A stretch of 64,000 bases of DNA from Serratia grimesii NBRC 13537 (GTDB taxonomy: Bacteria > Pseudomonadota > Gammaproteobacteria > Enterobacterales > Enterobacteriaceae): the NCBI RefSeq assembly GCF_001590905.1, contig NZ_BCTT01000003.1, positions 124,001 through 188,000 of the forward strand, given 5' to 3'. Of the stretch, positions 1 to 64,000 are shown piece by piece (positions within the stretch are counted from its first letter, which is position 1; every line of letters starts with the position of its first letter). The translations under genes were made by a program, and so were the position numbers. The notes beneath the pieces were generated by a model that was not told where the DNA came from, searched no databases, and saw only the letters and a list, made by a program, of their open reading frames with translations.

Positions 1-39
1 ACGGGAAGATGAAGAATAAGTTGGGCGGGAATTGCTCAT
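1..39 (-). CDS. 5' end of an unidentified gene running off the left edge
   Basis: A minus-strand ATG at 39-37 is preceded by a good GGAGG ribosome-binding site at 53-49, nine bases upstream. Thirteen codons are visible before the window ends (MSNSRPTYSSSSR). The peptide is Ser-rich and I do not recognise it. Only the start signal supports this as a gene. Confidence 0.35.
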   Translation of the reverse strand, partial: MSNSRPTYSSSSR

Positions 40-136
40 CGTAAAACACCTCCAGAACGGCACACAGGTTGAGTGAGTTGCTGGACGCCAGCTTAACATG
101 AGCAAGCGACCAGAACGCAACCTGGGAGGCAGGACG

Positions 137-301
137 CTAAGGCGCCCTTATATAGCAGCCTTTTATATCGATTTCATCACGCGCATGCTTTAGATCAGAG
201 AAGTAAGTCACACCAAAAAGTATTGATACGACTAACAACACGGAAACCAGAAGGCCAATAATAGCCAACAGCTTGGTTTCATCGTGGAGATTGTGCTCCA
301 T
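137..301 (-). CDS. small single-span membrane protein, unknown function
   Basis: This 54-residue protein starts at MEHNLHDE. It has one strongly hydrophobic segment at about residues 11-34 and a short charged tail containing one Cys. The ATG at 301 follows a GGGGA ribosome-binding site about six bases upstream. An in-frame ATG at 373 would add 24 residues but has no clear ribosome-binding site. I do not recognise the family. The charged N-terminus and the length are typical of small inner-membrane stress peptides, but that is inference. A terminator hairpin and a candidate structured RNA lie upstream on the same strand. Confidence 0.45.
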   Translation of the reverse strand: MEHNLHDETKLLAIIGLLVSVLLVVSILFGVTYFSDLKHARDEIDIKGCYIRAP

Positions 302-514
302 TTTATCCCCTGTATTGAACGACGTCATGTCAGCCACAACGTGACTGACAGCGTAAAAATGATCAGGGAGCAAGACGCTATCGCCAGCACAATGATAGCA
401 AATTGCGCATCTCCCAAAGTTTCACGGTAATTTTTATCTTGTGAGGTATTACGCTGTTGTTTCACAGAATCTATCTTAACTCATCACGCGTTAACGTTAT
501 TGTGAGGGGTGATT

Positions 515-660
515 GATAAATAAAAAGCCCGCCATAGCGGGTTTGTCAGATTCCGCGCTCGATACCGCTCAGACCTCAGTTGGGCTGAGACGCTATCAAT
601 TTTCCTCATCAGGGTCAACACTCCCCCCAGATGATGAGGATGAACGGCGTGGGACATTCA
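515..660 (-). ncRNA. candidate small RNA or structured leader
   Basis: On the minus strand a promoter-like pair, TTGGTC (695-690) and TAATAA (672-667) with a 17-bp spacer, precedes a stretch with two hairpins. The first has arms TCCTCATC/GATGAGGA (640-633 and 610-603) and the second CTCAG/CTGAG (589-585 and 579-575). It ends in a GC hairpin followed by a T-rich tail at 545-518. No convincing ORF covers it. This layout (promoter, stems, intrinsic terminator, about 140 nt) suits an sRNA or an attenuated leader. It did not match the sRNA sequences I could recall (SdsR, CyaR, MicF). Confidence 0.3.
518..545 (-). terminator. intrinsic terminator
   Basis: The stem CCCGC/GCGGG with loop CATA (528-541) is followed on the minus strand by CTTTTTATTTATC. 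It would end the candidate RNA read from 660. On the plus strand the tail is only TTTGT. Confidence 0.55.
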
Positions 661-710
661 TAAATTTTATTAAAATACCAAAATAATTAGACCAACTTAT
701 ACCAATTGTG

Positions 711-738
711 ATTAAAAAGCCCGACCAAAGATCGGGCT
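711..738 (-). terminator. kbp terminator
   Basis: A 7-bp stem AGCCCGA/TCGGGCT (718-724 and 732-738) is followed on the minus strand by TTTTTAAT. It lies 19 bases past the kbp stop codon. Confidence 0.75.
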
Positions 739-756
739 ATACCAAACGCGTCCGTA

Positions 757-1203
757 TTATTGCGGAATACGCAGAACCTGACCCGGATAGATCTTATCTG
801 GGCTAGACAGCATTGGCTTATTCGCTTCGAAGATTTTGTTGTACAGATTCGCGTTACCATACACTTCTTTCGAAACAGCGCTCAAAGTATCGCCTTTCTT
901 CACCGTGTAGAAACGGCTCTCTGCGGCAGATTGTTCAACCGTCACCTTGTCTTCTACACCACTGATGCCGGCCACGTTGCCGAGTGCCACCAGAATTTTC
1001 TCTTTCAGCTCTTGGCTGGCTGCATCGCCAGTCACCACAGCTTTACCGTCAACCACCTGTACATCAACTTTATCGGTGCCCGGCAAACCCGTTTTATTGA
1101 GATGATCCTTCAGTTTGGCGCTTTGATCTTCGGCTGTTGCATTGCCGGTCACTGTGTCCCACAGTTTTTCGCCCGCTTCTTTGACGAAGTTAAACAAACC
1201 CAT
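757..1203 (-). CDS. kbp: potassium-binding protein Kbp (BON + LysM)
   Basis: This 148-residue cytoplasmic protein resembles E. coli Kbp (YgaU) along its whole length. It begins [15 protein letters not shown], has a BON domain at about residues 25-90 and a C-terminal LysM domain ([20 protein letters not shown] onward, to RIPQ). In E. coli Kbp binds K+ and is needed for normal growth at high external K+. The ATG at 1203 sits five bases after AAGGAG. A GTG six bases upstream would directly abut that ribosome-binding site and is unlikely. The gene stands alone with its own terminator. Confidence 0.93.
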
Positions 1204-1429
1204 ATTCACTCCTTTCGATGGTTACAATGTTGCGTTGACTTAAGGCCTGTTAAGCTTAGCACTGCAAGAGGGATATTCAATTGGCCCTGAGGTATTAAGC
1301 GGTTAGAGTAATCCGAAAGTGCCGCTTTTCACTGCAAATCCGTCTCTTCGGGCCGAGCCAGACATGAAACAATTGCCATTTTTACCTACAATAAAGGAAC
1401 GGAGAGATTGATGAAGGATATAAGACGCA

Positions 1430-1621
1430 ATGTACGCCTTGGTGATGTTTGTCTGTTATCTGGATGGTGGCTGCGCTGATATCGTGGTGGACGTCCTGCG
1501 CGATGAACGCCAGTGTCTAATCAGTATGAAAGAACAAAATCTGCGTCACGCCGGTTGCTTCCCATTTGAGGACTTCATCGACGGCTTCTGGCTCCCCGCC
1601 AACGAATATGCGCCGATGTAA
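1430..1621 (+). CDS. yebW: YebW-like DUF1482 family protein
   Basis: This 63-residue protein closely resembles E. coli YebW (DUF1482). It shares the FVCYLDGGC block near the N-terminus and the PFEDFIDGFWLPANEY block near the C-terminus, and the length is the same. The function is unknown. It has a hydrophobic N-terminus and several Cys residues. AAGGAT about ten bases upstream of the ATG can serve as ribosome-binding site. A ymgB-like gene follows 130 bp downstream, so the two may be expressed together. Confidence 0.8.
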   Translation: MYALVMFVCYLDGGCADIVVDVLRDERQCLISMKEQNLRHAGCFPFEDFIDGFWLPANEYAPM

Positions 1622-1650
1622 AACACCCATCGACTTTTCTGCTAGTTTCT

Positions 1651-1754
1651 TCTGAGGAATTTCTGAATTCACTGGAAAGCCAGCATACCAACGATGCTTT
1701 ATTCCACGATTTTGCTAAATTGCTTCACCCGAACGATATGGAGACGGCACCATG
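1651..1754 (+). pseudogene. open-frame remnant overlapping the ymgB-like start
   Basis: From 1651 the frame reads SEEFLNSLESQHTNDALFHD and runs on to a TGA at 1752-1754 that overlaps the next ATG. The peptide is helical and Asp/Glu/His-rich, and the 4-base overlap is typical of coupled small genes. No normal start codon lies in frame between the previous stop (about 1543) and this region. It is either a relic or starts at a rare codon such as the CTG at 1663 after GAGGA. Confidence 0.25.
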
Positions 1755-1976
1755 ACCGTATCTACCCTTTCAAACGAACATTATGAAGCCCTATTGCGCG
1801 ACGTCAGCCTGGTGGTTGGCGGCGCAGTAATTCAACTGATCAATCTCAATAAAAAAGTCTCCGGCAATAATATTCTGGCCCATTTGGTTAATGAAATTGA
1901 GCATGAGACCAATCAGCAGCGCTTTGCCTCATTGCGCTCCGCCATCGAAGTGATGGGTCAAGCCCCGAAAGGATGA
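1752..1976 (+). CDS. YmgB/AriR-family biofilm and acid-resistance regulator
   Basis: The protein has 74 residues. The stretch from GGAVIQLINLNKKVSGNNIL to the central Glu/His-rich helix matches the pattern of the E. coli YmgB/AriR family: AV.NL....NN.NI...LVN.IE, a small helical dimer. In E. coli these connector proteins lie under BluR control and affect biofilm and acid resistance. The ATG overlaps the TGA of an upstream open frame (CCATGA). That frame codes for about 34 residues from around 1651 but has no ATG, GTG or TTG start, so it may be a decayed partner gene. Confidence 0.7.
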   Translation: MTVSTLSNEHYEALLRDVSLVVGGAVIQLINLNKKVSGNNILAHLVNEIEHETNQQRFASLRSAIEVMGQAPKG

Positions 1977-1993
1977 TAACGCCCCAATAAATA

Positions 1994-2015
1994 AGGCAGA
2001 GCTTACGCTCTGCCT
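1994..2015 (-). terminator. hairpin between ymgB-like gene and porin
   Basis: A perfect 9-bp stem AGGCAGAGC/GCTCTGCCT encloses a TTAC loop. On the minus strand it is followed by TATTTATTG, so it can end the porin transcript. It may act in both directions because the two genes converge here. Confidence 0.6.
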
Positions 2016-2065
2016 GGTTACCGTTTTTTCCCGACACAGGAAGAAGAAGGTAATACCGTTGAAAC

Positions 2066-3148
2066 TTAGAAACGATAGGTCAGGTTAACCGCGACAATAT
2101 CGTCGGTGCTCAGTTTCAGCTTGTTATCGTCGTTCAGCTGGTTGATTTTGTAGTCAACGTAGGTGTACATGTTCTTGTTGAAGTAGTAAGTCGCACCCAC
2201 TTCCACGTATTTCACCAGATCGACATCACCGATCCCTTCGATATCCTTGCCTTTGGACTGCACGTAGGCCAGGGAAGGACGCAGACCGTTCTCAAATTGG
2301 TACTGGGCCACAACTTCGAAGTTCTGTGTTTTGTTGGCAAAACCAGAGACACCGTTACCGCTGATTGGTGTCATGTTACGCGTATCGGCATACATCGCTG
2401 CCAGATAAACCTGGTTGGCATCATATTTAATTGCCGTGGTCCAGGCCGTAGCGCTGTCGCCTTTACCGTAAGCCAATTTTTTCTGATCGCTAGTACGGTT
2501 AGAGTCAGAGAATGCTGCCGCCACACCGATACCCGAGCCGCCGATGTCCTGATAATCCAGGGACATGCCGTAACCATCACCGTTTTGCTTGGTTACACTC
2601 CGGCTGTCACTGTCGTTTTTACCTTGATACTGCAACGCCAGGTTCAGACCTTCTACCAAACCGAAGAAATCACGGTTACGGTAGGTAGCCAGACCGTTGG
2701 AACGCGCAGTCATGTAGTTATCGGTGTAGCTGTAGGAGTCCCCGCCGAATTCCGGCAGCATATCGGTGTAAGCTTCTGCGTCGTATACGACACCGTAGTT
2801 ACGGCCGTAATCAAATGAACCGTAGTCGGCAAATTTCAAGCCCGCAAAGCCCAGACGGGTTTTGGTGCCTTTGGAGCCTTGCGCTTCGTCGTGGTTCGCT
2901 GCAACCTGGTATTCCCACTGGCCGTAGCCGGTCAGTTGGTCATTGATTTGCGTTTCGCCTTTAAAACCCAGACGAACGTAAGTCATATCACCATCTTCAC
3001 CTTTATCTTTGCTGAAAACATGTTTGGCAGCAACGCGACCGTAAAGATCGAGCTTATTGCCATCCTTATTATAAATTTCAGCCGCGTTGGCAAATGAGGT
3101 GATTGCCCCAAGGGCAATAGCTAAGGCTAATACACTGCGTTTCATCAT
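2066..3148 (-). CDS. general outer-membrane porin (OmpC/OmpF type)
   Basis: This 360-residue trimeric beta-barrel porin forms diffusion channels for small hydrophilic solutes. The signal peptide [16 protein letters not shown] ends at ANA, and the mature protein begins [17 protein letters not shown] as in enteric porins. The constriction-loop motif LPEFGGDS is at about residue 130, and the C-terminal residue is Phe, as needed for BAM assembly. The MMKR start and the TPISG...SGFANKTQ block are more OmpF-like than OmpC-like, but the neighbours are not those of E. coli ompF or ompC. It may therefore be an extra paralogue. Start: AGGAAAATAA precedes two ATGs (3148 and 3145). The upstream region carries an NtrC-like palindrome. 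Confidence 0.92.
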
Positions 3149-3414
3149 TTATTTTCCTAGATATTATAATTTTTAAATCCTGCCCATCACGCCCAATTTA
3201 TGGTTTGGGCTGTGATCTTTATCATTTAGTGTTTTATGAGCGCCCCTAATAAAGGAGCCATGTGACATTAGCATCATGAATCCAAACTTAAAATAAAAAA
3301 GTTCATAAAACACCGTGGATAAAGCATGTTTATTTGTAACTAAATATTACAATATCGCAAATAAACAAACCATTGATTAGTAATGAAATTTATCACATAT
3401 CTTATAACCATATT

Positions 3415-3437
3415 GGTGCAACGCACCTTTTTGGTGC
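3415..3437. promoter_or_regulatory. NtrC-like binding site upstream of the porin
   Basis: GCACCTTTTTGGTGC (3423-3437) fits the NtrC site pattern GCACY-N4-TGGTGC exactly. A further GGTGC half-site at 3415-3419 forms a second inverted pair with the first GCACC. It lies about 275 bp upstream of the porin start. No sigma-54 promoter was found between the two, so its role is uncertain. Confidence 0.4.
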
Positions 3438-3728
3438 AAATTAGTTTCTTTTTGTATGCTTTCCATGCGATCTGCAAATATCATGAAAGTTAGCATGGTT
3501 ATTAATAACGTTACTTATTTCACATTTTTATCTGAGTAAAGTCATCAGGCGAATTTAGTGCGTCAAATCACGTTTTAATCAAAGTTTTTACTGCTTCGAA
3601 TAATTAATTCTATTCAACGCATCAAAAATGACAGCAGGAAATGATTAAAGAAAAAAATGGCAATAACGAGCAATAGGATATAAAGAGGGATAAATAAGAG
3701 GAATTAGCAGCATTATATAGCGCTGTTA

Positions 3729-3763
3729 TTTAATGTTGCAGCTAACATCGCTGCAACATTAAA
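3729..3763 (-). terminator. ast operon terminator
   Basis: A perfect 14-bp inverted repeat, TTTAATGTTGCAGC with its complement, encloses a 7-nt loop. It starts 37 bases past the astE stop. The AT-rich outer part of the arms gives T-runs on both strands. Confidence 0.65.
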
Positions 3764-3799
3764 TTGTACAAGTATAAAACGGTATTCGGCACTAACGAT

Positions 3800-4783
3800 T
3801 CAATACAGCGTGCTCCGCGGTGCTTCAATTAACACCATACCGGCACGCAGACCTGATGCAACCTTAGGATTAGGGAACAAGATCCACTCACTGGCATGCT
3901 GAACCCGGTACTCTTCACCTGGCTGCTCACATAACAGCGTCCCCTGCTTGAGTTCGGTAAAATTGGCAGTATCGTCACTGAGATGCAGCCTAAACGCCTC
4001 ACTGCGCTTGATAAGCGATCGCTCTACACGGAACACTCTCAGCGCATCGCCAGGACGCTGCGGTAAAGGCTCATTACTCACTGCGGCCTGCAATGCGCGG
4101 TTGATAGCGGCAAATTGCTGCAAGTCGTTACTGCCAAACGGCCGTGCCTTGCCCAGTTCCAGCGTACAACTGGCGGCTCCAGCATGTTCACTGGTGAAAT
4201 GACTGAAGGTGCCGCCCGGCGCGCTGTGGATCACCAACGCATCCAGGTCGGCAGCATCCAACAATGCCAGCATATCTGCACTGTAAGGCCGTGTCTGGAA
4301 AGGCAGAATACCAAAACGTGGCAACCGAGAATCGCGGATCGCCGTATGCAGGTCATAATGGAATCGTGCCGCTTTCTCTGCGTCGAAAAACGCCGCAATA
4401 ATCTGCTCAAGTTGCTGTGCCCGCGCGGTTTCGCCACTGTGTTCAAAATCACGATGACGGCCACCAAACATCCGGTTCATATCACTGTGCAAGTAACGCT
4501 GGCCAGCCCGCATCGCCGCAGGATTGCCCAGCACTACCAGCAACCTAACGGCTAATGGACGGGCTCCAGTAAGCAAATCCATGACCAACTGATTCAGCAG
4601 TTCAATGGGAGCAGTTTCATTACCGTGAATGCCCGCAGAAACAACCACTGCTTGCTGATAATCCTGCCGCGGCGTTATTTCCAGCAGGCCTTCGCCCAGC
4701 CAACGCCAACGCAAATTTTCGTTCTCACCCTGTTGCTCAGCGGGAACCTCCCCCGCCAGCGTCAGGGCCAACAAATTAAACAT
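3800..4783 (-). CDS. astE: succinylglutamate desuccinylase AstE
   Basis: AstE is the last enzyme of the ast pathway: N-succinylglutamate + H2O gives succinate + glutamate, in the cytoplasm. This 327-residue zinc carboxypeptidase-like protein shows HGNETAPIE at about residues 53-61 (first His and Glu zinc ligands), HYDLHTAIRDS at about 142-152 (third ligand) and the C-terminal catalytic Glu region CTLELGKARPFG. The length fits the family (E. coli 322). The gene starts 11 bases past the astB stop and closes the operon. Confidence 0.96.
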   Translation of the reverse strand: MFNLLALTLAGEVPAEQQGENENLRWRWLGEGLLEITPRQDYQQAVVVSAGIHGNETAPIELLNQLVMDLLTGARPLAVRLLVVLGNPAAMRAGQRYLHSDMNRMFGGRHRDFEHSGETARAQQLEQIIAAFFDAEKAARFHYDLHTAIRDSRLPRFGILPFQTRPYSADMLALLDAADLDALVIHSAPGGTFSHFTSEHAGAASCTLELGKARPFGSNDLQQFAAINRALQAAVSNEPLPQRPGDALRVFRVERSLIKRSEAFRLHLSDDTANFTELKQGTLLCEQPGEEYRVQHASEWILFPNPKVASGLRAGMVLIEAPRSTLY

Positions 4784-4794
4784 GGTGGCTTCGC

Positions 4795-6135
4795 CTATTG
4801 TTGGAATGGATAAACCGAGCCCAACCCGAGAATTGACGTCAGGGCATCCAGTGCATCACGCCCTTCACGCAGCAGTTGCGGATCGGCCAAATCATTTTGC
4901 GTCAGGCGATCGCGGTAATAACGATCAACCCACTCATTCAACGTAACAAACAGCGTATCGTTCATCATTACACGCGGATTAACCGCCCGTAACTCTTGCT
5001 CATTCAATGCCACGCGTAACCGTAAACAGGCCGGTCCACCGCCGTTACGCATGCTTTCACGCAGATCGAACACCTTGATTTCATCGATCGGCCCGCCGCC
5101 AGCCACCATCTCACTCAAATAGCCCCACACACCACTGTGTTGACGCGATTCTTCCGGCACCACGATCATCATTTTGCCATTGGGCTTAGTCAGAATCTGG
5201 CTGTTAAACAGATAGGTCGCGACCGCATCGGCCACAGAAACCCGTGCTGTCGGCACCTCAATTGCCACCAGCTCGCTGTCCAGCGTCGCCATCTTGCGGC
5301 GCACGTCATCCAGGGCCTGCTGCTGCTGATAAAATGCCTGTTGATGATGGAACAACACATTCTGGTTACTGACAGCAATCACATCATTATGGAACACGCC
5401 CTGATCGATCACAGCCGGGTTCTGTTGTACGAATACCGTATGCTGCTCATCCAACTGATGCAGGCGAGCAATTGCCTCACCGGCTTCGCGTGTTTGACGT
5501 GCCGGATAACGTGTCGGGGCAGTTTCGCCACCAAATTCCTGGCGACCATAAACAAACATTTGCACACTACGTTTACCGTAGTCGCCGCCCAATCGGTTGT
5601 GGTTGGCTGCACCTTCATCACCAAACAACGCCACCTGCGGCAAAGCCTCGTGGTGAGCAAAATGACGCGGATCGTTAAAAATCGCCCGCAACACACCGGA
5701 GGTCGTTTCAGCCTCAATCGCACGGTGGAATTTATTGTTCAAGTTGGCGGCAGTAAAATGTACCTTGCCGTCAGCACTGTCAGCCGACGGTGACACCGTG
5801 GCCGCATTGGCGGTCCACATACAAGACGCCGAGCTTAATGCGGACAACAGACGTGGAGACTGTCGCATCGCCTGTGCCAAGACCGCCTCATCGCTGCCGC
5901 TGAAGCCTAACTTGCGCAGCATTGGCACATGAGGTCTTTCCTGTGGCGGCAAAACCCCCTGCTGGAAACCGAGATCCGCCAAGGCCTTCATCTTCAGCAG
6001 CCCCTGCTTGGCCGCCAGCTTTGGGTTCGACACACTGTTTTGGTGCTGTGTCGACGCTTCATTACCAAATGACAATCCGGCGTAGTGATGCGTCAGGCCC
6101 ACCAGACCATCGAAATTGACTTCATATCCTGACAT
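4795..6135 (-). CDS. astB: N-succinylarginine dihydrolase AstB
   Basis: AstB hydrolyses N2-succinylarginine to succinylornithine, 2 NH3 and CO2. This 446-residue pentein-fold enzyme begins [20 protein letters not shown]. The catalytic Cys is near residue 370 in [11 protein letters not shown], and the conserved [15 protein letters not shown] block carries the active-site His. An in-frame start at 6177 would add 14 residues unlike the family. The ATG at 6135 follows CAGGAGAACA and is preferred. It is the fourth gene of astCADBE. Confidence 0.96.
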
Positions 6136-6189
6136 GTTGTTCTCCTGGGGCCGAGCAGGCTCGACCCTGCACAACAAAGAGCTGAGTGC

Positions 6190-8696
<2,507 letters not shown>

Positions 8697-8748
8697 AATG
8701 CGAACCTCGTCTTAATCAGGCTGCGCCGGTAAGGGCGCAGCCTGTGTA

Positions 8749-9978
<1,230 letters not shown>

Positions 9979-10223
9979 TCAGCAAAGACTGAATTTTGAC
10001 TGTAAGGGCCGTTCCTGCCCGGATGTTCCACAACAAAACAAAAAAACTGCGCCGCTAAATCCACTTTTCGACCGGTGATAACTCTGCCTCTCACCGTCTA
10101 TTCAGAAACAAATCTGTTACATCAAACGCGTTTTTCGCTATTTATGCCGGGTATCAGGTCCTGGAACGGGGAATAAATGTTAACGAGCAGTTAAAATACA
10201 TGCCGTTTGATAAAGAGTGTAGA

Positions 10224-10238
10224 GCAGCTATCGTGCCA
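10224..10238 (-). promoter_or_regulatory. sigma-54 promoter of the ast operon
   Basis: The minus strand reads TGGCACGATAGCTGC, which matches the sigma-54 consensus TGGCAC-N5-TTGC at all but one position and has the invariant GG and GC. It predicts a transcript start near 10212 and a leader of about 250 nt before astC. The E. coli ast operon is known to use sigma-54 under nitrogen limitation. Confidence 0.75.
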
Positions 10239-10290
10239 AACTGGGATTTTCGGCGAATTTTGCGTTTTTTTGCGCTAAAACAACGGGTTA

Positions 10291-10334
10291 CAATGCATAC
10301 TTATTCAATAAATATGCATTGGTAATGAATAATT
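10291..10334. promoter_or_regulatory. ArgR operator (ARG boxes) of the ast operon
   Basis: The 18-bp stretch 10292-10309 fits the ARG-box consensus WNTGAATWWWWATTCANW at 16 positions. It lies in a 31-bp near-perfect palindrome (10291-10321) with arms CAATGCATA/TATGCATTG and TTATT/AATAA. A perfect left half-box AATGAATAATT follows at 10324-10334. It lies about 55 bp upstream of the sigma-54 promoter, an arrangement consistent with ArgR acting as an ast activator as in E. coli. Confidence 0.7.
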
Positions 10335-10466
10335 GGAAAAATAAGGCGAAAAATCATCGTTGGCTGCGAAATCCTATTCAATTACAAAAAACTTCAATAA
10401 TTCTGATCGCGCTCGCAAAAATAATTTGGCCTGATTTGCGTCCCATCACACTTTTGCCTCACATCA

Positions 10467-10493
10467 GTGCAGGCAATGCACCTTATGCGTGCA
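10467..10493. promoter_or_regulatory. NtrC-type enhancer site for ast
   Basis: TGCACCTTATGCGTGCA (10477-10493) has the dyad TGCAC-N7-GTGCA expected of NtrC sites. A second overlapping dyad GTGCA-N5-TGCAC starts at 10467. The site is about 240 bp upstream of the sigma-54 promoter, a workable enhancer distance. It is also about 110 bp from the promoter of the divergent transporter operon. Confidence 0.55.
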
Positions 10494-10601
10494 AACCCAC
10501 GTCAGCTAAGGCTCTGCGCGACAGAATGCGGATCATCATTGGGCGTATGTTTGCTCAACCCCGCGTCAGATCTCATATTTGTTAACTTAGCGAACAAATT
10601 G

Positions 10602-10630
10602 TTGACAGTCTGGGAGCGCGATAATAGGTT
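10602..10630 (+). promoter_or_regulatory. sigma-70 promoter of the glycoside transporter operon
   Basis: A perfect -35 hexamer TTGACA (10602-10607) is followed after 17 bp by TAGGTT (10625-10630), a moderate -10. The predicted start (about 10637) falls at the edge of the LacI-type operator, which would block it. Confidence 0.55.
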
Positions 10631-10637
10631 AATTTCA

Positions 10638-10655
10638 ATGGAACACGTGTTCCAT
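10638..10655. promoter_or_regulatory. LacI-type operator, copy 1
   Basis: ATGGAACACGTGTTCCAT is a perfect 18-bp palindrome with the central CG typical of LacI-family operators. It lies directly after the promoter of the transporter operon. An identical 18-mer lies at 18406-18423 in front of the glycosylasparaginase gene, and a LacI-family gene lies between them. The pairing of this site with that regulator is inference, but a strong one. Confidence 0.8.
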
Positions 10656-10701
10656 GATGAAAAAACACACACCACATCGACTGCACAGCATCGGGGTTAT
10701 C

Positions 10702-11976
10702 ATGGCTCATTTCTGCTTGCGTACTAACCATAGGATCACCGGGACCGCACTGGCCGTGCTGCTGGGCCTGCCCATTTCCGTCAGCGCCAACACCAGCATT
10801 ACCTTCGCCAACTATTTGCCGAATGATTACATCAATAAGGTGATTAAAGATTTTGAGGCGGCGCATCCGGACATTCAGGTGCAGTCGATCAAATGCGGGT
10901 TCGCCGACTGCCACCAAAAACTGACGACCGCGCTGGCCGTTGGTCAAGGTGCCGCCGATATCTTCAGCGTCAGTACCATTAAGCTGGGCAGCTTCGCCAA
11001 CTCAGGCGGTCTAAACAACCTGAGCGCCCCACCATTCAGCATCGATAGCCAAGGCTGGCAGTTTGATCCTTCAATGGTCAGTCTGGCAAAAGGTAGCGAT
11101 GGCAACATCTATGGTGTGCCTTACGATACCGGCCCGGTAATCATGATCTACCGTAACGATATGGTGCAAAAGGCGGGGATGAAGATTGAAGACATCACCA
11201 AAAGCTGGGACAGCTTTATCGCCTTCGGTGAGAAGCTGAAAAAAGAACAAGGCGCCTATTTGCTGCCTGCCGCTACCAGCCTGATCAACCCGCTGGTGGT
11301 GGGCATGAACAGTGAACCGGGCAAGCCGGTATACACCAAAGATGGCAAACCCAATCTCGATTCACCGCAAATCAAACAGCTGATGACGGTAATTAAAACG
11401 CTGTATGACAAAGGTCTGGCGGCTTCGCTCGACGGTTCAACCAATTCGCAGGAATACATCAAGCTGTACCGCCAGGGGAAACTGTTCGCGGATATCGACG
11501 GGCCGTGGGACGAAGGCCGTATTGAACAGGAATTGGATCCGGACGGTGCCAAAGCCGGCCTGTGGCGTGTCACGGGCGTACCGGGCAATATCAAGGTTAA
11601 TGCCGGTGGTACCACACTGGTGATCCCGAAACAGAGCAAAAACGCCCAGGCCGCATGGCAGTTCATTCAGTACTTTATGCAACGAGATGTGGTGATTGAT
11701 GCCGCTAAAACTGCCGGAACCCTGCCAGCCCGCCTTGACGTGTATAACGCGCCCTACTTTGACACACCGAGCAATATTCTCGGCGGGCAGCATTCGATGC
11801 GCTACTACGCCAGTCTGGTGCCGGATCTGAAACCGGTCGCCTCATCGCCAGAGGACAATATCGCCAACGAAATTCTTAACGAAGCGGCGAAGAAAATTCT
11901 GGTGCAGCATCAGGACATCGACAGCACCTTACACGATGCCAACAAGCTGCTGGAACGGCGGATGCGCGCTTTGTAA
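10702..11976 (+). CDS. sugar-type ABC importer, substrate-binding protein
   Basis: This 424-residue periplasmic binding protein of the family-1 (MalE/UgpB-like) type has a signal peptide (MAHFCLRTNHRITGTALAVL, cleaved near VSA). The mature part begins NTSITFANYLPNDYINKVIK. Two Cys in the sequence SIKCGFADCHQK may pair. The preferred ATG at 10702 follows GGGG. An ATG at 10654 lies inside the operator and is unlikely. It is the first gene of a six-gene plus-strand operon. The substrate is unknown; context suggests a glycosylated amino acid or glycopeptide. Confidence 0.88.
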   Translation: MAHFCLRTNHRITGTALAVLLGLPISVSANTSITFANYLPNDYINKVIKDFEAAHPDIQVQSIKCGFADCHQKLTTALAVGQGAADIFSVSTIKLGSFANSGGLNNLSAPPFSIDSQGWQFDPSMVSLAKGSDGNIYGVPYDTGPVIMIYRNDMVQKAGMKIEDITKSWDSFIAFGEKLKKEQGAYLLPAATSLINPLVVGMNSEPGKPVYTKDGKPNLDSPQIKQLMTVIKTLYDKGLAASLDGSTNSQEYIKLYRQGKLFADIDGPWDEGRIEQELDPDGAKAGLWRVTGVPGNIKVNAGGTTLVIPKQSKNAQAAWQFIQYFMQRDVVIDAAKTAGTLPARLDVYNAPYFDTPSNILGGQHSMRYYASLVPDLKPVASSPEDNIANEILNEAAKKILVQHQDIDSTLHDANKLLERRMRAL

Positions 11977-12036
11977 TCATCAGATACGGCGGCCAGTCGG
12001 CCGCCGACTTTATGTTTCCGTCGGTTCGGGGAGTCT

Positions 12037-12978
12037 ATGCGTAAGCGATTTTTCAAAGGGCTGCTGCACGATCACCGCACCGCCTACCTGCTGCTGCTGC
12101 CGTTTATGCTGCTGTTCGCGGTGTTCAACGCGTTCCCGATCTTCTTTTCGGCTTTTCTGTCATTTCAGTCGTGGAACCCGGTCAAGGGCCTCAGTTCGAT
12201 GAAATTTGTCGGGCTGGATAACTTTTACTACGCCTTCACAGACGATGCCTTCTGGGTGTCACTGGTCAACACCATCAAAATTACGCTGGTGTCCGGCCTG
12301 TGCCAGCACCTGTTTGCGATTACCCTGGCTTACTCACTGCTGCATATCATCGTGCGCGGCAGACGCTTTTTGAAGGCGGCGATCTTCCTGCCCTACATCA
12401 CCTCTTCCGTTGCCGTCAGCCTGATTGTGTTCAACCTGTTTTCTCCGGTCGGCATGGTTAACGAAATGCTCAGCGGGCTGGCGACCAAATTGCACCTCAA
12501 CGCATTGGCCGCCGCGTTACCCATCAACTTCTTTGACAGCGACTGGATCCGCTTCACCATCGCCAATCAGGTGACCTGGAAGTTTACCGGCATCAATACG
12601 GTGATTTACATGACAGGCCTGGCATCAATCTCACCGGACCTGTATGAGGCCATTGAGCTAGACGGCGCAAACCGTTGGCAGAAATTCCGCTATATCGCGC
12701 TACCGCTACTGGCGCCCTTTATCTTCTTCGCCACGCTGATGACGCTGATTGGCAACATGCAATTGTTCAACGAACCGATGATCTTGACTCAGGGTACGGG
12801 TGGCGTTGACAACAGCGGTCTCACGGTGTCGATGTACGTGTATAAAACCGGCTGGTCCTATCTGGATATGGGTACCGCTTCGGCGATCTCCTGGATATTG
12901 TTCCTGTTGATTGCCGTGGTCAGTGCGCTGGTGTTCTGGGGCTTTGGCAAGCGCGGAGGATTAAAAAATGAACGCTAA
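12037..12978 (+). CDS. ABC importer permease (MalF/UgpA type)
   Basis: This 313-residue inner-membrane permease has about six transmembrane helices. The cytoplasmic EAA loop YEAIELDGANRWQKFRYIALP is at about residues 208-228 and contacts the ATPase. It follows the binding-protein gene by 60 bp and overlaps the next permease by 11 bases. It pairs with the gene at 12968 to form the channel. Confidence 0.9.
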   Translation: MRKRFFKGLLHDHRTAYLLLLPFMLLFAVFNAFPIFFSAFLSFQSWNPVKGLSSMKFVGLDNFYYAFTDDAFWVSLVNTIKITLVSGLCQHLFAITLAYSLLHIIVRGRRFLKAAIFLPYITSSVAVSLIVFNLFSPVGMVNEMLSGLATKLHLNALAAALPINFFDSDWIRFTIANQVTWKFTGINTVIYMTGLASISPDLYEAIELDGANRWQKFRYIALPLLAPFIFFATLMTLIGNMQLFNEPMILTQGTGGVDNSGLTVSMYVYKTGWSYLDMGTASAISWILFLLIAVVSALVFWGFGKRGGLKNER

Positions 12979-13801
12979 CGGCCGCCGTTTCGACACCGGA
13001 AAACTGGTGATTTACCTGTTGGTCTCCTTGTTCGCTTCGTTGTCGCTGTTCCCGTTCTATTGGTCTGCCTTGCTGGCAACGCAGGACACCCGCAGCATCA
13101 TGGGCATGTCGTTGCGTTTTGGCAGCCACTTGCTGGAAAACTACCGCGGGCTGGAACAACAGGTGCCCTTCACCCGCTCGCTACTTAATACCCTGTATGT
13201 CACCGCCATGGCGACGTTGACCAGCGTATTGGTTTCCGCTGCTGCGGGTTACGCTTTCAGCGTTTATCAGTTCAAGGGCAAAAAGGTGCTGTTCACCACC
13301 CTGATGCTGACCATGATGGTCCCCAGCGTGGTCAACCTGGTGCCCTACTTCTTCGTCATCAAAAGTGTTGGCCTGCTGGATCAGTTTGCCGCCGTTTGGC
13401 TACCTGCCGGGGTGAACATCTTCGGTATCTTCCTGGTACGCCAATACGTCAGCGCCTCATTACCCAGCGAAATCCTCGACAGTGCACGTATGGATGGCCT
13501 GAACGAACTGCAGATTTTCCTGCGCATCGGTCTGCCACTGATGCGCCCGGCGCTGCTGACGGTAGCGATCGTGGTGGTGGTCGATACCTGGAACAACTTT
13601 ATGCTGCCGTTGGTGGCATTACAGTCACCGGATAAACAAATTCTTCAGTTGGTACTGCGTAGCCTGAGCGGTGCCACCGCCACGCCGTGGAACCTGGTAA
13701 TGACCGGCAGCTTCCTGGCGATCGTGCCGCTGCTGATTGCCTTTATCTTCTCGTCCAAACAAATGATGGAGAGCCTCACGCGTGGGGCGGTCAAAGGGTA
13801 A
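12968..13801 (+). CDS. ABC importer permease (MalG/UgpE type)
   Basis: This 277-residue permease has an N-terminal helix and five further membrane segments. Its EAA loop is LDSARMDGLNELQIFLRIGLP at about residues 174-194. Such MalG-type subunits form the second half of the channel. The start overlaps the previous gene, and the stop is three bases before the aminopeptidase ATG, so this is tight operon packing. Confidence 0.9.
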   Translation: MNANGRRFDTGKLVIYLLVSLFASLSLFPFYWSALLATQDTRSIMGMSLRFGSHLLENYRGLEQQVPFTRSLLNTLYVTAMATLTSVLVSAAAGYAFSVYQFKGKKVLFTTLMLTMMVPSVVNLVPYFFVIKSVGLLDQFAAVWLPAGVNIFGIFLVRQYVSASLPSEILDSARMDGLNELQIFLRIGLPLMRPALLTVAIVVVVDTWNNFMLPLVALQSPDKQILQLVLRSLSGATATPWNLVMTGSFLAIVPLLIAFIFSSKQMMESLTRGAVKG

Positions 13802-13804
13802 CTT

Positions 13805-15214
13805 ATGCAATCAATCGATATTTACAGCGTTAACGGCGCGGCTGCGCAGCAGCAAGTCATCTTGTTTGCTGCCGCAGAAGATCAACTGCCTGCCGCACTG
13901 CAAAATGCCGGCCTGCAACGGGCTAGCATCGGCGTACTTTATCCACTGGGCGAAGGCCGATTTGGGCTCAACATCGGCCCCCTTCTGGCCCCTGCCGCGT
14001 TGCAGGATGCCGGTGCCGTTATCGCCGCGGGGCAAAAAGACTTTGGGCTGCAACAGTTGAGGCTGACCTTAGCCCCAGACCTGACGGCAGACGATGAGAC
14101 CTGGCGCTGGCTGTTGTTCGGCCTGCGTCTGGGTGCCTACCGCTACCAGCACCACACCAGCGTAACGCTGGCCGATCCAACGCTGCAACTGGGCAGCAAA
14201 GATGCAGCTACGCAAGCTTTGTGCGACTGGGCAAACCTGCATGCCGAAGGCGTGATCGCCGGTCGTGAGCTGATGAATAAACCCGCCAATATTCTCTATC
14301 CGGAAAGCTTTGTTGACGCAGTCGCGCAACTGCCATTCCGTCATCTACGCCAGGAAGTGTTAGGGGATGAACAAATGGCGGCGTTGGGCTTTGGCGGCCT
14401 GCTCGGGGTCGGTCAGGGCAGCGCCCGGGCATCGCAGTTGCTGATCCTCGATCACCATCCGGCCAACGCTCGTCACACCCTGGCGCTGGTCGGTAAAGGC
14501 GTCACCTTCGACAGCGGTGGTATCAGTATCAAAGGCGCGGCACGCATGAGCACCATGAAGTTTGATATGGGCGGAGCTGCCGCAGTGGTGGGCGCAATGC
14601 GTATCATCGACGCACTGCAATTGCCGATCCGCGTCATTGGCCTGTGCGGGCTGGTGGAAAACATGCCCTCTTCACGCGCCCAGCGCCCTGGCGACGTTGT
14701 GACCATGCACAACGGCAAGTCGGTGGAAATCATTTCGACTGACGCTGAAGGGCGTATGGTGTTGGCGGACGTCATCAGTTATACCCAGCAACGCTTCCAA
14801 CCGGATTACCTGTTGGATATTGCTACCCTGACCGGTGGTGCAGGCGTAGCGCTAGGCAAGGAATATGCCGCCATGATGGGCAACGACGATGACTTTCTGG
14901 CGCAGGTCACCCAAGCGGGCAAGGCTAGCGCAGAGCCGGTATGGCCAATGCCACACGGCGGCTGGTATCGCGGCGTGCTGAAGTCTGAATTTGCCGACTA
15001 CCGTCACGGCGGAGAGGATCCGCATGGTAGCCCGTGTGTGGCAGCAACCTTTATCAGTGAATTTGTGCAGCCTGGCCAACGCTGGGCACACCTGGACATC
15101 GCCGCCATGTCGACGGATATGCCGCACCGTAAGCTGTACGCCAACGGTGCCTCCTCATTCGGTGTGCTCTTGCTGGCACGCCTGAGTTCCCTGCTTGCCC
15201 AAACGGAGCGCTGA
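13805..15214 (+). CDS. M17 leucyl aminopeptidase family protein
   Basis: This 469-residue cytosolic two-metal aminopeptidase has all M17 signatures: VGKGVTFDSGGISIKG (metal Lys and Asp), MKFDMGGAAAVVGA (metal Asp) and STDAEGRMVLADV (metal Asp and Glu, with Ser instead of the usual Asn in NTDAEGR). The N-terminal domain is divergent from PepA. The gene sits inside an ABC importer operon between permease and ATPase, so it probably processes the imported compound, for example by trimming residues from an imported glycopeptide. The Asn-to-Ser change in the signature is a small oddity that should keep the metal ligands. Confidence 0.9.
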   Translation: MQSIDIYSVNGAAAQQQVILFAAAEDQLPAALQNAGLQRASIGVLYPLGEGRFGLNIGPLLAPAALQDAGAVIAAGQKDFGLQQLRLTLAPDLTADDETWRWLLFGLRLGAYRYQHHTSVTLADPTLQLGSKDAATQALCDWANLHAEGVIAGRELMNKPANILYPESFVDAVAQLPFRHLRQEVLGDEQMAALGFGGLLGVGQGSARASQLLILDHHPANARHTLALVGKGVTFDSGGISIKGAARMSTMKFDMGGAAAVVGAMRIIDALQLPIRVIGLCGLVENMPSSRAQRPGDVVTMHNGKSVEIISTDAEGRMVLADVISYTQQRFQPDYLLDIATLTGGAGVALGKEYAAMMGNDDDFLAQVTQAGKASAEPVWPMPHGGWYRGVLKSEFADYRHGGEDPHGSPCVAATFISEFVQPGQRWAHLDIAAMSTDMPHRKLYANGASSFGVLLLARLSSLLAQTER

Positions 15215-16347
15215 TGGCTTACGTAGAATTGGTTGATATCAACAAACGCTATGACAACGGCTATCAGGCCGCCAGTAACGTCAATTTGCAGGTGGAGAAA
15301 GGCGAGTTTGTGGTGCTGCTTGGCCCGTCAGGGTGCGGTAAATCGACCACTCTGCGGATGATAGCGGGGCTGGAAACCCTGTCTTCCGGTGAATTACTGA
15401 TCGACGGCGAACGCATGAACGAAGTGCTGCCCAAATACCGCGATATCGCCATGGTATTCCAGAGCTATGCGTTGTACCCGCACATGACGGTGTACGAAAA
15501 CATGGCGTTATCATTGAAAATTAAAGGAATGGCCAAAGCAGAGATTGCCAGCCAGATTGCCGCCGTCGCCGAAATGCTGCATCTGACCGAATTTCTGAAG
15601 GTTAAACCGGGCCAGCTTTCTGGCGGACAACGCCAGCGTGTGGCATTGGGGCGCGCCATCGTCCGGCGTCCCAAGGTGTTCCTGTTTGATGAACCGCTGT
15701 CCAACCTTGACGCCAAACTGCGTAATCGCATGCGCCAAGAGCTGTCGGCACTGCACAAGGCGATCGGTGCCACCATTATTTATGTCACTCATGACCAGGT
15801 CGAAGCCATGACCATGGCCGATAAAGTGGTGATCATGAATCAGGGCAAAGTACAGCAGATCGGCACACCGCTGGACCTTTATCATCGGCCGGTTAACCGT
15901 TTTGTCGCCGAATTTATCGGCTCACCACAGATGAATTTGTTCGATGTGCAGGTACAGGTTCAAGGTGCGCAGATTGTGCTGCAAGGTGATTCAGGATTAG
16001 TGCTACCACTGGCTACGGCCGATTTCCCGGCACTGACGACCCAGGCTGGTGCCTGGCTAACGCTGGGTTGCCGCCCGGAAGCCTGTAGTATCAGCGCACC
16101 ACAGGTGGAGCCGCACCTGCGCGGTACGCTGGTGTACAGTGAAAATTTGGGGGCAGAAAGCAATCTGTTTGTTCAGGGTGACAATGGCGCACAATACATC
16201 GTGAAACAACATGTTCAGCAGCACTATCCAAAGGGGTTGCCACTGGCAGTGACGCTGGATACCACCGCCCTACACTTTTTTGACCCGAAGACGGGTGAGC
16301 GTCTGGCGCCACACGGGGAAACAGTGTTGCCGACCGGCATTCTGTGA
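15214..16347 (+). CDS. ABC importer ATPase (UgpC/MsmX type)
   Basis: This 377-residue ATPase energises the importer. It has Walker A GPSGCGKST at about residue 37, signature LSGGQRQRVALGRA at about 135, Walker B VFLFDEPLSNLDAK and the H-loop THDQVEAM. The C-terminal part is a TOBE/OB regulatory domain as in MalK and UgpC. ATG overlaps the aminopeptidase stop (TGATG). Confidence 0.93.
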   Translation: MAYVELVDINKRYDNGYQAASNVNLQVEKGEFVVLLGPSGCGKSTTLRMIAGLETLSSGELLIDGERMNEVLPKYRDIAMVFQSYALYPHMTVYENMALSLKIKGMAKAEIASQIAAVAEMLHLTEFLKVKPGQLSGGQRQRVALGRAIVRRPKVFLFDEPLSNLDAKLRNRMRQELSALHKAIGATIIYVTHDQVEAMTMADKVVIMNQGKVQQIGTPLDLYHRPVNRFVAEFIGSPQMNLFDVQVQVQGAQIVLQGDSGLVLPLATADFPALTTQAGAWLTLGCRPEACSISAPQVEPHLRGTLVYSENLGAESNLFVQGDNGAQYIVKQHVQQHYPKGLPLAVTLDTTALHFFDPKTGERLAPHGETVLPTGIL

Positions 16348-16408
16348 GACCATATCGCCGCTGCACATCCTTACCGCAGCGCCCTGTTTCCCGTTGAGTA
16401 CTTGTACC

Positions 16409-17401
16409 ATGCCGATTAAAAAAGTCACGTCTCACGATGTCGCCCGCGTTGCCGGCGTTTCACGCACCGTGGTTTCCCGCGCCTTTTCCAATCAAGGGCG
16501 GGTCTCGCAAAAAAACCGTGAGCTGGTGATGCGTGTGGCCAGTCAGTTGGGCTATGCACCCGATGCTATTGCCCAAAGCCTGCACACCGGTAAAACCGGC
16601 TTTGTCGCCGTCGTGGTTAACCACTTTCATGACCTGTCTGATCTGGAGTTTTTCGATCGTTTGGTGGAGCAGTTGCAAAACAGCAACCGGCAGGCGGTGA
16701 TGATTCGGCTGGAAGGCATTGAAGATCCTGCCAGCTATCTCAAACAAACCATTTCTTATCATGTCGATTCTGCTGTGGTGTTCGCCGACAACATTAGCGC
16801 TCGCACAGCGAAGGATCTGTTCCGTATCGCTACACCGATTATGCTCAATGGGTTAGCCGGTGATGCCCTGTGCGATGCGCTCAACGCCGATGAGGCTCCC
16901 AGCCTGCAACAACTGGCAGCGCTAATGGCACAAAAAGGCCAACGACAGGTAGCGGTCCTTGGTGGGCGCAGCAGCGCCAAAGGCGAACAAGTGCGCCAGC
17001 AGACCTTTTTAACGCATGCGGCTGCACAGCAATTGCAGATCGTGGCGCAACTCAGCGGCGACTACAGCTATCAGAGTGGTTTCAAACTGGCGCCACAACT
17101 GCTGGCGGCACAACCGGCCCCACAGGCTATCTTCTGCACGGCCGATTCGATGGCGATGGGCGTGATGGATTATATTCGTTTACATACACCGCTGCGCATT
17201 CCACAGGACGTCGCGGTCTACGGCTTTGACGATATCCCGATGGCCGCCTGGCCGAGCTATCAACTGACTTCGGTGCGGCGGGATATCAGCGCGATGATCG
17301 CCGCCATTGTACAGCTGGTTGAATTACGCAGCAGCAGCCCGCAGGCTGCGCCGCAGCAGGTGACCATCCCCACCGAACTGGTGGTACGTGCCTCCTGTTA
17401 A
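16409..17401 (+). CDS. LacI-family transcriptional regulator of the locus
   Basis: This 330-residue repressor has an N-terminal HTH at residues 5-50 (TSHDVARVAGVSRTVVSRAF) with hinge helix, and a periplasmic-binding-like sensor domain. The sensor ends in a DDIPMAAWPSYQLTSVR block typical of the family. The family start MPIKKVTSHDVA fixes the ATG at 16409, even though the frame is open further upstream. It is the last gene of the importer operon, so it would be autoregulated through the operator at 10638. It probably also controls the facing glycosylasparaginase gene. The inducer is unknown. Confidence 0.9.
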   Translation: MPIKKVTSHDVARVAGVSRTVVSRAFSNQGRVSQKNRELVMRVASQLGYAPDAIAQSLHTGKTGFVAVVVNHFHDLSDLEFFDRLVEQLQNSNRQAVMIRLEGIEDPASYLKQTISYHVDSAVVFADNISARTAKDLFRIATPIMLNGLAGDALCDALNADEAPSLQQLAALMAQKGQRQVAVLGGRSSAKGEQVRQQTFLTHAAAQQLQIVAQLSGDYSYQSGFKLAPQLLAAQPAPQAIFCTADSMAMGVMDYIRLHTPLRIPQDVAVYGFDDIPMAAWPSYQLTSVRRDISAMIAAIVQLVELRSSSPQAAPQQVTIPTELVVRASC

Positions 17402-17409
17402 CTCCGCCC

Positions 17410-18336
17410 TCAGCGGGTCGTTATAATCTCGGCATGACGCAATTCTGGTGCCGCCATGCCGGTTTGCCACAGCCAGTATTGGATAGGACCAGGACAGTTC
17501 AGACTCACCACCTTGTGGTTGCCGTGTTTATCGACGGCATGGATCGTCACCCCTTCGGTATAACCGTCCTTCAGGTAGTTCAGATCTTCGATCGCTTCAT
17601 ATACCGCCTGATCCAGCGTCATCCCCATCTTCATGTACAGCACGACGGCGCGACTGGTGCCACAACGGATGGTCATTTCCCCGGTATGGGTGCAGGCACA
17701 AGCGCCGTAACGGCTGTCGGCATAAGAACCGCTACCAATGATTGGGCTATCACCCAACCGCCCTGGGTATTTCCACGCCCAACCAGAGGTCGAAGTAGCA
17801 GCGCTAAGTGTTCCACCGCCATCAAGCGCTAAAAATACCGTGGTATCGCGTACTCGCTCGGGATCAGTGGCATTATTCGACAACCCCGCCAGTGGAATAT
17901 TCGGCCAATCGCGTCGCTGCTCTGCGCTCATCGCCTGTTCCAGCTTCTCCCACCACACGCGTTTGGAATCAGCTATCAGGTTGTCGCCCGCCAACGCCCC
18001 TATTTCGGCCGCGAAACGTGCAGCTCCGGCCCCCACCAGAATTTCGTGGTTAAGATCTTCCATTACCCGGTACGCTACCTCCACCGGATGCAGGTAGCCT
18101 TGTAATGCTCCCACTGCGCCGGTGCGCAAGCTATCACCGTCCATTACCGAGGCGTCCAATTCCATCTCACCCAAGACATTGGGCCAGCCACCATAACCAA
18201 CGGTGCGCACGCTTGGATCCAGCTCCACCAGTTTGATGCCATCAACAATGGCGCGCAGGCCGTTGTGCCCCTGTTGCAGCCGTTCGGCCGACAGACCGAT
18301 GCCCGGATGTCCTTCAGAGTTTGCAATTACAATCAT
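17410..18336 (-). CDS. N4-(beta-N-acetylglucosaminyl)-L-asparaginase (glycosylasparaginase)
   Basis: This Ntn hydrolase releases aspartate and a glycosylamine from sugar-N-Asn. The 308-residue precursor should cleave itself between Asp164 and Thr165 (RVRDTTVFLA), making Thr165 the nucleophile. The Asp-Thr junction is the glycosylasparaginase type; isoaspartyl peptidases have Gly-Thr. The substrate-binding Arg193 and Asp196 lie in GRLGDSPIIGSGSYAD, and GWPNVLGEMELDASVMDG also matches human AGA. There is no signal peptide, so it acts in the cytoplasm. ATG at 18336 (MIVIANSEG) is chosen over 18381 by family alignment. It converges on the LacI gene with 8 bp between stops. Confidence 0.88.
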   Translation of the reverse strand: MIVIANSEGHPGIGLSAERLQQGHNGLRAIVDGIKLVELDPSVRTVGYGGWPNVLGEMELDASVMDGDSLRTGAVGALQGYLHPVEVAYRVMEDLNHEILVGAGAARFAAEIGALAGDNLIADSKRVWWEKLEQAMSAEQRRDWPNIPLAGLSNNATDPERVRDTTVFLALDGGGTLSAATSTSGWAWKYPGRLGDSPIIGSGSYADSRYGACACTHTGEMTIRCGTSRAVVLYMKMGMTLDQAVYEAIEDLNYLKDGYTEGVTIHAVDKHGNHKVVSLNCPGPIQYWLWQTGMAAPELRHAEIITTR

Positions 18337-18405
18337 AGGGTTATGTTTCCTGCACGGCGTTGACCGATAAAAGAGATGCACCGGGGCCTCCGGTGATTAC
18401 CGCCA

Positions 18406-18423
18406 ATGGAACACGTGTTCCAT
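18406..18423. promoter_or_regulatory. LacI-type operator, copy 2
   Basis: This is an exact second copy of the palindrome ATGGAACACGTGTTCCAT found at 10638. It lies about 70 bp upstream of the glycosylasparaginase start and about 10 bp downstream of its -10 element, the same geometry as copy 1. Confidence 0.8.
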
Positions 18424-18433
18424 CGATAATTAA

Positions 18434-18462
18434 AAAGTATCGTTGCCCTGCTGAAAAGTCAA
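18434..18462 (-). promoter_or_regulatory. promoter of the glycosylasparaginase gene
   Basis: On the minus strand TTGACT (18462-18457) and TACTTT (18439-18434) are separated by exactly 17 bp. Transcription would start close to the operator at 18423. Confidence 0.5.
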
Positions 18463-18579
18463 ACTCTGGCGGCGAAAAGCGTGGCGCAACACGTCTTTTC
18501 ACTGCGTGCTGTACGGCCAGCAAACACCAGCCGTTCGACTACACTGTGATCTCGACCGCAAAGCGCTTGAGGAGCCATG

Positions 18580-19554
18580 ATGTCTAAAAAAACTGTAGAT
18601 CCAACCCAACCGGCAGCACAGTACGATATCCGTACCTTTCTGGACGCGTTGAATGCCGGTGGCGGCAAGCCGATGGAAGAGATGAAACCAAAAGAAGCGC
18701 GTAAGGTGTTGGAGGGTGCACAACGCAGTGTCGACGTGCCGCTTCGCGAGGTCGAGATCAGTGAGAAAACTATTCATGTTGAGGGACAGGACATCCTGTT
18801 GCACATCGTGCGACCAGCCAAGGTCAAAGAAGCGCTACCGGTATTTATGTTCTTCCACGGTGGCGGATGGGTGCTGGGTGACTTCCCTACCCATGAACGG
18901 CTGGTACGGGATTTAGTCTACAGTTCTGGCGCGGTCGCGGTATTCGTCAACTATACTCCCTCGCCGGAAGCCCATTACCCGACCGCCATCAATCAGGCCT
19001 ATGCCGCCACCGAATGGGTGGCTGAATACGGCGAGAAAATCAACGTTGATGGCACGCGGTTGGCCGTGGTCGGCAACAGCGTTGGCGGCAATATGGCAGC
19101 GGTGGTCAGCTTGATGGCCAAAGAAAAAGGCACTCCGGCGCTGCGCACTCAGATCCTGCTGTGGCCAGTGACGCACGCCAGCTTTGATACCGACTCTTAT
19201 CACCAGTTTGCCGAAGGCCACTTCCTGACCCGCAACATGATGAAGTGGTTCTGGGACAACTACACCACCGATAAAGCGCAGCGTAAGGAGATTTACGCCT
19301 CACCGCTCAACGCTACGCTGGAACAGTTAAAAGGCCTGCCGCCAGCGCTGGTACAGACCGCTGAACTGGATGTTCTGCGTGATGAAGGTGAAGCCTATGC
19401 CCGACTGCTGAACGCTGCCGGGGTGGAAGTCACCTCCACCCGTTACAATGGCCTGATCCACGATTATGGCCTGCTGAACCCCATCGCCCATGTCCCAGCA
19501 GTGCATTCAGCTATCCATCAGGCCGGGCGAGCACTGAAGCATTATCTGGCCTAA
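18580..19554 (+). CDS. alpha/beta hydrolase of the HSL (esterase/lipase) family
   Basis: The 324-residue cytoplasmic hydrolase has the oxyanion-hole motif FFHGGGWVLGD at about residue 92 and the nucleophile elbow GNSVGGN, a variant of the family GDSAGG. The acid is in TAELDVLRDEGE and the His in NGLIHDYG near the C-terminus. The substrate is probably a small ester or amide; it cannot be named. ATG at 18580 is five bases after GAGGAG, and the ATG at 18577 is too close. It diverges from the glycosylasparaginase gene and could share its control region. Its stop is one base from that of the convergent peptide-transporter ATPase. Confidence 0.85.
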   Translation: MSKKTVDPTQPAAQYDIRTFLDALNAGGGKPMEEMKPKEARKVLEGAQRSVDVPLREVEISEKTIHVEGQDILLHIVRPAKVKEALPVFMFFHGGGWVLGDFPTHERLVRDLVYSSGAVAVFVNYTPSPEAHYPTAINQAYAATEWVAEYGEKINVDGTRLAVVGNSVGGNMAAVVSLMAKEKGTPALRTQILLWPVTHASFDTDSYHQFAEGHFLTRNMMKWFWDNYTTDKAQRKEIYASPLNATLEQLKGLPPALVQTAELDVLRDEGEAYARLLNAAGVEVTSTRYNGLIHDYGLLNPIAHVPAVHSAIHQAGRALKHYLA

Positions 19555-19555
19555 G

Positions 19556-20524
19556 TCACTCGGCATAATGGCAAGCCACCCGGTGCCCCGGTGCCACCGT
19601 ACGTAACGCCGGGGCCAATTCCCGGCATTGTGCGGTAGCCAGCGGGCAGCGAGTGTGAAAGCGACAACCGTGCGGCGGTTGTGCAGGGTTAGGCAGCTCC
19701 CCCTGGACCATCGCCTGCGGCTGCCGTGAAGGATCCAGACTGGGTACCGCCGCTAACAACGCCTGCGTATAAGGGTGCCGAGGCTGGCGAAACAGGCTAT
19801 CGCGATCGGCGCTCTCAACAATCTGACCAAGATACATCACCGCCACGTCCTGACATAGATGCTCCACCACTCCAAGATCGTGTGAAATAAACAGGAAGGT
19901 GACCCCTTGCTGCTCCTGGAGATCAGAAAACAGATTGATGATCTGCGCCTGGATCGAAACGTCAAGCGCCGAAATCGGCTCGTCGGCGACGATAAACTCC
20001 GGCTGCAAGATCAGCGCGCGCGCAATACCGATACGTTGACGCTGACCACCGGAGAACTCATGCGGAAAACGCCCATACTGTTGCGCCGATAATCCGCAGA
20101 TCTCCATCGTGTCGATCACCCGGTCACGCAATGCGCTTTTATGCACCAGCCCATGCTGCAACAGGGCTTCGCCAATCGCATCGCCAATACGCATCCTCGG
20201 GTTTAGCGAGCTGTAAGGGTCCTGAAACACCAACTGCATCTTCGGGCGCATGGCACGCAACTGGCGAGGACTGAGTTTATCCAGCGCCTCACCGTTGAAT
20301 AACACGTCACCGGCAGTTTTGTCATACAGACCCAGCAACGTGCGACCCACGGTGGTTTTCCCACTCCCTGACTCACCGACCAGGCCGAAAATAGTGCCTT
20401 TGCGAATACCAAAGCTGACATCATCCACCGCCCGCAGTTGTCCGGTTGTTTGTCCAAACACCCCTTCACGTAACGGAAAATGCTTCTTCAAACCTCTCAC
20501 TTCCACCAAAAAATCAGACGGCAT
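19556..20524 (-). CDS. peptide ABC importer ATPase (DppF/OppF type)
   Basis: This 322-residue ATPase has Walker A GLVGESGSGKTTVGRTLLGL, signature FSGGQRQRIGIARAL, Walker B FIVADEPISALD and the C-terminal oligopeptide-transporter extension with the Cys-rich GCRFHTRCPLATAQC iron-sulphur-like motif. ATG at 20524 ([11 protein letters not shown]) overlaps the preceding gene by 11 bases. The frame is open to 20641, but the extra N-terminus is unlike the family. It is the last gene of the SBP-permease-permease-ATPase-ATPase operon. Confidence 0.92.
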   Translation of the reverse strand: MPSDFLVEVRGLKKHFPLREGVFGQTTGQLRAVDDVSFGIRKGTIFGLVGESGSGKTTVGRTLLGLYDKTAGDVLFNGEALDKLSPRQLRAMRPKMQLVFQDPYSSLNPRMRIGDAIGEALLQHGLVHKSALRDRVIDTMEICGLSAQQYGRFPHEFSGGQRQRIGIARALILQPEFIVADEPISALDVSIQAQIINLFSDLQEQQGVTFLFISHDLGVVEHLCQDVAVMYLGQIVESADRDSLFRQPRHPYTQALLAAVPSLDPSRQPQAMVQGELPNPAQPPHGCRFHTRCPLATAQCRELAPALRTVAPGHRVACHYAE

Positions 20525-21500
20525 GGAAATGCGCTCCCGCGTTGATAAAGCAGGCGGACTGGCGCTGCAAAGTACCGTACAGAGGGGGAATGCCGTCACG
20601 GCAACGTGCACTGGCCTGAGTGCAACGATCGGCAAACGCACAGTGATCGGGCAGATTGGCCAGATCCGGCACCTGGCCGGGGATCGAGTACAATCTGCGC
20701 CGCCGCTGTCCAGCTACCGGTCGTGAAGCCATTAATCCTTGGGTATAGGGATGCTGTGGGTTAGCTAACACCTCACGCGTATCTCCCTGCTCGACAATCC
20801 GTCCGGCATACATCACCACCAGTCGATCGGCCATCTGGGTTATCACGCCAAGGTCATGGGTGATCAGCATCATCGCCATGTTATTTTTGCGGGTTTGCTC
20901 ACGCAGCAGCGCCAAAATTTGCGCCTGCACGGTGACATCCAACGCCGTGGTCGGCTCATCAGCAATCAACAAGGCTGGCCGACAACTGATAGCCATGGCG
21001 ATCATAACGCGCTGTAACATACCGCCAGAAAGCTGGTGCGGATAACGGGTCATCAACTGCTCCGCTCGCGCCAGCCCGACCTCAGTAATCAGTGCCGTCG
21101 CCTCGTGCCAGGCCGCCTTCGGCGAAGTACCATGGTGACGAATCAGCGGTTCCACCAACTGTTCGCCGATCGTCAGTACCGGGTTCAGTGCGCTCATCGG
21201 CTCCTGAAATATCATTGCCAGTCGGTTGCCACGCAAATCACTCATCTGTTGCGGACGTAGTTTGAGCAAGTTTTGCCCGTCGAAATGGATTTCACCGCCG
21301 TCTATCTGTGCCAGCGGCTGCGGTAACAACCCCATCAGCGCCATAGCAGTAACGCTTTTACCGCAACCGGACTCACCGACGATTCCCAGCGTCTGTCCTG
21401 CATGCAATTCAAAGCTCACTTGCTGTACCGCACGAACCCGCCCTTGCTCGCCATTGAAAGCCACCGACAGTTGATTAAATGCCACCAGTGGTCGGCTCAT
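20514..21500 (-). CDS. peptide ABC importer ATPase (DppD/OppD type)
   Basis: This 328-residue ATPase pairs with the DppF-like subunit. Walker [21 protein letters not shown] is at about residues 38-57, and the signature is [15 protein letters not shown]. Walker [13 protein letters not shown] follows. The C-terminal [14 protein letters not shown] motif is typical of Dpp/Opp ATPases. ATG overlaps the upstream permease stop (ATGA). Confidence 0.92.
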
Positions 21501-22447
21501 CGTCTCACCCCTTTCATTTTCGGATCGAGTGCGTCCCGTAGGCCGTCACCCAGAATATTAATAGCCACTACGGTGATAAAAATGGCCAGACCTGGCGGCA
21601 TCCATAGCCAGGGGCGACGCTGAAAATCAATCAGGCTGTTGGCAGCATCCATCATATTGCCCCATGACGGCGTCGGCGGCACCACACCCAGCCCCAGATA
21701 ACTGAGCGCTGACTCACTGAGAATGGCATTGGCGACACCCATGGTCGCCACCACGACCAAAATAGGAATGGTATTCGGCAACAGATGACCGAACAAACGT
21801 CGGCGTGTGGACAGACCCAAAACCTCTGTCGCCAACATAAAATCACGCTCTCGCAATGACAGGATCTGCCCACGCACCAACCGTGCCAGCGATGGCCATC
21901 CCAGCAGGCTGAGCATGATCATCACCATGTAAATGCGGTAGTCCGGCGAAACATCCAGTTCGGACAACATAGCCCCCATGATAATCAGCAGTGGCAAGCT
22001 GGGAATGGTCATCAACAGATCGGCAAAGCGCATGATGAGCCTATCTACCAACCCGCCCAGATAGCCTGACAGCGCTCCTAGCAAGTAACCAAGCGTGACG
22101 GACAGCAGCATGGATACCAGACCGATGGTCAGCGAGATACGGCCCGCCAACAACAGACGAGTATAAATATCGCGACCGAGAAAATCGGTGCCTAGCCAGT
22201 GTTCGGCATTAGGCGCATGGTTGATGTTTAGCGCATCGCCGGCATCGTCTTGCCAGGGCGACAGCATCGGCCCGAAAATGCACAGCACCGCCAGTATCAA
22301 CAGCAACAGCAGCGAGGCCATCGCCAAGCGGTGGCGCCGCAGCCGTTGCCAGGCCTGTGCTGCCGGTGGCGGCGACACTTGCGCCAGTGCGGGGAGTTGC
22401 GCCTGCCGCCAGCGGCGACGGCGTCCAAAAAACAGCGTTGCCAACAT
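21497..22447 (-). CDS. peptide ABC importer permease (DppC/OppC type)
   Basis: This permease of about 316 residues has an Arg-rich cytoplasmic N-terminus, six membrane segments and an EAA-like loop (ATEVLGLSTRRRLFGHLLPNT). GTDFLGRDIYTRLLLAGR is typical of the DppC family. The ATG at 22447 has GAGG five bases upstream. A GTG at 22453 overlaps the preceding stop codon and is a second possibility. Confidence 0.9.
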   Translation of the reverse strand: MLATLFFGRRRRWRQAQLPALAQVSPPPAAQAWQRLRRHRLAMASLLLLLILAVLCIFGPMLSPWQDDAGDALNINHAPNAEHWLGTDFLGRDIYTRLLLAGRISLTIGLVSMLLSVTLGYLLGALSGYLGGLVDRLIMRFADLLMTIPSLPLLIIMGAMLSELDVSPDYRIYMVMIMLSLLGWPSLARLVRGQILSLRERDFMLATEVLGLSTRRRLFGHLLPNTIPILVVVATMGVANAILSESALSYLGLGVVPPTPSWGNMMDAANSLIDFQRRPWLWMPPGLAIFITVVAINILGDGLRDALDPKMKGVRR

Positions 22448-22449
22448 GT

Positions 22450-23406
22450 TCACCTCAAACGAATTCGCGGATCGGCATAGGCGTACAGAATGTCCGCCAG
22501 CAGATTGCCCAAAATGGTCAGCACCGCCAGAAACAGCGTAAACCCCATCAGCACCGGGTAGTCGCGCGCAGCCAGTGAATCAATATGAATGTGCCCCGCC
22601 CCGGGCCAGTTGAAGATTTTTTCAGTGATCAACGCCCCGGAAAACAGCGCCGGTAATTCAAAACCCAGCAGCGTGATGATGGGCAACAACGCATTACGCA
22701 GCGCGTGTTTGACGATCACCGTTTTTTCCTTCAGACCTTTGGCCCGGGCGGTACGGATATAGTCCATGCGGATCACATCCAGCATGCTGGCGCGGAAATA
22801 ACGCGTCAGGGTACCCGCTTGTAACATCACCAACGCCAGTACTGGCAGCAACAAATGCGCCGCCACTTCCACCACCCAGGCCAATCCGGTCGCCTCACTG
22901 CCGGTGCGCAGCATACCGCCCGCCGGTAGCCAGTGCAGATCGACGGCAAACCATTTGATTAACAACAAGCATAGGAAAAAGGTCGGGAATGACATCGCGC
23001 CGAACACCGCCACCGTGACCAGATGATCAAACAGCGAATAGGGCTTCATCGCTGAGGCCACACCGACCGCCAACGCAATGCCCCAGTAGAGAACCAGCGC
23101 CACTGACGCCAGCAGGAACGAATTCCAGATATACTGATTCAGCAAGGTACTGACCGGGATTTGGTACTGCAACGAAAAGCCGAGATCGCCTTGTAGCAGA
23201 CGTCCGAGCCAATGCAGATAGCGGGTAAACAGCGGTTGATCCAACCCATACAGTGCCCGCAGCTCAGCGGCGCGCTCCGCGGTCAGATTGATATTGCCAT
23301 CAATAAAGTCGCCGGGCGTCAGCGCGAAGATGAAGAAAATCAACAGCGACGCCAGTAACATCATTGGAATGGTTTGCAGTAAACGGCGCAGGATAAAATT
23401 TCTCAT
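22450..23406 (-). CDS. peptide ABC importer permease (DppB/OppB type)
   Basis: The permease (about 318 residues from MRNFILRRLLQTIPMM) has six membrane spans and the EAA loop YIRTARAKGLKEKTVIVKHALRN split around the conserved Gly. The ATG at 23406 has GGAAAA just upstream, while the ATG at 23418 lacks a ribosome-binding site and abuts a hairpin. The gene follows the binding-protein gene. Confidence 0.9.
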   Translation of the reverse strand: MRNFILRRLLQTIPMMLLASLLIFFIFALTPGDFIDGNINLTAERAAELRALYGLDQPLFTRYLHWLGRLLQGDLGFSLQYQIPVSTLLNQYIWNSFLLASVALVLYWGIALAVGVASAMKPYSLFDHLVTVAVFGAMSFPTFFLCLLLIKWFAVDLHWLPAGGMLRTGSEATGLAWVVEVAAHLLLPVLALVMLQAGTLTRYFRASMLDVIRMDYIRTARAKGLKEKTVIVKHALRNALLPIITLLGFELPALFSGALITEKIFNWPGAGHIHIDSLAARDYPVLMGFTLFLAVLTILGNLLADILYAYADPRIRLR

Positions 23407-23419
23407 GGTGTTTTCCATC

Positions 23420-23445
23420 GCCGCCGCACAACATCGCGCGGCGGC
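23420..23445 (-). terminator. stem-loop between binding protein and permease genes
   Basis: GCCGCCGC/GCGGCGGC (8-bp arms, 10-nt loop) lies between the SBP stop and the permease start and has no T-run. Such hairpins often protect or partly terminate the SBP message, so that more binding protein than permease is made. Confidence 0.45.
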
Positions 23446-23454
23446 GCATTGCCG

Positions 23455-25146
23455 TTACTGAGCCAGTTTGACGTCCGGTAAACTGCCAGTCAGACCGTTG
23501 TAGACATCCGGCTTAAAACCGGTGACGCGGGCACTGCTGGCACTGAGGACTTTACGGTTCCCCAGCAGGATCACCGGTGGATCCTCAGCCAATACCTGAT
23601 ACAGCTTATGGTACAAAGGCTTGCGCTGTTCAATATCCAACGTGGCGTTAGCCTGGCTAATCAGCTGATCCACCTGCGGGTTTTTATAACCGGTTTCACT
23701 CATCTGACTGATGAAGTCACGCACCCCGTCATGCGGGTCATTCAACCCACTAGTGCTCAGCGATGCCAGGTCGTAATTGCCCGCCTTGCGTTGCGCCAAC
23801 AATGCATTGAAATCCAGTACCTGCGGCTTTAATAACACCCCGATCTGCCGATAGTTGTCTTTAGCAATGGGCACTAGCGCATCGTTAATCAACTTTTTGG
23901 TCACCAACAGTGTCAGTTCCAGCTTTTTGCCGTCTTTCTGACGAATACCGTCTGCACCGGGTATCCAGCCGGCCTGATCCAGCAGATGTTTCGCTTTGTT
24001 GGCATCGTAAGCGTAGGGATTGATGCCCTGCGGATCATAGGCCCATGAAACGGGAGAAATAGGCTGATTAGCCACCGAGCCATAACCTTGGTACACCACC
24101 GTAATCAGTTTCTGACGGTCCAGGCCGTAGATCAGCGCCTGACGTACGCGTGCGTCCTGTAACGCCGGGCGCTTCACGTTAAAATCCACCCGACTGTAGT
24201 CGCTTGAGCTGTACAAGTTGATGTTGGCAAAGCCCAAGAGTTTCAGCTGTTCAATATCATCGGGCTTTGAGGTGAAGGCGTCGTAGTCGGTTTCGCCGGT
24301 TTGGAACAACTGGAAGTTGGTGGCCGGGTTGGTAACGCGGTAAATAAAGCGCGCCACCGCTGGCTGACCGAGATAGAAATTAGGGTTGGCGTGGAAGCGA
24401 ATCTCCTGCCCGGGAATGTATTTGTCGTAAATATAAGGGCCGTTGCCCAATGGCTTGCCATTCAATGCGCGAACGCTTTCCAACTTACCGCGCTGATAGT
24501 CCTTGCCGTAATACGTTTTCGACAATACCGGCCCACCGATCAGTTGCAGCGTGGTGGCACCCGGCTGGGTGGTGGTGATCTGAATCGTCCGATCGTCGAT
24601 CACCTTCAATCCGCTGATGCCAGGCGCAGTGCCGTTTTTGTATTCCGCGCCGCCTTGAATATGCGCCGGGGTAATGTCGGTTTCACCGTCATAGGCCGGG
24701 TCATGCAGCAGCGTCAACGTAAAGGCGATGTCTTCTGCTGTTATGGGTGAACCATCGCTGTAAACCAGATTGGGGCGCAGCTTGATGGTATAAACCCGGT
24801 TATCCGGGCTGACCTGCCAGGATTGAGCTAACCGCGCTACCGGTTTACCTTCACTGTCCAGGCCAATTAGCCGGGTGAAGATCACGTCGGTGACGTTCTC
24901 ATCCCAACCGTTGGTGAACAGATAAGGGTTAAAATTACCCTGTGGCTCGAGGATACCTGCCACCACGGTGTCTTTACGCAGCTTGGCAGCGTTCGGTACC
25001 AGGCTGGCATCGCTGGCCGGCGTGATCCCTTCTGCCAGCGTTTCCGCCTGTGCACTGCATGAAAGACTTATTGCAGTAACCAACGCCAACGGCACCAAAC
25101 GTTTTTGCAACAGCCTGTTTATCTTATTTTTTATTCTGCTCACCAC
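23455..25146 (-). CDS. peptide ABC importer, substrate-binding protein (SBP family 5)
   Basis: This periplasmic binding protein of about 563 residues is of the DppA/OppA class. It has an N-terminal signal (LVPLALVTAISLSCSAQA) after a basic stretch. Family-5 features include WQVSPDNRVYTIKLRPNLVYSDG SPITAEDIAF-type text at about residues 105-140 and DARVRQALIYGLDRQKLI in the second half. Two GTG codons (25146 and 25143) follow AGGGGC, and the second has the better spacing. It is the first gene of a five-gene importer operon. The ligand is unknown; nearness to the aminopeptidase and glycosylasparaginase raises the possibility of glycopeptides. Confidence 0.9.
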   Translation of the reverse strand: MVSRIKNKINRLLQKRLVPLALVTAISLSCSAQAETLAEGITPASDASLVPNAAKLRKDTVVAGILEPQGNFNPYLFTNGWDENVTDVIFTRLIGLDSEGKPVARLAQSWQVSPDNRVYTIKLRPNLVYSDGSPITAEDIAFTLTLLHDPAYDGETDITPAHIQGGAEYKNGTAPGISGLKVIDDRTIQITTTQPGATTLQLIGGPVLSKTYYGKDYQRGKLESVRALNGKPLGNGPYIYDKYIPGQEIRFHANPNFYLGQPAVARFIYRVTNPATNFQLFQTGETDYDAFTSKPDDIEQLKLLGFANINLYSSSDYSRVDFNVKRPALQDARVRQALIYGLDRQKLITVVYQGYGSVANQPISPVSWAYDPQGINPYAYDANKAKHLLDQAGWIPGADGIRQKDGKKLELTLLVTKKLINDALVPIAKDNYRQIGVLLKPQVLDFNALLAQRKAGNYDLASLSTSGLNDPHDGVRDFISQMSETGYKNPQVDQLISQANATLDIEQRKPLYHKLYQVLAEDPPVILLGNRKVLSASSARVTGFKPDVYNGLTGSLPDVKLAQ

Positions 25147-25296
25147 TGCCCCTTGTCTACCCGTTGATAAAATGTGACAAAATTTATCGCAGAGTAATGG
25201 GCGGCCGGAGGGCTGTCTAACAACGAAACCGGCATTCCATTGCCGGAAAAAGCATTATGAATTTTTCTATTGCGAAACTCGGCTGGCCTGTGTTGC

Positions 25297-26715
25297 TCAG
25301 TCTGCCGGTTCAAGCTGCCGGATAAGTTTGGCTAAGGTTTTTATCGCCGCTTCGTGCTTGTCGTTCCAGTCAAAAGAGGCATTCAAACGGAAGCAATGGT
25401 TGAAATGGTTGCCGGTAGTGAACATTCTGCCCGGCGCAATACTCACCCCGAGTGCTAGCGCTCGCTGATACAGCTCCATCGACGACAACGCCGGATCCAG
25501 CTCCAGCCACAGGAAATACCCCCCGTCCGGTTGGCTGACTTTTACTGTGGGTGGGAAATGATGTGCGATAGCCTGGCGCATCATACTTTGGCGCTGTGCC
25601 AACAACCGTCGCAAGCGCCGCAGATGCGTATCGTAGCCGCCGTGCAGCAAATAATCGGCGAGCGCCAACTGTGTAGGGACGCTGGTCGATACGGTGCTCA
25701 TCAACTGCAACCGTTGGATTTGCTGCGCATAGCGCCCCGCTGCCACCCAACCCACACGAAAGCCCGGAGCCAGGCATTTGGAGAACGAAGAGCAGTGTAA
25801 GATCTGTCCACCACTGTCCAACGCCTTGGCCGGTTGCGGACGTTCGGCGCTAAAATACAGCTCGCCGTAGACATCATCCTCGATCAACGAAATCTGACGC
25901 TCACGCAGTAAGCTCACCAACCGCTGCTTATTATCGTCTGGCATGCTGGCACCCAATGGGTTCTGGAAGTGGGTCATCAGCCAACAGGCCTTGATCGGGT
26001 ACTGCTCCAATGCCTGCTCCAGCGCGTCCAAATCGATACCGTCCTGCGGGTGCGTAGCGATCGCCACTGCTTTCAGCCGCAGTCGCTCCAACGCCTGTAA
26101 TGCGCCATAAAAAGCCGGCGATTCAATCGCCACGTAATCCCCCGGTTGAGTCACTGCCTGAAGACTTAAACTCAATGACTCCATCGCCCCGGCGGTAATC
26201 ACAATTTCGTCCGGTGCCACCTGCATGCCACTCAGAGCATAGCGTTGGGCAATATGGCGCCGTAACGCATCATTACCGGGCGGTAAGTTAGCCAGTGAAC
26301 TGTGTGGCGTAAGTTTGCGCGCAACGCTGCTCAACGCCCGCGCCAGTTTGGGTTGAGCAAACAAGGTGGCGTCAGGAAACGCCGAACCGAAAGGGACAAT
26401 AGCCGGATCTTTGCATGCCTGTAACACATCAAAAATGAAAGTGTTGATGTCCACCTGCTCGCTCAGCAGCATTTTTTCGCCGCTCACCGGCTGTGGCAAC
26501 GGTTGCGGACGCGCCGCTACGTAATAGCCCGACTGTGGCCGCGCGACGATCCAACCCTGACTCTCCAACAGTTGATAGGACTGCACCACCGTCATCAGAC
26601 TCAATCCTGCACGTTTACCGCTTTCACGCAGTGATGGCAGTTTATCCCCCGCCCGCCATACCCGGTTCTGGATCTGTTCGCGAATCTGTTGCGCAAGCTG
26701 CTCGTATCTGGTCAT
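25297..26715 (-). CDS. ydcR: MocR-family regulator, YdcR-like (GntR HTH + aminotransferase domain)
   Basis: The 472-residue protein has an N-terminal GntR winged helix at about residues 1-70 (YEQLAQQIREQIQNRVWRAG, LPSLRESGKRAGLS) fused to a fold-I aminotransferase domain. The PLP Lys lies in SSFSKCLAPGFRVGW. The sequence follows E. coli YdcR along its length, including VDINTFIFDVLQA and NLPPGNDALRRHIAQRYAL. YdcR's regulon is not well known. It diverges from the bd oxidase genes with about 145 bp between start codons, where ACTGT repeats could be its operator. Confidence 0.9.
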   Translation of the reverse strand: MTRYEQLAQQIREQIQNRVWRAGDKLPSLRESGKRAGLSLMTVVQSYQLLESQGWIVARPQSGYYVAARPQPLPQPVSGEKMLLSEQVDINTFIFDVLQACKDPAIVPFGSAFPDATLFAQPKLARALSSVARKLTPHSSLANLPPGNDALRRHIAQRYALSGMQVAPDEIVITAGAMESLSLSLQAVTQPGDYVAIESPAFYGALQALERLRLKAVAIATHPQDGIDLDALEQALEQYPIKACWLMTHFQNPLGASMPDDNKQRLVSLLRERQISLIEDDVYGELYFSAERPQPAKALDSGGQILHCSSFSKCLAPGFRVGWVAAGRYAQQIQRLQLMSTVSTSVPTQLALADYLLHGGYDTHLRRLRRLLAQRQSMMRQAIAHHFPPTVKVSQPDGGYFLWLELDPALSSMELYQRALALGVSIAPGRMFTTGNHFNHCFRLNASFDWNDKHEAAIKTLAKLIRQLEPAD

Positions 26716-26723
26716 AGGCCCTA

Positions 26724-26770
26724 ACTGTTATATAAAAAAGTGAAATAACTGTCACTATTATAGTCACTGT
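26724..26770. promoter_or_regulatory. ACTGT repeats between ydcR and cioA
   Basis: ACTGT occurs at 26724, 26748 and 26766 in an AT-rich stretch next to the ydcR start. The last two lie within GTCAC repeats. MocR proteins often bind repeated half-sites next to their own gene, so this is a candidate operator. This is inference only. Confidence 0.3.
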
Positions 26771-26859
26771 ACTCCGTGATTAACTTGGCGCCAAGCTTTC
26801 CACAGAAAAATTACCGCTATACTGAAGAGGCCATTTTATGTTCAACCCAAGGAGGCGCC

Positions 26860-28260
26860 ATGCTGGGTCTTGATGCACTGGAACTTGCCAGAATACAGTT
26901 CGCCTTCACCGTTTCTTTCCATATTATTTTTCCGGCGATTACCATCGGCCTGGCCAGTTATCTGGCGGTGCTGGAAGGTTTATGGCTGAAAACGCGCAAT
27001 GAAACCTACCGCGATCTGTACCATTTCTGGTCAAAAATTTTCGCCGTTAACTTCGGCATGGGCGTGGTTTCCGGCCTGGTTATGGCCTACCAATTTGGCA
27101 CCAACTGGAGTTTCTTCTCCGAGTTTGCCGGCAGTATCACAGGACCGTTGCTGACGTATGAAGTGCTGACCGCCTTCTTCCTGGAAGCAGGTTTCCTGGG
27201 TGTCATGCTGTTTGGCTGGAACCGCGTCGGCCCCGGCCTGCACTTTTTCGCTACCTGCATGGTCGCGCTGGGCACACTGATTTCCACCTTCTGGATCCTG
27301 GCGTCCAATAGCTGGATGCAGACGCCTCAGGGACACGAGATCATCAACGGTCAGGTAGTGCCGGTCGACTGGCTGAAAGTAATTTTCAACCCGTCATTCC
27401 CGTATCGACTGTTGCACATGTCAACCGCCGCCTTCCTGTCTTCGGCGTTCTTCGTGAGTGCCTCTGCCGCCTGGCATTTACTGCGCGGTCGCGACACGCC
27501 TGCCATGCGTAAAATGCTGTCGATGGCGATGTGGATGGCACTGATTGTCGCACCAATACAGGCGATGATCGGCGATGCCCACGGCCTGAATACACTAAAA
27601 TACCAGCCGGCAAAAATTGCCGCCATCGAAGGGCACTGGGAAAACCCGCCGGGGGAAGCTACACCACTGATCTTGTTCGGTTGGCCGGATATGCAGCGTG
27701 AAGAAACCCGTTTCAAGCTGGAAGTCCCCTACCTCGGCAGCTTAATCCTGACCCACAGCCTGACCGAACAGGTACCGGCACTGAAATCCTTCCCACCGGA
27801 AGACCGTCCGAACTCCACAGTGGTGTTCTGGTCGTTCCGCATTATGGTGGCGTTGGGTATGTTGATGATCCTCGCCGGGGTCTGGAGCCTATGGCTACGC
27901 TGGCGTGGCGGGTTATATCAATCCCGACCCTTCCTCTATTTCATTCTTTGGATGGGGCCTTCCGGATTGCTGGCGCTGCTGGCGGGCTGGTTCACCACCG
28001 AGATAGGACGTCAACCGTGGGTCGTTTATGGCCTGCTGCGTACCAAGGATGCCGTTTCTGCACACGGCGACCTGCACATGAGCATCAGCTTATTGGCGTT
28101 TATCATCGTTTATTGCTCGGTATTCGGCGTGGGTTACTCCTACATGATGCGGTTGATTCGCAAAGGGCCGCAGCAGCATGAAGTGCACGAAGATGACACC
28201 GAAGGCCGACCGGCACGTCCGCTGTCTGCGGTGAAAGAAACTCTGGATGACAGGAGCTGA
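26860..28260 (+). CDS. cioA: cytochrome bd-type quinol oxidase subunit I (cyanide-insensitive type)
   Basis: This 466-residue haem-carrying subunit oxidises ubiquinol and reduces O2 in the inner membrane. [21 protein letters not shown] near the N-terminus holds a haem-ligand His, GRQPW lies in [14 protein letters not shown], and the quinol loop is short as in CioA rather than the long CydA of E. coli. The ATG at 26860 is preceded by a full AAGGAGG. An upstream in-frame start at 26776 has no such site. It is followed at once by subunit II and a DUF2474 gene. Confidence 0.93.
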
Positions 28261-28262
28261 GC

Positions 28263-29270
28263 ATGGGCATTGATCTTCCGCTGATTTGGTTTGTGATCAT
28301 CGTGTTCAGCACCATGATGTACGTGGTAATGGACGGCTTTGATTTAGGTATCGGCATCCTGTTCCCCTGGGTTAAGGACAGCGGTGACCGTGATGTGATG
28401 ATGAACACCGTCGCCCCGGTCTGGGACGGCAATGAAACCTGGCTGGTACTGGGTGGTGCGGCGCTGTTCGGCGCCTTCCCATTGGCTTACGCGGTAATCC
28501 TCGACGCGCTGGCCATTCCGCTGACCCTGATGTTGTTTGGCCTGATCTTCCGCGGCGTAGCTTTTGAGTTCCGCTTTAAGGCCACGGCAGAAAAACGCCA
28601 CATTTGGGACAAGGCGTTTATCTGGGGCTCCATCTTCGCCACCTTCAGCCAAGGGGTCGTGGTGGGCGCCATCATCAATGGTTTCCCGGTCAATGGCCGC
28701 ACCTATGCCGGTGGCGCCCTCGACTGGCTGACGCCGTTCGCGCTGTTTTGCGGCTTGGGGCTGGTGGTGACCTATGCGTTACTCGGCTGCACTTGGCTGG
28801 TGATGAAAACTGCCGGCGACTTGCAGGCACGCATGTATCGGTTAGCAACACCGCTGCTGGTGATCCTGCTGCTGGTGTTGGCAGTCGTCAGTATCTGGAC
28901 GCCGATTGCTCACCCGGAAATCGCCACCCGCTGGTTCACGTTACCTAATCTGTTTGTGCTGCTGCCCGTGCCTATATTGGTACTGCTCAGCGCCTGGGGC
29001 ATCCAGCATGGTGTGAAAAATGCTGGGCATTACTCGCCGTTCTTGCTCACTCTGTTGCTGGTATTTCTGGGCTTGAGTGGTCTGGGCATCAGCATTTGGC
29101 CGCTGTTGATTCCGCCGTCCATTACCCTGTGGCAAGCCGCGGCACCGCCGCAAAGCCTGGGTTTCATGCTGGTGGGCGCGCTATTTATCATTCCAATTAT
29201 TTTGGTTTATACCTTCTGGAGCTACTACGTGTTCCGCGGCAAGGTCAGCCATGAACATGGTTATCACTGA
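28263..29270 (+). CDS. cioB: cytochrome bd-type quinol oxidase subunit II
   Basis: This 335-residue membrane protein has about eight to nine helices. It starts with the conserved block YVVMDGFDLGIGILFPW (Asp of the proton path), followed by APVWDGNETWLVLGGAALFGAFP, diagnostic of CydB/CioB. It follows cioA by two bases. It forms the heterodimer with subunit I. Confidence 0.93.
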   Translation: MGIDLPLIWFVIIVFSTMMYVVMDGFDLGIGILFPWVKDSGDRDVMMNTVAPVWDGNETWLVLGGAALFGAFPLAYAVILDALAIPLTLMLFGLIFRGVAFEFRFKATAEKRHIWDKAFIWGSIFATFSQGVVVGAIINGFPVNGRTYAGGALDWLTPFALFCGLGLVVTYALLGCTWLVMKTAGDLQARMYRLATPLLVILLLVLAVVSIWTPIAHPEIATRWFTLPNLFVLLPVPILVLLSAWGIQHGVKNAGHYSPFLLTLLLVFLGLSGLGISIWPLLIPPSITLWQAAAPPQSLGFMLVGALFIIPIILVYTFWSYYVFRGKVSHEHGYH

Positions 29271-29284
29271 TGAGGGAAGAAACT

Positions 29285-29434
29285 ATGCAGGATAAAACCT
29301 CACCCGCACCGGCGCCCTGGTGGAAACGCATCGGCTGGCTGGTCGTGATCTGGAGTGCCAGCGTACTGGGGCTGTTTGCAGTCGCTTCGATGTTCCGCCT
29401 GTTGATGAATGCAGCGGGTATGAGATCGCATTAA
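29285..29434 (+). CDS. DUF2474 small subunit of the bd oxidase
   Basis: This 49-residue protein has one transmembrane helix (about residues 17-40) after a PWWKRIGWLVVIWSAS motif typical of the DUF2474 family found downstream of cioAB. It starts 14 bases past cioB after AGGGAAG. By analogy with CydX and AppX it may stabilise the oxidase. The role is inferred from size and place. Confidence 0.75.
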   Translation: MQDKTSPAPAPWWKRIGWLVVIWSASVLGLFAVASMFRLLMNAAGMRSH

Positions 29435-29452
29435 CCCAGGTGTTGTCTGGCA

Positions 29453-29478
29453 AGCGTGGGCGGTAAAATGCCCACGCT
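29453..29478. terminator. hairpin between convergent cio and desaturase genes
   Basis: AGCGTGGGC/GCCCACGCT (9 bp) has an 8-nt loop, starting 18 bases past the DUF2474 stop and just before the facing desaturase stop at 29484. There is no T-run on either side. Confidence 0.45.
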
Positions 29479-29483
29479 AATAA

Positions 29484-30569
29484 CTACTCCGGTTTGCGCC
29501 CCATCGCGCTAAGAAAACGCTGTTGCAAACGCAATAACTCCCCCAGTTCCAACACCCGATAGTCGATACTAAAACGCGGTGCCACCTCAGCAATGATACG
29601 GCTTAATGCCGGGTAATGCCGGTGACTCCAGTGCGGAAACAAATGGTGCGTCAGATGCAAATTGGCACCGCCCAACCAATAACCTAACCAACGTGGTCGC
29701 GGAAACCAGTCAAACGTCGTGGCAAACACATGATGATACCAGCCGTGCGGTAACGGCCCCTGCGCCGGAGCCTGATAAAACTTCGCCTTGGCCCAATGGG
29801 TACCAATAATCAGCATCACAAACAGCAGCGACGAAAGCATCTGGCTCAGCAGATAAACCAGCACTATTTGCCCCACACCTATCGCTGGTGGTAACAGGTA
29901 ACAGGGGATGGCCAGCGCCAGTATCAGGTGCGCAGTTTTGCCCATCAAAAACACAGTCCAGCCACGTATTCCCCGCTGCGCCATTCGTGCCGTAACCCGG
30001 GTTTGCCCCGCCCGATCCAGCCAATCGAACAACCAGATGTAATACGGGAAGGTCATCGCGGCAACCAGCGGCCAGTAAAAACGCTGCGCGCGCATAAAAG
30101 GCCGCCAACGCTGGAACGGCGTCTGACGCAGTACGCCGTTGGCATCGATATCAGGATCGTAATGCTCGATGTTGTTGTGTGCGTGATGAAAAATAACGTG
30201 TCTTACTCGCCAGCAATCGGGATCTAATCCAAGCGGAATACTCACCAGGCAATTCAGCCAGCGATTGGCCCATGGCTGTTTGAAAAATGCGTTATGCGAC
30301 GCATCATGGACCACGTTCACCGTGAGGAACATGCCAATGAAAATAAAACCGAAGTAACAGGCAAAATACGCCCAGATACTGTGTTGTTGCAGACTCAATG
30401 CATAACAAAGCGCACACAGCGCCAGCAGTATCAATACCTTTGCCAGCATGCCAATATCAGCAAAACGGTGATCGCGACTTTCGGCCAGATAATTCTGTGC
30501 AGCCTGCATCAATGCGCGGTGCAGACCAGAGTCATCACGCTGAAAAGCCAGCGGGCGCAACGGTGTCAT
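29484..30569 (-). CDS. membrane fatty acid desaturase A
   Basis: This 361-residue di-iron desaturase has all three His boxes: VHDASHNAF at about 95, RHVIFHHAHNN at about 130 and HLTHHLFPHWSHRHYP near the C-terminus. Hydrophobic pairs anchor it in the inner membrane. The ATG at 30569 (MTPLRPLAF) overlaps the stop of the paralogous desaturase by 4 nt (ATGA). The frame is open to 30818, but that extension lies inside the other gene. It is the last gene of the eight-gene lipid operon. The paralogue shares TPFQRWR and HGWY blocks, so the pair arose by tandem duplication and may act in sequence. Confidence 0.88.
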   Translation of the reverse strand: MTPLRPLAFQRDDSGLHRALMQAAQNYLAESRDHRFADIGMLAKVLILLALCALCYALSLQQHSIWAYFACYFGFIFIGMFLTVNVVHDASHNAFFKQPWANRWLNCLVSIPLGLDPDCWRVRHVIFHHAHNNIEHYDPDIDANGVLRQTPFQRWRPFMRAQRFYWPLVAAMTFPYYIWLFDWLDRAGQTRVTARMAQRGIRGWTVFLMGKTAHLILALAIPCYLLPPAIGVGQIVLVYLLSQMLSSLLFVMLIIGTHWAKAKFYQAPAQGPLPHGWYHHVFATTFDWFPRPRWLGYWLGGANLHLTHHLFPHWSHRHYPALSRIIAEVAPRFSIDYRVLELGELLRLQQRFLSAMGRKPE

Positions 30570-31648
30570 GGCTGCCCCATCCGACGTAAGAATTGCTGTT
30601 GCTGTGCCAGCAGTTCGCGGTAACCAATGCAGCGATATTCCATACCATGCTGCGCCGCCAGTTGCGCCACTATGGCGGCCAGCGCCGGGTAATGTCGATG
30701 ATTCCAACCGGGGAACAAATGGTGGGTCAGATGATAATTCAACCCGCCGGTCAGATGCTGTAATCCACGTGGTGAGGTTTCCCAATCGCACGCAGTAGCA
30801 AAATTGTGTCGGTACCAACCGTGCGGCATGCTTTCGCCTTCCGGCACAGAGTAAAACTCAGCCTGCGCCCAATGGGTGCCCAATAACAAGAACACCACCA
30901 ACAGTGAAGCGCACATTTGACTGAGTGCGTAAGCCAACAACACCCATTGCCAGCTGATGCCGTTCTGTTGACATAACACCAGCGGTACTGCCAGTACCAG
31001 CAGCAGATGGCCAATCTTGCACAGGATAAACACGGCCCAACCACCACCGCCCGGTAAAATGTTCTTTTCATGCAATGGGGTTTTACCCATGCGATCCGAC
31101 CAGTCAAAAATCCAGGCGATATAGGGCAGAGAGAGTGCGGCAATCATCGGCCAATACAGATGTTGATAGCGCATATGTTTACGCCAGCGCTGGAACGGCG
31201 TCTGGCGAAAGAAACCATTTTCCTCGGTATCCAAATCATAATGTTCAACATTGGCATAAACATGGTGATAATCCACGTGCCGCACGCGCCAGTAGTCTGG
31301 ATCCACCCCCAACGGCAACGTGACTAACCGTCCTACCAACCGGTTGGCCCAAGGGCTGCGCAAAAAGGCATTATGCGAAGCATCATGATTCACATTCACA
31401 TTGAGCAGCATCCCCATCATCACAAACAGGAAATAACAGCCGAAAAACGCCCACGGCTGTTGCTGCATCACGCTCAAAACATAAAAACCACAGCACAACA
31501 CCAGCAGCAGTGCCGCTTTAGCCAGTCGCCAGCCGTCGGCATAACGGTGATCACCCGCCAGATACGCGTGCGCGGCATGTTTGAGCGCACGATGAAACGC
31601 CTGTTCGCCATCGGCAGGAAAACGCAGCGGTGGGAGTGCGTCAGCCAT
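30566..31648 (-). CDS. membrane fatty acid desaturase B
   Basis: The 360-residue paralogue of the next gene has the same His boxes: NHDASHNAF, RHVDYHHVYAN and HLTHHLFPGWNHRHYP. It has four or more membrane segments. Substrate chain and double-bond position cannot be read from sequence. It overlaps the fatty acid hydroxylase gene by 8 nt and the second desaturase by 4 nt. Confidence 0.88.
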   Translation of the reverse strand: MADALPPLRFPADGEQAFHRALKHAAHAYLAGDHRYADGWRLAKAALLLVLCCGFYVLSVMQQQPWAFFGCYFLFVMMGMLLNVNVNHDASHNAFLRSPWANRLVGRLVTLPLGVDPDYWRVRHVDYHHVYANVEHYDLDTEENGFFRQTPFQRWRKHMRYQHLYWPMIAALSLPYIAWIFDWSDRMGKTPLHEKNILPGGGGWAVFILCKIGHLLLVLAVPLVLCQQNGISWQWVLLAYALSQMCASLLVVFLLLGTHWAQAEFYSVPEGESMPHGWYRHNFATACDWETSPRGLQHLTGGLNYHLTHHLFPGWNHRHYPALAAIVAQLAAQHGMEYRCIGYRELLAQQQQFLRRMGQP

Positions 31649-32774
31649 GCGACACTCCCGTCGGAACCGGCTGTTTCGCCCGGCCCCAACCTAATGCCAC
31701 GCAAACGCCGTGCAGTGCGATAATGGCCATCGCAATTTGCCAATAGCGCTGCGGCCACCCGAGATAACCGATGAACAACAGCGGAATACTCAGCGTAATC
31801 ACCAGCCAGGCCACAATCGCCCAGCGATGCCCTTCTGTCATGCCGCCCAACGCCATTGATCCAAACGCCAACAGGACCAACAGCGTCATTTGCGGCCAGT
31901 TAACATCACTGTAGCCGTAGCCGTACTGGTAAACATAACCTATGACCAGCGTAAACAGCAGCATCGCACCGCTGAACACGCTAAGTGCTGAGCAACGGAA
32001 ACGCCCCGTTGTCGCTTTAGGCCGCCAGGACAGACGTAAATAACGCAAGAAAGGAAGATTGCTCGCCCAGAACGGATTGGCGGACGGCTTATCGCCACTG
32101 ACGCCATACACAAATGGCGTTTCAGGCAGGTTCGGACAAAAAGTACCGAACAACTTATCCCAGAAGATAAAGCTGCCGCCAAAATTTTTGTTCGAATAGG
32201 CCAGGTCTTTAACGTGATGCACCCGATGATGCGCCGGCGTGACCAGTATTTTCTCCAACAGACCAAGCTTAGGCGTTAGCGCATTATGGTTAAACAGCTG
32301 AATGCTGTAGTGCAGGATAGACACCGTGACAAACACTGACAACGGCACACCCAGCAGCGCCAATACTAAAAAGAACGGGATCGACGTTAGCGACGAATAC
32401 CAGGAATTGCGAACCCCCAACGAGAGATTGAAATGCTCCCCCTGGTGATGCACCACATGCACCGCCCACAGCACCCGTAAATAATGGTGCAGGCGATGCA
32501 ACCAGTAAAAACCCAAGTCCCACGCCAGCAGGGCAAACAGCCACATTAGCACCGGTGGCCAGGTATCCAACAGGCCCAGGCTGAAGTGTGCTGCCACATA
32601 GCCATAGCAGGTGATCTCCAACCCACGGAACAGCCACAGCATGATATGACCGGAGTTCAGATTGAACACCAGATCGTGCCAGTTCACCTGGCGCCGCTGC
32701 GCGTATTGCAACACCAGCGCCTCACCAATGACGACAAACAGCATGAACAGGATCGGCATCGCCAGTTCGCTCAT
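31641..32774 (-). CDS. fatty acid hydroxylase / sterol desaturase superfamily protein
   Basis: This 377-residue integral membrane di-iron enzyme has His clusters FYWLHRLHHYLRVLWAVHVVHH (two boxes, about 88-110) and TPAHHRVHHVKD at about 180. This is the PF04116 pattern seen in carotenoid and lipid hydroxylases. The C-terminal third is an additional set of four hydrophobic helices, longer than the simplest members. It probably hydroxylates or cleaves a lipid chain, but the substrate is unknown. It overlaps the PAP2 gene by 4 nt. Confidence 0.85.
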   Translation of the reverse strand: MSELAMPILFMLFVVIGEALVLQYAQRRQVNWHDLVFNLNSGHIMLWLFRGLEITCYGYVAAHFSLGLLDTWPPVLMWLFALLAWDLGFYWLHRLHHYLRVLWAVHVVHHQGEHFNLSLGVRNSWYSSLTSIPFFLVLALLGVPLSVFVTVSILHYSIQLFNHNALTPKLGLLEKILVTPAHHRVHHVKDLAYSNKNFGGSFIFWDKLFGTFCPNLPETPFVYGVSGDKPSANPFWASNLPFLRYLRLSWRPKATTGRFRCSALSVFSGAMLLFTLVIGYVYQYGYGYSDVNWPQMTLLVLLAFGSMALGGMTEGHRWAIVAWLVITLSIPLLFIGYLGWPQRYWQIAMAIIALHGVCVALGWGRAKQPVPTGVSHG

Positions 32775-33391
32775 CCTATTTCTCCTTTGACGGTATCTCG
32801 CCGCACGCTATTGATGCGCTGCACCACCCAACCGGCAATAAATGCCAACAGTGCCCCACTGACCAGATCAACCAGCAAATGGCGACGCAATTGCAGGATG
32901 GAAAACGCGATCGCCAGCGCCCATACCATGAGCAACGCCGTTCTCACTTTACGCTGCTTATCGCTCAATGCCCACACGGCCAACACCGTCAGCGCCATGT
33001 GTAGCGAAGGCAGGCAATTTTGCAGTGAATCAACCTGGGTCAGTGCCGCCAGCAGTTGTGAACTTAACCCGTCCCCCTTGTCTTGCGGATAAACCAAGGT
33101 CGTTGGCCACAACAGGTATATCGCTCCAGCGCCCACTGCGGCCAGTTGCATCGCTGCTCTCAGCCATTTGACCCGCTCAATCGGCGCTAACAGATAGCCG
33201 AGCGGAACAATGATAAAGAAAGACAGATACAACCAAATGGCGGTCGGACTAAACGGGATCCCGCGGTCAATTGCTGATGGCGGGAGCACTGTGCCCGTAC
33301 TTTGTAGACGGTCGGTTAACGTATAAACGACGCCCACGAGTCCCCAGCCCAGCAACATCTGCCACAACCGATACGCGATCATTCTCATCAT
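32771..33391 (-). CDS. PAP2-superfamily membrane phosphatase
   Basis: This 206-residue protein has about five to six membrane helices. The catalytic signatures are NCLPSLHMAL (SxH) at about residue 128 and LRRHLLVDLVSG (R-H-D) at about 168. This is the lipid phosphate phosphatase / phospholipid-type transferase fold. In the operon it could dephosphorylate or transfer a lipid head group. The first box is not obvious, so it is closer to the inositol-phosphorylceramide-synthase-like PAP2_3 branch. Confidence 0.8.
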   Translation of the reverse strand: MMRMIAYRLWQMLLGWGLVGVVYTLTDRLQSTGTVLPPSAIDRGIPFSPTAIWLYLSFFIIVPLGYLLAPIERVKWLRAAMQLAAVGAGAIYLLWPTTLVYPQDKGDGLSSQLLAALTQVDSLQNCLPSLHMALTVLAVWALSDKQRKVRTALLMVWALAIAFSILQLRRHLLVDLVSGALLAFIAGWVVQRINSVRRDTVKGEIG

Positions 33392-34671
33392 GCCCCCGCC
33401 TGGCGGATAATCCGTCTTCTCTTACGATCAAACTGCGGCATCACCGTCTGTACCGTCCGTTGCCACTCCAGATTCGCGGTCGCAATGCCCTGTTGTTCAA
33501 ACAATGCCGTTAGCTGTGACTGGCAGTGAGCCAACTCAGCCTCGCTGCAATCGGCGATCAGATGCAATTGCGTCTCACCGTATTGGATCAGCCGGTAATC
33601 GCTGGTCAGCGGCAACGCATTGGCAATCGCGCGGCTGCACACGTCGGCAAATACCACCTGTGGTTGTTCAAACCTATTGGGCAACACCAGTTGATCGTCA
33701 CGCCGCCCTTCAATACGCGCAATCGCCATTGATCGCTGCCCACAAGGGCAAGGTTCCGTCTGTTTGACCAACACATCATCCAGCCGGTAGCGCACAATCG
33801 GTTGGGTGCTACGGGTAAAGTCAGTGATCAACGGCGTAAAACGCTGCTCATCAATCCACTGCGGTTCAATATGCAAGAACTCTTCGTTCAGATGCAGGGT
33901 ACCGTGCGCACAAGTAGCCGCCAGGAAGCCCTCAGTGGCCTGATACACCTCACCTACCACGGGAAAAACCTGCGCCAGCAGACGCCGGTCTTGTTCTTCC
34001 AGCACTTCTGCCACCGAAATCACCTTCTTTACCTCGAGATGAATCTGTTTGGCTAACACCGCTAGCGCCAATGCGCGCAGTACCTGCGCCGGTGCGACAA
34101 TGATGGTGGGTGCCTGCTGCTCCAGCCGGGATAGCTGTGGGGTAAAAGGCGCAAAAAGATCGTAAAACACCAGACTCAGCCAACGATTGTTCACGCTGTG
34201 ATACAGGTTATTGTCCGCCCGCAGAAACAGCGCCACGCGTTCACCGGCAAACAGACCGTCCGGCAGCATTTTCGCCAGCATGCCTCCGGCCCAAACCTGT
34301 TGTTCACGTGGACTGACGACAAAAATGCCACGTTGTCCTGACGTCCCTGACGACAGGCCTACGCTGTATTTCCCGATTTTTGGCGTGAAATCCCGTTCCA
34401 CCTCACTGCGTTGCGCGCAGGCTAACAGTGCGTCGCGTTGCAATCCGGCGGTGTTCATTTGATCGAACTGCGCCATCATCAACGCCTTATCCATCAGCGG
34501 CCAAGTGGCGATCGCTTGCCGGCTGACACGCCGGAAATAAGGGCTTTTAGTCAACACGCTCCGGGCAAAGCGTTTTAGTTGCCTCTTCTGGTAGGCTTCC
34601 AAAGAATGGCGATCGGAAAAGACTAAACGGCGGGCCCGAAAGTAGTGCCACAGTGTCATTAACGGGATCAT
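33388..34671 (-). CDS. PaaK/CoF-synthetase-type adenylating enzyme
   Basis: This 427-residue member of the F390-synthetase/phenylacetate-CoA-ligase-like branch has the P-loop VGLSSGTSGQRGIFVVS at about residue 104. YQATEGFLA is the adenylate motif, and RYRLDDVL with a CPCGQ pair follows, as in PaaK enzymes. It likely activates a carboxylic acid as acyl-AMP, perhaps the fatty chain made by the KAS III. It overlaps both neighbours by 4 nt. Confidence 0.8.
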   Translation of the reverse strand: MIPLMTLWHYFRARRLVFSDRHSLEAYQKRQLKRFARSVLTKSPYFRRVSRQAIATWPLMDKALMMAQFDQMNTAGLQRDALLACAQRSEVERDFTPKIGKYSVGLSSGTSGQRGIFVVSPREQQVWAGGMLAKMLPDGLFAGERVALFLRADNNLYHSVNNRWLSLVFYDLFAPFTPQLSRLEQQAPTIIVAPAQVLRALALAVLAKQIHLEVKKVISVAEVLEEQDRRLLAQVFPVVGEVYQATEGFLAATCAHGTLHLNEEFLHIEPQWIDEQRFTPLITDFTRSTQPIVRYRLDDVLVKQTEPCPCGQRSMAIARIEGRRDDQLVLPNRFEQPQVVFADVCSRAIANALPLTSDYRLIQYGETQLHLIADCSEAELAHCQSQLTALFEQQGIATANLEWQRTVQTVMPQFDRKRRRIIRQAGA

Positions 34672-35474
34672 AAATCCCCCTCATGGCACAGCAGGATCTC
34701 GGCATTACCACTCGCCCACAACTGGTTCAGCCGCTCCAACGTGCGATAATAGGCATTAGAATCCTCCATCACCAGGTTGGCCAACCGTGAAGGCCCACGC
34801 AACTGCTGGTAGCTTAACGGAGACCAGGCAGCGTCGCTGGCCAGCAGTGTCCAACCGCTGTCCGTGAGGATAAATGCACCTATATGGCCGGCAGCATGCC
34901 CTGGCAGGTCTACCAACACGATTTGCCCGTCGCTGCCCGGCAACGCATACCCGCGATCGAAGGGTGCGAGCAAAGCAGGTAGGCTGACCTGAGGAAAACC
35001 TTCGATGAACGTCAGGTTAGTCTCGAAACTCTCTGGAATCAGGCCGGGAATAAAGGCGCGTTTTAACGCTGCAAAGCCTCGCAGTTCACGAGTTTGCCGC
35101 CATCCTTCACCGGAACAGATAAAACCGAGGTGCGCGAAATCACGCAGCCCGGCAACGTGATCTGCATGAAAATGTGAAACGATTAACGCCTGGATATCAT
35201 TGGCGTCATAACCTGCGGTGCGCAACTGGTGTGCCAACGATTCTCTGGGATCGAAATACACCGGCGTCATCTGCCGGTAAATGCGGAAAATGCCAGACTG
35301 CGTCTGCTGCTGGAAATAGTGCGCGTAGCCAGTGTCCCACAGCCAACGTCGTTCTCCCACCTCCAACAGATAAGCACGTGCGGGGAATTTGCACACCCGG
35401 AATCCTGCGCCACGCAACGCCATACAACCGATATGGGTACAATACCCCACGTCAAAAACGGTCACCTTAGCCAT
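34668..35474 (-). CDS. MBL-fold metallo-hydrolase
   Basis: The 268-residue di-zinc hydrolase has the HxHxDH motif in VSHFHADHVAGL at about residues 98-109. Further zinc ligands lie in DLPGHAAGH, and the late His in CHEGDL. The overall plan is like AHL lactonases and related thioesterase-like hydrolases. In this operon it could release an acyl product from a thioester or open a lactone ring. It overlaps the SDR gene by 8 nt. Confidence 0.82.
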   Translation of the reverse strand: MAKVTVFDVGYCTHIGCMALRGAGFRVCKFPARAYLLEVGERRWLWDTGYAHYFQQQTQSGIFRIYRQMTPVYFDPRESLAHQLRTAGYDANDIQALIVSHFHADHVAGLRDFAHLGFICSGEGWRQTRELRGFAALKRAFIPGLIPESFETNLTFIEGFPQVSLPALLAPFDRGYALPGSDGQIVLVDLPGHAAGHIGAFILTDSGWTLLASDAAWSPLSYQQLRGPSRLANLVMEDSNAYYRTLERLNQLWASGNAEILLCHEGDL

Positions 35475-36483
35475 GCAGCGCGCCCCCCTGCCGTTTAAAC
35501 CATTCGCCGGTCATACGAATTCCCTCATCCATCGAATAGCGCGGCAGGTAGCCCAGTTCTTCAATAGCACGGGTCTGGCTAAGCGTCATATCGAAATACA
35601 CCGCCGCCACGCTATAACGGGTCAGCAGGGGTTCTTTGCCGGTAAAACGGGCCAGCAGTTCCAAACAGCCTGCCAGCACACTCAGCAAGGGATAAGGCAC
35701 CGCCTGTAGCCGATAACGTAATCCCAACTGCTGACGCAGCAACGCATCCAGCATATCTGCCAGCCGTTGTGGTTGATGGTTTGTGATGTTGTACACCGCG
35801 CCGGAGGGCAACCGATGCTGACGGCTCGCCAGATCCATCGCGTGCACCACGTTGAGCACGAAGGTCAGGTCCAGTAGCGCGTTCCCTCCACCGGGCAAGC
35901 GAAGCACGCCACTATCGCGGTCCAACTGTTGCAGCAGGCGTGGCACAATCACCCGGTCATGCGGGCCAAACAGCCCTCTCGGGCGAAGAATAATGTAGGT
36001 GGTTTGCGGGTAACGGAGCACCCGCTCCTGCAACCGTTGTTCCGCAGCGTATTTGCTGGCCGCGTAATGATTGGCGAAACGACGGGCGCGGTATCCTTCA
36101 TCAACATATTGATGAACGTTAAAATCAAAGTAAATCGCCGGCGTGGAAATATGAATAAAGCGCCGCACGCCACAAACCCCTGCCGCCTCCACCAACTTTT
36201 CTGTGGCAACCGCATTGGCCTGATAAAACTCGGCCTTACTGCCCCACGGAGAAGACTTTGCCGCACAGTGCCACACCCAATCACAGCCCAGCATCAATTG
36301 TCGACACTCTTCCGCCGTGGCCTGTGCTAAATCCAATGGGCTAAACTCGGCCCCCAGTAGCCTCAGTTCTTCTCCAGCCCGCTTGTCGCGCCCGGTAGCC
36401 TGCACCTGATAACCCGCGTCCAGCAACCACTGCGCCGCATTGCGCCCTAGCCCACTGGTGGCCCCCGTGACCAACACCTTCAC
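35467..36483 (-). CDS. extended SDR / 3-beta-HSD-type NAD(P)-dependent oxidoreductase
   Basis: The 338-residue protein has the extended-SDR nucleotide motif VTGATSGLGRNAAQ at residues 4-17, HISTPAIYFD (active-site Ser region) and YAASKYAAEQ (YxxxK). The architecture resembles OleD and sterol dehydrogenases, suggesting reduction of a 3-keto acid or ester from the KAS III. It overlaps the KAS III gene by 4 nt. Confidence 0.85.
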   Translation of the reverse strand: MKVLVTGATSGLGRNAAQWLLDAGYQVQATGRDKRAGEELRLLGAEFSPLDLAQATAEECRQLMLGCDWVWHCAAKSSPWGSKAEFYQANAVATEKLVEAAGVCGVRRFIHISTPAIYFDFNVHQYVDEGYRARRFANHYAASKYAAEQRLQERVLRYPQTTYIILRPRGLFGPHDRVIVPRLLQQLDRDSGVLRLPGGGNALLDLTFVLNVVHAMDLASRQHRLPSGAVYNITNHQPQRLADMLDALLRQQLGLRYRLQAVPYPLLSVLAGCLELLARFTGKEPLLTRYSVAAVYFDMTLSQTRAIEELGYLPRYSMDEGIRMTGEWFKRQGGALHG

Positions 36484-37490
36484 GGCAGCAGTACCATGCC
36501 AGCCAGCGATAACCCGGCGGCGGTACCAATCAGCATCACCGGTTTCCCTGGGTTAAAGCGACCATCGGTAACCGCAGCATGCAGTGCCGTGGGAATAGAC
36601 GCCGCAACCTGATTGCCGTGATAGCGGTAAATATCCACCAGTACCTCGCTGGACACATGCAGGCGCTTACGCATATGTTCAAGTGACAGATGACTTGCCT
36701 GATGCGGCACCACCGTGGCGATCTGCGCCAACGTCAGGCCGCTGGCAGCAAGCAGACGAGCCAGGTAGTCTTCGATCAACGCCGAGGCCTGACGGAACAG
36801 TTGTTTACCTTGCATATGAAACAGGAAGTCGCTGCCTGTCATACCGGCCCGCGGATTACGTCGGGTCCCTCCGGCACGGATCTCACACAATTCGCTGCCT
36901 TCGGGGTAGGTTTCCACCAGGCTGGCCAGAATGCCACTGGTTCCATCACCCCGCTCCACAATGGCACAAGCCGCCCCGTCGCCAAAAATCAGTGAGGACT
37001 CTTCGTGATCCCAGTCGATGCCGCGCGAGGCCAAATCTGCCGAGATAATCGCAATACGTTTATAGGTCCCGGCATTGAGCAAACCGGCAGCCACCTGCAT
37101 CGCAGAGATAAAACTGACACAGCTGCTATTAATATCGAAGCCTGCCGTACCGGGTGCCAAACCGGCGATTTTGAGAATGTGCGCAGCAGTACAAGGCAGC
37201 GCTTGCACTGAGATCGCTGAAGCGGAAATCAATAAGTCGATGGATTGCGCGTCGATATTGCAACGGGTCAAGGCATCCTGTAACGCGGCAACGGCCAGCT
37301 CAGCCTGACTCGCATCATCAGCAGCGTGATAACGGTGGACGATGCCGGAGCGTTTTTCGACGTAACCGACTGGCTTGCGCAACAACCTGTCCAGAGTGGA
37401 AGATTCGACGCGATTAGGCGGTAACGCCGCCCCAGTAGCGATGACTTTAAGAGGCAGCAACGCAGGTGACGAAAAAGAGTGTATTGTCAT
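36480..37490 (-). CDS. 3-oxoacyl-ACP synthase III (FabH/OleA-like)
   Basis: This 336-residue thiolase-fold enzyme joins an acyl primer to a second chain or extender. The catalytic Cys is in FDINSSCVSFISAMQVA at about residue 118, and the His in VVPHQASHLSL. The third residue lies in YHGNQVAASIP, where FabH has GNTSAAS; the Thr-to-Gln change suggests a non-standard substrate. It opens the lipid operon. No strong ribosome-binding site is visible before the ATG, so translation may be weak. A second acyl carrier or FabD-like gene is absent, so it must use the host pool. Confidence 0.85.
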   Translation of the reverse strand: MTIHSFSSPALLPLKVIATGAALPPNRVESSTLDRLLRKPVGYVEKRSGIVHRYHAADDASQAELAVAALQDALTRCNIDAQSIDLLISASAISVQALPCTAAHILKIAGLAPGTAGFDINSSCVSFISAMQVAAGLLNAGTYKRIAIISADLASRGIDWDHEESSLIFGDGAACAIVERGDGTSGILASLVETYPEGSELCEIRAGGTRRNPRAGMTGSDFLFHMQGKQLFRQASALIEDYLARLLAASGLTLAQIATVVPHQASHLSLEHMRKRLHVSSEVLVDIYRYHGNQVAASIPTALHAAVTDGRFNPGKPVMLIGTAAGLSLAGMVLLP

Positions 37491-37739
37491 TATTGTTGTT
37501 GATTAACCTGACTATCCATAAAGCGATCTCCCGGCGCTATCCTACTAACAGCGGCGAGTCATCCCCGGTTTTAAATCCCAAAGTGCCCGCAAACAGGGGC
37601 TATTGATTGTTGTTATGCACTGCAAACAGCCGGCAGGCGCCGACGAATAATTGTAACAATACTGAGATATTAAGTTTACGGCAAGGAAGCAAAAATAGGC
37701 AGGCGAAGGCGTAAAAATTGTAGGCGGGAAGAGTACACC

Positions 37740-37758
37740 GCCGCTGTTATACAGCGGC
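37740..37758. terminator. hairpin after narI
   Basis: GCCGCTG/CAGCGGC with loop TTATA lies 14 bases past the narI stop. It has no T-run on the minus strand but is well placed to end nar transcription before the lipid operon, which runs the same way. Confidence 0.45.
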
Positions 37759-37771
37759 AGTGTTTTGATGC

Positions 37772-38449
37772 TCAGCGGCGGTTGCGTACCAACTGATAGC
37801 GGCGAGTCAGATACTCTAGCGGTACACTCCAGATATGTACCAGGCGGCAGAACGGGAACAGCACGAACAGTGTCATACCCAGAACCATATGCAGTTTAAA
37901 GATTGGAGCCACCCCTACCAGATGTTCTGATGCACCAGCGTGGAAGGTCACCACAGCCTGCGCCCAACCCACCAGTTTCATCATTTCACTGCCGTCCATA
38001 TGTTGGGCGGAGAACGGAATGGTCAGCAAACCGAGGCACACCTGCACCACCAATAGCGTCAGGATCATGATATCGGCAAAGCTGCTGGTCGCCCGTACCC
38101 GTGGATTGGTCAGACGGCGTTTGAGCAACAACGCACCGCCGATCAGTGTCATCACACCGCAGGCACCACCGGCAATCATCGCCAGCTTCTGCTTCACATC
38201 AATCGGCAGGAAGGATTCATACATCCAATGCGGCGTCAGCATGCCGAGGAAGTGCCCGGCAAAAATGCCCAGAATACCGATGTGGAACAGGTTGGAGGCC
38301 AGTCGCATCCCTTTTTTATCCAGCATCTGGCTGGATCCGGCACGCCAGGTGTATTGGCCGTAATCGTAACGCAGCCAACTGCCGATCAGGAAAATCGCTC
38401 CCGCCAGATAGGGGTAGATATCGAAGAAGAACTGATTTAAAAATTGCAT
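37772..38449 (-). CDS. narI: respiratory nitrate reductase gamma chain NarI
   Basis: This 225-residue membrane anchor carries two b haems and oxidises quinol. It has five helices, with His ligands in [15 protein letters not shown] and in [22 protein letters not shown]. The length is that of E. coli NarI. It is the last gene of narGHJI. Confidence 0.96.
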
Positions 38450-38451
38450 GA

Positions 38452-39174
38452 TTAGCGTCCTTTGGTTCCGGTTAGCGCATCCGTCAGGTCCAGGTATTGC
38501 GGTGCCACCGCGCCGGCAAAACGCCGTTGGTGCGCCACTTGCTGCGCCGAAGCGCAGCCCTGCTCGCCTAGAAACTTAACTTGTTCCTCTTCCCATACTG
38601 CGTCTAGTGCCTGCGGCGTGTCATCGCGAGCTTCTTTTGCAACCTGGGACTCCAGCGTTTGAGACTGAACTTCACTGCCAGATAACACCAGCAGCAGATC
38701 AAACAGTACTGCATACGGACTTTCACGCTGTTGTAACCGCGCGCCAAGCAGTGCCAGGATCGGCGCAATATCCTGCAACCCACCCGCGGCCTGTTCCTTG
38801 CTGCGGCTAGCGAGATACTCCAGATACAGCGGCAAGAAATCCGGCAGTTCGCGGCTGTCGATCTCCAGCCCGGCTTCGCGGTATTGCGCCATCAGATCGA
38901 CCATGGCCTGGCCGCGATCGCGCGACTCGCCATGCACATGCTCAAACAGCAACAGTGAGGTGGCGCGCCCTCGATCGAACAGCTCACAGTATTCGGCCTG
39001 CACGTCCAACAATGGGCGAGCGCAAAAACGGCGAATAAACAAGATCAGCTGTGCACTGTGATGCAAATCCAGTTCGCTGGCCGGTTCCAGCGCTTCAACC
39101 AGCGCCTGCTGATGGTCAAACAGCGCCTGCTCCGGGTAGTCCAGCAGGCGAGCAATCACTTTCAGGCTGATCAT
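38452..39174 (-). CDS. narJ: nitrate reductase molybdenum-cofactor assembly chaperone NarJ
   Basis: This 240-residue redox-enzyme maturation protein is needed to fit Mo-bisMGD into NarG before membrane docking. It has the family block [17 protein letters not shown] and [18 protein letters not shown] at about 75-93. It overlaps narH by 4 nt and ends two bases before narI. Confidence 0.95.
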
Positions 39175-40715
39175 GAGGCATCCTCCTGACGCGGCGTTTT
39201 CTTCGTCACATCAATAGCGTCAATGCGGCGGCTGTTGAACAGGTTGAATTTACCGTCGCTGCCGTGGCAGCCGTCGCCAAAGCTAAAGCCGCAGCCTTTG
39301 CTTTCCGGGAAGGCAACACGTGCCAGTTCGCGATGGCTGGACGGGATCACAAAGCGGTCTTCGTAGTTGGCGATCGCCAGATAGCGATACATCTCCTGCG
39401 CCTGCGCTTCGGTCAGCCCCACCTGTTCCAGTGCGCTGGTGTCCAGTACGCCGTCAACGGTTTCTGCCCGTTTGTAATGGCGCATCGCCAGCATGCGCTT
39501 GAGCGCTAACAGCACCGGCGTAGTATCGCCAGCGGTCAGCAGGTTCGCCAAATATTGCACCGGAATACGCAGGCTTTCCACGTCCGGCAGCACGCCGCTA
39601 TGCGCCAGCTCACCGGCATCGGCGGCAGATTGAATCGGTGACAATGGCGGCACGTACCATACCATCGGCAGCGTGCGGTATTCCGGATGCAAAGGCAGCG
39701 CCAGTTTCCAGTCCATCGCCATTTTGTATACCGGCGACTGCTGGGCGGATTCGATCACCCCTTGTGGAATGCCGTCGGCCAACGCCTGGGCAATCACCGC
39801 AGGATCATGCGGGTCGAGGAAGATATCCAACTGGCTCTGGTATAAATCCTTGTCGTTTTCGACCGCTGCCGCCTGCTCAATACGGTCGGCGTCATACAGC
39901 AGCACGCCCAGATAGCGAATGCGACCCACACAGGTTTCCGAACACACCGTCGGCTGACCGGATTCAATGCGCGGATAACAGAAGATGCACTTCTCGGACT
40001 TGCCGCTTTTCCAGTTGAAGTAGATCTTTTTGTACGGGCAGCCGGTCAGGCACATGCGCCAGCCGCGGCATTTATCCTGATCGATCAGCACAATGCCGTC
40101 TTCGCCACGCTTGTAGATAGCACCACTCGGGCAGGTCGCGACGCAGGCCGGGTTAAGGCAGTGTTCGCACAGGCGCGGCAGGTACATCATGAAGGTGTTT
40201 TCGAACTGGCCGTACATCTCCTTTTGCATATTGTCGAAATTTTTGTCCTTCGAACGTTTGGAGAATTCGCCACCGAGGATCTCTTCCCAGTTCGGGCCAT
40301 TTTCAATCTTCTTCATGCGCTGGCCGGTGATCAGCGATCGCGGACGGGCGATCGGCTGATGCTTGCCCTGTGGCGCGGTATGCAAGTTTTGGTAATCGTA
40401 GTCGAACGGCTCGTAGTAATCGTCCAGCGCCGGGACATCCGGGTTGGCAAAAATCTTCGACAACAGACCGACACGACTGCCCATGCGTGGCTCAAGCTTG
40501 CCGTTGATTTTACGGATCCAACCGCCTTTCCACTTTTCCTGATCTTCCCAGGCGTGCGGATAACCCACGCCGGGCTTGCTTTCCACGTTATTGAACCAGG
40601 CGTACTCCATGCCCTCGCGGCTGGTCCAGACGTTTTTGCAGGTCACTGAACAGGTGTGGCAACCGATGCATTTGTCCAGGTTCAGCACCATGCCAACTTG
40701 CGAACGAATTTTCAT
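39171..40715 (-). CDS. narH: respiratory nitrate reductase beta chain NarH
   Basis: This 514-residue electron-transfer subunit has four Fe-S clusters. The Cys motifs are LDKCIGCHTCSVTCKNVW at about 14-31, CEHCLNPACVATCP, CRGWRMCLTGCPYKK and CIFCYPRIESGQPTVCSETC. The Trp in CRGWRMC marks the 3Fe-4S cluster as in E. coli. It overlaps narG by 4 nt. Confidence 0.97.
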   Translation of the reverse strand: MKIRSQVGMVLNLDKCIGCHTCSVTCKNVWTSREGMEYAWFNNVESKPGVGYPHAWEDQEKWKGGWIRKINGKLEPRMGSRVGLLSKIFANPDVPALDDYYEPFDYDYQNLHTAPQGKHQPIARPRSLITGQRMKKIENGPNWEEILGGEFSKRSKDKNFDNMQKEMYGQFENTFMMYLPRLCEHCLNPACVATCPSGAIYKRGEDGIVLIDQDKCRGWRMCLTGCPYKKIYFNWKSGKSEKCIFCYPRIESGQPTVCSETCVGRIRYLGVLLYDADRIEQAAAVENDKDLYQSQLDIFLDPHDPAVIAQALADGIPQGVIESAQQSPVYKMAMDWKLALPLHPEYRTLPMVWYVPPLSPIQSAADAGELAHSGVLPDVESLRIPVQYLANLLTAGDTTPVLLALKRMLAMRHYKRAETVDGVLDTSALEQVGLTEAQAQEMYRYLAIANYEDRFVIPSSHRELARVAFPESKGCGFSFGDGCHGSDGKFNLFNSRRIDAIDVTKKTPRQEDAS

Positions 40716-43700
40716 TTTGCTTTCTCCTGCTGGCTGCCCTGCGAATCGTCGTTACCCTCACCGTCTAACCAGTCAATACGGTTCATCTTGCGCACCACCA
40801 CGAACTCGTCGCGGTTAGAACCGACAGTGCCGTAATAGTTAAAACCGTAGGCCAGTTGCGCGTATCCCCCAATCATATGGGTCGGTTTCGGACAGACACG
40901 GGTCACCGAATTATGGATACCGCCGCGCTGGCTGGTGATTTCCGAACCTGGAATATTCACGATGCGTTCCTGCGCGTGGTACATCATGGTCATACCGGAC
41001 GGGACGCGCTGGCTGACCACCGCCCGCGCCGTTAACGCGCCATTGGCGTTAAAGGCTTCGATCCAGTCGTTGTCCTCAATGCCCAAGTCTTTGGCATCTT
41101 CTTCACTCATCCAGACGATCGGTCCACCGCGCGACAGGGTCAGCATCAGCAGGTTGTCGCTGTACGTGGAGTGAATGCCCCATTTCTGGTGCGGCGTCAG
41201 GAAGTTCAGCGCCTTCTCCTTGTTGCCGTTCGGCTTCTGGTTCAGCAACGGCTGCGCGGCACGGGTGTCGATCGGCGGGCGATACACCAGCAGGCTTTCG
41301 CCAAAGGCACGCATCCACTCATGGTCCTGATACAGCTGCTGACGGCCGCTGAGGGTGCGCCATGGGATCAGCTCATGCACGTTGGTATAACAGGCGTTGT
41401 AAGACACATGTTCATCTTCCAGGCCTGACCAGGTCGGGCTGGAAATGATTTTGCGCGGCTGCGCCTGAATATCGCGGAAGCGGATTTTTTCATCTTCCTT
41501 GTTCAGTGCCAGATGGCGGTGGTCTCGGCCGGTCATCTTGCCCAACGCGTCCCACGCCTTGACCGCGACCTGTCCGTTGGTTTCCGGTGCCAGCGCTAGG
41601 ATCACCTCGGCGGCATCGATGGCGGTTTCAATCTTCGGCCGACCGGCAGCCGGACCTTCCGCCTTCACGTAGTTAAGCTGTTTCAGGAAATCAACTTCGG
41701 TCTGGGTGTTCCAGCTAATCCCTTTACCGCCATTGCCCAGCTTATCCAGCAGCGGCCCCAGCGAAGTGAAACGCTCATAGGTAGCCGGATAATCACGCTC
41801 TACCACCATGATGTGCGGCGCGGTAATCCCTGGGATCAGATCGCACTCACCTTTCTTCCAGTCTTTAACGCCATAAGGCTGTGCCAACTCGGCGGCTGAA
41901 TCATGCTGGATCGGCAGCGTCACCACGTCGGTTTCCTTGCCCAAATGCCCGACACAAACTTCAGAGAAGGCCTTGGCAATACCTTTGTAGATCTCCCAAT
42001 CGCTCTTCGAATCCCAGGCCGGATCGACCGCCGCCGACAGCGGGTGAATAAACGGATGCATATCCGAGGTATTCATGTCGTCTTTTTCGTACCAAGTGGC
42101 AGTTGGCAACACGATGTCCGAGTAAAGGCAAGTGCTGGACATGCGGAAATCAAGCGTTACCACCAGATCCAATTTGCCTTCACCGCCGTTATCCAACCAT
42201 TCCACTTCCTCGGGCTTAGCGCCGCCCTGCTGGCCCAGATCCTTGCCCTGAATACCATTTTCAGTACCCAGCAAGTATTTGAGCATGTACTCATGGCCCT
42301 TGCCGGATGAGCCCAACAGATTGGAACGCCAAACGAACAGGTTACGCGGGAAGTTCTGCGGGTTGTCTGGCTGTTCAGCGGCAAAATTCAGGGTGCCTTT
42401 TTTCAACCCTGCAACGGTGAAGTCCAGCGGTGATTGACCAGCGGCTTTCGCCTGTGCCGCCAGATGCAGCGGGTTGGTACCCAGTTGAGGTGCCGACGGC
42501 AGCCAGCCCATGCGTTCAGCACGCACGTTGAGATCGATCAGACTGCCGCCAAAGCGGGTCTTGTCCGCCAACGGCGACAACAGCTCTTCAGTACCGACAG
42601 TTTCATAGCGCCACTGGCTGGAGTGGTTATAGAAGAACGAGGTACTGTTCATATGGCGCGGTGGACGTTGCCAGTCGAGGCCAAACGCCAGCGGCAGCCA
42701 ACCGGTCTGTGGACGGAGTTTTTCCTGGCCGACGTAGTGCGCCCAACCACCACCGCTCTGACCAACACAGCCGCAGAAGATCAGCATATTGATCAGGCCA
42801 CGGTAGGTCATGTCCATGTGGTACCAGTGGTTAACACCGGCACCAACGATAATCATCGAACGGCCATGGGTTTTCTCGGCGTTGTCGGCAAACTCACGGG
42901 CAATGCGGATAATGTTGTGACGTGAGACGCCTGTGATTTGCTCGGCCCAGGCTGGGGTATAAGCCTTGACGTCGTCATAGTCGGTGGCGCAGTTGGCATC
43001 GTTCAGACCACGTTCGAGGCCGTAGTTGGCCAGGGTCAAATCGTAAACGCTGGTCACCAACGCGTCGCTACCGTCCGCCAGACGCAGGCGTTTTACCGGC
43101 AGCGTGTGCAGCAGGATTTCGTCCAGCGCCACGCTGTTGAAATGTTCGCTCTCGGTACTGCCGCTTTTAATGCCGCCAAAGTACGGGAACCCGACTTCGG
43201 CCACTTCGTCATGCGCACCCAGCAGGCTGAGTTGCAACTCGACTTCCTGCCCGTCTTCACCGGCGCGTTGTTCCAGGTTCCATTTGCCCTGCTCACCCCA
43301 ACGGAAGCCAATCGACCCCTGCGGCGCCACCAGCTCACCGTTGCGCTGATCGATGGCAACGGTTTTCCACTCAGGGTTGTTTTCCTGGCCCAAACCATCC
43401 ACCAGATCAGCGGCACGCAGCAGGCGACCGGCGGCGTAATAACCCTCTTCGCGCGGTTCGAGCATCACCAGCATTGGCATATCGGTGTAACGACGCACGT
43501 AGTCCCGGAAGTAGCCCACCTCACGATCCAGGTGGAACTCTTTGAGCATCACGTGGCCCATTGCCAGCGCCATGGCGCTATCGGTACCCTGCTTCGGATT
43601 GAGCCACTGGTCGCACAGCTTGGCGACCTCCGCGTAGTCCGGCGTGACTGCCACGGTTTTGGTGCCTTTGTAGCGCACTTCAGTGAAGAAATGAGCGTCC

Positions 43701-44488
43701 GGGGTACGCGTCTGCGGCACGTTGGAGCCCCAGGCGATAATGTAGGAAGAGTTGTACCAGTCGGCCGATTCCGGCACGTCGGTTTGCTCGCCCCAGGTCA
43801 TTGGCGAGGCTGGCGGCAAGTCGCAGTACCAGTCGTAGAAGCTCAGGCAGGTGCCGCCAATCAGCGACAGATAGCGGGCGCCGGCGGCGTAGGACACCAT
43901 CGACATCGCCGGGATCGGTGAGAAGCCGATAATGCGATCCGGGCCGAAGGTTTTGGCGGTGTAAACGTTAGACGCGGCAATCAGTTCATTCACTTCTTGC
44001 CAGCTGGAACGCACAAAACCTCCGCGTCCGCGTGCGACTTTGTAGCTTTTGGATTTTTCTGCATCACTGACGATCGAGCCCCAGGCATCGACCGGATCGC
44101 TGTGCAGCGCCTTCGCTTCACGCCACAGTTTGATTAGGCGTTTACGCATCAGTGGGTATTTCAGTCGGTTGGCGCTGTACAGATACCAGGAGTAGCTGGC
44201 GCCACGCGGGCAACCGCGAGGTTCATGGTTGGGCAAGTCCGGGCGGGTACGCGGATAATCGGTTTGCTGGGTTTCCCAGGTCACCAGACCGTTTTTCACA
44301 TAAATCTTCCAGCTACAGGAGCCGGTACAGTTCACCCCATGGGTGGAACGCACAATTTTATCGTGCTGCCAGCGGCTACGATAGCCGTCTTCCCAGTCAC
44401 GGTTGGTGTTCAGCGTCTGGCCATGATCGCCCGAAAAGGGTTCCGCCAACTGCTTAAAATAGCGGAATCGGTCTAGAAACTTGCTCAT
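40712..44488 (-). CDS. narG: respiratory nitrate reductase alpha chain NarG
   Basis: This 1258-residue catalytic subunit reduces nitrate to nitrite on the cytoplasmic side. The FS0 ligands lie in HGVNCTGSCSW (about residues 50-60) and GCPRGASYSW. The Mo ligand Asp is in FYDWYCDLPPASP at about 222. The length is close to E. coli NarG (1247). The ATG has AGGAGA seven bases upstream. Its promoter holds an FNR box, but narK, its usual neighbour, is 18 kb away. Confidence 0.98.
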   Translation of the reverse strand: MSKFLDRFRYFKQLAEPFSGDHGQTLNTNRDWEDGYRSRWQHDKIVRSTHGVNCTGSCSWKIYVKNGLVTWETQQTDYPRTRPDLPNHEPRGCPRGASYSWYLYSANRLKYPLMRKRLIKLWREAKALHSDPVDAWGSIVSDAEKSKSYKVARGRGGFVRSSWQEVNELIAASNVYTAKTFGPDRIIGFSPIPAMSMVSYAAGARYLSLIGGTCLSFYDWYCDLPPASPMTWGEQTDVPESADWYNSSYIIAWGSNVPQTRTPDAHFFTEVRYKGTKTVAVTPDYAEVAKLCDQWLNPKQGTDSAMALAMGHVMLKEFHLDREVGYFRDYVRRYTDMPMLVMLEPREEGYYAAGRLLRAADLVDGLGQENNPEWKTVAIDQRNGELVAPQGSIGFRWGEQGKWNLEQRAGEDGQEVELQLSLLGAHDEVAEVGFPYFGGIKSGSTESEHFNSVALDEILLHTLPVKRLRLADGSDALVTSVYDLTLANYGLERGLNDANCATDYDDVKAYTPAWAEQITGVSRHNIIRIAREFADNAEKTHGRSMIIVGAGVNHWYHMDMTYRGLINMLIFCGCVGQSGGGWAHYVGQEKLRPQTGWLPLAFGLDWQRPPRHMNSTSFFYNHSSQWRYETVGTEELLSPLADKTRFGGSLIDLNVRAERMGWLPSAPQLGTNPLHLAAQAKAAGQSPLDFTVAGLKKGTLNFAAEQPDNPQNFPRNLFVWRSNLLGSSGKGHEYMLKYLLGTENGIQGKDLGQQGGAKPEEVEWLDNGGEGKLDLVVTLDFRMSSTCLYSDIVLPTATWYEKDDMNTSDMHPFIHPLSAAVDPAWDSKSDWEIYKGIAKAFSEVCVGHLGKETDVVTLPIQHDSAAELAQPYGVKDWKKGECDLIPGITAPHIMVVERDYPATYERFTSLGPLLDKLGNGGKGISWNTQTEVDFLKQLNYVKAEGPAAGRPKIETAIDAAEVILALAPETNGQVAVKAWDALGKMTGRDHRHLALNKEDEKIRFRDIQAQPRKIISSPTWSGLEDEHVSYNACYTNVHELIPWRTLSGRQQLYQDHEWMRAFGESLLVYRPPIDTRAAQPLLNQKPNGNKEKALNFLTPHQKWGIHSTYSDNLLMLTLSRGGPIVWMSEEDAKDLGIEDNDWIEAFNANGALTARAVVSQRVPSGMTMMYHAQERIVNIPGSEITSQRGGIHNSVTRVCPKPTHMIGGYAQLAYGFNYYGTVGSNRDEFVVVRKMNRIDWLDGEGNDDSQGSQQEKAK

Positions 44489-44583
44489 CCGGAGTTCTCC
44501 TGAAGGCTTTTATAATCTTATCGTTATAAGGAACGACGTTGCTCAATCTGCCGCCAGCCTACTAATGCGGCTCAGCCTGCAAA

Positions 44584-44597
44584 TTGATTGCGATCAA
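44584..44597 (-). promoter_or_regulatory. FNR box of narGHJI
   Basis: TTGATTGCGATCAA matches the FNR consensus TTGAT-N4-ATCAA exactly. A -10 candidate TAGGCT (44561-44556, minus) is placed so that the box would be centred near -41.5, as expected for a class II FNR promoter. TACCCCT at 44634-44640 resembles a NarL heptamer. Confidence 0.8.
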
Positions 44598-44749
44598 GAG
44601 AACGGAGGGAGAATAACGGCGACAGCGGCGTGACTACCCCTAAAGTATCAGGGCAGAAAAAAGCGTTAATCCATTGAAAATATAATAAAAATTATGATTT
44701 AGATATTCGGTGGGATGTTCTGCGAAGTGCGTTGGGGTATTTGGGGGTA

Positions 44750-44773
44750 GGATGCGGATCGGCGTCCGCATCC
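44750..44773 (-). terminator. hairpin at the end of the polysaccharide operon
   Basis: GGATGCGGA/TCCGCATCC is a 9-bp stem with a 6-nt loop, starting 39 bases past the polymerase stop. No T-run follows, so it may be a processing or rho-assisted end. Confidence 0.4.
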
Positions 44774-44811
44774 CTGGCTGCAAGGTTGCTGTTATAGGTA
44801 GAAAAGGCACG

Positions 44812-46065
44812 CTACCCAAGATCCATCTCGTGCCCTATCCATTCACCGCTATCGCGGTTAATCACACGTAGATACTGCTCATACTCCTGTTCACCGTAGA
44901 ACAGGTTCAACAACGGCGTTTTATAGAATGACTGCCACATTTGCCCCAGCATAATCGGCCGACGCGGGACATAGATGTTCTCGATCAGGTTATAACCTGT
45001 CGCCATCAACATGAAGCACAGAAAGAAGTAGTTAAACCTGCCGCGAATGAACGACCCCTGATGAGCAATGTAGTAAAACAGCAGGAATACCGACGCCACA
45101 CTGGCATAGCGGCTGGCTGCCTGTAGCGAACTGGAACACAGGAAAACAAACACCACCAGCCATGCCGCAGTGTTTTTGATGTCCCCAGCCTGATTGTGCA
45201 TCGGATGAGACAACATGAATACGCCGAGAAACAGCGCCGGGAATAACACAATCAAGAAATTAATCATCCCGTTAGCGTTGCCAGACGTCAGGTAGTCGCT
45301 GGCATACATACCGGAGGTATACACATCGGAATAGCTGTTGATGCCGGAAATCGTAATATGGGAAACGATAAACGGCAGTGCGAACTTCGCGGTCAGTAAC
45401 GCGATGGCGCTAAACACGACCGTCAGCAAGCGATTTAGCCGCATTACCCGGCTGCATAGAAACACCCCGACCAGTAACATGCTGGAAAAATGAGTCAGCA
45501 TGGCAAACAACATCAGGCCAGCGGCAAGTGGTCGATTCTGTTGATGGCAAAACAGCACCATCGCCAGCGTCATCACAGCCATCGAGAAGCCAAAGCGCAG
45601 CCCCATGCCGATGATAAACGGGTTGATCAAAAACAGCACGGCCAGATGCAGCAATACAAATTGCCGCGGCGAAAATGCCTTGCCGGAGTGCAACATGACA
45701 ATATTGAGCGCGGCAAGATAACAGTAAACCGACAGGCCAACGTATAACCCTGGAATGATGTAAAAAGGGATACCCAACGTTTTGAAAATATAAAAGTTGG
45801 CGTACAGCACTACGTCCACCTTACCCTGAATGACATCACCCAGGCTGGTGGACGAGTTAATCGCATCATAGTTGGCGAAGTGGCGGTAGAGATCCGCCAA
45901 GGGCGGGATCTTGATAAAAAAGAAGAAAAAACACAGCGCAATCAGCAGATAAGCCGCCGAATTTTTCTTTCCCACCCGCAGCGTGGCGATGCTGTGCAGC
46001 AAAGCAAAAAGCGGAACCGTCAGCAACAGCACGCTACCAATCAACGTCGAACGTTCAAAGCGCAT
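44812..46065 (-). CDS. EpsG/Wzy-type polysaccharide polymerase
   Basis: This 417-residue inner-membrane protein has about ten to eleven hydrophobic helices and no other domain. Its long loop region with SDVYTSGMYASDYLTSG and the layout resemble EpsG-family repeat-unit polymerases. It would polymerise lipid-linked repeat units on the periplasmic face. It is the only polymerase candidate in the cluster and the last gene. Confidence 0.75.
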   Translation of the reverse strand: MRFERSTLIGSVLLLTVPLFALLHSIATLRVGKKNSAAYLLIALCFFFFFIKIPPLADLYRHFANYDAINSSTSLGDVIQGKVDVVLYANFYIFKTLGIPFYIIPGLYVGLSVYCYLAALNIVMLHSGKAFSPRQFVLLHLAVLFLINPFIIGMGLRFGFSMAVMTLAMVLFCHQQNRPLAAGLMLFAMLTHFSSMLLVGVFLCSRVMRLNRLLTVVFSAIALLTAKFALPFIVSHITISGINSYSDVYTSGMYASDYLTSGNANGMINFLIVLFPALFLGVFMLSHPMHNQAGDIKNTAAWLVVFVFLCSSSLQAASRYASVASVFLLFYYIAHQGSFIRGRFNYFFLCFMLMATGYNLIENIYVPRRPIMLGQMWQSFYKTPLLNLFYGEQEYEQYLRVINRDSGEWIGHEMDLG

Positions 46066-46113
46066 AATCTTCCTCTGGAGGGGCGTTGTTCTTTTATCTT
46101 TTCGGGTAACGCA

Positions 46114-47016
46114 TCAGAACGGCACGCCACGGAAAAACACATTACGGATGATATTCTTCATATACACACCGGCCATCAGGCCACTGTTGATGTAGATGAT
46201 GCCCTTTAGCCCATACAGCACCCCCACCAGACGGCTCTTGCAGTCAGTAATGATGCGCGAGTTAATGCAGGTATGACGCAGGCGAATGATCTTGCGTGCG
46301 CGAGGCGATATGTGCGGCATCAGCCGCTGTTCGAACTGCATTTTATTGCGATAACCGATAATGCCTTTCGGGCTGGAGGTGATCCGTTCACCATCGTGAT
46401 CGTTGTGCACCGCCAGCCGTTCATGCAGAGTGCCAATGTGAGCCCCGGCAGCCAGTAGCCGGTAAAGGAAGATATGGTCCTGGTAGCGTGGGGTGTTGAA
46501 AAAACCGCGTACCGCGATCGCTGTACTGCGCCGCATCATGATCATCGGCGTGTAAGCCACTCCAGCCAACATAAAGTCTTCCAGGCCTTCGCAACGCGCC
46601 CGATAGTAATGCTCGGCGCTGATTTTCCCCTCTTTCAGAATATCCATGTCGCACAGGCTAACGTCGTAATTACCCTGCTGCATAAACGCTAACTGGCGGG
46701 CGATTTTTTGTGGATGGTAGTAGTCGTCATCATCCAAAAACGTAATGTATTCCCCGCGTGAACGCAGGATCCCACTATTACGTGCCTGAGCGCCCCCGCC
46801 GTTGTGCCGACGCGGATAATAGATAACCTGCCCCCGTTCGATATATTCGGCCAGACGTTCCTGAGTTGCGAGGCGATGGGCATCGCCCTGTGGATTATCA
46901 TCCACCACGATGATTTCCAATGGGCTGTGGGTTTGCGCCAATACACTGTCAATAGCGCGAGCCAGCAGCTCACTGCGGCCATAGGTGGGTATTATGACGC
47001 TAACGGTGATACTCAT
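46114..47016 (-). CDS. family 2 glycosyltransferase (a)
   Basis: This 300-residue GT-A enzyme starts with VSVIIPTYGRSELLARAIDS. It has VVDDNPQGDA and the metal-binding FLDDDDYYHP at about residue 90. The C-terminal part is basic and may touch the membrane. The ATG at 47016 is chosen by family alignment; the ribosome-binding site (AGGCAG) is weak. A palindromic repeat lies directly upstream. Confidence 0.85.
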   Translation of the reverse strand: MSITVSVIIPTYGRSELLARAIDSVLAQTHSPLEIIVVDDNPQGDAHRLATQERLAEYIERGQVIYYPRRHNGGGAQARNSGILRSRGEYITFLDDDDYYHPQKIARQLAFMQQGNYDVSLCDMDILKEGKISAEHYYRARCEGLEDFMLAGVAYTPMIMMRRSTAIAVRGFFNTPRYQDHIFLYRLLAAGAHIGTLHERLAVHNDHDGERITSSPKGIIGYRNKMQFEQRLMPHISPRARKIIRLRHTCINSRIITDCKSRLVGVLYGLKGIIYINSGLMAGVYMKNIIRNVFFRGVPF

Positions 47017-47030
47017 AGTTTGATTCTGCC

Positions 47031-47089
47031 TGTAGGGGGCGAATAAATTCGCCCCGGTTGACATGGGCGCAGCATGCAGCGCCCCTACG
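47031..47089. repeat. palindromic intergenic repeat, about 59 bp
   Basis: The element has outer arms GTAGGGG/CCCCTAC and two internal palindromes, GGGGCGAAT-AA-ATTCGCCCC and GGGCGC-AGCATGC-AGCGCCC. It has the look of the short REP/MITE-like repeats that are scattered between genes in Serratia and Yersinia. It separates two glycosyltransferase genes of one operon and would fold in the mRNA. Confidence 0.6.
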
Positions 47090-47118
47090 CGATGGAGAAA
47101 TGAACGAACATGGCGCCG

Positions 47119-48105
47119 CTATCCGCGCAGGTTATACAGCCGGGCCATCAGGTAGTAAGCCAGCGGACTGTGGTAGAACAGCCGGTTTTTGCGGCTGAGC
47201 ATTTTGCGCTCTTCAGCACGCAGACTCGAGTAACGGCGTTTCAGCTCGCGGGTTTCGCGCAGTGCGTCACGCACCCCGAAAAAGTCCAGCCCCACCAGCA
47301 AACGCGCCTTCAGCGTGGTGACGAAAAGAATCGAATAAAGTCCGTTACCTACCCCTTGCCGGCGTCCGCTGTCGGCACCGTCGATCGCATAATCCAGATC
47401 GTCCAGATCGCGTCTTTTGGGGGCGCGCGTAATGCCATTCGGGTTGGCGCGATACCCTATCAACGGTGTGTCACAAACCACAATACGCTCCGCTTTCAGA
47501 TACAGTTGCGGAATTAACTGAATGTCTTCAAAGTTTCGTCCCGACGGAAAACGTGCTTCATTGAAGAGAGTTTTGCGGTAAATACGCGCCCAGGCGAACC
47601 ACATGCTGCGGTTGAAGCTGTCCGCCAGCAGTGCCCTATGGCTTTCACTCTGCTGTGGGGCGGCATTGCCGGGCACAATGGCCAACGTGCAGTCAGGTTG
47701 GATCTTCCCATTACGGATCGCCGAGAAGCGCTGAGCATTGAACGCCACAATGTCCGACAGCGGATTATCTGCCAGCAAACGCCCCAGAATACTGAAGTAC
47801 CCTTCCAGCAAAACATCATCGGAATCCAGGAAACCGACATAACGTCCTTCAGCCAAGGCGATACCGCTGTTACGCGCTTCGCTCAACCCTTGGTTGTCCT
47901 GGCGTAAAATGCTCACCCGTCGCTTATGTTGGGGGTAGCGACACAGCACCTCTTCGGCGATGCTCATGGACCCATCAGGACTCCCATCATCCACGATGAT
48001 CACCTCTGCCCAATCAGGCAGTTGTTGCAGCACCGAGCACAGGCATGCCTCAATATAAGCCTCAACCTTATAGACCGGAATAATCAGGCTCAGGGTGGTA
48101 TTCAT
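47119..48105 (-). CDS. family 2 glycosyltransferase (b)
   Basis: The 328-residue GT-A enzyme has LSLIIPVYKVEAYIEACL at the N-terminus, VIIVDDGSPDGS, and the DXD region FLDSDDVLLEGY at about residue 94. It adds one sugar of the repeat unit; donor and acceptor are unknown. It follows the glycosidase-like gene by 6 bp. Confidence 0.85.
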   Translation of the reverse strand: MNTTLSLIIPVYKVEAYIEACLCSVLQQLPDWAEVIIVDDGSPDGSMSIAEEVLCRYPQHKRRVSILRQDNQGLSEARNSGIALAEGRYVGFLDSDDVLLEGYFSILGRLLADNPLSDIVAFNAQRFSAIRNGKIQPDCTLAIVPGNAAPQQSESHRALLADSFNRSMWFAWARIYRKTLFNEARFPSGRNFEDIQLIPQLYLKAERIVVCDTPLIGYRANPNGITRAPKRRDLDDLDYAIDGADSGRRQGVGNGLYSILFVTTLKARLLVGLDFFGVRDALRETRELKRRYSSLRAEERKMLSRKNRLFYHSPLAYYLMARLYNLRG

Positions 48106-48111
48106 GACAGG

Positions 48112-49998
48112 TTATCCTTTATTTTCTGTTTGACGTTGCACCCAGACTGCGCGGCTGCCCATTGACGGCAATTCAGCGTCGATCTGCCCACGCCCTTCAA
48201 CCTGCCAGCCTGTAGGTAAATCAAAACGTGCCGACATTGGCCGGTAATAAGGGTTGGCTATCAGCACCAAGCCGCGTTCACCATTGATAAACAAACGGGC
48301 AGGAATGGCGGTATTGTTGCCTTGTAACAGCGTGCTTTCGCCCGAGAGCAGATAGGGGTTAAAACTGACAATCTGTTTACTCACGCTGGCGACGCCTTGC
48401 CAGATGGCATCGAACTCCTGCTGGTTAAAGCCACCACGTTGGCGTTTGTAGAATAGATCGGTATAGGAATAGAACAGGATGCCTTGGGCACCGCCAATCA
48501 ACCCTAACCAAGCCTGGTTGCGGATCTCCGCCTCCGTTGGTTGACGTGGTTTGCGGTTGGGCGCGTACGCAGCGTGATCCATAATCTGCATCACCAGCCA
48601 GGCCCCTTTCACCTGCCGCGCAACCTGACTGGTTATGCGGGTGTATTCAAGTGTCCGCGTCAGATCGGCATCTCTGCCAACCGGGTAAGGATCACTGGCC
48701 AACACGTCCGAACTGTTGAAGTAGGCGTTGAGGGTGCCGGTCTTGTCCAGCACCTGGAACGTCAGGTGATCGGGATCCAACTGTTTCACCTGCAGGTGTT
48801 TTTGCTCAATCTGCGGCACGTATTCTGGCCCCAACTCATCGTTGATGTACCAGGCCAGCAGATTGGGTTCATTTTTGAATTTTTCCACATAGCTTGCCGT
48901 CAGCTGCGGGTAGCTCATGTGGGTTTCCGGAGCAAAACGGGTACCGGCGTACATATCCTTGAGTGAGAAAATCACCTGCAAACCATACTGCTGCGTTTTG
49001 CGGAAATAATTGTAAGGATCGCGACCGGTACCGTAGTTGTAATTAAGCAGTGTGTTAAAACCGGCGTCACGGATGCGTGTCAGATGTTCATCCGTTGCCA
49101 TCTCGCCATACATATAGATGCCGAGTGGGAAGAAACGTTTACCCTGTTTGAGGGTATAGCCTTGTGCATCCAACGCCACTTTGGGCTGAGCCCGCCCCAC
49201 GCTGATGGGCATCTCACTGCGCTGGCTTCGCTGCGAAGCCACATCCGTCACCTGTTGTTGCAGGCGATATTCCCCGGCAGCCAGTCCCGCCGGCAGCGGA
49301 AATTCCACTTGCTGTTTGCCACTGATGGCATAGCGGCGGCTGTCACTTTTCACCGGGGTATTTTTGTCGTTCACCAGTGTACTGTCGACCTGGACCTGTT
49401 GCGGATCCACCACTTCAATCAGGCTTGATGCCGACCCCTTGCTGCTCCGCATTTGATATAACTCAGGCGCGACGGGTTGCTGGCAGGCGTAAACATCATC
49501 AAACCAGGCATTACCGGTAGTGCCTTGGCGCAGATACACCCCGAGAACCACCTTCACCGCCCGTGGTGGCACCCGAAAATCGCCCGTGACCGGCTGCCAA
49601 CCGCTGGTGCCCAGGATACCCTGTGGATAGCTACCGGCCAAAAAACGACCTTGGTCGTCATAGCTTTCGATAAACACGCTCGCGCCCTGATTTTCTCCCT
49701 TACCCTTCAGGTTCTCACCACGAACCCAGACACCAAAAGCCACTTGCTGGCCCGGTTTGACTGCCAGTGTCTGCACCATATTGTGGTAATTGGCAGGATT
49801 GTGATTTTGATAGAACAGGCTGCTCTGACCGTCGTGCCCGCCGGGCACCACTTCTGCGGAAGCCAACGACCAACCTGCCCCCCCTTGTTCAAAGCCGGGG
49901 TTCGTTAACAGATTGCCGCCACAAGGGGCGGCATTAACCAGTCCTGTCCACCCAGCGCCCGCCAACAGGCAGGCCGAAGATAGCTTGCTGAGGTTCAT
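48112..49998 (-). CDS. secreted carbohydrate-binding and glycosidase-like protein
   Basis: This 628-residue exported protein has a signal peptide MNLSKLSSACLLAGAGWTG ending near NAA. An N-terminal jelly-roll CBM-like part follows (NLLTNPGFEQGGAGWSLASA, about 25-180), then a TIM-barrel-like part from about 270 (FFPLGIYMYGEM, AWYINDELGPEY with a likely catalytic Glu, LLSGES). I cannot assign a GH family. Its place inside the operon suggests trimming or release of the polymer in the periplasm, or a synthase-like accessory role. ATG overlaps the preceding stop (ATGA). Confidence 0.7.
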   Translation of the reverse strand: MNLSKLSSACLLAGAGWTGLVNAAPCGGNLLTNPGFEQGGAGWSLASAEVVPGGHDGQSSLFYQNHNPANYHNMVQTLAVKPGQQVAFGVWVRGENLKGKGENQGASVFIESYDDQGRFLAGSYPQGILGTSGWQPVTGDFRVPPRAVKVVLGVYLRQGTTGNAWFDDVYACQQPVAPELYQMRSSKGSASSLIEVVDPQQVQVDSTLVNDKNTPVKSDSRRYAISGKQQVEFPLPAGLAAGEYRLQQQVTDVASQRSQRSEMPISVGRAQPKVALDAQGYTLKQGKRFFPLGIYMYGEMATDEHLTRIRDAGFNTLLNYNYGTGRDPYNYFRKTQQYGLQVIFSLKDMYAGTRFAPETHMSYPQLTASYVEKFKNEPNLLAWYINDELGPEYVPQIEQKHLQVKQLDPDHLTFQVLDKTGTLNAYFNSSDVLASDPYPVGRDADLTRTLEYTRITSQVARQVKGAWLVMQIMDHAAYAPNRKPRQPTEAEIRNQAWLGLIGGAQGILFYSYTDLFYKRQRGGFNQQEFDAIWQGVASVSKQIVSFNPYLLSGESTLLQGNNTAIPARLFINGERGLVLIANPYYRPMSARFDLPTGWQVEGRGQIDAELPSMGSRAVWVQRQTENKG

Positions 49999-50738
49999 TG
50001 TCTTTTCATCACCGCGCTGTACAAATAAGAGAAGAACAGATAGCACGACTTCTGATAGGACAACCCCAGATGACGGCGGTAAATCTGCCATTGCCAATCC
50101 GCAGCCTGAATTTTATTGCCGGACAACGACTGGGCGGAAAGGCGGTAAAAGGCCAGCGGCTCGGGAATACAATACGCCAGATGGTTACGTGCTTTTTCCA
50201 GCACCGAGAGCCACATCACGTAGTCCTCATGACCGACCTTGCTCTGATATACCTTGCCGACCTGGCGTTGGTTGTACATACCAGTCAGGTTGCCGATCCA
50301 GTTACTTTTCAGCATGTCGTTGTAGGCGATGATTTCTCCCGCTCCCCGGTAGTTCTTCACCCGGTCAGGGTCATCTACGAAGGTGTAATAATGGGAGCAC
50401 ACGACGTCGTAACGATCGGTTTTTAAGATACCGACCTGGCGCGCCAGCTTGTTGGGGTGCCAGACATCATCGCTATCGCAAAACGCAATATAATCACCGC
50501 GCGCGGCTTCAATCGCGATATTGCGGGTTTCGGCTACGCCTTGGTTGGTGTTATTGCGAATGTAAGTCAGACGATCGTGAATAAAGGGCTTCACCACATC
50601 GGCGGTATTGTCCGTGGAAGCATCGTCGATCACATACAGGTGATAATCCTGATACGTCTGGTTCAATACACCCAGAATGGATTGCTTGATAAAACCAGCG
50701 GCATTGTAGGCTGGCATGATAACTGACACTTTTTCCAT
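49995..50738 (-). CDS. family 2 glycosyltransferase (c)
   Basis: This 247-residue GT-A enzyme has VSVIMPAYNAAGFIKQSILG, VIDDASTDNT and the metal site FCDSDDVWHPNKLARQ at about residue 92. The ATG at 50738 has TGGAGG five bases upstream. The frame is open further upstream but lies inside the previous gene. It is like the WaaV/LgtD-type group that adds a sugar to lipid-linked oligosaccharide. Confidence 0.87.
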   Translation of the reverse strand: MEKVSVIMPAYNAAGFIKQSILGVLNQTYQDYHLYVIDDASTDNTADVVKPFIHDRLTYIRNNTNQGVAETRNIAIEAARGDYIAFCDSDDVWHPNKLARQVGILKTDRYDVVCSHYYTFVDDPDRVKNYRGAGEIIAYNDMLKSNWIGNLTGMYNQRQVGKVYQSKVGHEDYVMWLSVLEKARNHLAYCIPEPLAFYRLSAQSLSGNKIQAADWQWQIYRRHLGLSYQKSCYLFFSYLYSAVMKRQ

Positions 50739-50739
50739 C

Positions 50740-51801
50740 TTAACCTCCAGCGATAAGCTGTTGCCATTGGGGATAAATACGCTCGGGGATAAACTGCTGC
50801 GCCCGCGCCAGCGAATGCAGGGAGAAGCGCTGGCGCAGTTCACCGTCATCAATCAACGCCAGCGTGCGTTGGCTGAACGCCTCGAGATCGCCTTCGGCCA
50901 CCAGATAGCCGTTATCACCATCGTCGATCAGTTCGGCGGGCCCCGTCTGGCAGTCAAACGCCACCAGCGGCAGGCCAAAGCTCATCGCTTCAATCAGCAC
51001 CATCGGTAAACCTTCATAACGTGATGTCATCAACAGCATTGAGGCTTGGCGATAGTGGCTGGCGATATCGGCCGTCGCCGGCAGCAGTGTGATCTGTTCG
51101 GCAAGACCGGCAGCCTCAATTTGCTGCTGTAACGCCTCACGGTCCGGCCCATCACCGACGATATGCAATTGCCAGCCCACAGCCTGTTGTGCCACGCGCT
51201 GCCAGGCCGCGATTAACCGGTCAAACCCTTTCTGATAACACAGTCGCCCCACCGCCAACGCCACTGGTTGTTGTAGGGCCGGCTGCGGCGGCTGCACCGG
51301 GAACGGTGAAACGTTCTCGATTACCCGGCATTTCCGTTCAGGTACCCAACGACTGATGATGGACAGATCTTTCTTCGTCAGCAGTACCGTGCGGTCACCC
51401 AGCCGGTAAACCAGCACTTTCAACCACTTCATCGGCCAGGCGTACTGATGAAAACTGACGTGTTCACTCAGCAGCAGACGGCTGTGTGGGCACAGCAAGC
51501 GCAGATACGGCACCATGATTGACGAAAGTTTCCCCATCGATACCGTGACAATGACGTCATAACGGCCCCGCCGCAGCGACCACGCCAGTCGCCAGGGCCA
51601 GAGCAACGTTCTGCCGGGCATAAAACGCAAAGTGACGTCGGTTTCTAACGGATAAAACGCCCGATCACCGCTGATCGACACCAGATCCACCTGATGACCC
51701 AAACGCGCGGACAATGCATTAGCCAGACTGCTGGCTACCCGTTCGGTACCGCCTTTCTCGGCGATGTTTTCAATCACAATCGCTACTTTTCGTTGCTGCA
51801 T
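50740..51801 (-). CDS. family 4 glycosyltransferase
   Basis: This 353-residue GT-B retaining enzyme has the N-terminal IENIAEKGGTERVASSLANA glycine loop, AVGRLCYQKGFDRLIAAW at the start of the second domain, and the EX7E region SRYEGLPMVLIEAMSFGLP. It adds a sugar from a nucleotide-sugar donor. It ends one base before the next ATG. Confidence 0.9.
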   Translation of the reverse strand: MQQRKVAIVIENIAEKGGTERVASSLANALSARLGHQVDLVSISGDRAFYPLETDVTLRFMPGRTLLWPWRLAWSLRRGRYDVIVTVSMGKLSSIMVPYLRLLCPHSRLLLSEHVSFHQYAWPMKWLKVLVYRLGDRTVLLTKKDLSIISRWVPERKCRVIENVSPFPVQPPQPALQQPVALAVGRLCYQKGFDRLIAAWQRVAQQAVGWQLHIVGDGPDREALQQQIEAAGLAEQITLLPATADIASHYRQASMLLMTSRYEGLPMVLIEAMSFGLPLVAFDCQTGPAELIDDGDNGYLVAEGDLEAFSQRTLALIDDGELRQRFSLHSLARAQQFIPERIYPQWQQLIAGG

Positions 51802-51802
51802 G

Positions 51803-52708
51803 TCATCTCCGAAACCCCTCGCGGGCGGTACGCAACAGACGTCCCCCTAACGGAAACAGCCCCAATCTGGCTAGACAGTCCCCGTACAATTTAATGGCCT
51901 TAAACTTGCTGCTAAGGGCATGGTGTTCTGTGCGTGATGAGTAATAGTTGAAAGCCTGCAGATTCTCGCTGTACAGCGAAGCCAGCAGATGTTTGCAGGC
52001 AAAACCGCTGATATAGCGCCCGCTGGCGTTCAGGTAAGCGTCAATAAATTGTTCACTGGCGTCGATGCTCATCCGGCAGCGATCGGTGTCGGCATCACCG
52101 CAGCGGATAAATACCCCGCGCCCTTCGTCAAATGCCACCTTCGCTCCCAGGTTGGTGGCATTGACCAAAAACCCCCAATCCTGGTATTTGTAGAGAAACT
52201 CCGGAAATAAAAATCGCCGGTCAGTCTTTTTACGCAGGCTGATGGTGGAAGTCCGAATGTCCCCCATATCCAGGAATAAAAAATCCGCGCCCGTTGCCCC
52301 CTCCTTGTAATCAAACATATAACTGCGGGTATTCCTGTCACTCACCGTGGTGTAGTTGCCAAAAATAATGTCTATCCGCGTATCCTGATGGCGTTTCAGA
52401 CGGCGAATAATATAATTGGTACTGAATGAATCCTCCGGTTCCAGAAAGAAAACCACGTCTGCACTCGCCAATCGGAAACCGGTATTACAGGAGACAGCCG
52501 TATTACTCCGTGTTTTATTTTCATGCAGACGTGCCCGGCGATTAGCGACCAGCAGGCTGCGCATTTTTTCCAGCTCTGGTTTATCTGAAGCATTATCGAC
52601 CACGATAATTTCATAATCGAACCCGGAGCAAGCATTGGTCATACGGGCTAATGTTACGGCCAGACTGGCTGAGTTATTAAAAACGGGCATGACAATTGAT
52701 AAGTCCAT
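51803..52708 (-). CDS. family 2 glycosyltransferase with altered DXD motif (d)
   Basis: The 301-residue enzyme has the GT2 start LSIVMPVFNNSASLAV and IIVVDNASDK. The metal site, normally DSDD, here reads FFLEPEDSFST. The Glu-for-Asp change may still bind metal but is unusual. The C-terminal third is unlike the other GT2 genes here. A gap of about 140 bp, AT-rich, separates it from the ATP-grasp gene. Confidence 0.8.
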   Translation of the reverse strand: MDLSIVMPVFNNSASLAVTLARMTNACSGFDYEIIVVDNASDKPELEKMRSLLVANRRARLHENKTRSNTAVSCNTGFRLASADVVFFLEPEDSFSTNYIIRRLKRHQDTRIDIIFGNYTTVSDRNTRSYMFDYKEGATGADFLFLDMGDIRTSTISLRKKTDRRFLFPEFLYKYQDWGFLVNATNLGAKVAFDEGRGVFIRCGDADTDRCRMSIDASEQFIDAYLNASGRYISGFACKHLLASLYSENLQAFNYYSSRTEHHALSSKFKAIKLYGDCLARLGLFPLGGRLLRTAREGFRR

Positions 52709-52849
52709 TTATTACCTCAACAATATATTTTCATTTGGCAAAAAAATAATAATGCCAACGGAATAGTTTGTTATCCCAGCATATCCTTGTCCGGTTATTA
52801 TCCCCCATGCTGACGCGGGTAAAATGCACGCAGCCTACCGGTTATTCAG

Positions 52850-53698
52850 CTAATCCTGGAAATAACCTCCCCACTCCTGTTCAATAGTTTCCGGCGTCAA
52901 TCTTTGCAAACCGGCTCCTGGGGTAAACGTCAGTTCACCAAAATAAATTCGCTCCTCCACTTGATAAAAATCGACCCGAACATAAGAGAACTGCTCTGCA
53001 ACCTGCGTTGCCAGTGCCAACATTTTTTCCAGCTTACAGGGCTTATCCATAGGCACGTCACTATTGGGAACGCCCAGACGGATCTCGGTACGGTTCCAGT
53101 TGGCGTCAAAGAAATCCCGGCGGTGATCGATAAAACGCAGATAATCAATCTGGATGAAAAACCGAACCTCCCCACCACGGTTAAAACAGTGGATCTTTAT
53201 GTCATTAGGCGTTTTGCCGTCTTCAAGCAGCATTTTCTCGACCATGACGCAGGGCGTAATATCCTTATAGTGACGTTCACGGTATACCTGATAAAAATTC
53301 TGTCGCAGCCAACTGTTTGTTAACATCCTTAATTCATTAAAGCTGGTCTGGCTTTTATCGAACACCAGCTTGTTATAGCCACTGCCGTGATTCGCCTTAA
53401 TGACAAACGACTCCGGCAATGCCTGATACATCGCTTCAGTTAATTCACTCCCATGTGCATAAAGTTCAATCAGGTACTCTGCCCCCCACAACTTTTCAAT
53501 ATACTCTCTCACCAGATACTTATCGGATAATTGAGTATACATCGCCAAAGGATATACCTTTCTACGCATCAGTTTTTCGCTATATCCCACTGGCTTAGCC
53601 AAATGTGGAACTTTACGAAAAAACAAAGCATATTTTAACTGATGATATAATGCGTCGGGTATATTGCGGTAAAAACCCTTCACCAGATTATTTAGCAT
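52850..53698 (-). CDS. TupA-like ATP-grasp protein
   Basis: This 282-residue protein of the TupA-like ATP-grasp family has YSEKLMRRKVYPLAMYTQLSDKYLVREYIE-type N-terminal text, FVIKANHGSGYNKL at about residue 95 (ATP loop) and YVRVDFYQVEERIYFGELTFTPGAG (metal Asp/Glu) near the end. TupA in Bacillus makes teichuronopeptide, joining an amino acid to a sugar acid. In this cluster it could add an amino acid or other group to a uronic acid of the repeat unit. The family assignment is firm; the substrate is inference. Confidence 0.78.
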   Translation of the reverse strand: MLNNLVKGFYRNIPDALYHQLKYALFFRKVPHLAKPVGYSEKLMRRKVYPLAMYTQLSDKYLVREYIEKLWGAEYLIELYAHGSELTEAMYQALPESFVIKANHGSGYNKLVFDKSQTSFNELRMLTNSWLRQNFYQVYRERHYKDITPCVMVEKMLLEDGKTPNDIKIHCFNRGGEVRFFIQIDYLRFIDHRRDFFDANWNRTEIRLGVPNSDVPMDKPCKLEKMLALATQVAEQFSYVRVDFYQVEERIYFGELTFTPGAGLQRLTPETIEQEWGGYFQD

Positions 53699-54977
53699 AA
53701 AGTTCTCGCACCTTCCCTATTAATTGAGGTAAACAACGGTAGCAGGTGACCTGCAGCCGGGTAATTTGTCCTCTCCTGAAAAAGCCATTAAGTACAAAAA
53801 ATGAAACAAACTCGGTGATCAAGGTTGAAACCGCAGCACCCCAAATACCGTAACGCGGTATCAACACCAGATTCATCAGCACATTGGTCAATGCGGCCAA
53901 CGGCATTTTTATTGCGATAAAGCGATATCCCCCAAACAGCACAATGGCCCGATAGGACACGGTACCCATCACCGAAAATAGCGACGTCACCGAACACAGT
54001 GCCAAAATAGTGGCGGTTTCGCGGTAACTGTTGCCAAACATCAAGGCCACGACCGGGCCTGGAAACAGTGATAACAACACAATCACCGGCATCGAAAGTA
54101 ACAACACCACCAGATACAACAACCGAATGCGCCCTTCCTGCTCGGCCAATGTGCGCGCATTGGCCACCCCTGGCATCATCGAGGTGATCAATGCTATAGG
54201 CACAAAGATCCATCCCTGGCTCAAGGTGATGGCTGCGCTGTATAGCCCGACACTGTGCTCACCCAAATAGTTGCCAATCATGATCTGATCGATACGTGTG
54301 TAAATTACAATCGACAAACCTGAAACGGCCAGCGGCAACCCTACTTTCAACAAGTAACGGCCGTAACGCCGTTGATGACGTCGACTGATCGGCATCATGC
54401 CGCCTTGTTCACGGCGAAACAGTACCCAACGAACTGTATAGGGAATCAGGCTGCTCAGCACATAGGGAATGGCAAACCACTCCAGCGATAGCTGGGCATG
54501 CACTAACGCCAGTCGCAAAATGATCGACAACAACAGCGCCAGGTTATTGATCAGCGTGTTCAGCTTCGATTTCAGCAGGGCATCGTAATAAATCTTGTAA
54601 ACGTCCTGAATGGAGAAATAAGCACTGGCGAGCATCAGCGCCATCATAATCTGGCTGGTCCGGTCCTGCGTCAGTAGGGCCCAAGCCATCAATGGCACGG
54701 CGATCAGCGCAAAAAGCCGACGCCGCAATCGCATGGAGGCCAGCATCAGACGAATACCGCTGTGCCGCTGCCGTGCAACACGGTTGAACAACACCGCATC
54801 GGCCCCCAATTGCACCAGCGGCACGGCAATCGCAATCACTGACAGCAAGTAGTTGATCAGCCCGTATTGCGCCGGCCCCAGATAGCGCGCCACATATACC
54901 GAAACGAAAATGCCTGACAGGCTTAGCGATACCCGTTCCAACATCAACCACAGGGAATTCATCAGCATCGCTTTCAT
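53688..54977 (-). CDS. wzx: Wzx-type polysaccharide flippase
   Basis: This 429-residue MOP-superfamily protein has about twelve to fourteen helices and carries undecaprenyl-PP-linked repeat units across the inner membrane. It begins MKAMLMNSLWLMLERVSLS, with YVARYLGPAQYGLINYLLS as in Wzx. The ATG at 54977 follows the wzc stop by four bases. Its stop overlaps the ATP-grasp ATG region by 11 nt. Confidence 0.88.
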   Translation of the reverse strand: MKAMLMNSLWLMLERVSLSLSGIFVSVYVARYLGPAQYGLINYLLSVIAIAVPLVQLGADAVLFNRVARQRHSGIRLMLASMRLRRRLFALIAVPLMAWALLTQDRTSQIMMALMLASAYFSIQDVYKIYYDALLKSKLNTLINNLALLLSIILRLALVHAQLSLEWFAIPYVLSSLIPYTVRWVLFRREQGGMMPISRRHQRRYGRYLLKVGLPLAVSGLSIVIYTRIDQIMIGNYLGEHSVGLYSAAITLSQGWIFVPIALITSMMPGVANARTLAEQEGRIRLLYLVVLLLSMPVIVLLSLFPGPVVALMFGNSYRETATILALCSVTSLFSVMGTVSYRAIVLFGGYRFIAIKMPLAALTNVLMNLVLIPRYGIWGAAVSTLITEFVSFFVLNGFFRRGQITRLQVTCYRCLPQLIGKVRELYAK

Positions 54978-54981
54978 GCGG

Positions 54982-57162
54982 CTACTGGACCTTTTCCTGA
55001 TGGCTGGGGTACGCAAAGGTATAGTAACCGGCGTCGTTAGCCGTTTTCTTCACCATGCCGTTTAGGATCACCCCTTTGATGGTTACCCCATTTTGTTCAA
55101 AACGTCGGATGCTGGTTTCGATTTGCCGGACGGTATTAACCTCAAAACGCACCACCATCAGTGCGGTACCGGCGTGATGTCCGACAATCGCAGCATCAGT
55201 CACTGCCAGTACGGGTGGCGTGTCGATCAACACCAAATCGTAGTGCTGCCCAGCCCAGTGCAGGAAGTCAGCAAAGCGTTGATGCATCAACAATTCGGAC
55301 GGATTGGGAGGAACCTGGCCACGAGGCACGAAATCCAGATTGGTGATGTCCGTTTTCTTGACTGCCTGATCTGGCGCAATCAGTCCTGACAGCATGTCAG
55401 ACAATCCACCCTTGGCGCTGTTGTTCAACCAACGATGCAGAAAACCTTTTCGCATATCGGCGTCAATTAACAACACCCTCTGACCTGCCTGCGCGATCAC
55501 CACCGCCAGGTTGGTGCTGGTAAAGCTTTTACCACTGGCAGGACTGGCACCGGAAACCATCAGAATGTTGTTTTTGGCTTCCATCATGGCAAAGTGCAGG
55601 CTGGTCCGTAGGCTGCGAATCGCTTCAACGGATAAATCGTCAGGCGCTTCCTGCGCCAGGATCGGCAGCTTGTCGCCACCATTTTTGGTCAGCAGTTGCT
55701 GTTGAGCGCGGTTACGCTTTTGTTGCCATGGTGACAACGGCACCGTGGCATACACACTGATCCCGCGTTTTTCCAGCGTATCCGTATCGCTGATGCCACG
55801 ATGCAGCGCCGCACGCAATACCACCACCGACGCCGACAGTACGCCCCCCAACAACAACGCGAAGAACACGATCATCACTTTTTGTGGCTGCACCGGACGC
55901 AGACCGGTTTCCGCTTCATCAATAATACGGATGTTGCCCACGGTGCCTGCTTTGCTGATGCTCAATTCCTGCTGCTTGTTCATCAACTGCATGTATACCT
56001 GTTGATCCACCTGCACATCTCGGGTCAACCGCAGAATTTCCTGTTGGGTTTTTGGCAGGGTTTGCACCTGTTTACCGAGGCGAGCCTTTTCTGCTTCCAG
56101 CGTGGCCCGCTTTTCTAACAGGGCGCGGTAGGCTGGATGCACGCGGGTATAAAGTTTAGAAATTTCAGCTTCTTTGAACGTCAGCTCATTCAACTGCCCC
56201 TCAAGCTGAACCTGAGTATCCAGTACGGATTTGGCCTCCAGAGACAGATCCACTGAATCGTTCTGCTGACGGAACTGGTTAAGCTGATTCTCGGCGTTGT
56301 TGAGCGAGGTCTGAGTGCGTGGCAGTTGTTCATGCAGGAATGCCAGCATACGTTGAGCTTCTTCAGTCTTGCGATCCACGTTCTGTTGCAGATAATTGTC
56401 GGTAATACTTTTCAACACCGCCTCTGCACGCTGGGGATCTTCGCCCGCCAGACTGAACGTCATGATGCCGCTTTCTTTACCACCAGGGGCGACATCAAGA
56501 ATGTTGCGCAGATCGTCCACCGCTCTTTGTCGTGGCACATTAACGACCGTGAAGGTCGTGCCCGGCAACGCGTCCAGCGCAGCCACATTGAGCGCCCAAT
56601 CCCCCTGCTGCAGTGATTGTCCTACGACACCATTGAGCAGGTTTTTTCCGTCATAGCTCAGGCTGTATCGTTGTTTATCACCTACCGTCAGCGTCAGTTC
56701 CTGCCCCTGCATCGCTGCGGGTGTCTTCATTTCGGCGATACGCAGTACCGGCGGCGTTTCCCCGCTCAGGCGGGCGATGCCCTTACCGAACAGCGGGAAG
56801 TAATCGGGACTGATACGCACCGTCAGGCCAAGATCGTCCACAGTTTTGCCAATCACGTAGCGCGATTTCGCCAGAGAAACCTCATCCTGCGTTGCCGAGT
56901 TCTGACCGATTGAGCCGATTGAACTGTCCAATGTTTCACGCAGTAACGAATCGCCTGAAAGCTGCTTTTCCACCTGTACCAACGCGGTCGCCTGATAGAT
57001 CGGTGTCGCCATCAATGCATAGGCACAGCCCAGTATTCCAGCCACCCCTGTGACCAGCAGAATACGCCAACGGTTGTCCCACAAGGGGCCAATCAACCGC
57101 TCCCATTCTAATTTGTCGTCCTGCTCAGCCATTACAATTGGCAATGCGTTATTCTTCATCAT
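54982..57162 (-). CDS. wzc: polysaccharide co-polymerase and BY-kinase Wzc
   Basis: This 726-residue protein has a Wzz domain between two membrane helices (about 33-52 and 430-450) and a cytoplasmic tyrosine kinase domain. Walker A is GASPASGKSFTSTNLA, Walker A' LLIDADMRKG and Walker B LVLIDTPPVLA. The tail DAGYYTFAYPSHQEK has only three Tyr, fewer than E. coli Wzc. It controls export chain length together with Wza. The matching phosphatase gene wzb is not in the cluster. Confidence 0.92.
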   Translation of the reverse strand: MMKNNALPIVMAEQDDKLEWERLIGPLWDNRWRILLVTGVAGILGCAYALMATPIYQATALVQVEKQLSGDSLLRETLDSSIGSIGQNSATQDEVSLAKSRYVIGKTVDDLGLTVRISPDYFPLFGKGIARLSGETPPVLRIAEMKTPAAMQGQELTLTVGDKQRYSLSYDGKNLLNGVVGQSLQQGDWALNVAALDALPGTTFTVVNVPRQRAVDDLRNILDVAPGGKESGIMTFSLAGEDPQRAEAVLKSITDNYLQQNVDRKTEEAQRMLAFLHEQLPRTQTSLNNAENQLNQFRQQNDSVDLSLEAKSVLDTQVQLEGQLNELTFKEAEISKLYTRVHPAYRALLEKRATLEAEKARLGKQVQTLPKTQQEILRLTRDVQVDQQVYMQLMNKQQELSISKAGTVGNIRIIDEAETGLRPVQPQKVMIVFFALLLGGVLSASVVVLRAALHRGISDTDTLEKRGISVYATVPLSPWQQKRNRAQQQLLTKNGGDKLPILAQEAPDDLSVEAIRSLRTSLHFAMMEAKNNILMVSGASPASGKSFTSTNLAVVIAQAGQRVLLIDADMRKGFLHRWLNNSAKGGLSDMLSGLIAPDQAVKKTDITNLDFVPRGQVPPNPSELLMHQRFADFLHWAGQHYDLVLIDTPPVLAVTDAAIVGHHAGTALMVVRFEVNTVRQIETSIRRFEQNGVTIKGVILNGMVKKTANDAGYYTFAYPSHQEKVQ

Positions 57163-57190
57163 CAGTATTCCTTAAGTCACCGTTGCGGCT

Positions 57191-58324
57191 TTACCAGTTA
57201 CGGAGCCGCAATGTGGCCTCGCTGAGGTCGTTAAAGCTGGAAATAGTCGGTACCAATTGGCTGATCAGGCGATTCCAGCGCGCTATCGGCGCCGCCGTGA
57301 CGTACACCACGTCATAAGGTTCCAATTGGAATTCAGTGCCCATCGCCAGCGCAGCGGCGTCGGACAAGTCGAACTGGTACAGCGACGCTAGCCGCTTAGG
57401 TTGTTTACCGCCGTTCGGACGGATCACAAACACGCCCGTGGCGTCGGCCACCGTTTGACTAATGCCTTCAGAACTGCCCAGCGCCTCGGTCAGCGTCATG
57501 CCGCTACGATCCATTTTCAGCGTCGACTGCTTGCCAACCTCACCCATCACAAACACTTTCAGTTCGTCGTTGCGTGGCACATAGAGAATGTCACCTGGCG
57601 CCAGTAAACGGTTCTGGCTGATATCGCCACGTTGCATCAACGCCTGCAGGGAAATAGGTTGCTCTTTGCCGTCATGCGTCAGCACCACGTTGCGCCAGTC
57701 GGCGTTATCGGTCAGCCCACCTGCCGCATTAATCGCATCAAGAATTGTCAGCGGCACGTTGGTGACAGCCTGCTGCCCGGAGGTTTTGACTTCGCCGGTC
57801 ACATACACCTTCTGCGAGCGGAATGCGGCAATGCTGACATCTACCTGCGGGCTTTCTACGTAGGTTGCCAACCGGCTGGCGATTTGATTGCGCACTTCAG
57901 AGACCGTTTTACCGACGACCTGTACCCGACCGATGTAGGGATAGAAGATCGCGCCATCGGCATGTACCCAGTTGCCGGTGTCACTGGCACTGCGGTATTG
58001 CCCTGCGGGCGTGGTCAACTCGGGATGATCCCAGACAGTGACGTTCAGCACGTCGCCGACCCCGATACGGTACTGATAACTTTGCAGACGCTGGTCCAGT
58101 GCCAGATTTGGCCGCGCCACCGGTTCTATCCGGCGCATTTTTTCCAGCAACATCGGCGTAACGCGATACACCTGGACCTGCTTGTCCAGGTCGAAATTTT
58201 CGTCCTGTTGGATGACTTTTTCTTTTCCCTGAGTCGGGAGGTGTGAACCCGGAAACGTTGTACAACCGCTAAGCAAGGCGCTGGACAGCACCAATGGCAT
58301 CAAATGAGGCAAGTGAAGGTTCAT
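57191..58324 (-). CDS. wza: outer-membrane polysaccharide export lipoprotein Wza
   Basis: The 377-residue protein has a lipobox LSGC with Cys21, a poly-export domain (about 80-170, [19 protein letters not shown]) and two SLBB-like repeats ([15 protein letters not shown] and [17 protein letters not shown]). The C-terminal amphipathic helix ends in LRLRNW, as in E. coli Wza, which forms the octameric outer-membrane channel. It lies between the PNPT gene and wzc. Confidence 0.92.
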
Positions 58325-58369
58325 AACAGTACCGTGAAAAACGGGCCGCCGTTGCGGCCCGTGGGAGGA

Positions 58370-59419
58370 TTAACGATCGGCGGTAGGGTTATCAGTAAAA
58401 ATCCTTGCCTGGCGCGGTTCGTGCAACAGGGCAAAATAACCGAAGAAACAAAATATAAATGCCAATAGCATTTGGTAATCCGGCAGTTTCAGCACTTCAC
58501 TGCAGATGCCGACACAGGCCAACGTGACCGCCAACATGCAGCTCATACCCAGAGCCTGCCGCGCATTGAGACCGCGGCGCATCAAAATATGGTGCAGGTG
58601 ATCACGACCGGCCTTGAACGGACTTTGGCGACGCAGCAGACGGCGTACCATCACGGTGACCATGTCCATCAGAGGAATGGCGATCAACCACAGCGCGGTC
58701 ACCGGCCGGATTACTGCATCCTGGCCTTGCGTGGCGATGACCAATAGCCACAACACGCTAAAACCAATGACCATGCTGCCAGCATCACCCATGAAAATTT
58801 TGTTGCGCGCCCCAAAAACACTCAGGTTGAACAACAGGTAGGCAGCCAAGGCTGCGATCAAGCTCAGGCACCACAATGCCTGTTCGTCATGCCCTGCCAG
58901 ACCAAATAAAATGGCCAATGCCAAAAAGGTAACGCAGGACAGTGCCCCCAGTTGGCCGTCGATACCATCAACCATGTTATAGGCGTTGATCGCTCCCCAT
59001 ACCGCCAGCGGCGTGACCAGTAAAGCGGCATAACCCAACAACAGTTCCTGATGGCCCCACAGATAACCGAAAGAAGTAAGTTGCATCCCTGCCGCCAGCA
59101 TCATCGCCAGCGCGATCCCTCCCTGCACAATGACGCGCGGCGCCACCGGCAGATCGAAACGGTCATCAAGCACGCCCAGCATCACTAACGCCGTGACGCA
59201 CAACAAATAGATCGTACTGTGCGGCAACCAGTCTGGCTGCCAGAACGTTACCAATGTAATGCTGAGATAAATAGCAATTCCGCCGACCAGCGGAATATGT
59301 CCCTGATGGCGTTTGCGCGCATTGGGCTTATCCACTAGTCCCACTGCCAGCGCGGCGCGACGAGCAATAATCACCAACACCAGTGCCAAAATAAATATCA
59401 CGCTCAGTTGATATAACAT
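58370..59419 (-). CDS. undecaprenyl-phosphate HexNAc-1-phosphate transferase (WecA-like PNPT)
   Basis: This 349-residue membrane enzyme has about ten to eleven helices. The motifs are VLDDRFDLPVAPR, NAYNMVDGIDGQLG (Mg and substrate Asp), KIFMGDAGSM and the cytoplasmic HLHH loop in FKAGRDHLHHILMRRG. It starts repeat-unit assembly by placing a HexNAc-1-P on undecaprenyl phosphate. It is a second WecA-type gene, distinct from the ECA locus. The ATG follows GGAGGAACA and comes 19 bases after JUMPstart, so this is the first gene of the RfaH-controlled operon. Confidence 0.9.
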   Translation of the reverse strand: MLYQLSVIFILALVLVIIARRAALAVGLVDKPNARKRHQGHIPLVGGIAIYLSITLVTFWQPDWLPHSTIYLLCVTALVMLGVLDDRFDLPVAPRVIVQGGIALAMMLAAGMQLTSFGYLWGHQELLLGYAALLVTPLAVWGAINAYNMVDGIDGQLGALSCVTFLALAILFGLAGHDEQALWCLSLIAALAAYLLFNLSVFGARNKIFMGDAGSMVIGFSVLWLLVIATQGQDAVIRPVTALWLIAIPLMDMVTVMVRRLLRRQSPFKAGRDHLHHILMRRGLNARQALGMSCMLAVTLACVGICSEVLKLPDYQMLLAFIFCFFGYFALLHEPRQARIFTDNPTADR

Positions 59420-59437
59420 TGTTCCTCCAGCGAATAA

Positions 59438-59475
59438 GCACGCTACCGCCCTTGAGTTACAGCTCCCAATGCGCT
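59438..59475 (-). promoter_or_regulatory. JUMPstart with ops element (RfaH recruitment)
   Basis: The minus strand carries the 38-bp JUMPstart sequence, running from AGCGCATTGGGAGCTG to the ops part GGCGGTAGCGTG (59450-59439). In enterobacteria ops pauses RNA polymerase and loads RfaH, allowing long polysaccharide operons to be read to the end. It lies just before the first gene of this 15-kb operon. Confidence 0.92.
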
Positions 59476-59599
59476 ATTAACAAAAATAAAATTGACAGTG
59501 CCAGGATATAAGTCAGCATGAGTCAATCCTGTTAAATACAGATTTATCCGCTTGTCAGCGGCGAAAAATAAATAACGTTCTCCCGTGGGAAAGTTATCT

Positions 59600-60556
59600 C
59601 TAAGAAAACTCGTGCTTAATTGTTTTTTCGATTGCCGAATCAAGATCGACTGGCGCTACGAAATCACTTTGCACATTGCTTTTAAATTGCGTTCTGGCAC
59701 AAAATTTCTGTACACGAACACGGCTAATAGGGAATTTACGGTGACTTATTTTACTCAGCATATCTAATGCCGTTGCACCGCAGATTCCAAATACATAGGG
59801 AATGCGAATAGTCTTATTATTCCTGCCTAATGAAGAAGAAATAACATCGACCAGTTGATTCATGGTGAAGTCAGGTTTATCCACATAATTACTGACCTGA
59901 TATGTCGCCTGCTGATCGAGCGCGTGCTCCAGCCTGGCCGCAATGTTTTCAACATAGGCCATAGACTTCATATTATTACCACTGCCAATCATCACAAATC
60001 GGCCGCTGGCGATCTGCCGGAACAAGTTATAAACATTGCCGCGATTATTTTCGCCAAACACTACCGTGGGGCGGATAATGGTTAACTTGTTATTGGCGTC
60101 GGCTTTACGCCAAGCCTCGTAGACATATTCAGCTTCTAGCTTGGACTTACCGTAATGGTTAAAGGGTTCAAAAAGCCCTTCCTCGCCGGTTTCTTTGGTC
60201 ACAAAGCCGTAGACTGCCACAGATGAAGTAAAAATAATTTGCGAGATATTTAACGCGGAAGCCGTCATGCAGACATTACGCGCGCCATCAACGTTAACCT
60301 GGTAATACAGTGAGATAGGATCAACATTATCCTGATGTTCAGCCGCAAGATTAATCACGGCGTCACAACCAGCCAAGGGCTGCCGCAATGTATCGGGTTG
60401 AGTTACATCGCCAAACTGATAGAGCTCAGGAAATTGTTCGCTCTGCTTCTTATCCACAATGGTCAACACCAGGTCGTTACGCGCACTCAGACGTTTAACC
60501 AGACGCGTTCCGATAAAGCCAGAACCCCCGATGATAGCTACTTTACGCTTATCCAT
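59600..60556 (-). CDS. NAD-dependent nucleotide-sugar epimerase/dehydratase (extended SDR)
   Basis: The 318-residue protein begins VAIIGGSGFIGTRLVKRL and has SSVAVYG and the YxxxK in HYGKSKLEAEYV at about 133, followed by RPTVVFGENNRGNVYNL. These are UDP-sugar epimerase features. It is read from the regulator side, ahead of JUMPstart, so it may be on a separate transcript. The low G+C (visible in A/T-rich codons) suggests it was acquired with the regulator. Confidence 0.82.
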   Translation of the reverse strand: MDKRKVAIIGGSGFIGTRLVKRLSARNDLVLTIVDKKQSEQFPELYQFGDVTQPDTLRQPLAGCDAVINLAAEHQDNVDPISLYYQVNVDGARNVCMTASALNISQIIFTSSVAVYGFVTKETGEEGLFEPFNHYGKSKLEAEYVYEAWRKADANNKLTIIRPTVVFGENNRGNVYNLFRQIASGRFVMIGSGNNMKSMAYVENIAARLEHALDQQATYQVSNYVDKPDFTMNQLVDVISSSLGRNNKTIRIPYVFGICGATALDMLSKISHRKFPISRVRVQKFCARTQFKSNVQSDFVAPVDLDSAIEKTIKHEFS

Positions 60557-60737
60557 AATTTGTCACTCAGCTCGGTTTTCCATTATTCCCACCACAGTAT
60601 TGGGGCAGGACGCTTATTCGCGCTAAATCATGGAAACCAGACTGGACAAATCATCCTTCACTTTCAAATAACAAATAATGAAATAATAGTCTTGGAAAAA
60701 TGTAAAATTATGGGGAAAGATGAAATCGTCTTACACG

Positions 60738-61637
60738 CTAATTTTTAACATCGTAAGCAACCTGATATTGCATGGTTTTATTCGGTAATATGAGATTAAT
60801 CTTACCGCTCCCTTGAACGCTGGATGTTTCATATTTCACCGGTCGTTTCAATCGTCCTTGTTTGGGATCGACGCATTCTATGGTTGCCAGTTCCAGGCTC
60901 TCGCCTTCATACAAGCAAAGCAACGTTTGTGGGCTATTGGTCCGCGCGTTGTTCAGTGTCAGCGTCAACACAACACGCGTATTGTTTTGAATATCATTGA
61001 TAATAGGTGGCCGGGTTTGATTCCCCAGAACGTATGAAAAATGTGAAATAACCAGTAAAGACGCGAACACCGACAGATATTTCACAATTCTGACGGCGGG
61101 AACGGAGAAAAATCCGGCTGGTGTGACCGACTTTTTTCTTATCGCCGTATTTTTAAGCGATTCGGGTACCGCAGTTGGGGAGGATGTCGCGATATCATCC
61201 TCATGTTGTTCTATTTCTTCAACACTAATCCCATCATCTTTATTTTTACTTTCAGAAATTTCCGCTTGAATATTATCATCGGTGTCATCGCCAATATTCC
61301 ATATTTCATCGTCGACATATTCTTCCTCTTCAGAAATAAAGTGAAAAACAGCCTTGTTTTCTACCTTATATCCTAAGCGCGGAATAGTTCTGATAAGGGT
61401 ATGCTCGGCATCACCGATTTTTTGACGAATTGATTTAATTGTTTGATTTATCGTTGAATCTGAACAATAAGTACCTTTCCATATATTTTCTATAATTTCT
61501 GTACGGGTAACCAATTCGGGGGATCTGGCGACAAGAAGTGAAAGGATTTGATACTCCTTCCAACGCAGGCGGAATTTTTCCCTGGACGGTGTCAGAACAT
61601 CTAGATTCCTAATCTTTATTCTTTTATCAAGATTCAC
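60738..61637 (-). CDS. membrane-bound ToxR/CadC-type transcriptional regulator
   Basis: The 299-residue protein has an N-terminal OmpR-type winged helix (about 1-92, with SDSTINQTIKSIRQKIGD and IRTIPRLGYKVE). An acidic linker rich in Glu/Asp follows, then one membrane helix (about 184-205) and a periplasmic sensor of about 95 residues with exactly two Cys (241 and 255). It can bind DNA and sense the periplasm directly. A GTG start at 61637 is preceded by AAGGAAATTAAAA; the frame is open to 61670, but that start has no ribosome-binding site. It is the likely regulator of the polysaccharide cluster, by position. Confidence 0.8.
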   Translation of the reverse strand: MNLDKRIKIRNLDVLTPSREKFRLRWKEYQILSLLVARSPELVTRTEIIENIWKGTYCSDSTINQTIKSIRQKIGDAEHTLIRTIPRLGYKVENKAVFHFISEEEEYVDDEIWNIGDDTDDNIQAEISESKNKDDGISVEEIEQHEDDIATSSPTAVPESLKNTAIRKKSVTPAGFFSVPAVRIVKYLSVFASLLVISHFSYVLGNQTRPPIINDIQNNTRVVLTLTLNNARTNSPQTLLCLYEGESLELATIECVDPKQGRLKRPVKYETSSVQGSGKINLILPNKTMQYQVAYDVKN

Positions 61638-61670
61638 TTTTAATTTCCTTAGCGTGCCTGTCCTGCACAC

Positions 61671-62360
61671 TTTGTATAGAAATATGAAAAAATGTTCAAG
61701 AAATTAAATGTAAACTCAACAGGTTGCATTCATCAGATATTTATTTTTATAAAAATTTGCTGATTTCATTTTTTACTTCACCTCGCAAACGGAGGATAAG
61801 ATTGTCTGAATGTCTCTATTTCCCTGTTGGCAACATGGTTTCTTATCATGTTAACCGGCAATAAAACAAACTTAATGCATTGTTTTTAAAGAAAAAAATA
61901 AATAATGTTGTTTACTTGTTAACTAAATGAAATTGTGAAATTTCATAATGCCGTCAGAAAGTATCACCTGTTTTTCCGCTTAATCTGATTGTCAGATAGC
62001 CTACAAAAAGCCTACGAAAACAGAATGAGAGTTATCTGATTTAATCCTTCACATGGCATTAAGTTAAATATAGCACCAAATACAAAGGCATATTGTCAAC
62101 TTGGTGACACAAGTCTCGAATAATGAAAAAAACACGAGTTTCATTGTCATGCCAAGTCCCATCTTACGCACATTTCCTTTGTAAGGATTCAGACAGGGAA
62201 ATGAAAAATATCTCCCAATGATATTCCAGATCATCATTGGCTAAAAAAACAGAACTTGAGAGATGCATCTATAAACAAAGGGAAAATCAGTGCGGGATAA
62301 TAAGAATATTACCTAAAGGCGGGAAATTTCACTCAGGGCGTAAAAATATCACATGAAGAA
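61671..62360. other. AT-rich region between regulator and narK, no gene
   Basis: About 700 bp have no convincing ORF. They contain many A/T runs, a palindrome TGAAATT-N4-AATTTCA (61928-61945) and probably the promoter of the regulator gene. The base composition is far from that of the nar genes, a mark of foreign DNA or H-NS-bound control region. Confidence 0.5.
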
Positions 62361-62398
62361 GATAAAGAAACTGTCCCTCCCCTCTTGAGGAGGAACAG
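62361..62398 (-). terminator. narK terminator
   Basis: CTGT-N-CCTCC with GGAGG-N-ACAG (62371-62398) folds into a hairpin, followed on the minus strand by TTTCTTTATC. It lies 20 bases past the narK stop. Confidence 0.7.
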
Positions 62399-62417
62399 AT
62401 TATACCCGATCGCGAGG

Positions 62418-63806
62418 TTATTTTTTGCGACCGTAGACCACCCAGGTGATCACGACACAGAGTACATAAAATACCAGGAAGACTTTCATTGCCCCAGCTG
62501 GTGAGCCCGTCATCGCTAGCGAAGTACCGAATGCCTGCGGAATGAAGAAGCCGCCAGCCGCGCCAATTGCCGAGATAAAGCCCAGCGCCGCCGCAGAATC
62601 GGTAACCGCCTCACGCTGGGCACTCTCGTCACTGCCGCCGCTAGCTTTGACTCGTTCGACAGTGATTTTCCGAAAGATCACAGCAATCATCTGGAAAGTG
62701 GAGCCGCTGCCCAATCCGGCGGTCAGGAACAGCAACATAAATACGCCGTAAAAGGCCATAAACGAACCGCTATCACCGGCCCCCGGTAAGGTCAGGAACA
62801 ACAATGCGGCAAATACGGCCATCAGTACGAAGTTAATCAGCGTGACACGAATGCCGCCAAAACGGTCGGACAGCGCCCCACCTACAGGGCGAGCCAAAGC
62901 ACCAAGGAAAGGGCCGAAGAAAGCATAATGCAGTATCACCACGTCCGGAAACTGAGTTTTAGAGAGCATGGCGAAACCGGCAGAAAAACCAATAAAGGAA
63001 CCAAAGGTTGCCAGGTACAACAGGCTCAACACCCACAGATGACCGCGTTTAAGTACCGGTAACTGTTGACGCAGTGACGCTTTGGAAGCCGCCAGATCGT
63101 TCATGCCAAACCAGGCGGCCAATGTGCCTATCAACAAGAACGGCACCCAAATCCAGGCCGCATTTTCCAGCCATAGCTGGCTACCGTCCGGCTGTGTTTG
63201 GCCCGTGCCGCCAAATACGCCGAATATGGCGACGGAAATCACCAACGGGGCGACCAACTGCATCACGCTAACGCCTAAATTGCCCAAACCACCGTTGAGC
63301 CCCAGGGCGCCCCCCTGTCGTGCTTTAGGGAAAAAGAAGCTGATATTGGCCATGCTGGAAGCAAAGTTAGCGCCAGCAAAACCACACAACAGCGCGATGA
63401 TGACAAACACGCCATAAGGGGTTGTGGCGTCTTGCACTGCAAACCCTAACCACAAGCAGGGTACCAACAGAAAACAGGTGCTGATCGCCGTCCAACGACG
63501 ACCACCAAACATGGGGATAACGAACGAATAAGGCACGCGCAGAATAGCGCCAGACACAGAAGGTAACGCAGTGAGTAAAAACAGCTGATCGGTAGTGAAA
63601 CTGAAACCGACTTTGTTCAGATTGACCGCCACCGCACTGAACAGCATCCAAACGCAGAAGGCCAGCAGTAGGCAGGGAATGGAAATCCACAGGTTGCGGT
63701 TGGCAACGCGTTGACCGCGCTGTTGCCAAAATGCGGCATCCTCAGGCTGCCAGTCCTGAATAACCGCGCCTGTTTGTTTTGATAATGACGTTGCAGATTG
63801 CGACAT
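62418..63806 (-). CDS. narK: nitrate/nitrite transporter NarK
   Basis: The protein of about 462 residues is an MFS nitrate/nitrite antiporter with twelve helices. It resembles E. coli NarK over its whole length (AVIQDWQPEDAAFWQQRGQR, LLCGFAGANFASSMANISFF and GGLGNLGVSVMQLVAPL). The ATG at 63806 (MSQSATSLSKQ) has GAGG six bases upstream. A GTG at 63821 would add five residues and has no clear site. In E. coli narK is directly upstream of narGHJI; here 18 kb separate them. Confidence 0.96.
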   Translation of the reverse strand: MSQSATSLSKQTGAVIQDWQPEDAAFWQQRGQRVANRNLWISIPCLLLAFCVWMLFSAVAVNLNKVGFSFTTDQLFLLTALPSVSGAILRVPYSFVIPMFGGRRWTAISTCFLLVPCLWLGFAVQDATTPYGVFVIIALLCGFAGANFASSMANISFFFPKARQGGALGLNGGLGNLGVSVMQLVAPLVISVAIFGVFGGTGQTQPDGSQLWLENAAWIWVPFLLIGTLAAWFGMNDLAASKASLRQQLPVLKRGHLWVLSLLYLATFGSFIGFSAGFAMLSKTQFPDVVILHYAFFGPFLGALARPVGGALSDRFGGIRVTLINFVLMAVFAALLFLTLPGAGDSGSFMAFYGVFMLLFLTAGLGSGSTFQMIAVIFRKITVERVKASGGSDESAQREAVTDSAAALGFISAIGAAGGFFIPQAFGTSLAMTGSPAGAMKVFLVFYVLCVVITWVVYGRKK

Positions 63807-63867
63807 AAAAACCTCAGACACAGGGTGATAACTTCGCCCACCCTAGGCGGCGCTCTCCTCGGCAAAG

Positions 63868-63881
63868 TTGATATAAATCAA
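63868..63881 (-). promoter_or_regulatory. FNR box of narK
   Basis: TTGATATAAATCAA is an exact match to TTGAT-N4-ATCAA. A -10 candidate TAGGGT (63845-63840, minus) puts the box near -41.5. TACTCAT on the minus strand near 63933 looks like a NarL heptamer. Confidence 0.8.
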
Positions 63882-64000
63882 CCCGGATGCAGGTAGCAAA
63901 TGACCGGAAAACCCCCACCAGCCCTTTATGAGTAAGATGCTATATCCCGCAAAAACAAGACAAATCAAAAGATTAAAAAATGCCCGATGCCACAGTGACG

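Follow-up and report, generated by a model that had tools for sequence, protein, structure and literature searches.

An eight-gene operon downstream of narGHJI

The window, by which we mean the whole 64,000-nucleotide stretch of Serratia grimesii DNA analyzed here, carries on its minus strand eight genes that run from position 37490 to 29484 and, judging from their ORF coordinates, overlap at every junction. The genes and the features directly upstream of them are as follows.

36480..37490, minus strand: FabH-type KAS III; catalytic C124-H263-N293, with Leu98 at the position of the OleA glutamate
35467..36483, minus strand: extended SDR, OleD-like; S113-Y140-K144
34668..35474, minus strand: MBL-fold hydrolase; HxHxDH (H101, H103, D105, H106) with H193, D214 and H264
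33388..34671, minus strand: F390-synthetase-related (TIGR02304), PaaK-type adenylate-forming enzyme
32771..33391, minus strand: PAP2_3 membrane protein; PSLH131 and RH171xxxD175, first phosphatase motif absent
31641..32774, minus strand: FA_hydroxylase; best NCBIfam family OlsE, far under its cut-off
30566..31648, minus strand: first fatty acid desaturase (desaturase 1), with three histidine boxes
29484..30569, minus strand: second fatty acid desaturase (desaturase 2), a distinct paralogue; probable start ATG 30569
37491..37771, minus strand: stretch between narI and the operon, parts of which look similar by eye among Serratia loci L034, L035, L037 and L041
37772..44488, minus strand: narGHJI, the upstream neighbor, outside the pathway; narG, narJ and narI by scan, narH by position

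By these coordinates the overlaps measure 8 nt at the SDR–MBL and hydroxylase–desaturase 1 junctions and 4 nt at the other five (KAS III–SDR, MBL–adenylase, adenylase–PAP2, PAP2–hydroxylase and desaturase 1–desaturase 2). The start of desaturase 2 is most likely the ATG at 30569, because it gives a 4-nt overlap as against 253 nt with the mechanically assigned TTG at 30818. The original prediction of eight overlapping genes joined by 4 or 8 nt per junction was thus correct in ORFs, strands, and end points, and profile scans bore out its family assignments (KAS III, extended SDR, MBL, TIGR02304 adenylase, PAP2_3/PAP2, FA_hydroxylase, and two FA_desaturase genes).

The operon lies directly downstream of narGHJI, and beyond its end comes a convergent cytochrome bd gene pair (26776-29270); among the matches listed, the order narJ-narI-operon-cydB-cydA recurs in six Serratia loci (L034, L035, L037, L041, L044, and L045). 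The stretch at 37491..37771 may carry the operon's own promoter; a promoter scan of 37450-37900 found one candidate against 0.5 expected, which is near background, and the two terminator-like sites of this region lie on the plus strand. A role as a defense system was considered and rejected, as PADLOC returned no match for any of the eight proteins.

Beyond narG, the window also contains minus-strand exopolysaccharide or capsule-type genes (46114-58324), placed between narG and the gene of a NarK/NarU-family transporter (62418-63821). They include a Wzc-like tyrosine kinase (54982-57162), a polysaccharide export protein (57191-58324), glycosyltransferases (46114-47064, 50740-51801, and 51803-52708), and a TupA-like ATP-grasp protein (52850-53698), and GC content falls to 0.458 at 52001-54000. 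A further extended SDR is encoded past these genes (59600-60556, minus strand), with HpnA as its best NCBIfam family at 83 bits against a cut-off of 368.

Enzyme families encoded by the operon

The KAS III retains all of Cys124, His263, and Asn293. When two OleA proteins taken from retrieved ole loci are aligned with it, its Leu98 falls opposite the catalytic OleA glutamate (E97 in the retrieved OleA, E117 in the usual numbering) and a FabH phenylalanine. Among PDB sequences, the nearest solved chains are the ketosynthase 4v2p, which we take to be MxnB, and CorB 4yuc (1e-44 and 2e-43), followed by FabH proteins; 4v2p, CorB, and three FabH proteins together span 1e-44 to 3e-40, and 1hn9, presumably E. 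coli FabH, stands at 5e-33. The "PQS biosynthetic enzyme" 3h76 was matched at 1e-18, and 3row, 5vxd, and their kin, which we assume to be OleA, came last at 3e-11 to 7e-11. On these comparisons the KAS III is FabH/CorB-like.

The best curated families of the SDR are OleD families, yet its scores of 151.4 and 143.4 bits compare with cut-offs of 580. Within the class, 224 of 229 genomes have OleD-family matches of some strength, as do all 14 control genomes. A second OleD-like SDR in the same genome (L161:8641-9651) scores 436 bits against a profile of the operon SDR, and two true OleD proteins score lower, at 225 and 227 bits. The neighbors of the L161 SDR look like amiD, ltaE, poxB, and hcp, in part by eye, and we take this to be the position of E. 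coli ybjS; the kinship of the two SDRs may be informative.

The MBL hydrolase keeps its metal ligands in the family alignment, and its nearest curated families are mostly lactonases. The adenylase exceeds the cut-off of TIGR02304 (NCBIfam) over residues 3-425 (585.3 versus 251.9 bits), its predicted structure has a PaaK-type fold, and the alignment reveals conserved motifs together with a C-terminal Lys417. One paper places an "F390 synthetase" within a lipid gene set of anammox bacteria and Desulfotalea that is different from the operon (PMC2649909), and another gives the name F390 synthetase to a gene in phenol degradation (PMC5501837).

PAP2 lipid phosphatases are characterized by the motifs KxxxxxxRP, PSGH, and SRxxxxxHxxxD. 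The operon protein, in which the Pfam domains PF14378 (40.4 bits) and PF01569 (32.5 bits) are both over cut-off, matches the second motif with PSLH131 and the third at its RHxxxD end, but the full set of three is incomplete: at the first motif, neither a conserved Lys nor RP was found in 68 aligned rows, and likewise in 26 rows. Its structural model (pLDDT 94.9) best matches SMSr, Aur1, and IPC synthase, three transferases that cover 192-203 of 206 residues, with LpxE next and nearly tied.

The hydroxylase reaches only 80 bits against OlsE (cut-off 475), and both it and the two desaturases retain their histidines in the family alignments. A search of PDB sequences with phmmer gave nothing useful for the PAP2 protein, the hydroxylase, or desaturase 1. 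Desaturase 2, and not desaturase 1, belongs to a clade of 36 desaturases (support 1.0) that also contains the single desaturases of Escherichia, Citrobacter gillenii, Leclercia, and Providencia; a third FA desaturase is encoded elsewhere in the genome.

A conserved core and exchangeable modules

A scan of public genomes seeded by the adenylase, with family alignments and counts based on bit-score thresholds, recovered at least 80 loci, of which the best 80 were analyzed; some are from metagenome-assembled genomes. The matches listed include Serratia, Pseudomonas, Pectobacterium, Erwinia, Rahnella, Citrobacter, Klebsiella, Yersinia similis, Xenorhabdus, Providencia, Gilliamella, Snodgrassella, Ralstonia, Burkholderia, and Janthinobacterium. 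A gene passing the TIGR02304 cut-off is present in 24 of 30 genomes of the genus and 7 of 398 in an even sample of the phylum (S. grimesii itself included in both), and in 1 of 14 control genomes.

Among the best 80 loci, 76 have contiguous KAS III, SDR, MBL, and adenylase genes, 52 have the full order through PAP2, hydroxylase, and desaturase, and 21 have two tandem desaturases; the MBL and adenylase genes overlap in all 79 measurable cases. A chance run of ORFs was rejected on the grounds that the core order is retained in 76 of the 80. This count includes L036, which has a split KAS III frame and for which the smaller piece was dropped; the four misses are L082 and L092, in which no KAS III was found, L086, with the MBL gene in two pieces, and L101, at a contig edge. 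The split frames of L036 (Pseudomonas caricapapayae) and L086 (Ralstonia sp. TCR112) are possibly decaying copies or sequencing errors. In L092, a Burkholderia locus, a Metal_hydrol (PF10118) gene follows the hydroxylase (L092:12991-13884).

What accompanies the core varies. In L051 and L062-L065, a second SDR, a GT21 glycosyltransferase (best NCBIfam family HpnI, under cut-off), a small protein without a Pfam match, and an MGT-type glycosyltransferase stand in place of the PAP2, hydroxylase, and desaturase genes, and L057, L060, L061, and L096 carry both parts, with the small protein undetected in L057. Two small proteins adjoining GT21 genes (L096:17480-18061 and L025:4163-4795) have no Pfam or NCBIfam match; they look alike by eye, and phmmer gave no link between them. 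Outside the best 80 loci, the core is accompanied by ATP-grasp and GNAT genes (Paenibacillus, Paraburkholderia, Shinella, and Rhizobium BT03), ATP-grasp alone (Pontibacillus), DUF3419 (Rhizobium NIBRBAC), GT21 (Fusobacterium), or divergent sulfotransferases (Paracoccus and Ketogulonicigenium). DUF3419 includes the betaine-lipid enzyme BtaA, and GT21 includes ceramide glucosyltransferase. All four core genes are found in 12 of 14 inspected loci from a plasmid collection, with KAS III last in L025 and an ATP-grasp gene between KAS III and SDR in L027 and L028; the plasmid loci L030 and L171 have the adenylase without the core, and some loci, such as L059, consist of the core alone.

A glycosyltransferase module elsewhere in the S. 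grimesii genome was considered and rejected: no GT21, small-protein, or MGT genes were detected within the 19.5 kb taken around the L161 SDR, and the only two Glyco_transf_21 matches in the genome, in open frames of 869 and 876 aa, are probably other synthases.

The operon has a close counterpart in E. coli. A blastn query with SDR, MBL, and adenylase had matches in 672 of the 5426 complete genomes of this species. With the E. coli seven-gene stretch as query, 671 genomes carried 80% or more of it, and identity in the best place reached 99% or higher in 568 of the 672; carriers among the matches listed include CFT073, Nissle, ATCC 25922, EC958, and NRG857C. In all three records inspected the cluster follows narI, with the same families, order, and place as in the window, and in the two chromosomes inspected tRNA-Tyr genes come next. 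Its core proteins are 60-72% identical to those of the window, but it has one desaturase rather than two, which falls in the desaturase 2 clade and shares 47% identity with desaturase 1 of the window. K-12 is without the operon, homology ending at the narI stop codon and resuming at tRNA-Tyr sequence; K-12 ychS was rejected as an operon remnant, its matches being confined to segments at the tRNA-Tyr end. The cluster is also present in two E. coli records that are classed as plasmids (L004 and CP054248.1, 386 and 542 kb). L004 is likely a misfiled or integrated chromosomal piece, given that its cluster lies among the chromosomal genes narX-narI, purU, rssAB, galU, and hns.

We reconstructed a FastTree phylogeny of the four core proteins from 84 loci, excluding L025 and L026, in which the SDR was under threshold. 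The window's Serratia clade has the Pseudomonas loci as its sister group (local support 0.994), and Serratia L044 and L045 branch apart with Snodgrassella L059, although the intervening nodes have support of only 0.77-0.82. The window's adenylase is 78-80% identical to those of three Pseudomonas loci and 71-72% identical to those of L044 and L045. Tree placement and identities together indicate that the block has moved between orders. Distances across six operon proteins correlate (r 0.76-0.94, 61 loci), which fits joint inheritance, though r also contains shared ancestry. Ratios of dN/dS for the eight genes against four Serratia loci are 0.03-0.14, rough values given that dS is often >1.

The operon had originally been described as lacking a known counterpart. 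For genomes this is incorrect, since hundreds carry the cluster; for chemistry it stands, as no description of the set was found in open full-text papers, and one in subscription journals or preprints, mostly outside the search, is possible. The accompanying claim that no characterized pathway has this set agrees with the full-text literature search, and we know of no product of the operon.

A proposed pathway and its relation to known systems

The original idea of one coupled lipid-type pathway is supported. The analysis establishes gene content, coupling, conservation, intact catalytic residues, and the predicted folds of two proteins; the reaction order, an acyl chain as substrate, the transfer of head groups, and the product are proposals. 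Tentatively, and with a little under even confidence, we suggest that the operon encodes a two-stage route to a single modified lipid, with a core of four soluble enzymes producing a lipid alcohol that four membrane enzymes then tailor. KAS III would add two carbons from malonyl-ACP or malonyl-CoA to a medium or long acyl starter, the SDR would reduce the 3-keto group to a 3-hydroxy group, and the MBL hydrolase would free or trim an acyl thioester or a lactone. The adenylase, whose fold and motifs fit adenylate formation, would turn the hydroxy acid into an acyl-AMP and couple it as an ester, amide, or thioester to yield the lipid alcohol; the best reading of the core product is a beta-hydroxyacyl lipid alcohol. 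The PAP2 protein would then shift a phospho head group between a glycerophospholipid and the lipid alcohol, or remove one, and the hydroxylase and two desaturases, three di-iron enzymes, would alter the chains using O2.

As the same core stands beside other modules elsewhere, its product may resemble ceramide or diacylglycerol in being a common anchor for exchangeable head groups, though core-only loci such as L059 and the adenylase without the core in L030 and L171 weaken any strict rule of anchor plus head group. A bolder version, to which we assign a low but real probability, is a ceramide-like lipid made without serine palmitoyltransferase, in which phospho, sugar, aminocarboxypropyl, or aminoacyl head groups are grafted onto the hydroxylated anchor of the four-gene core, differing by bacterium, and which pathogenic and probiotic E. 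coli carry unnoticed.

The PAP2 protein could instead be a plain lipid phosphatase that converts a phosphorylated intermediate into a neutral lipid or a precursor glycosylated elsewhere; the near tie with LpxE, the Pfam domains over cut-off, and the presence of PAP2 together with glycosyltransferases in L057, L060, L061, and L096 speak for this, but the missing first motif and the three transferases heading the structural matches make it fairly unlikely. One may also postulate an activate-extend-release route of the PQS type, in which an unusual, perhaps aromatic, starter acid is loaded by the adenylase and then passes through extension by KAS III and reduction by the SDR before the MBL hydrolase releases a small signal or secreted metabolite, which the membrane enzymes oxidize. 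Three of the enzyme classes are those of PqsA, PqsD, and PqsE, 3h76 is among the KAS III matches, the MBL protein is nearest to lactonases, the adenylase fold is PaaK-like, and core-only loci exist; against this, in 52 of the best 80 loci the core continues into PAP2, hydroxylase, and one or two desaturase genes, and other modules bring head-group-type enzymes, and we regard this route as unlikely.

The original prediction had seen a resemblance to parts of olefin synthesis. A rival reading in this direction is an OleABCD-like head-to-head condensation to a beta-lactone, long ketone, or olefin, in which the MBL hydrolase would replace OleB and the PaaK-type enzyme OleC. An acyl-AMP-forming enzyme is indeed present and OleD families top the curated matches of the SDR, but the scores are far under cut-off, weak OleD matches are common, and the L161 SDR is nearer to the operon SDR profile than true OleD. 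Moreover, KAS III has Leu98 in place of the catalytic glutamate and matches the presumed OleA chains far worse than CorB and FabH, and neither an OleB alpha/beta hydrolase nor an OleC ligase was matched among the eight proteins at E 0.001. Membership in OleABCD was rejected on these grounds, and a related condensation appears very improbable. Least probable of all is that the enzymes serve routine desaturation and hydroxylation of the bulk phospholipids, for instance in cold adaptation: two FA desaturases here and a third elsewhere in the genome would suit it, but the desaturases adjoin KAS III, SDR, MBL, and adenylase genes in the loci seen (which were found by the adenylase, so that stand-alone tailoring copies would not show), and K-12 lacks the whole block.

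The two-stage lipid pathway, if correct, would concern a conserved gene set of 672 of 5426 complete E. coli genomes, including CFT073, Nissle, and ATCC 25922, and, among the matches listed, of Serratia, Pectobacterium, Providencia, Pseudomonas, and bee-gut symbionts. Were the product a new lipid, it may have escaped studies of E. coli lipids, since K-12 is without the operon. The natural variants with swapped modules constitute a ready comparison set for identifying the core product.

Set against known systems, the operon shares with OleABCD a KAS III-superfamily enzyme, an OleD-like SDR, and acyl adenylation, but differs in its PaaK-type adenylase, MBL hydrolase, and membrane di-iron enzymes, as well as in the missing Ole elements. 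CorB and 4v2p are the best PDB sequence matches of its KAS III; CorB belongs to the corallopyronin and MxnB to the myxopyronin pathway, but unlike in those systems there is no polyketide synthase among the eight genes, and the similarity is only moderately above that to FabH. With PqsA-PqsD-PqsE, the operon has in common an adenylating ligase, a KAS III, and an MBL hydrolase that could act as an activate-extend-release set, and these three classes, as assigned from sequence, do occur together here; unlike that system, the operon adds an SDR and then tailoring and head-group-type enzymes. Sphingolipids are tailored by SMS/Aur1, glucosylceramide synthase, a hydroxylase, and desaturases. The operon differs in its core of KAS III, SDR, MBL, and adenylase, and neither serine palmitoyltransferase nor ceramide synthase is among the eight proteins; in its tailoring part, however, the predicted fold of the PAP2 protein is closest to SMSr, Aur1, and IPC synthase, with LpxE nearly tied, its sister clusters have GT21, and its hydroxylase and desaturases come from the same broad superfamilies.
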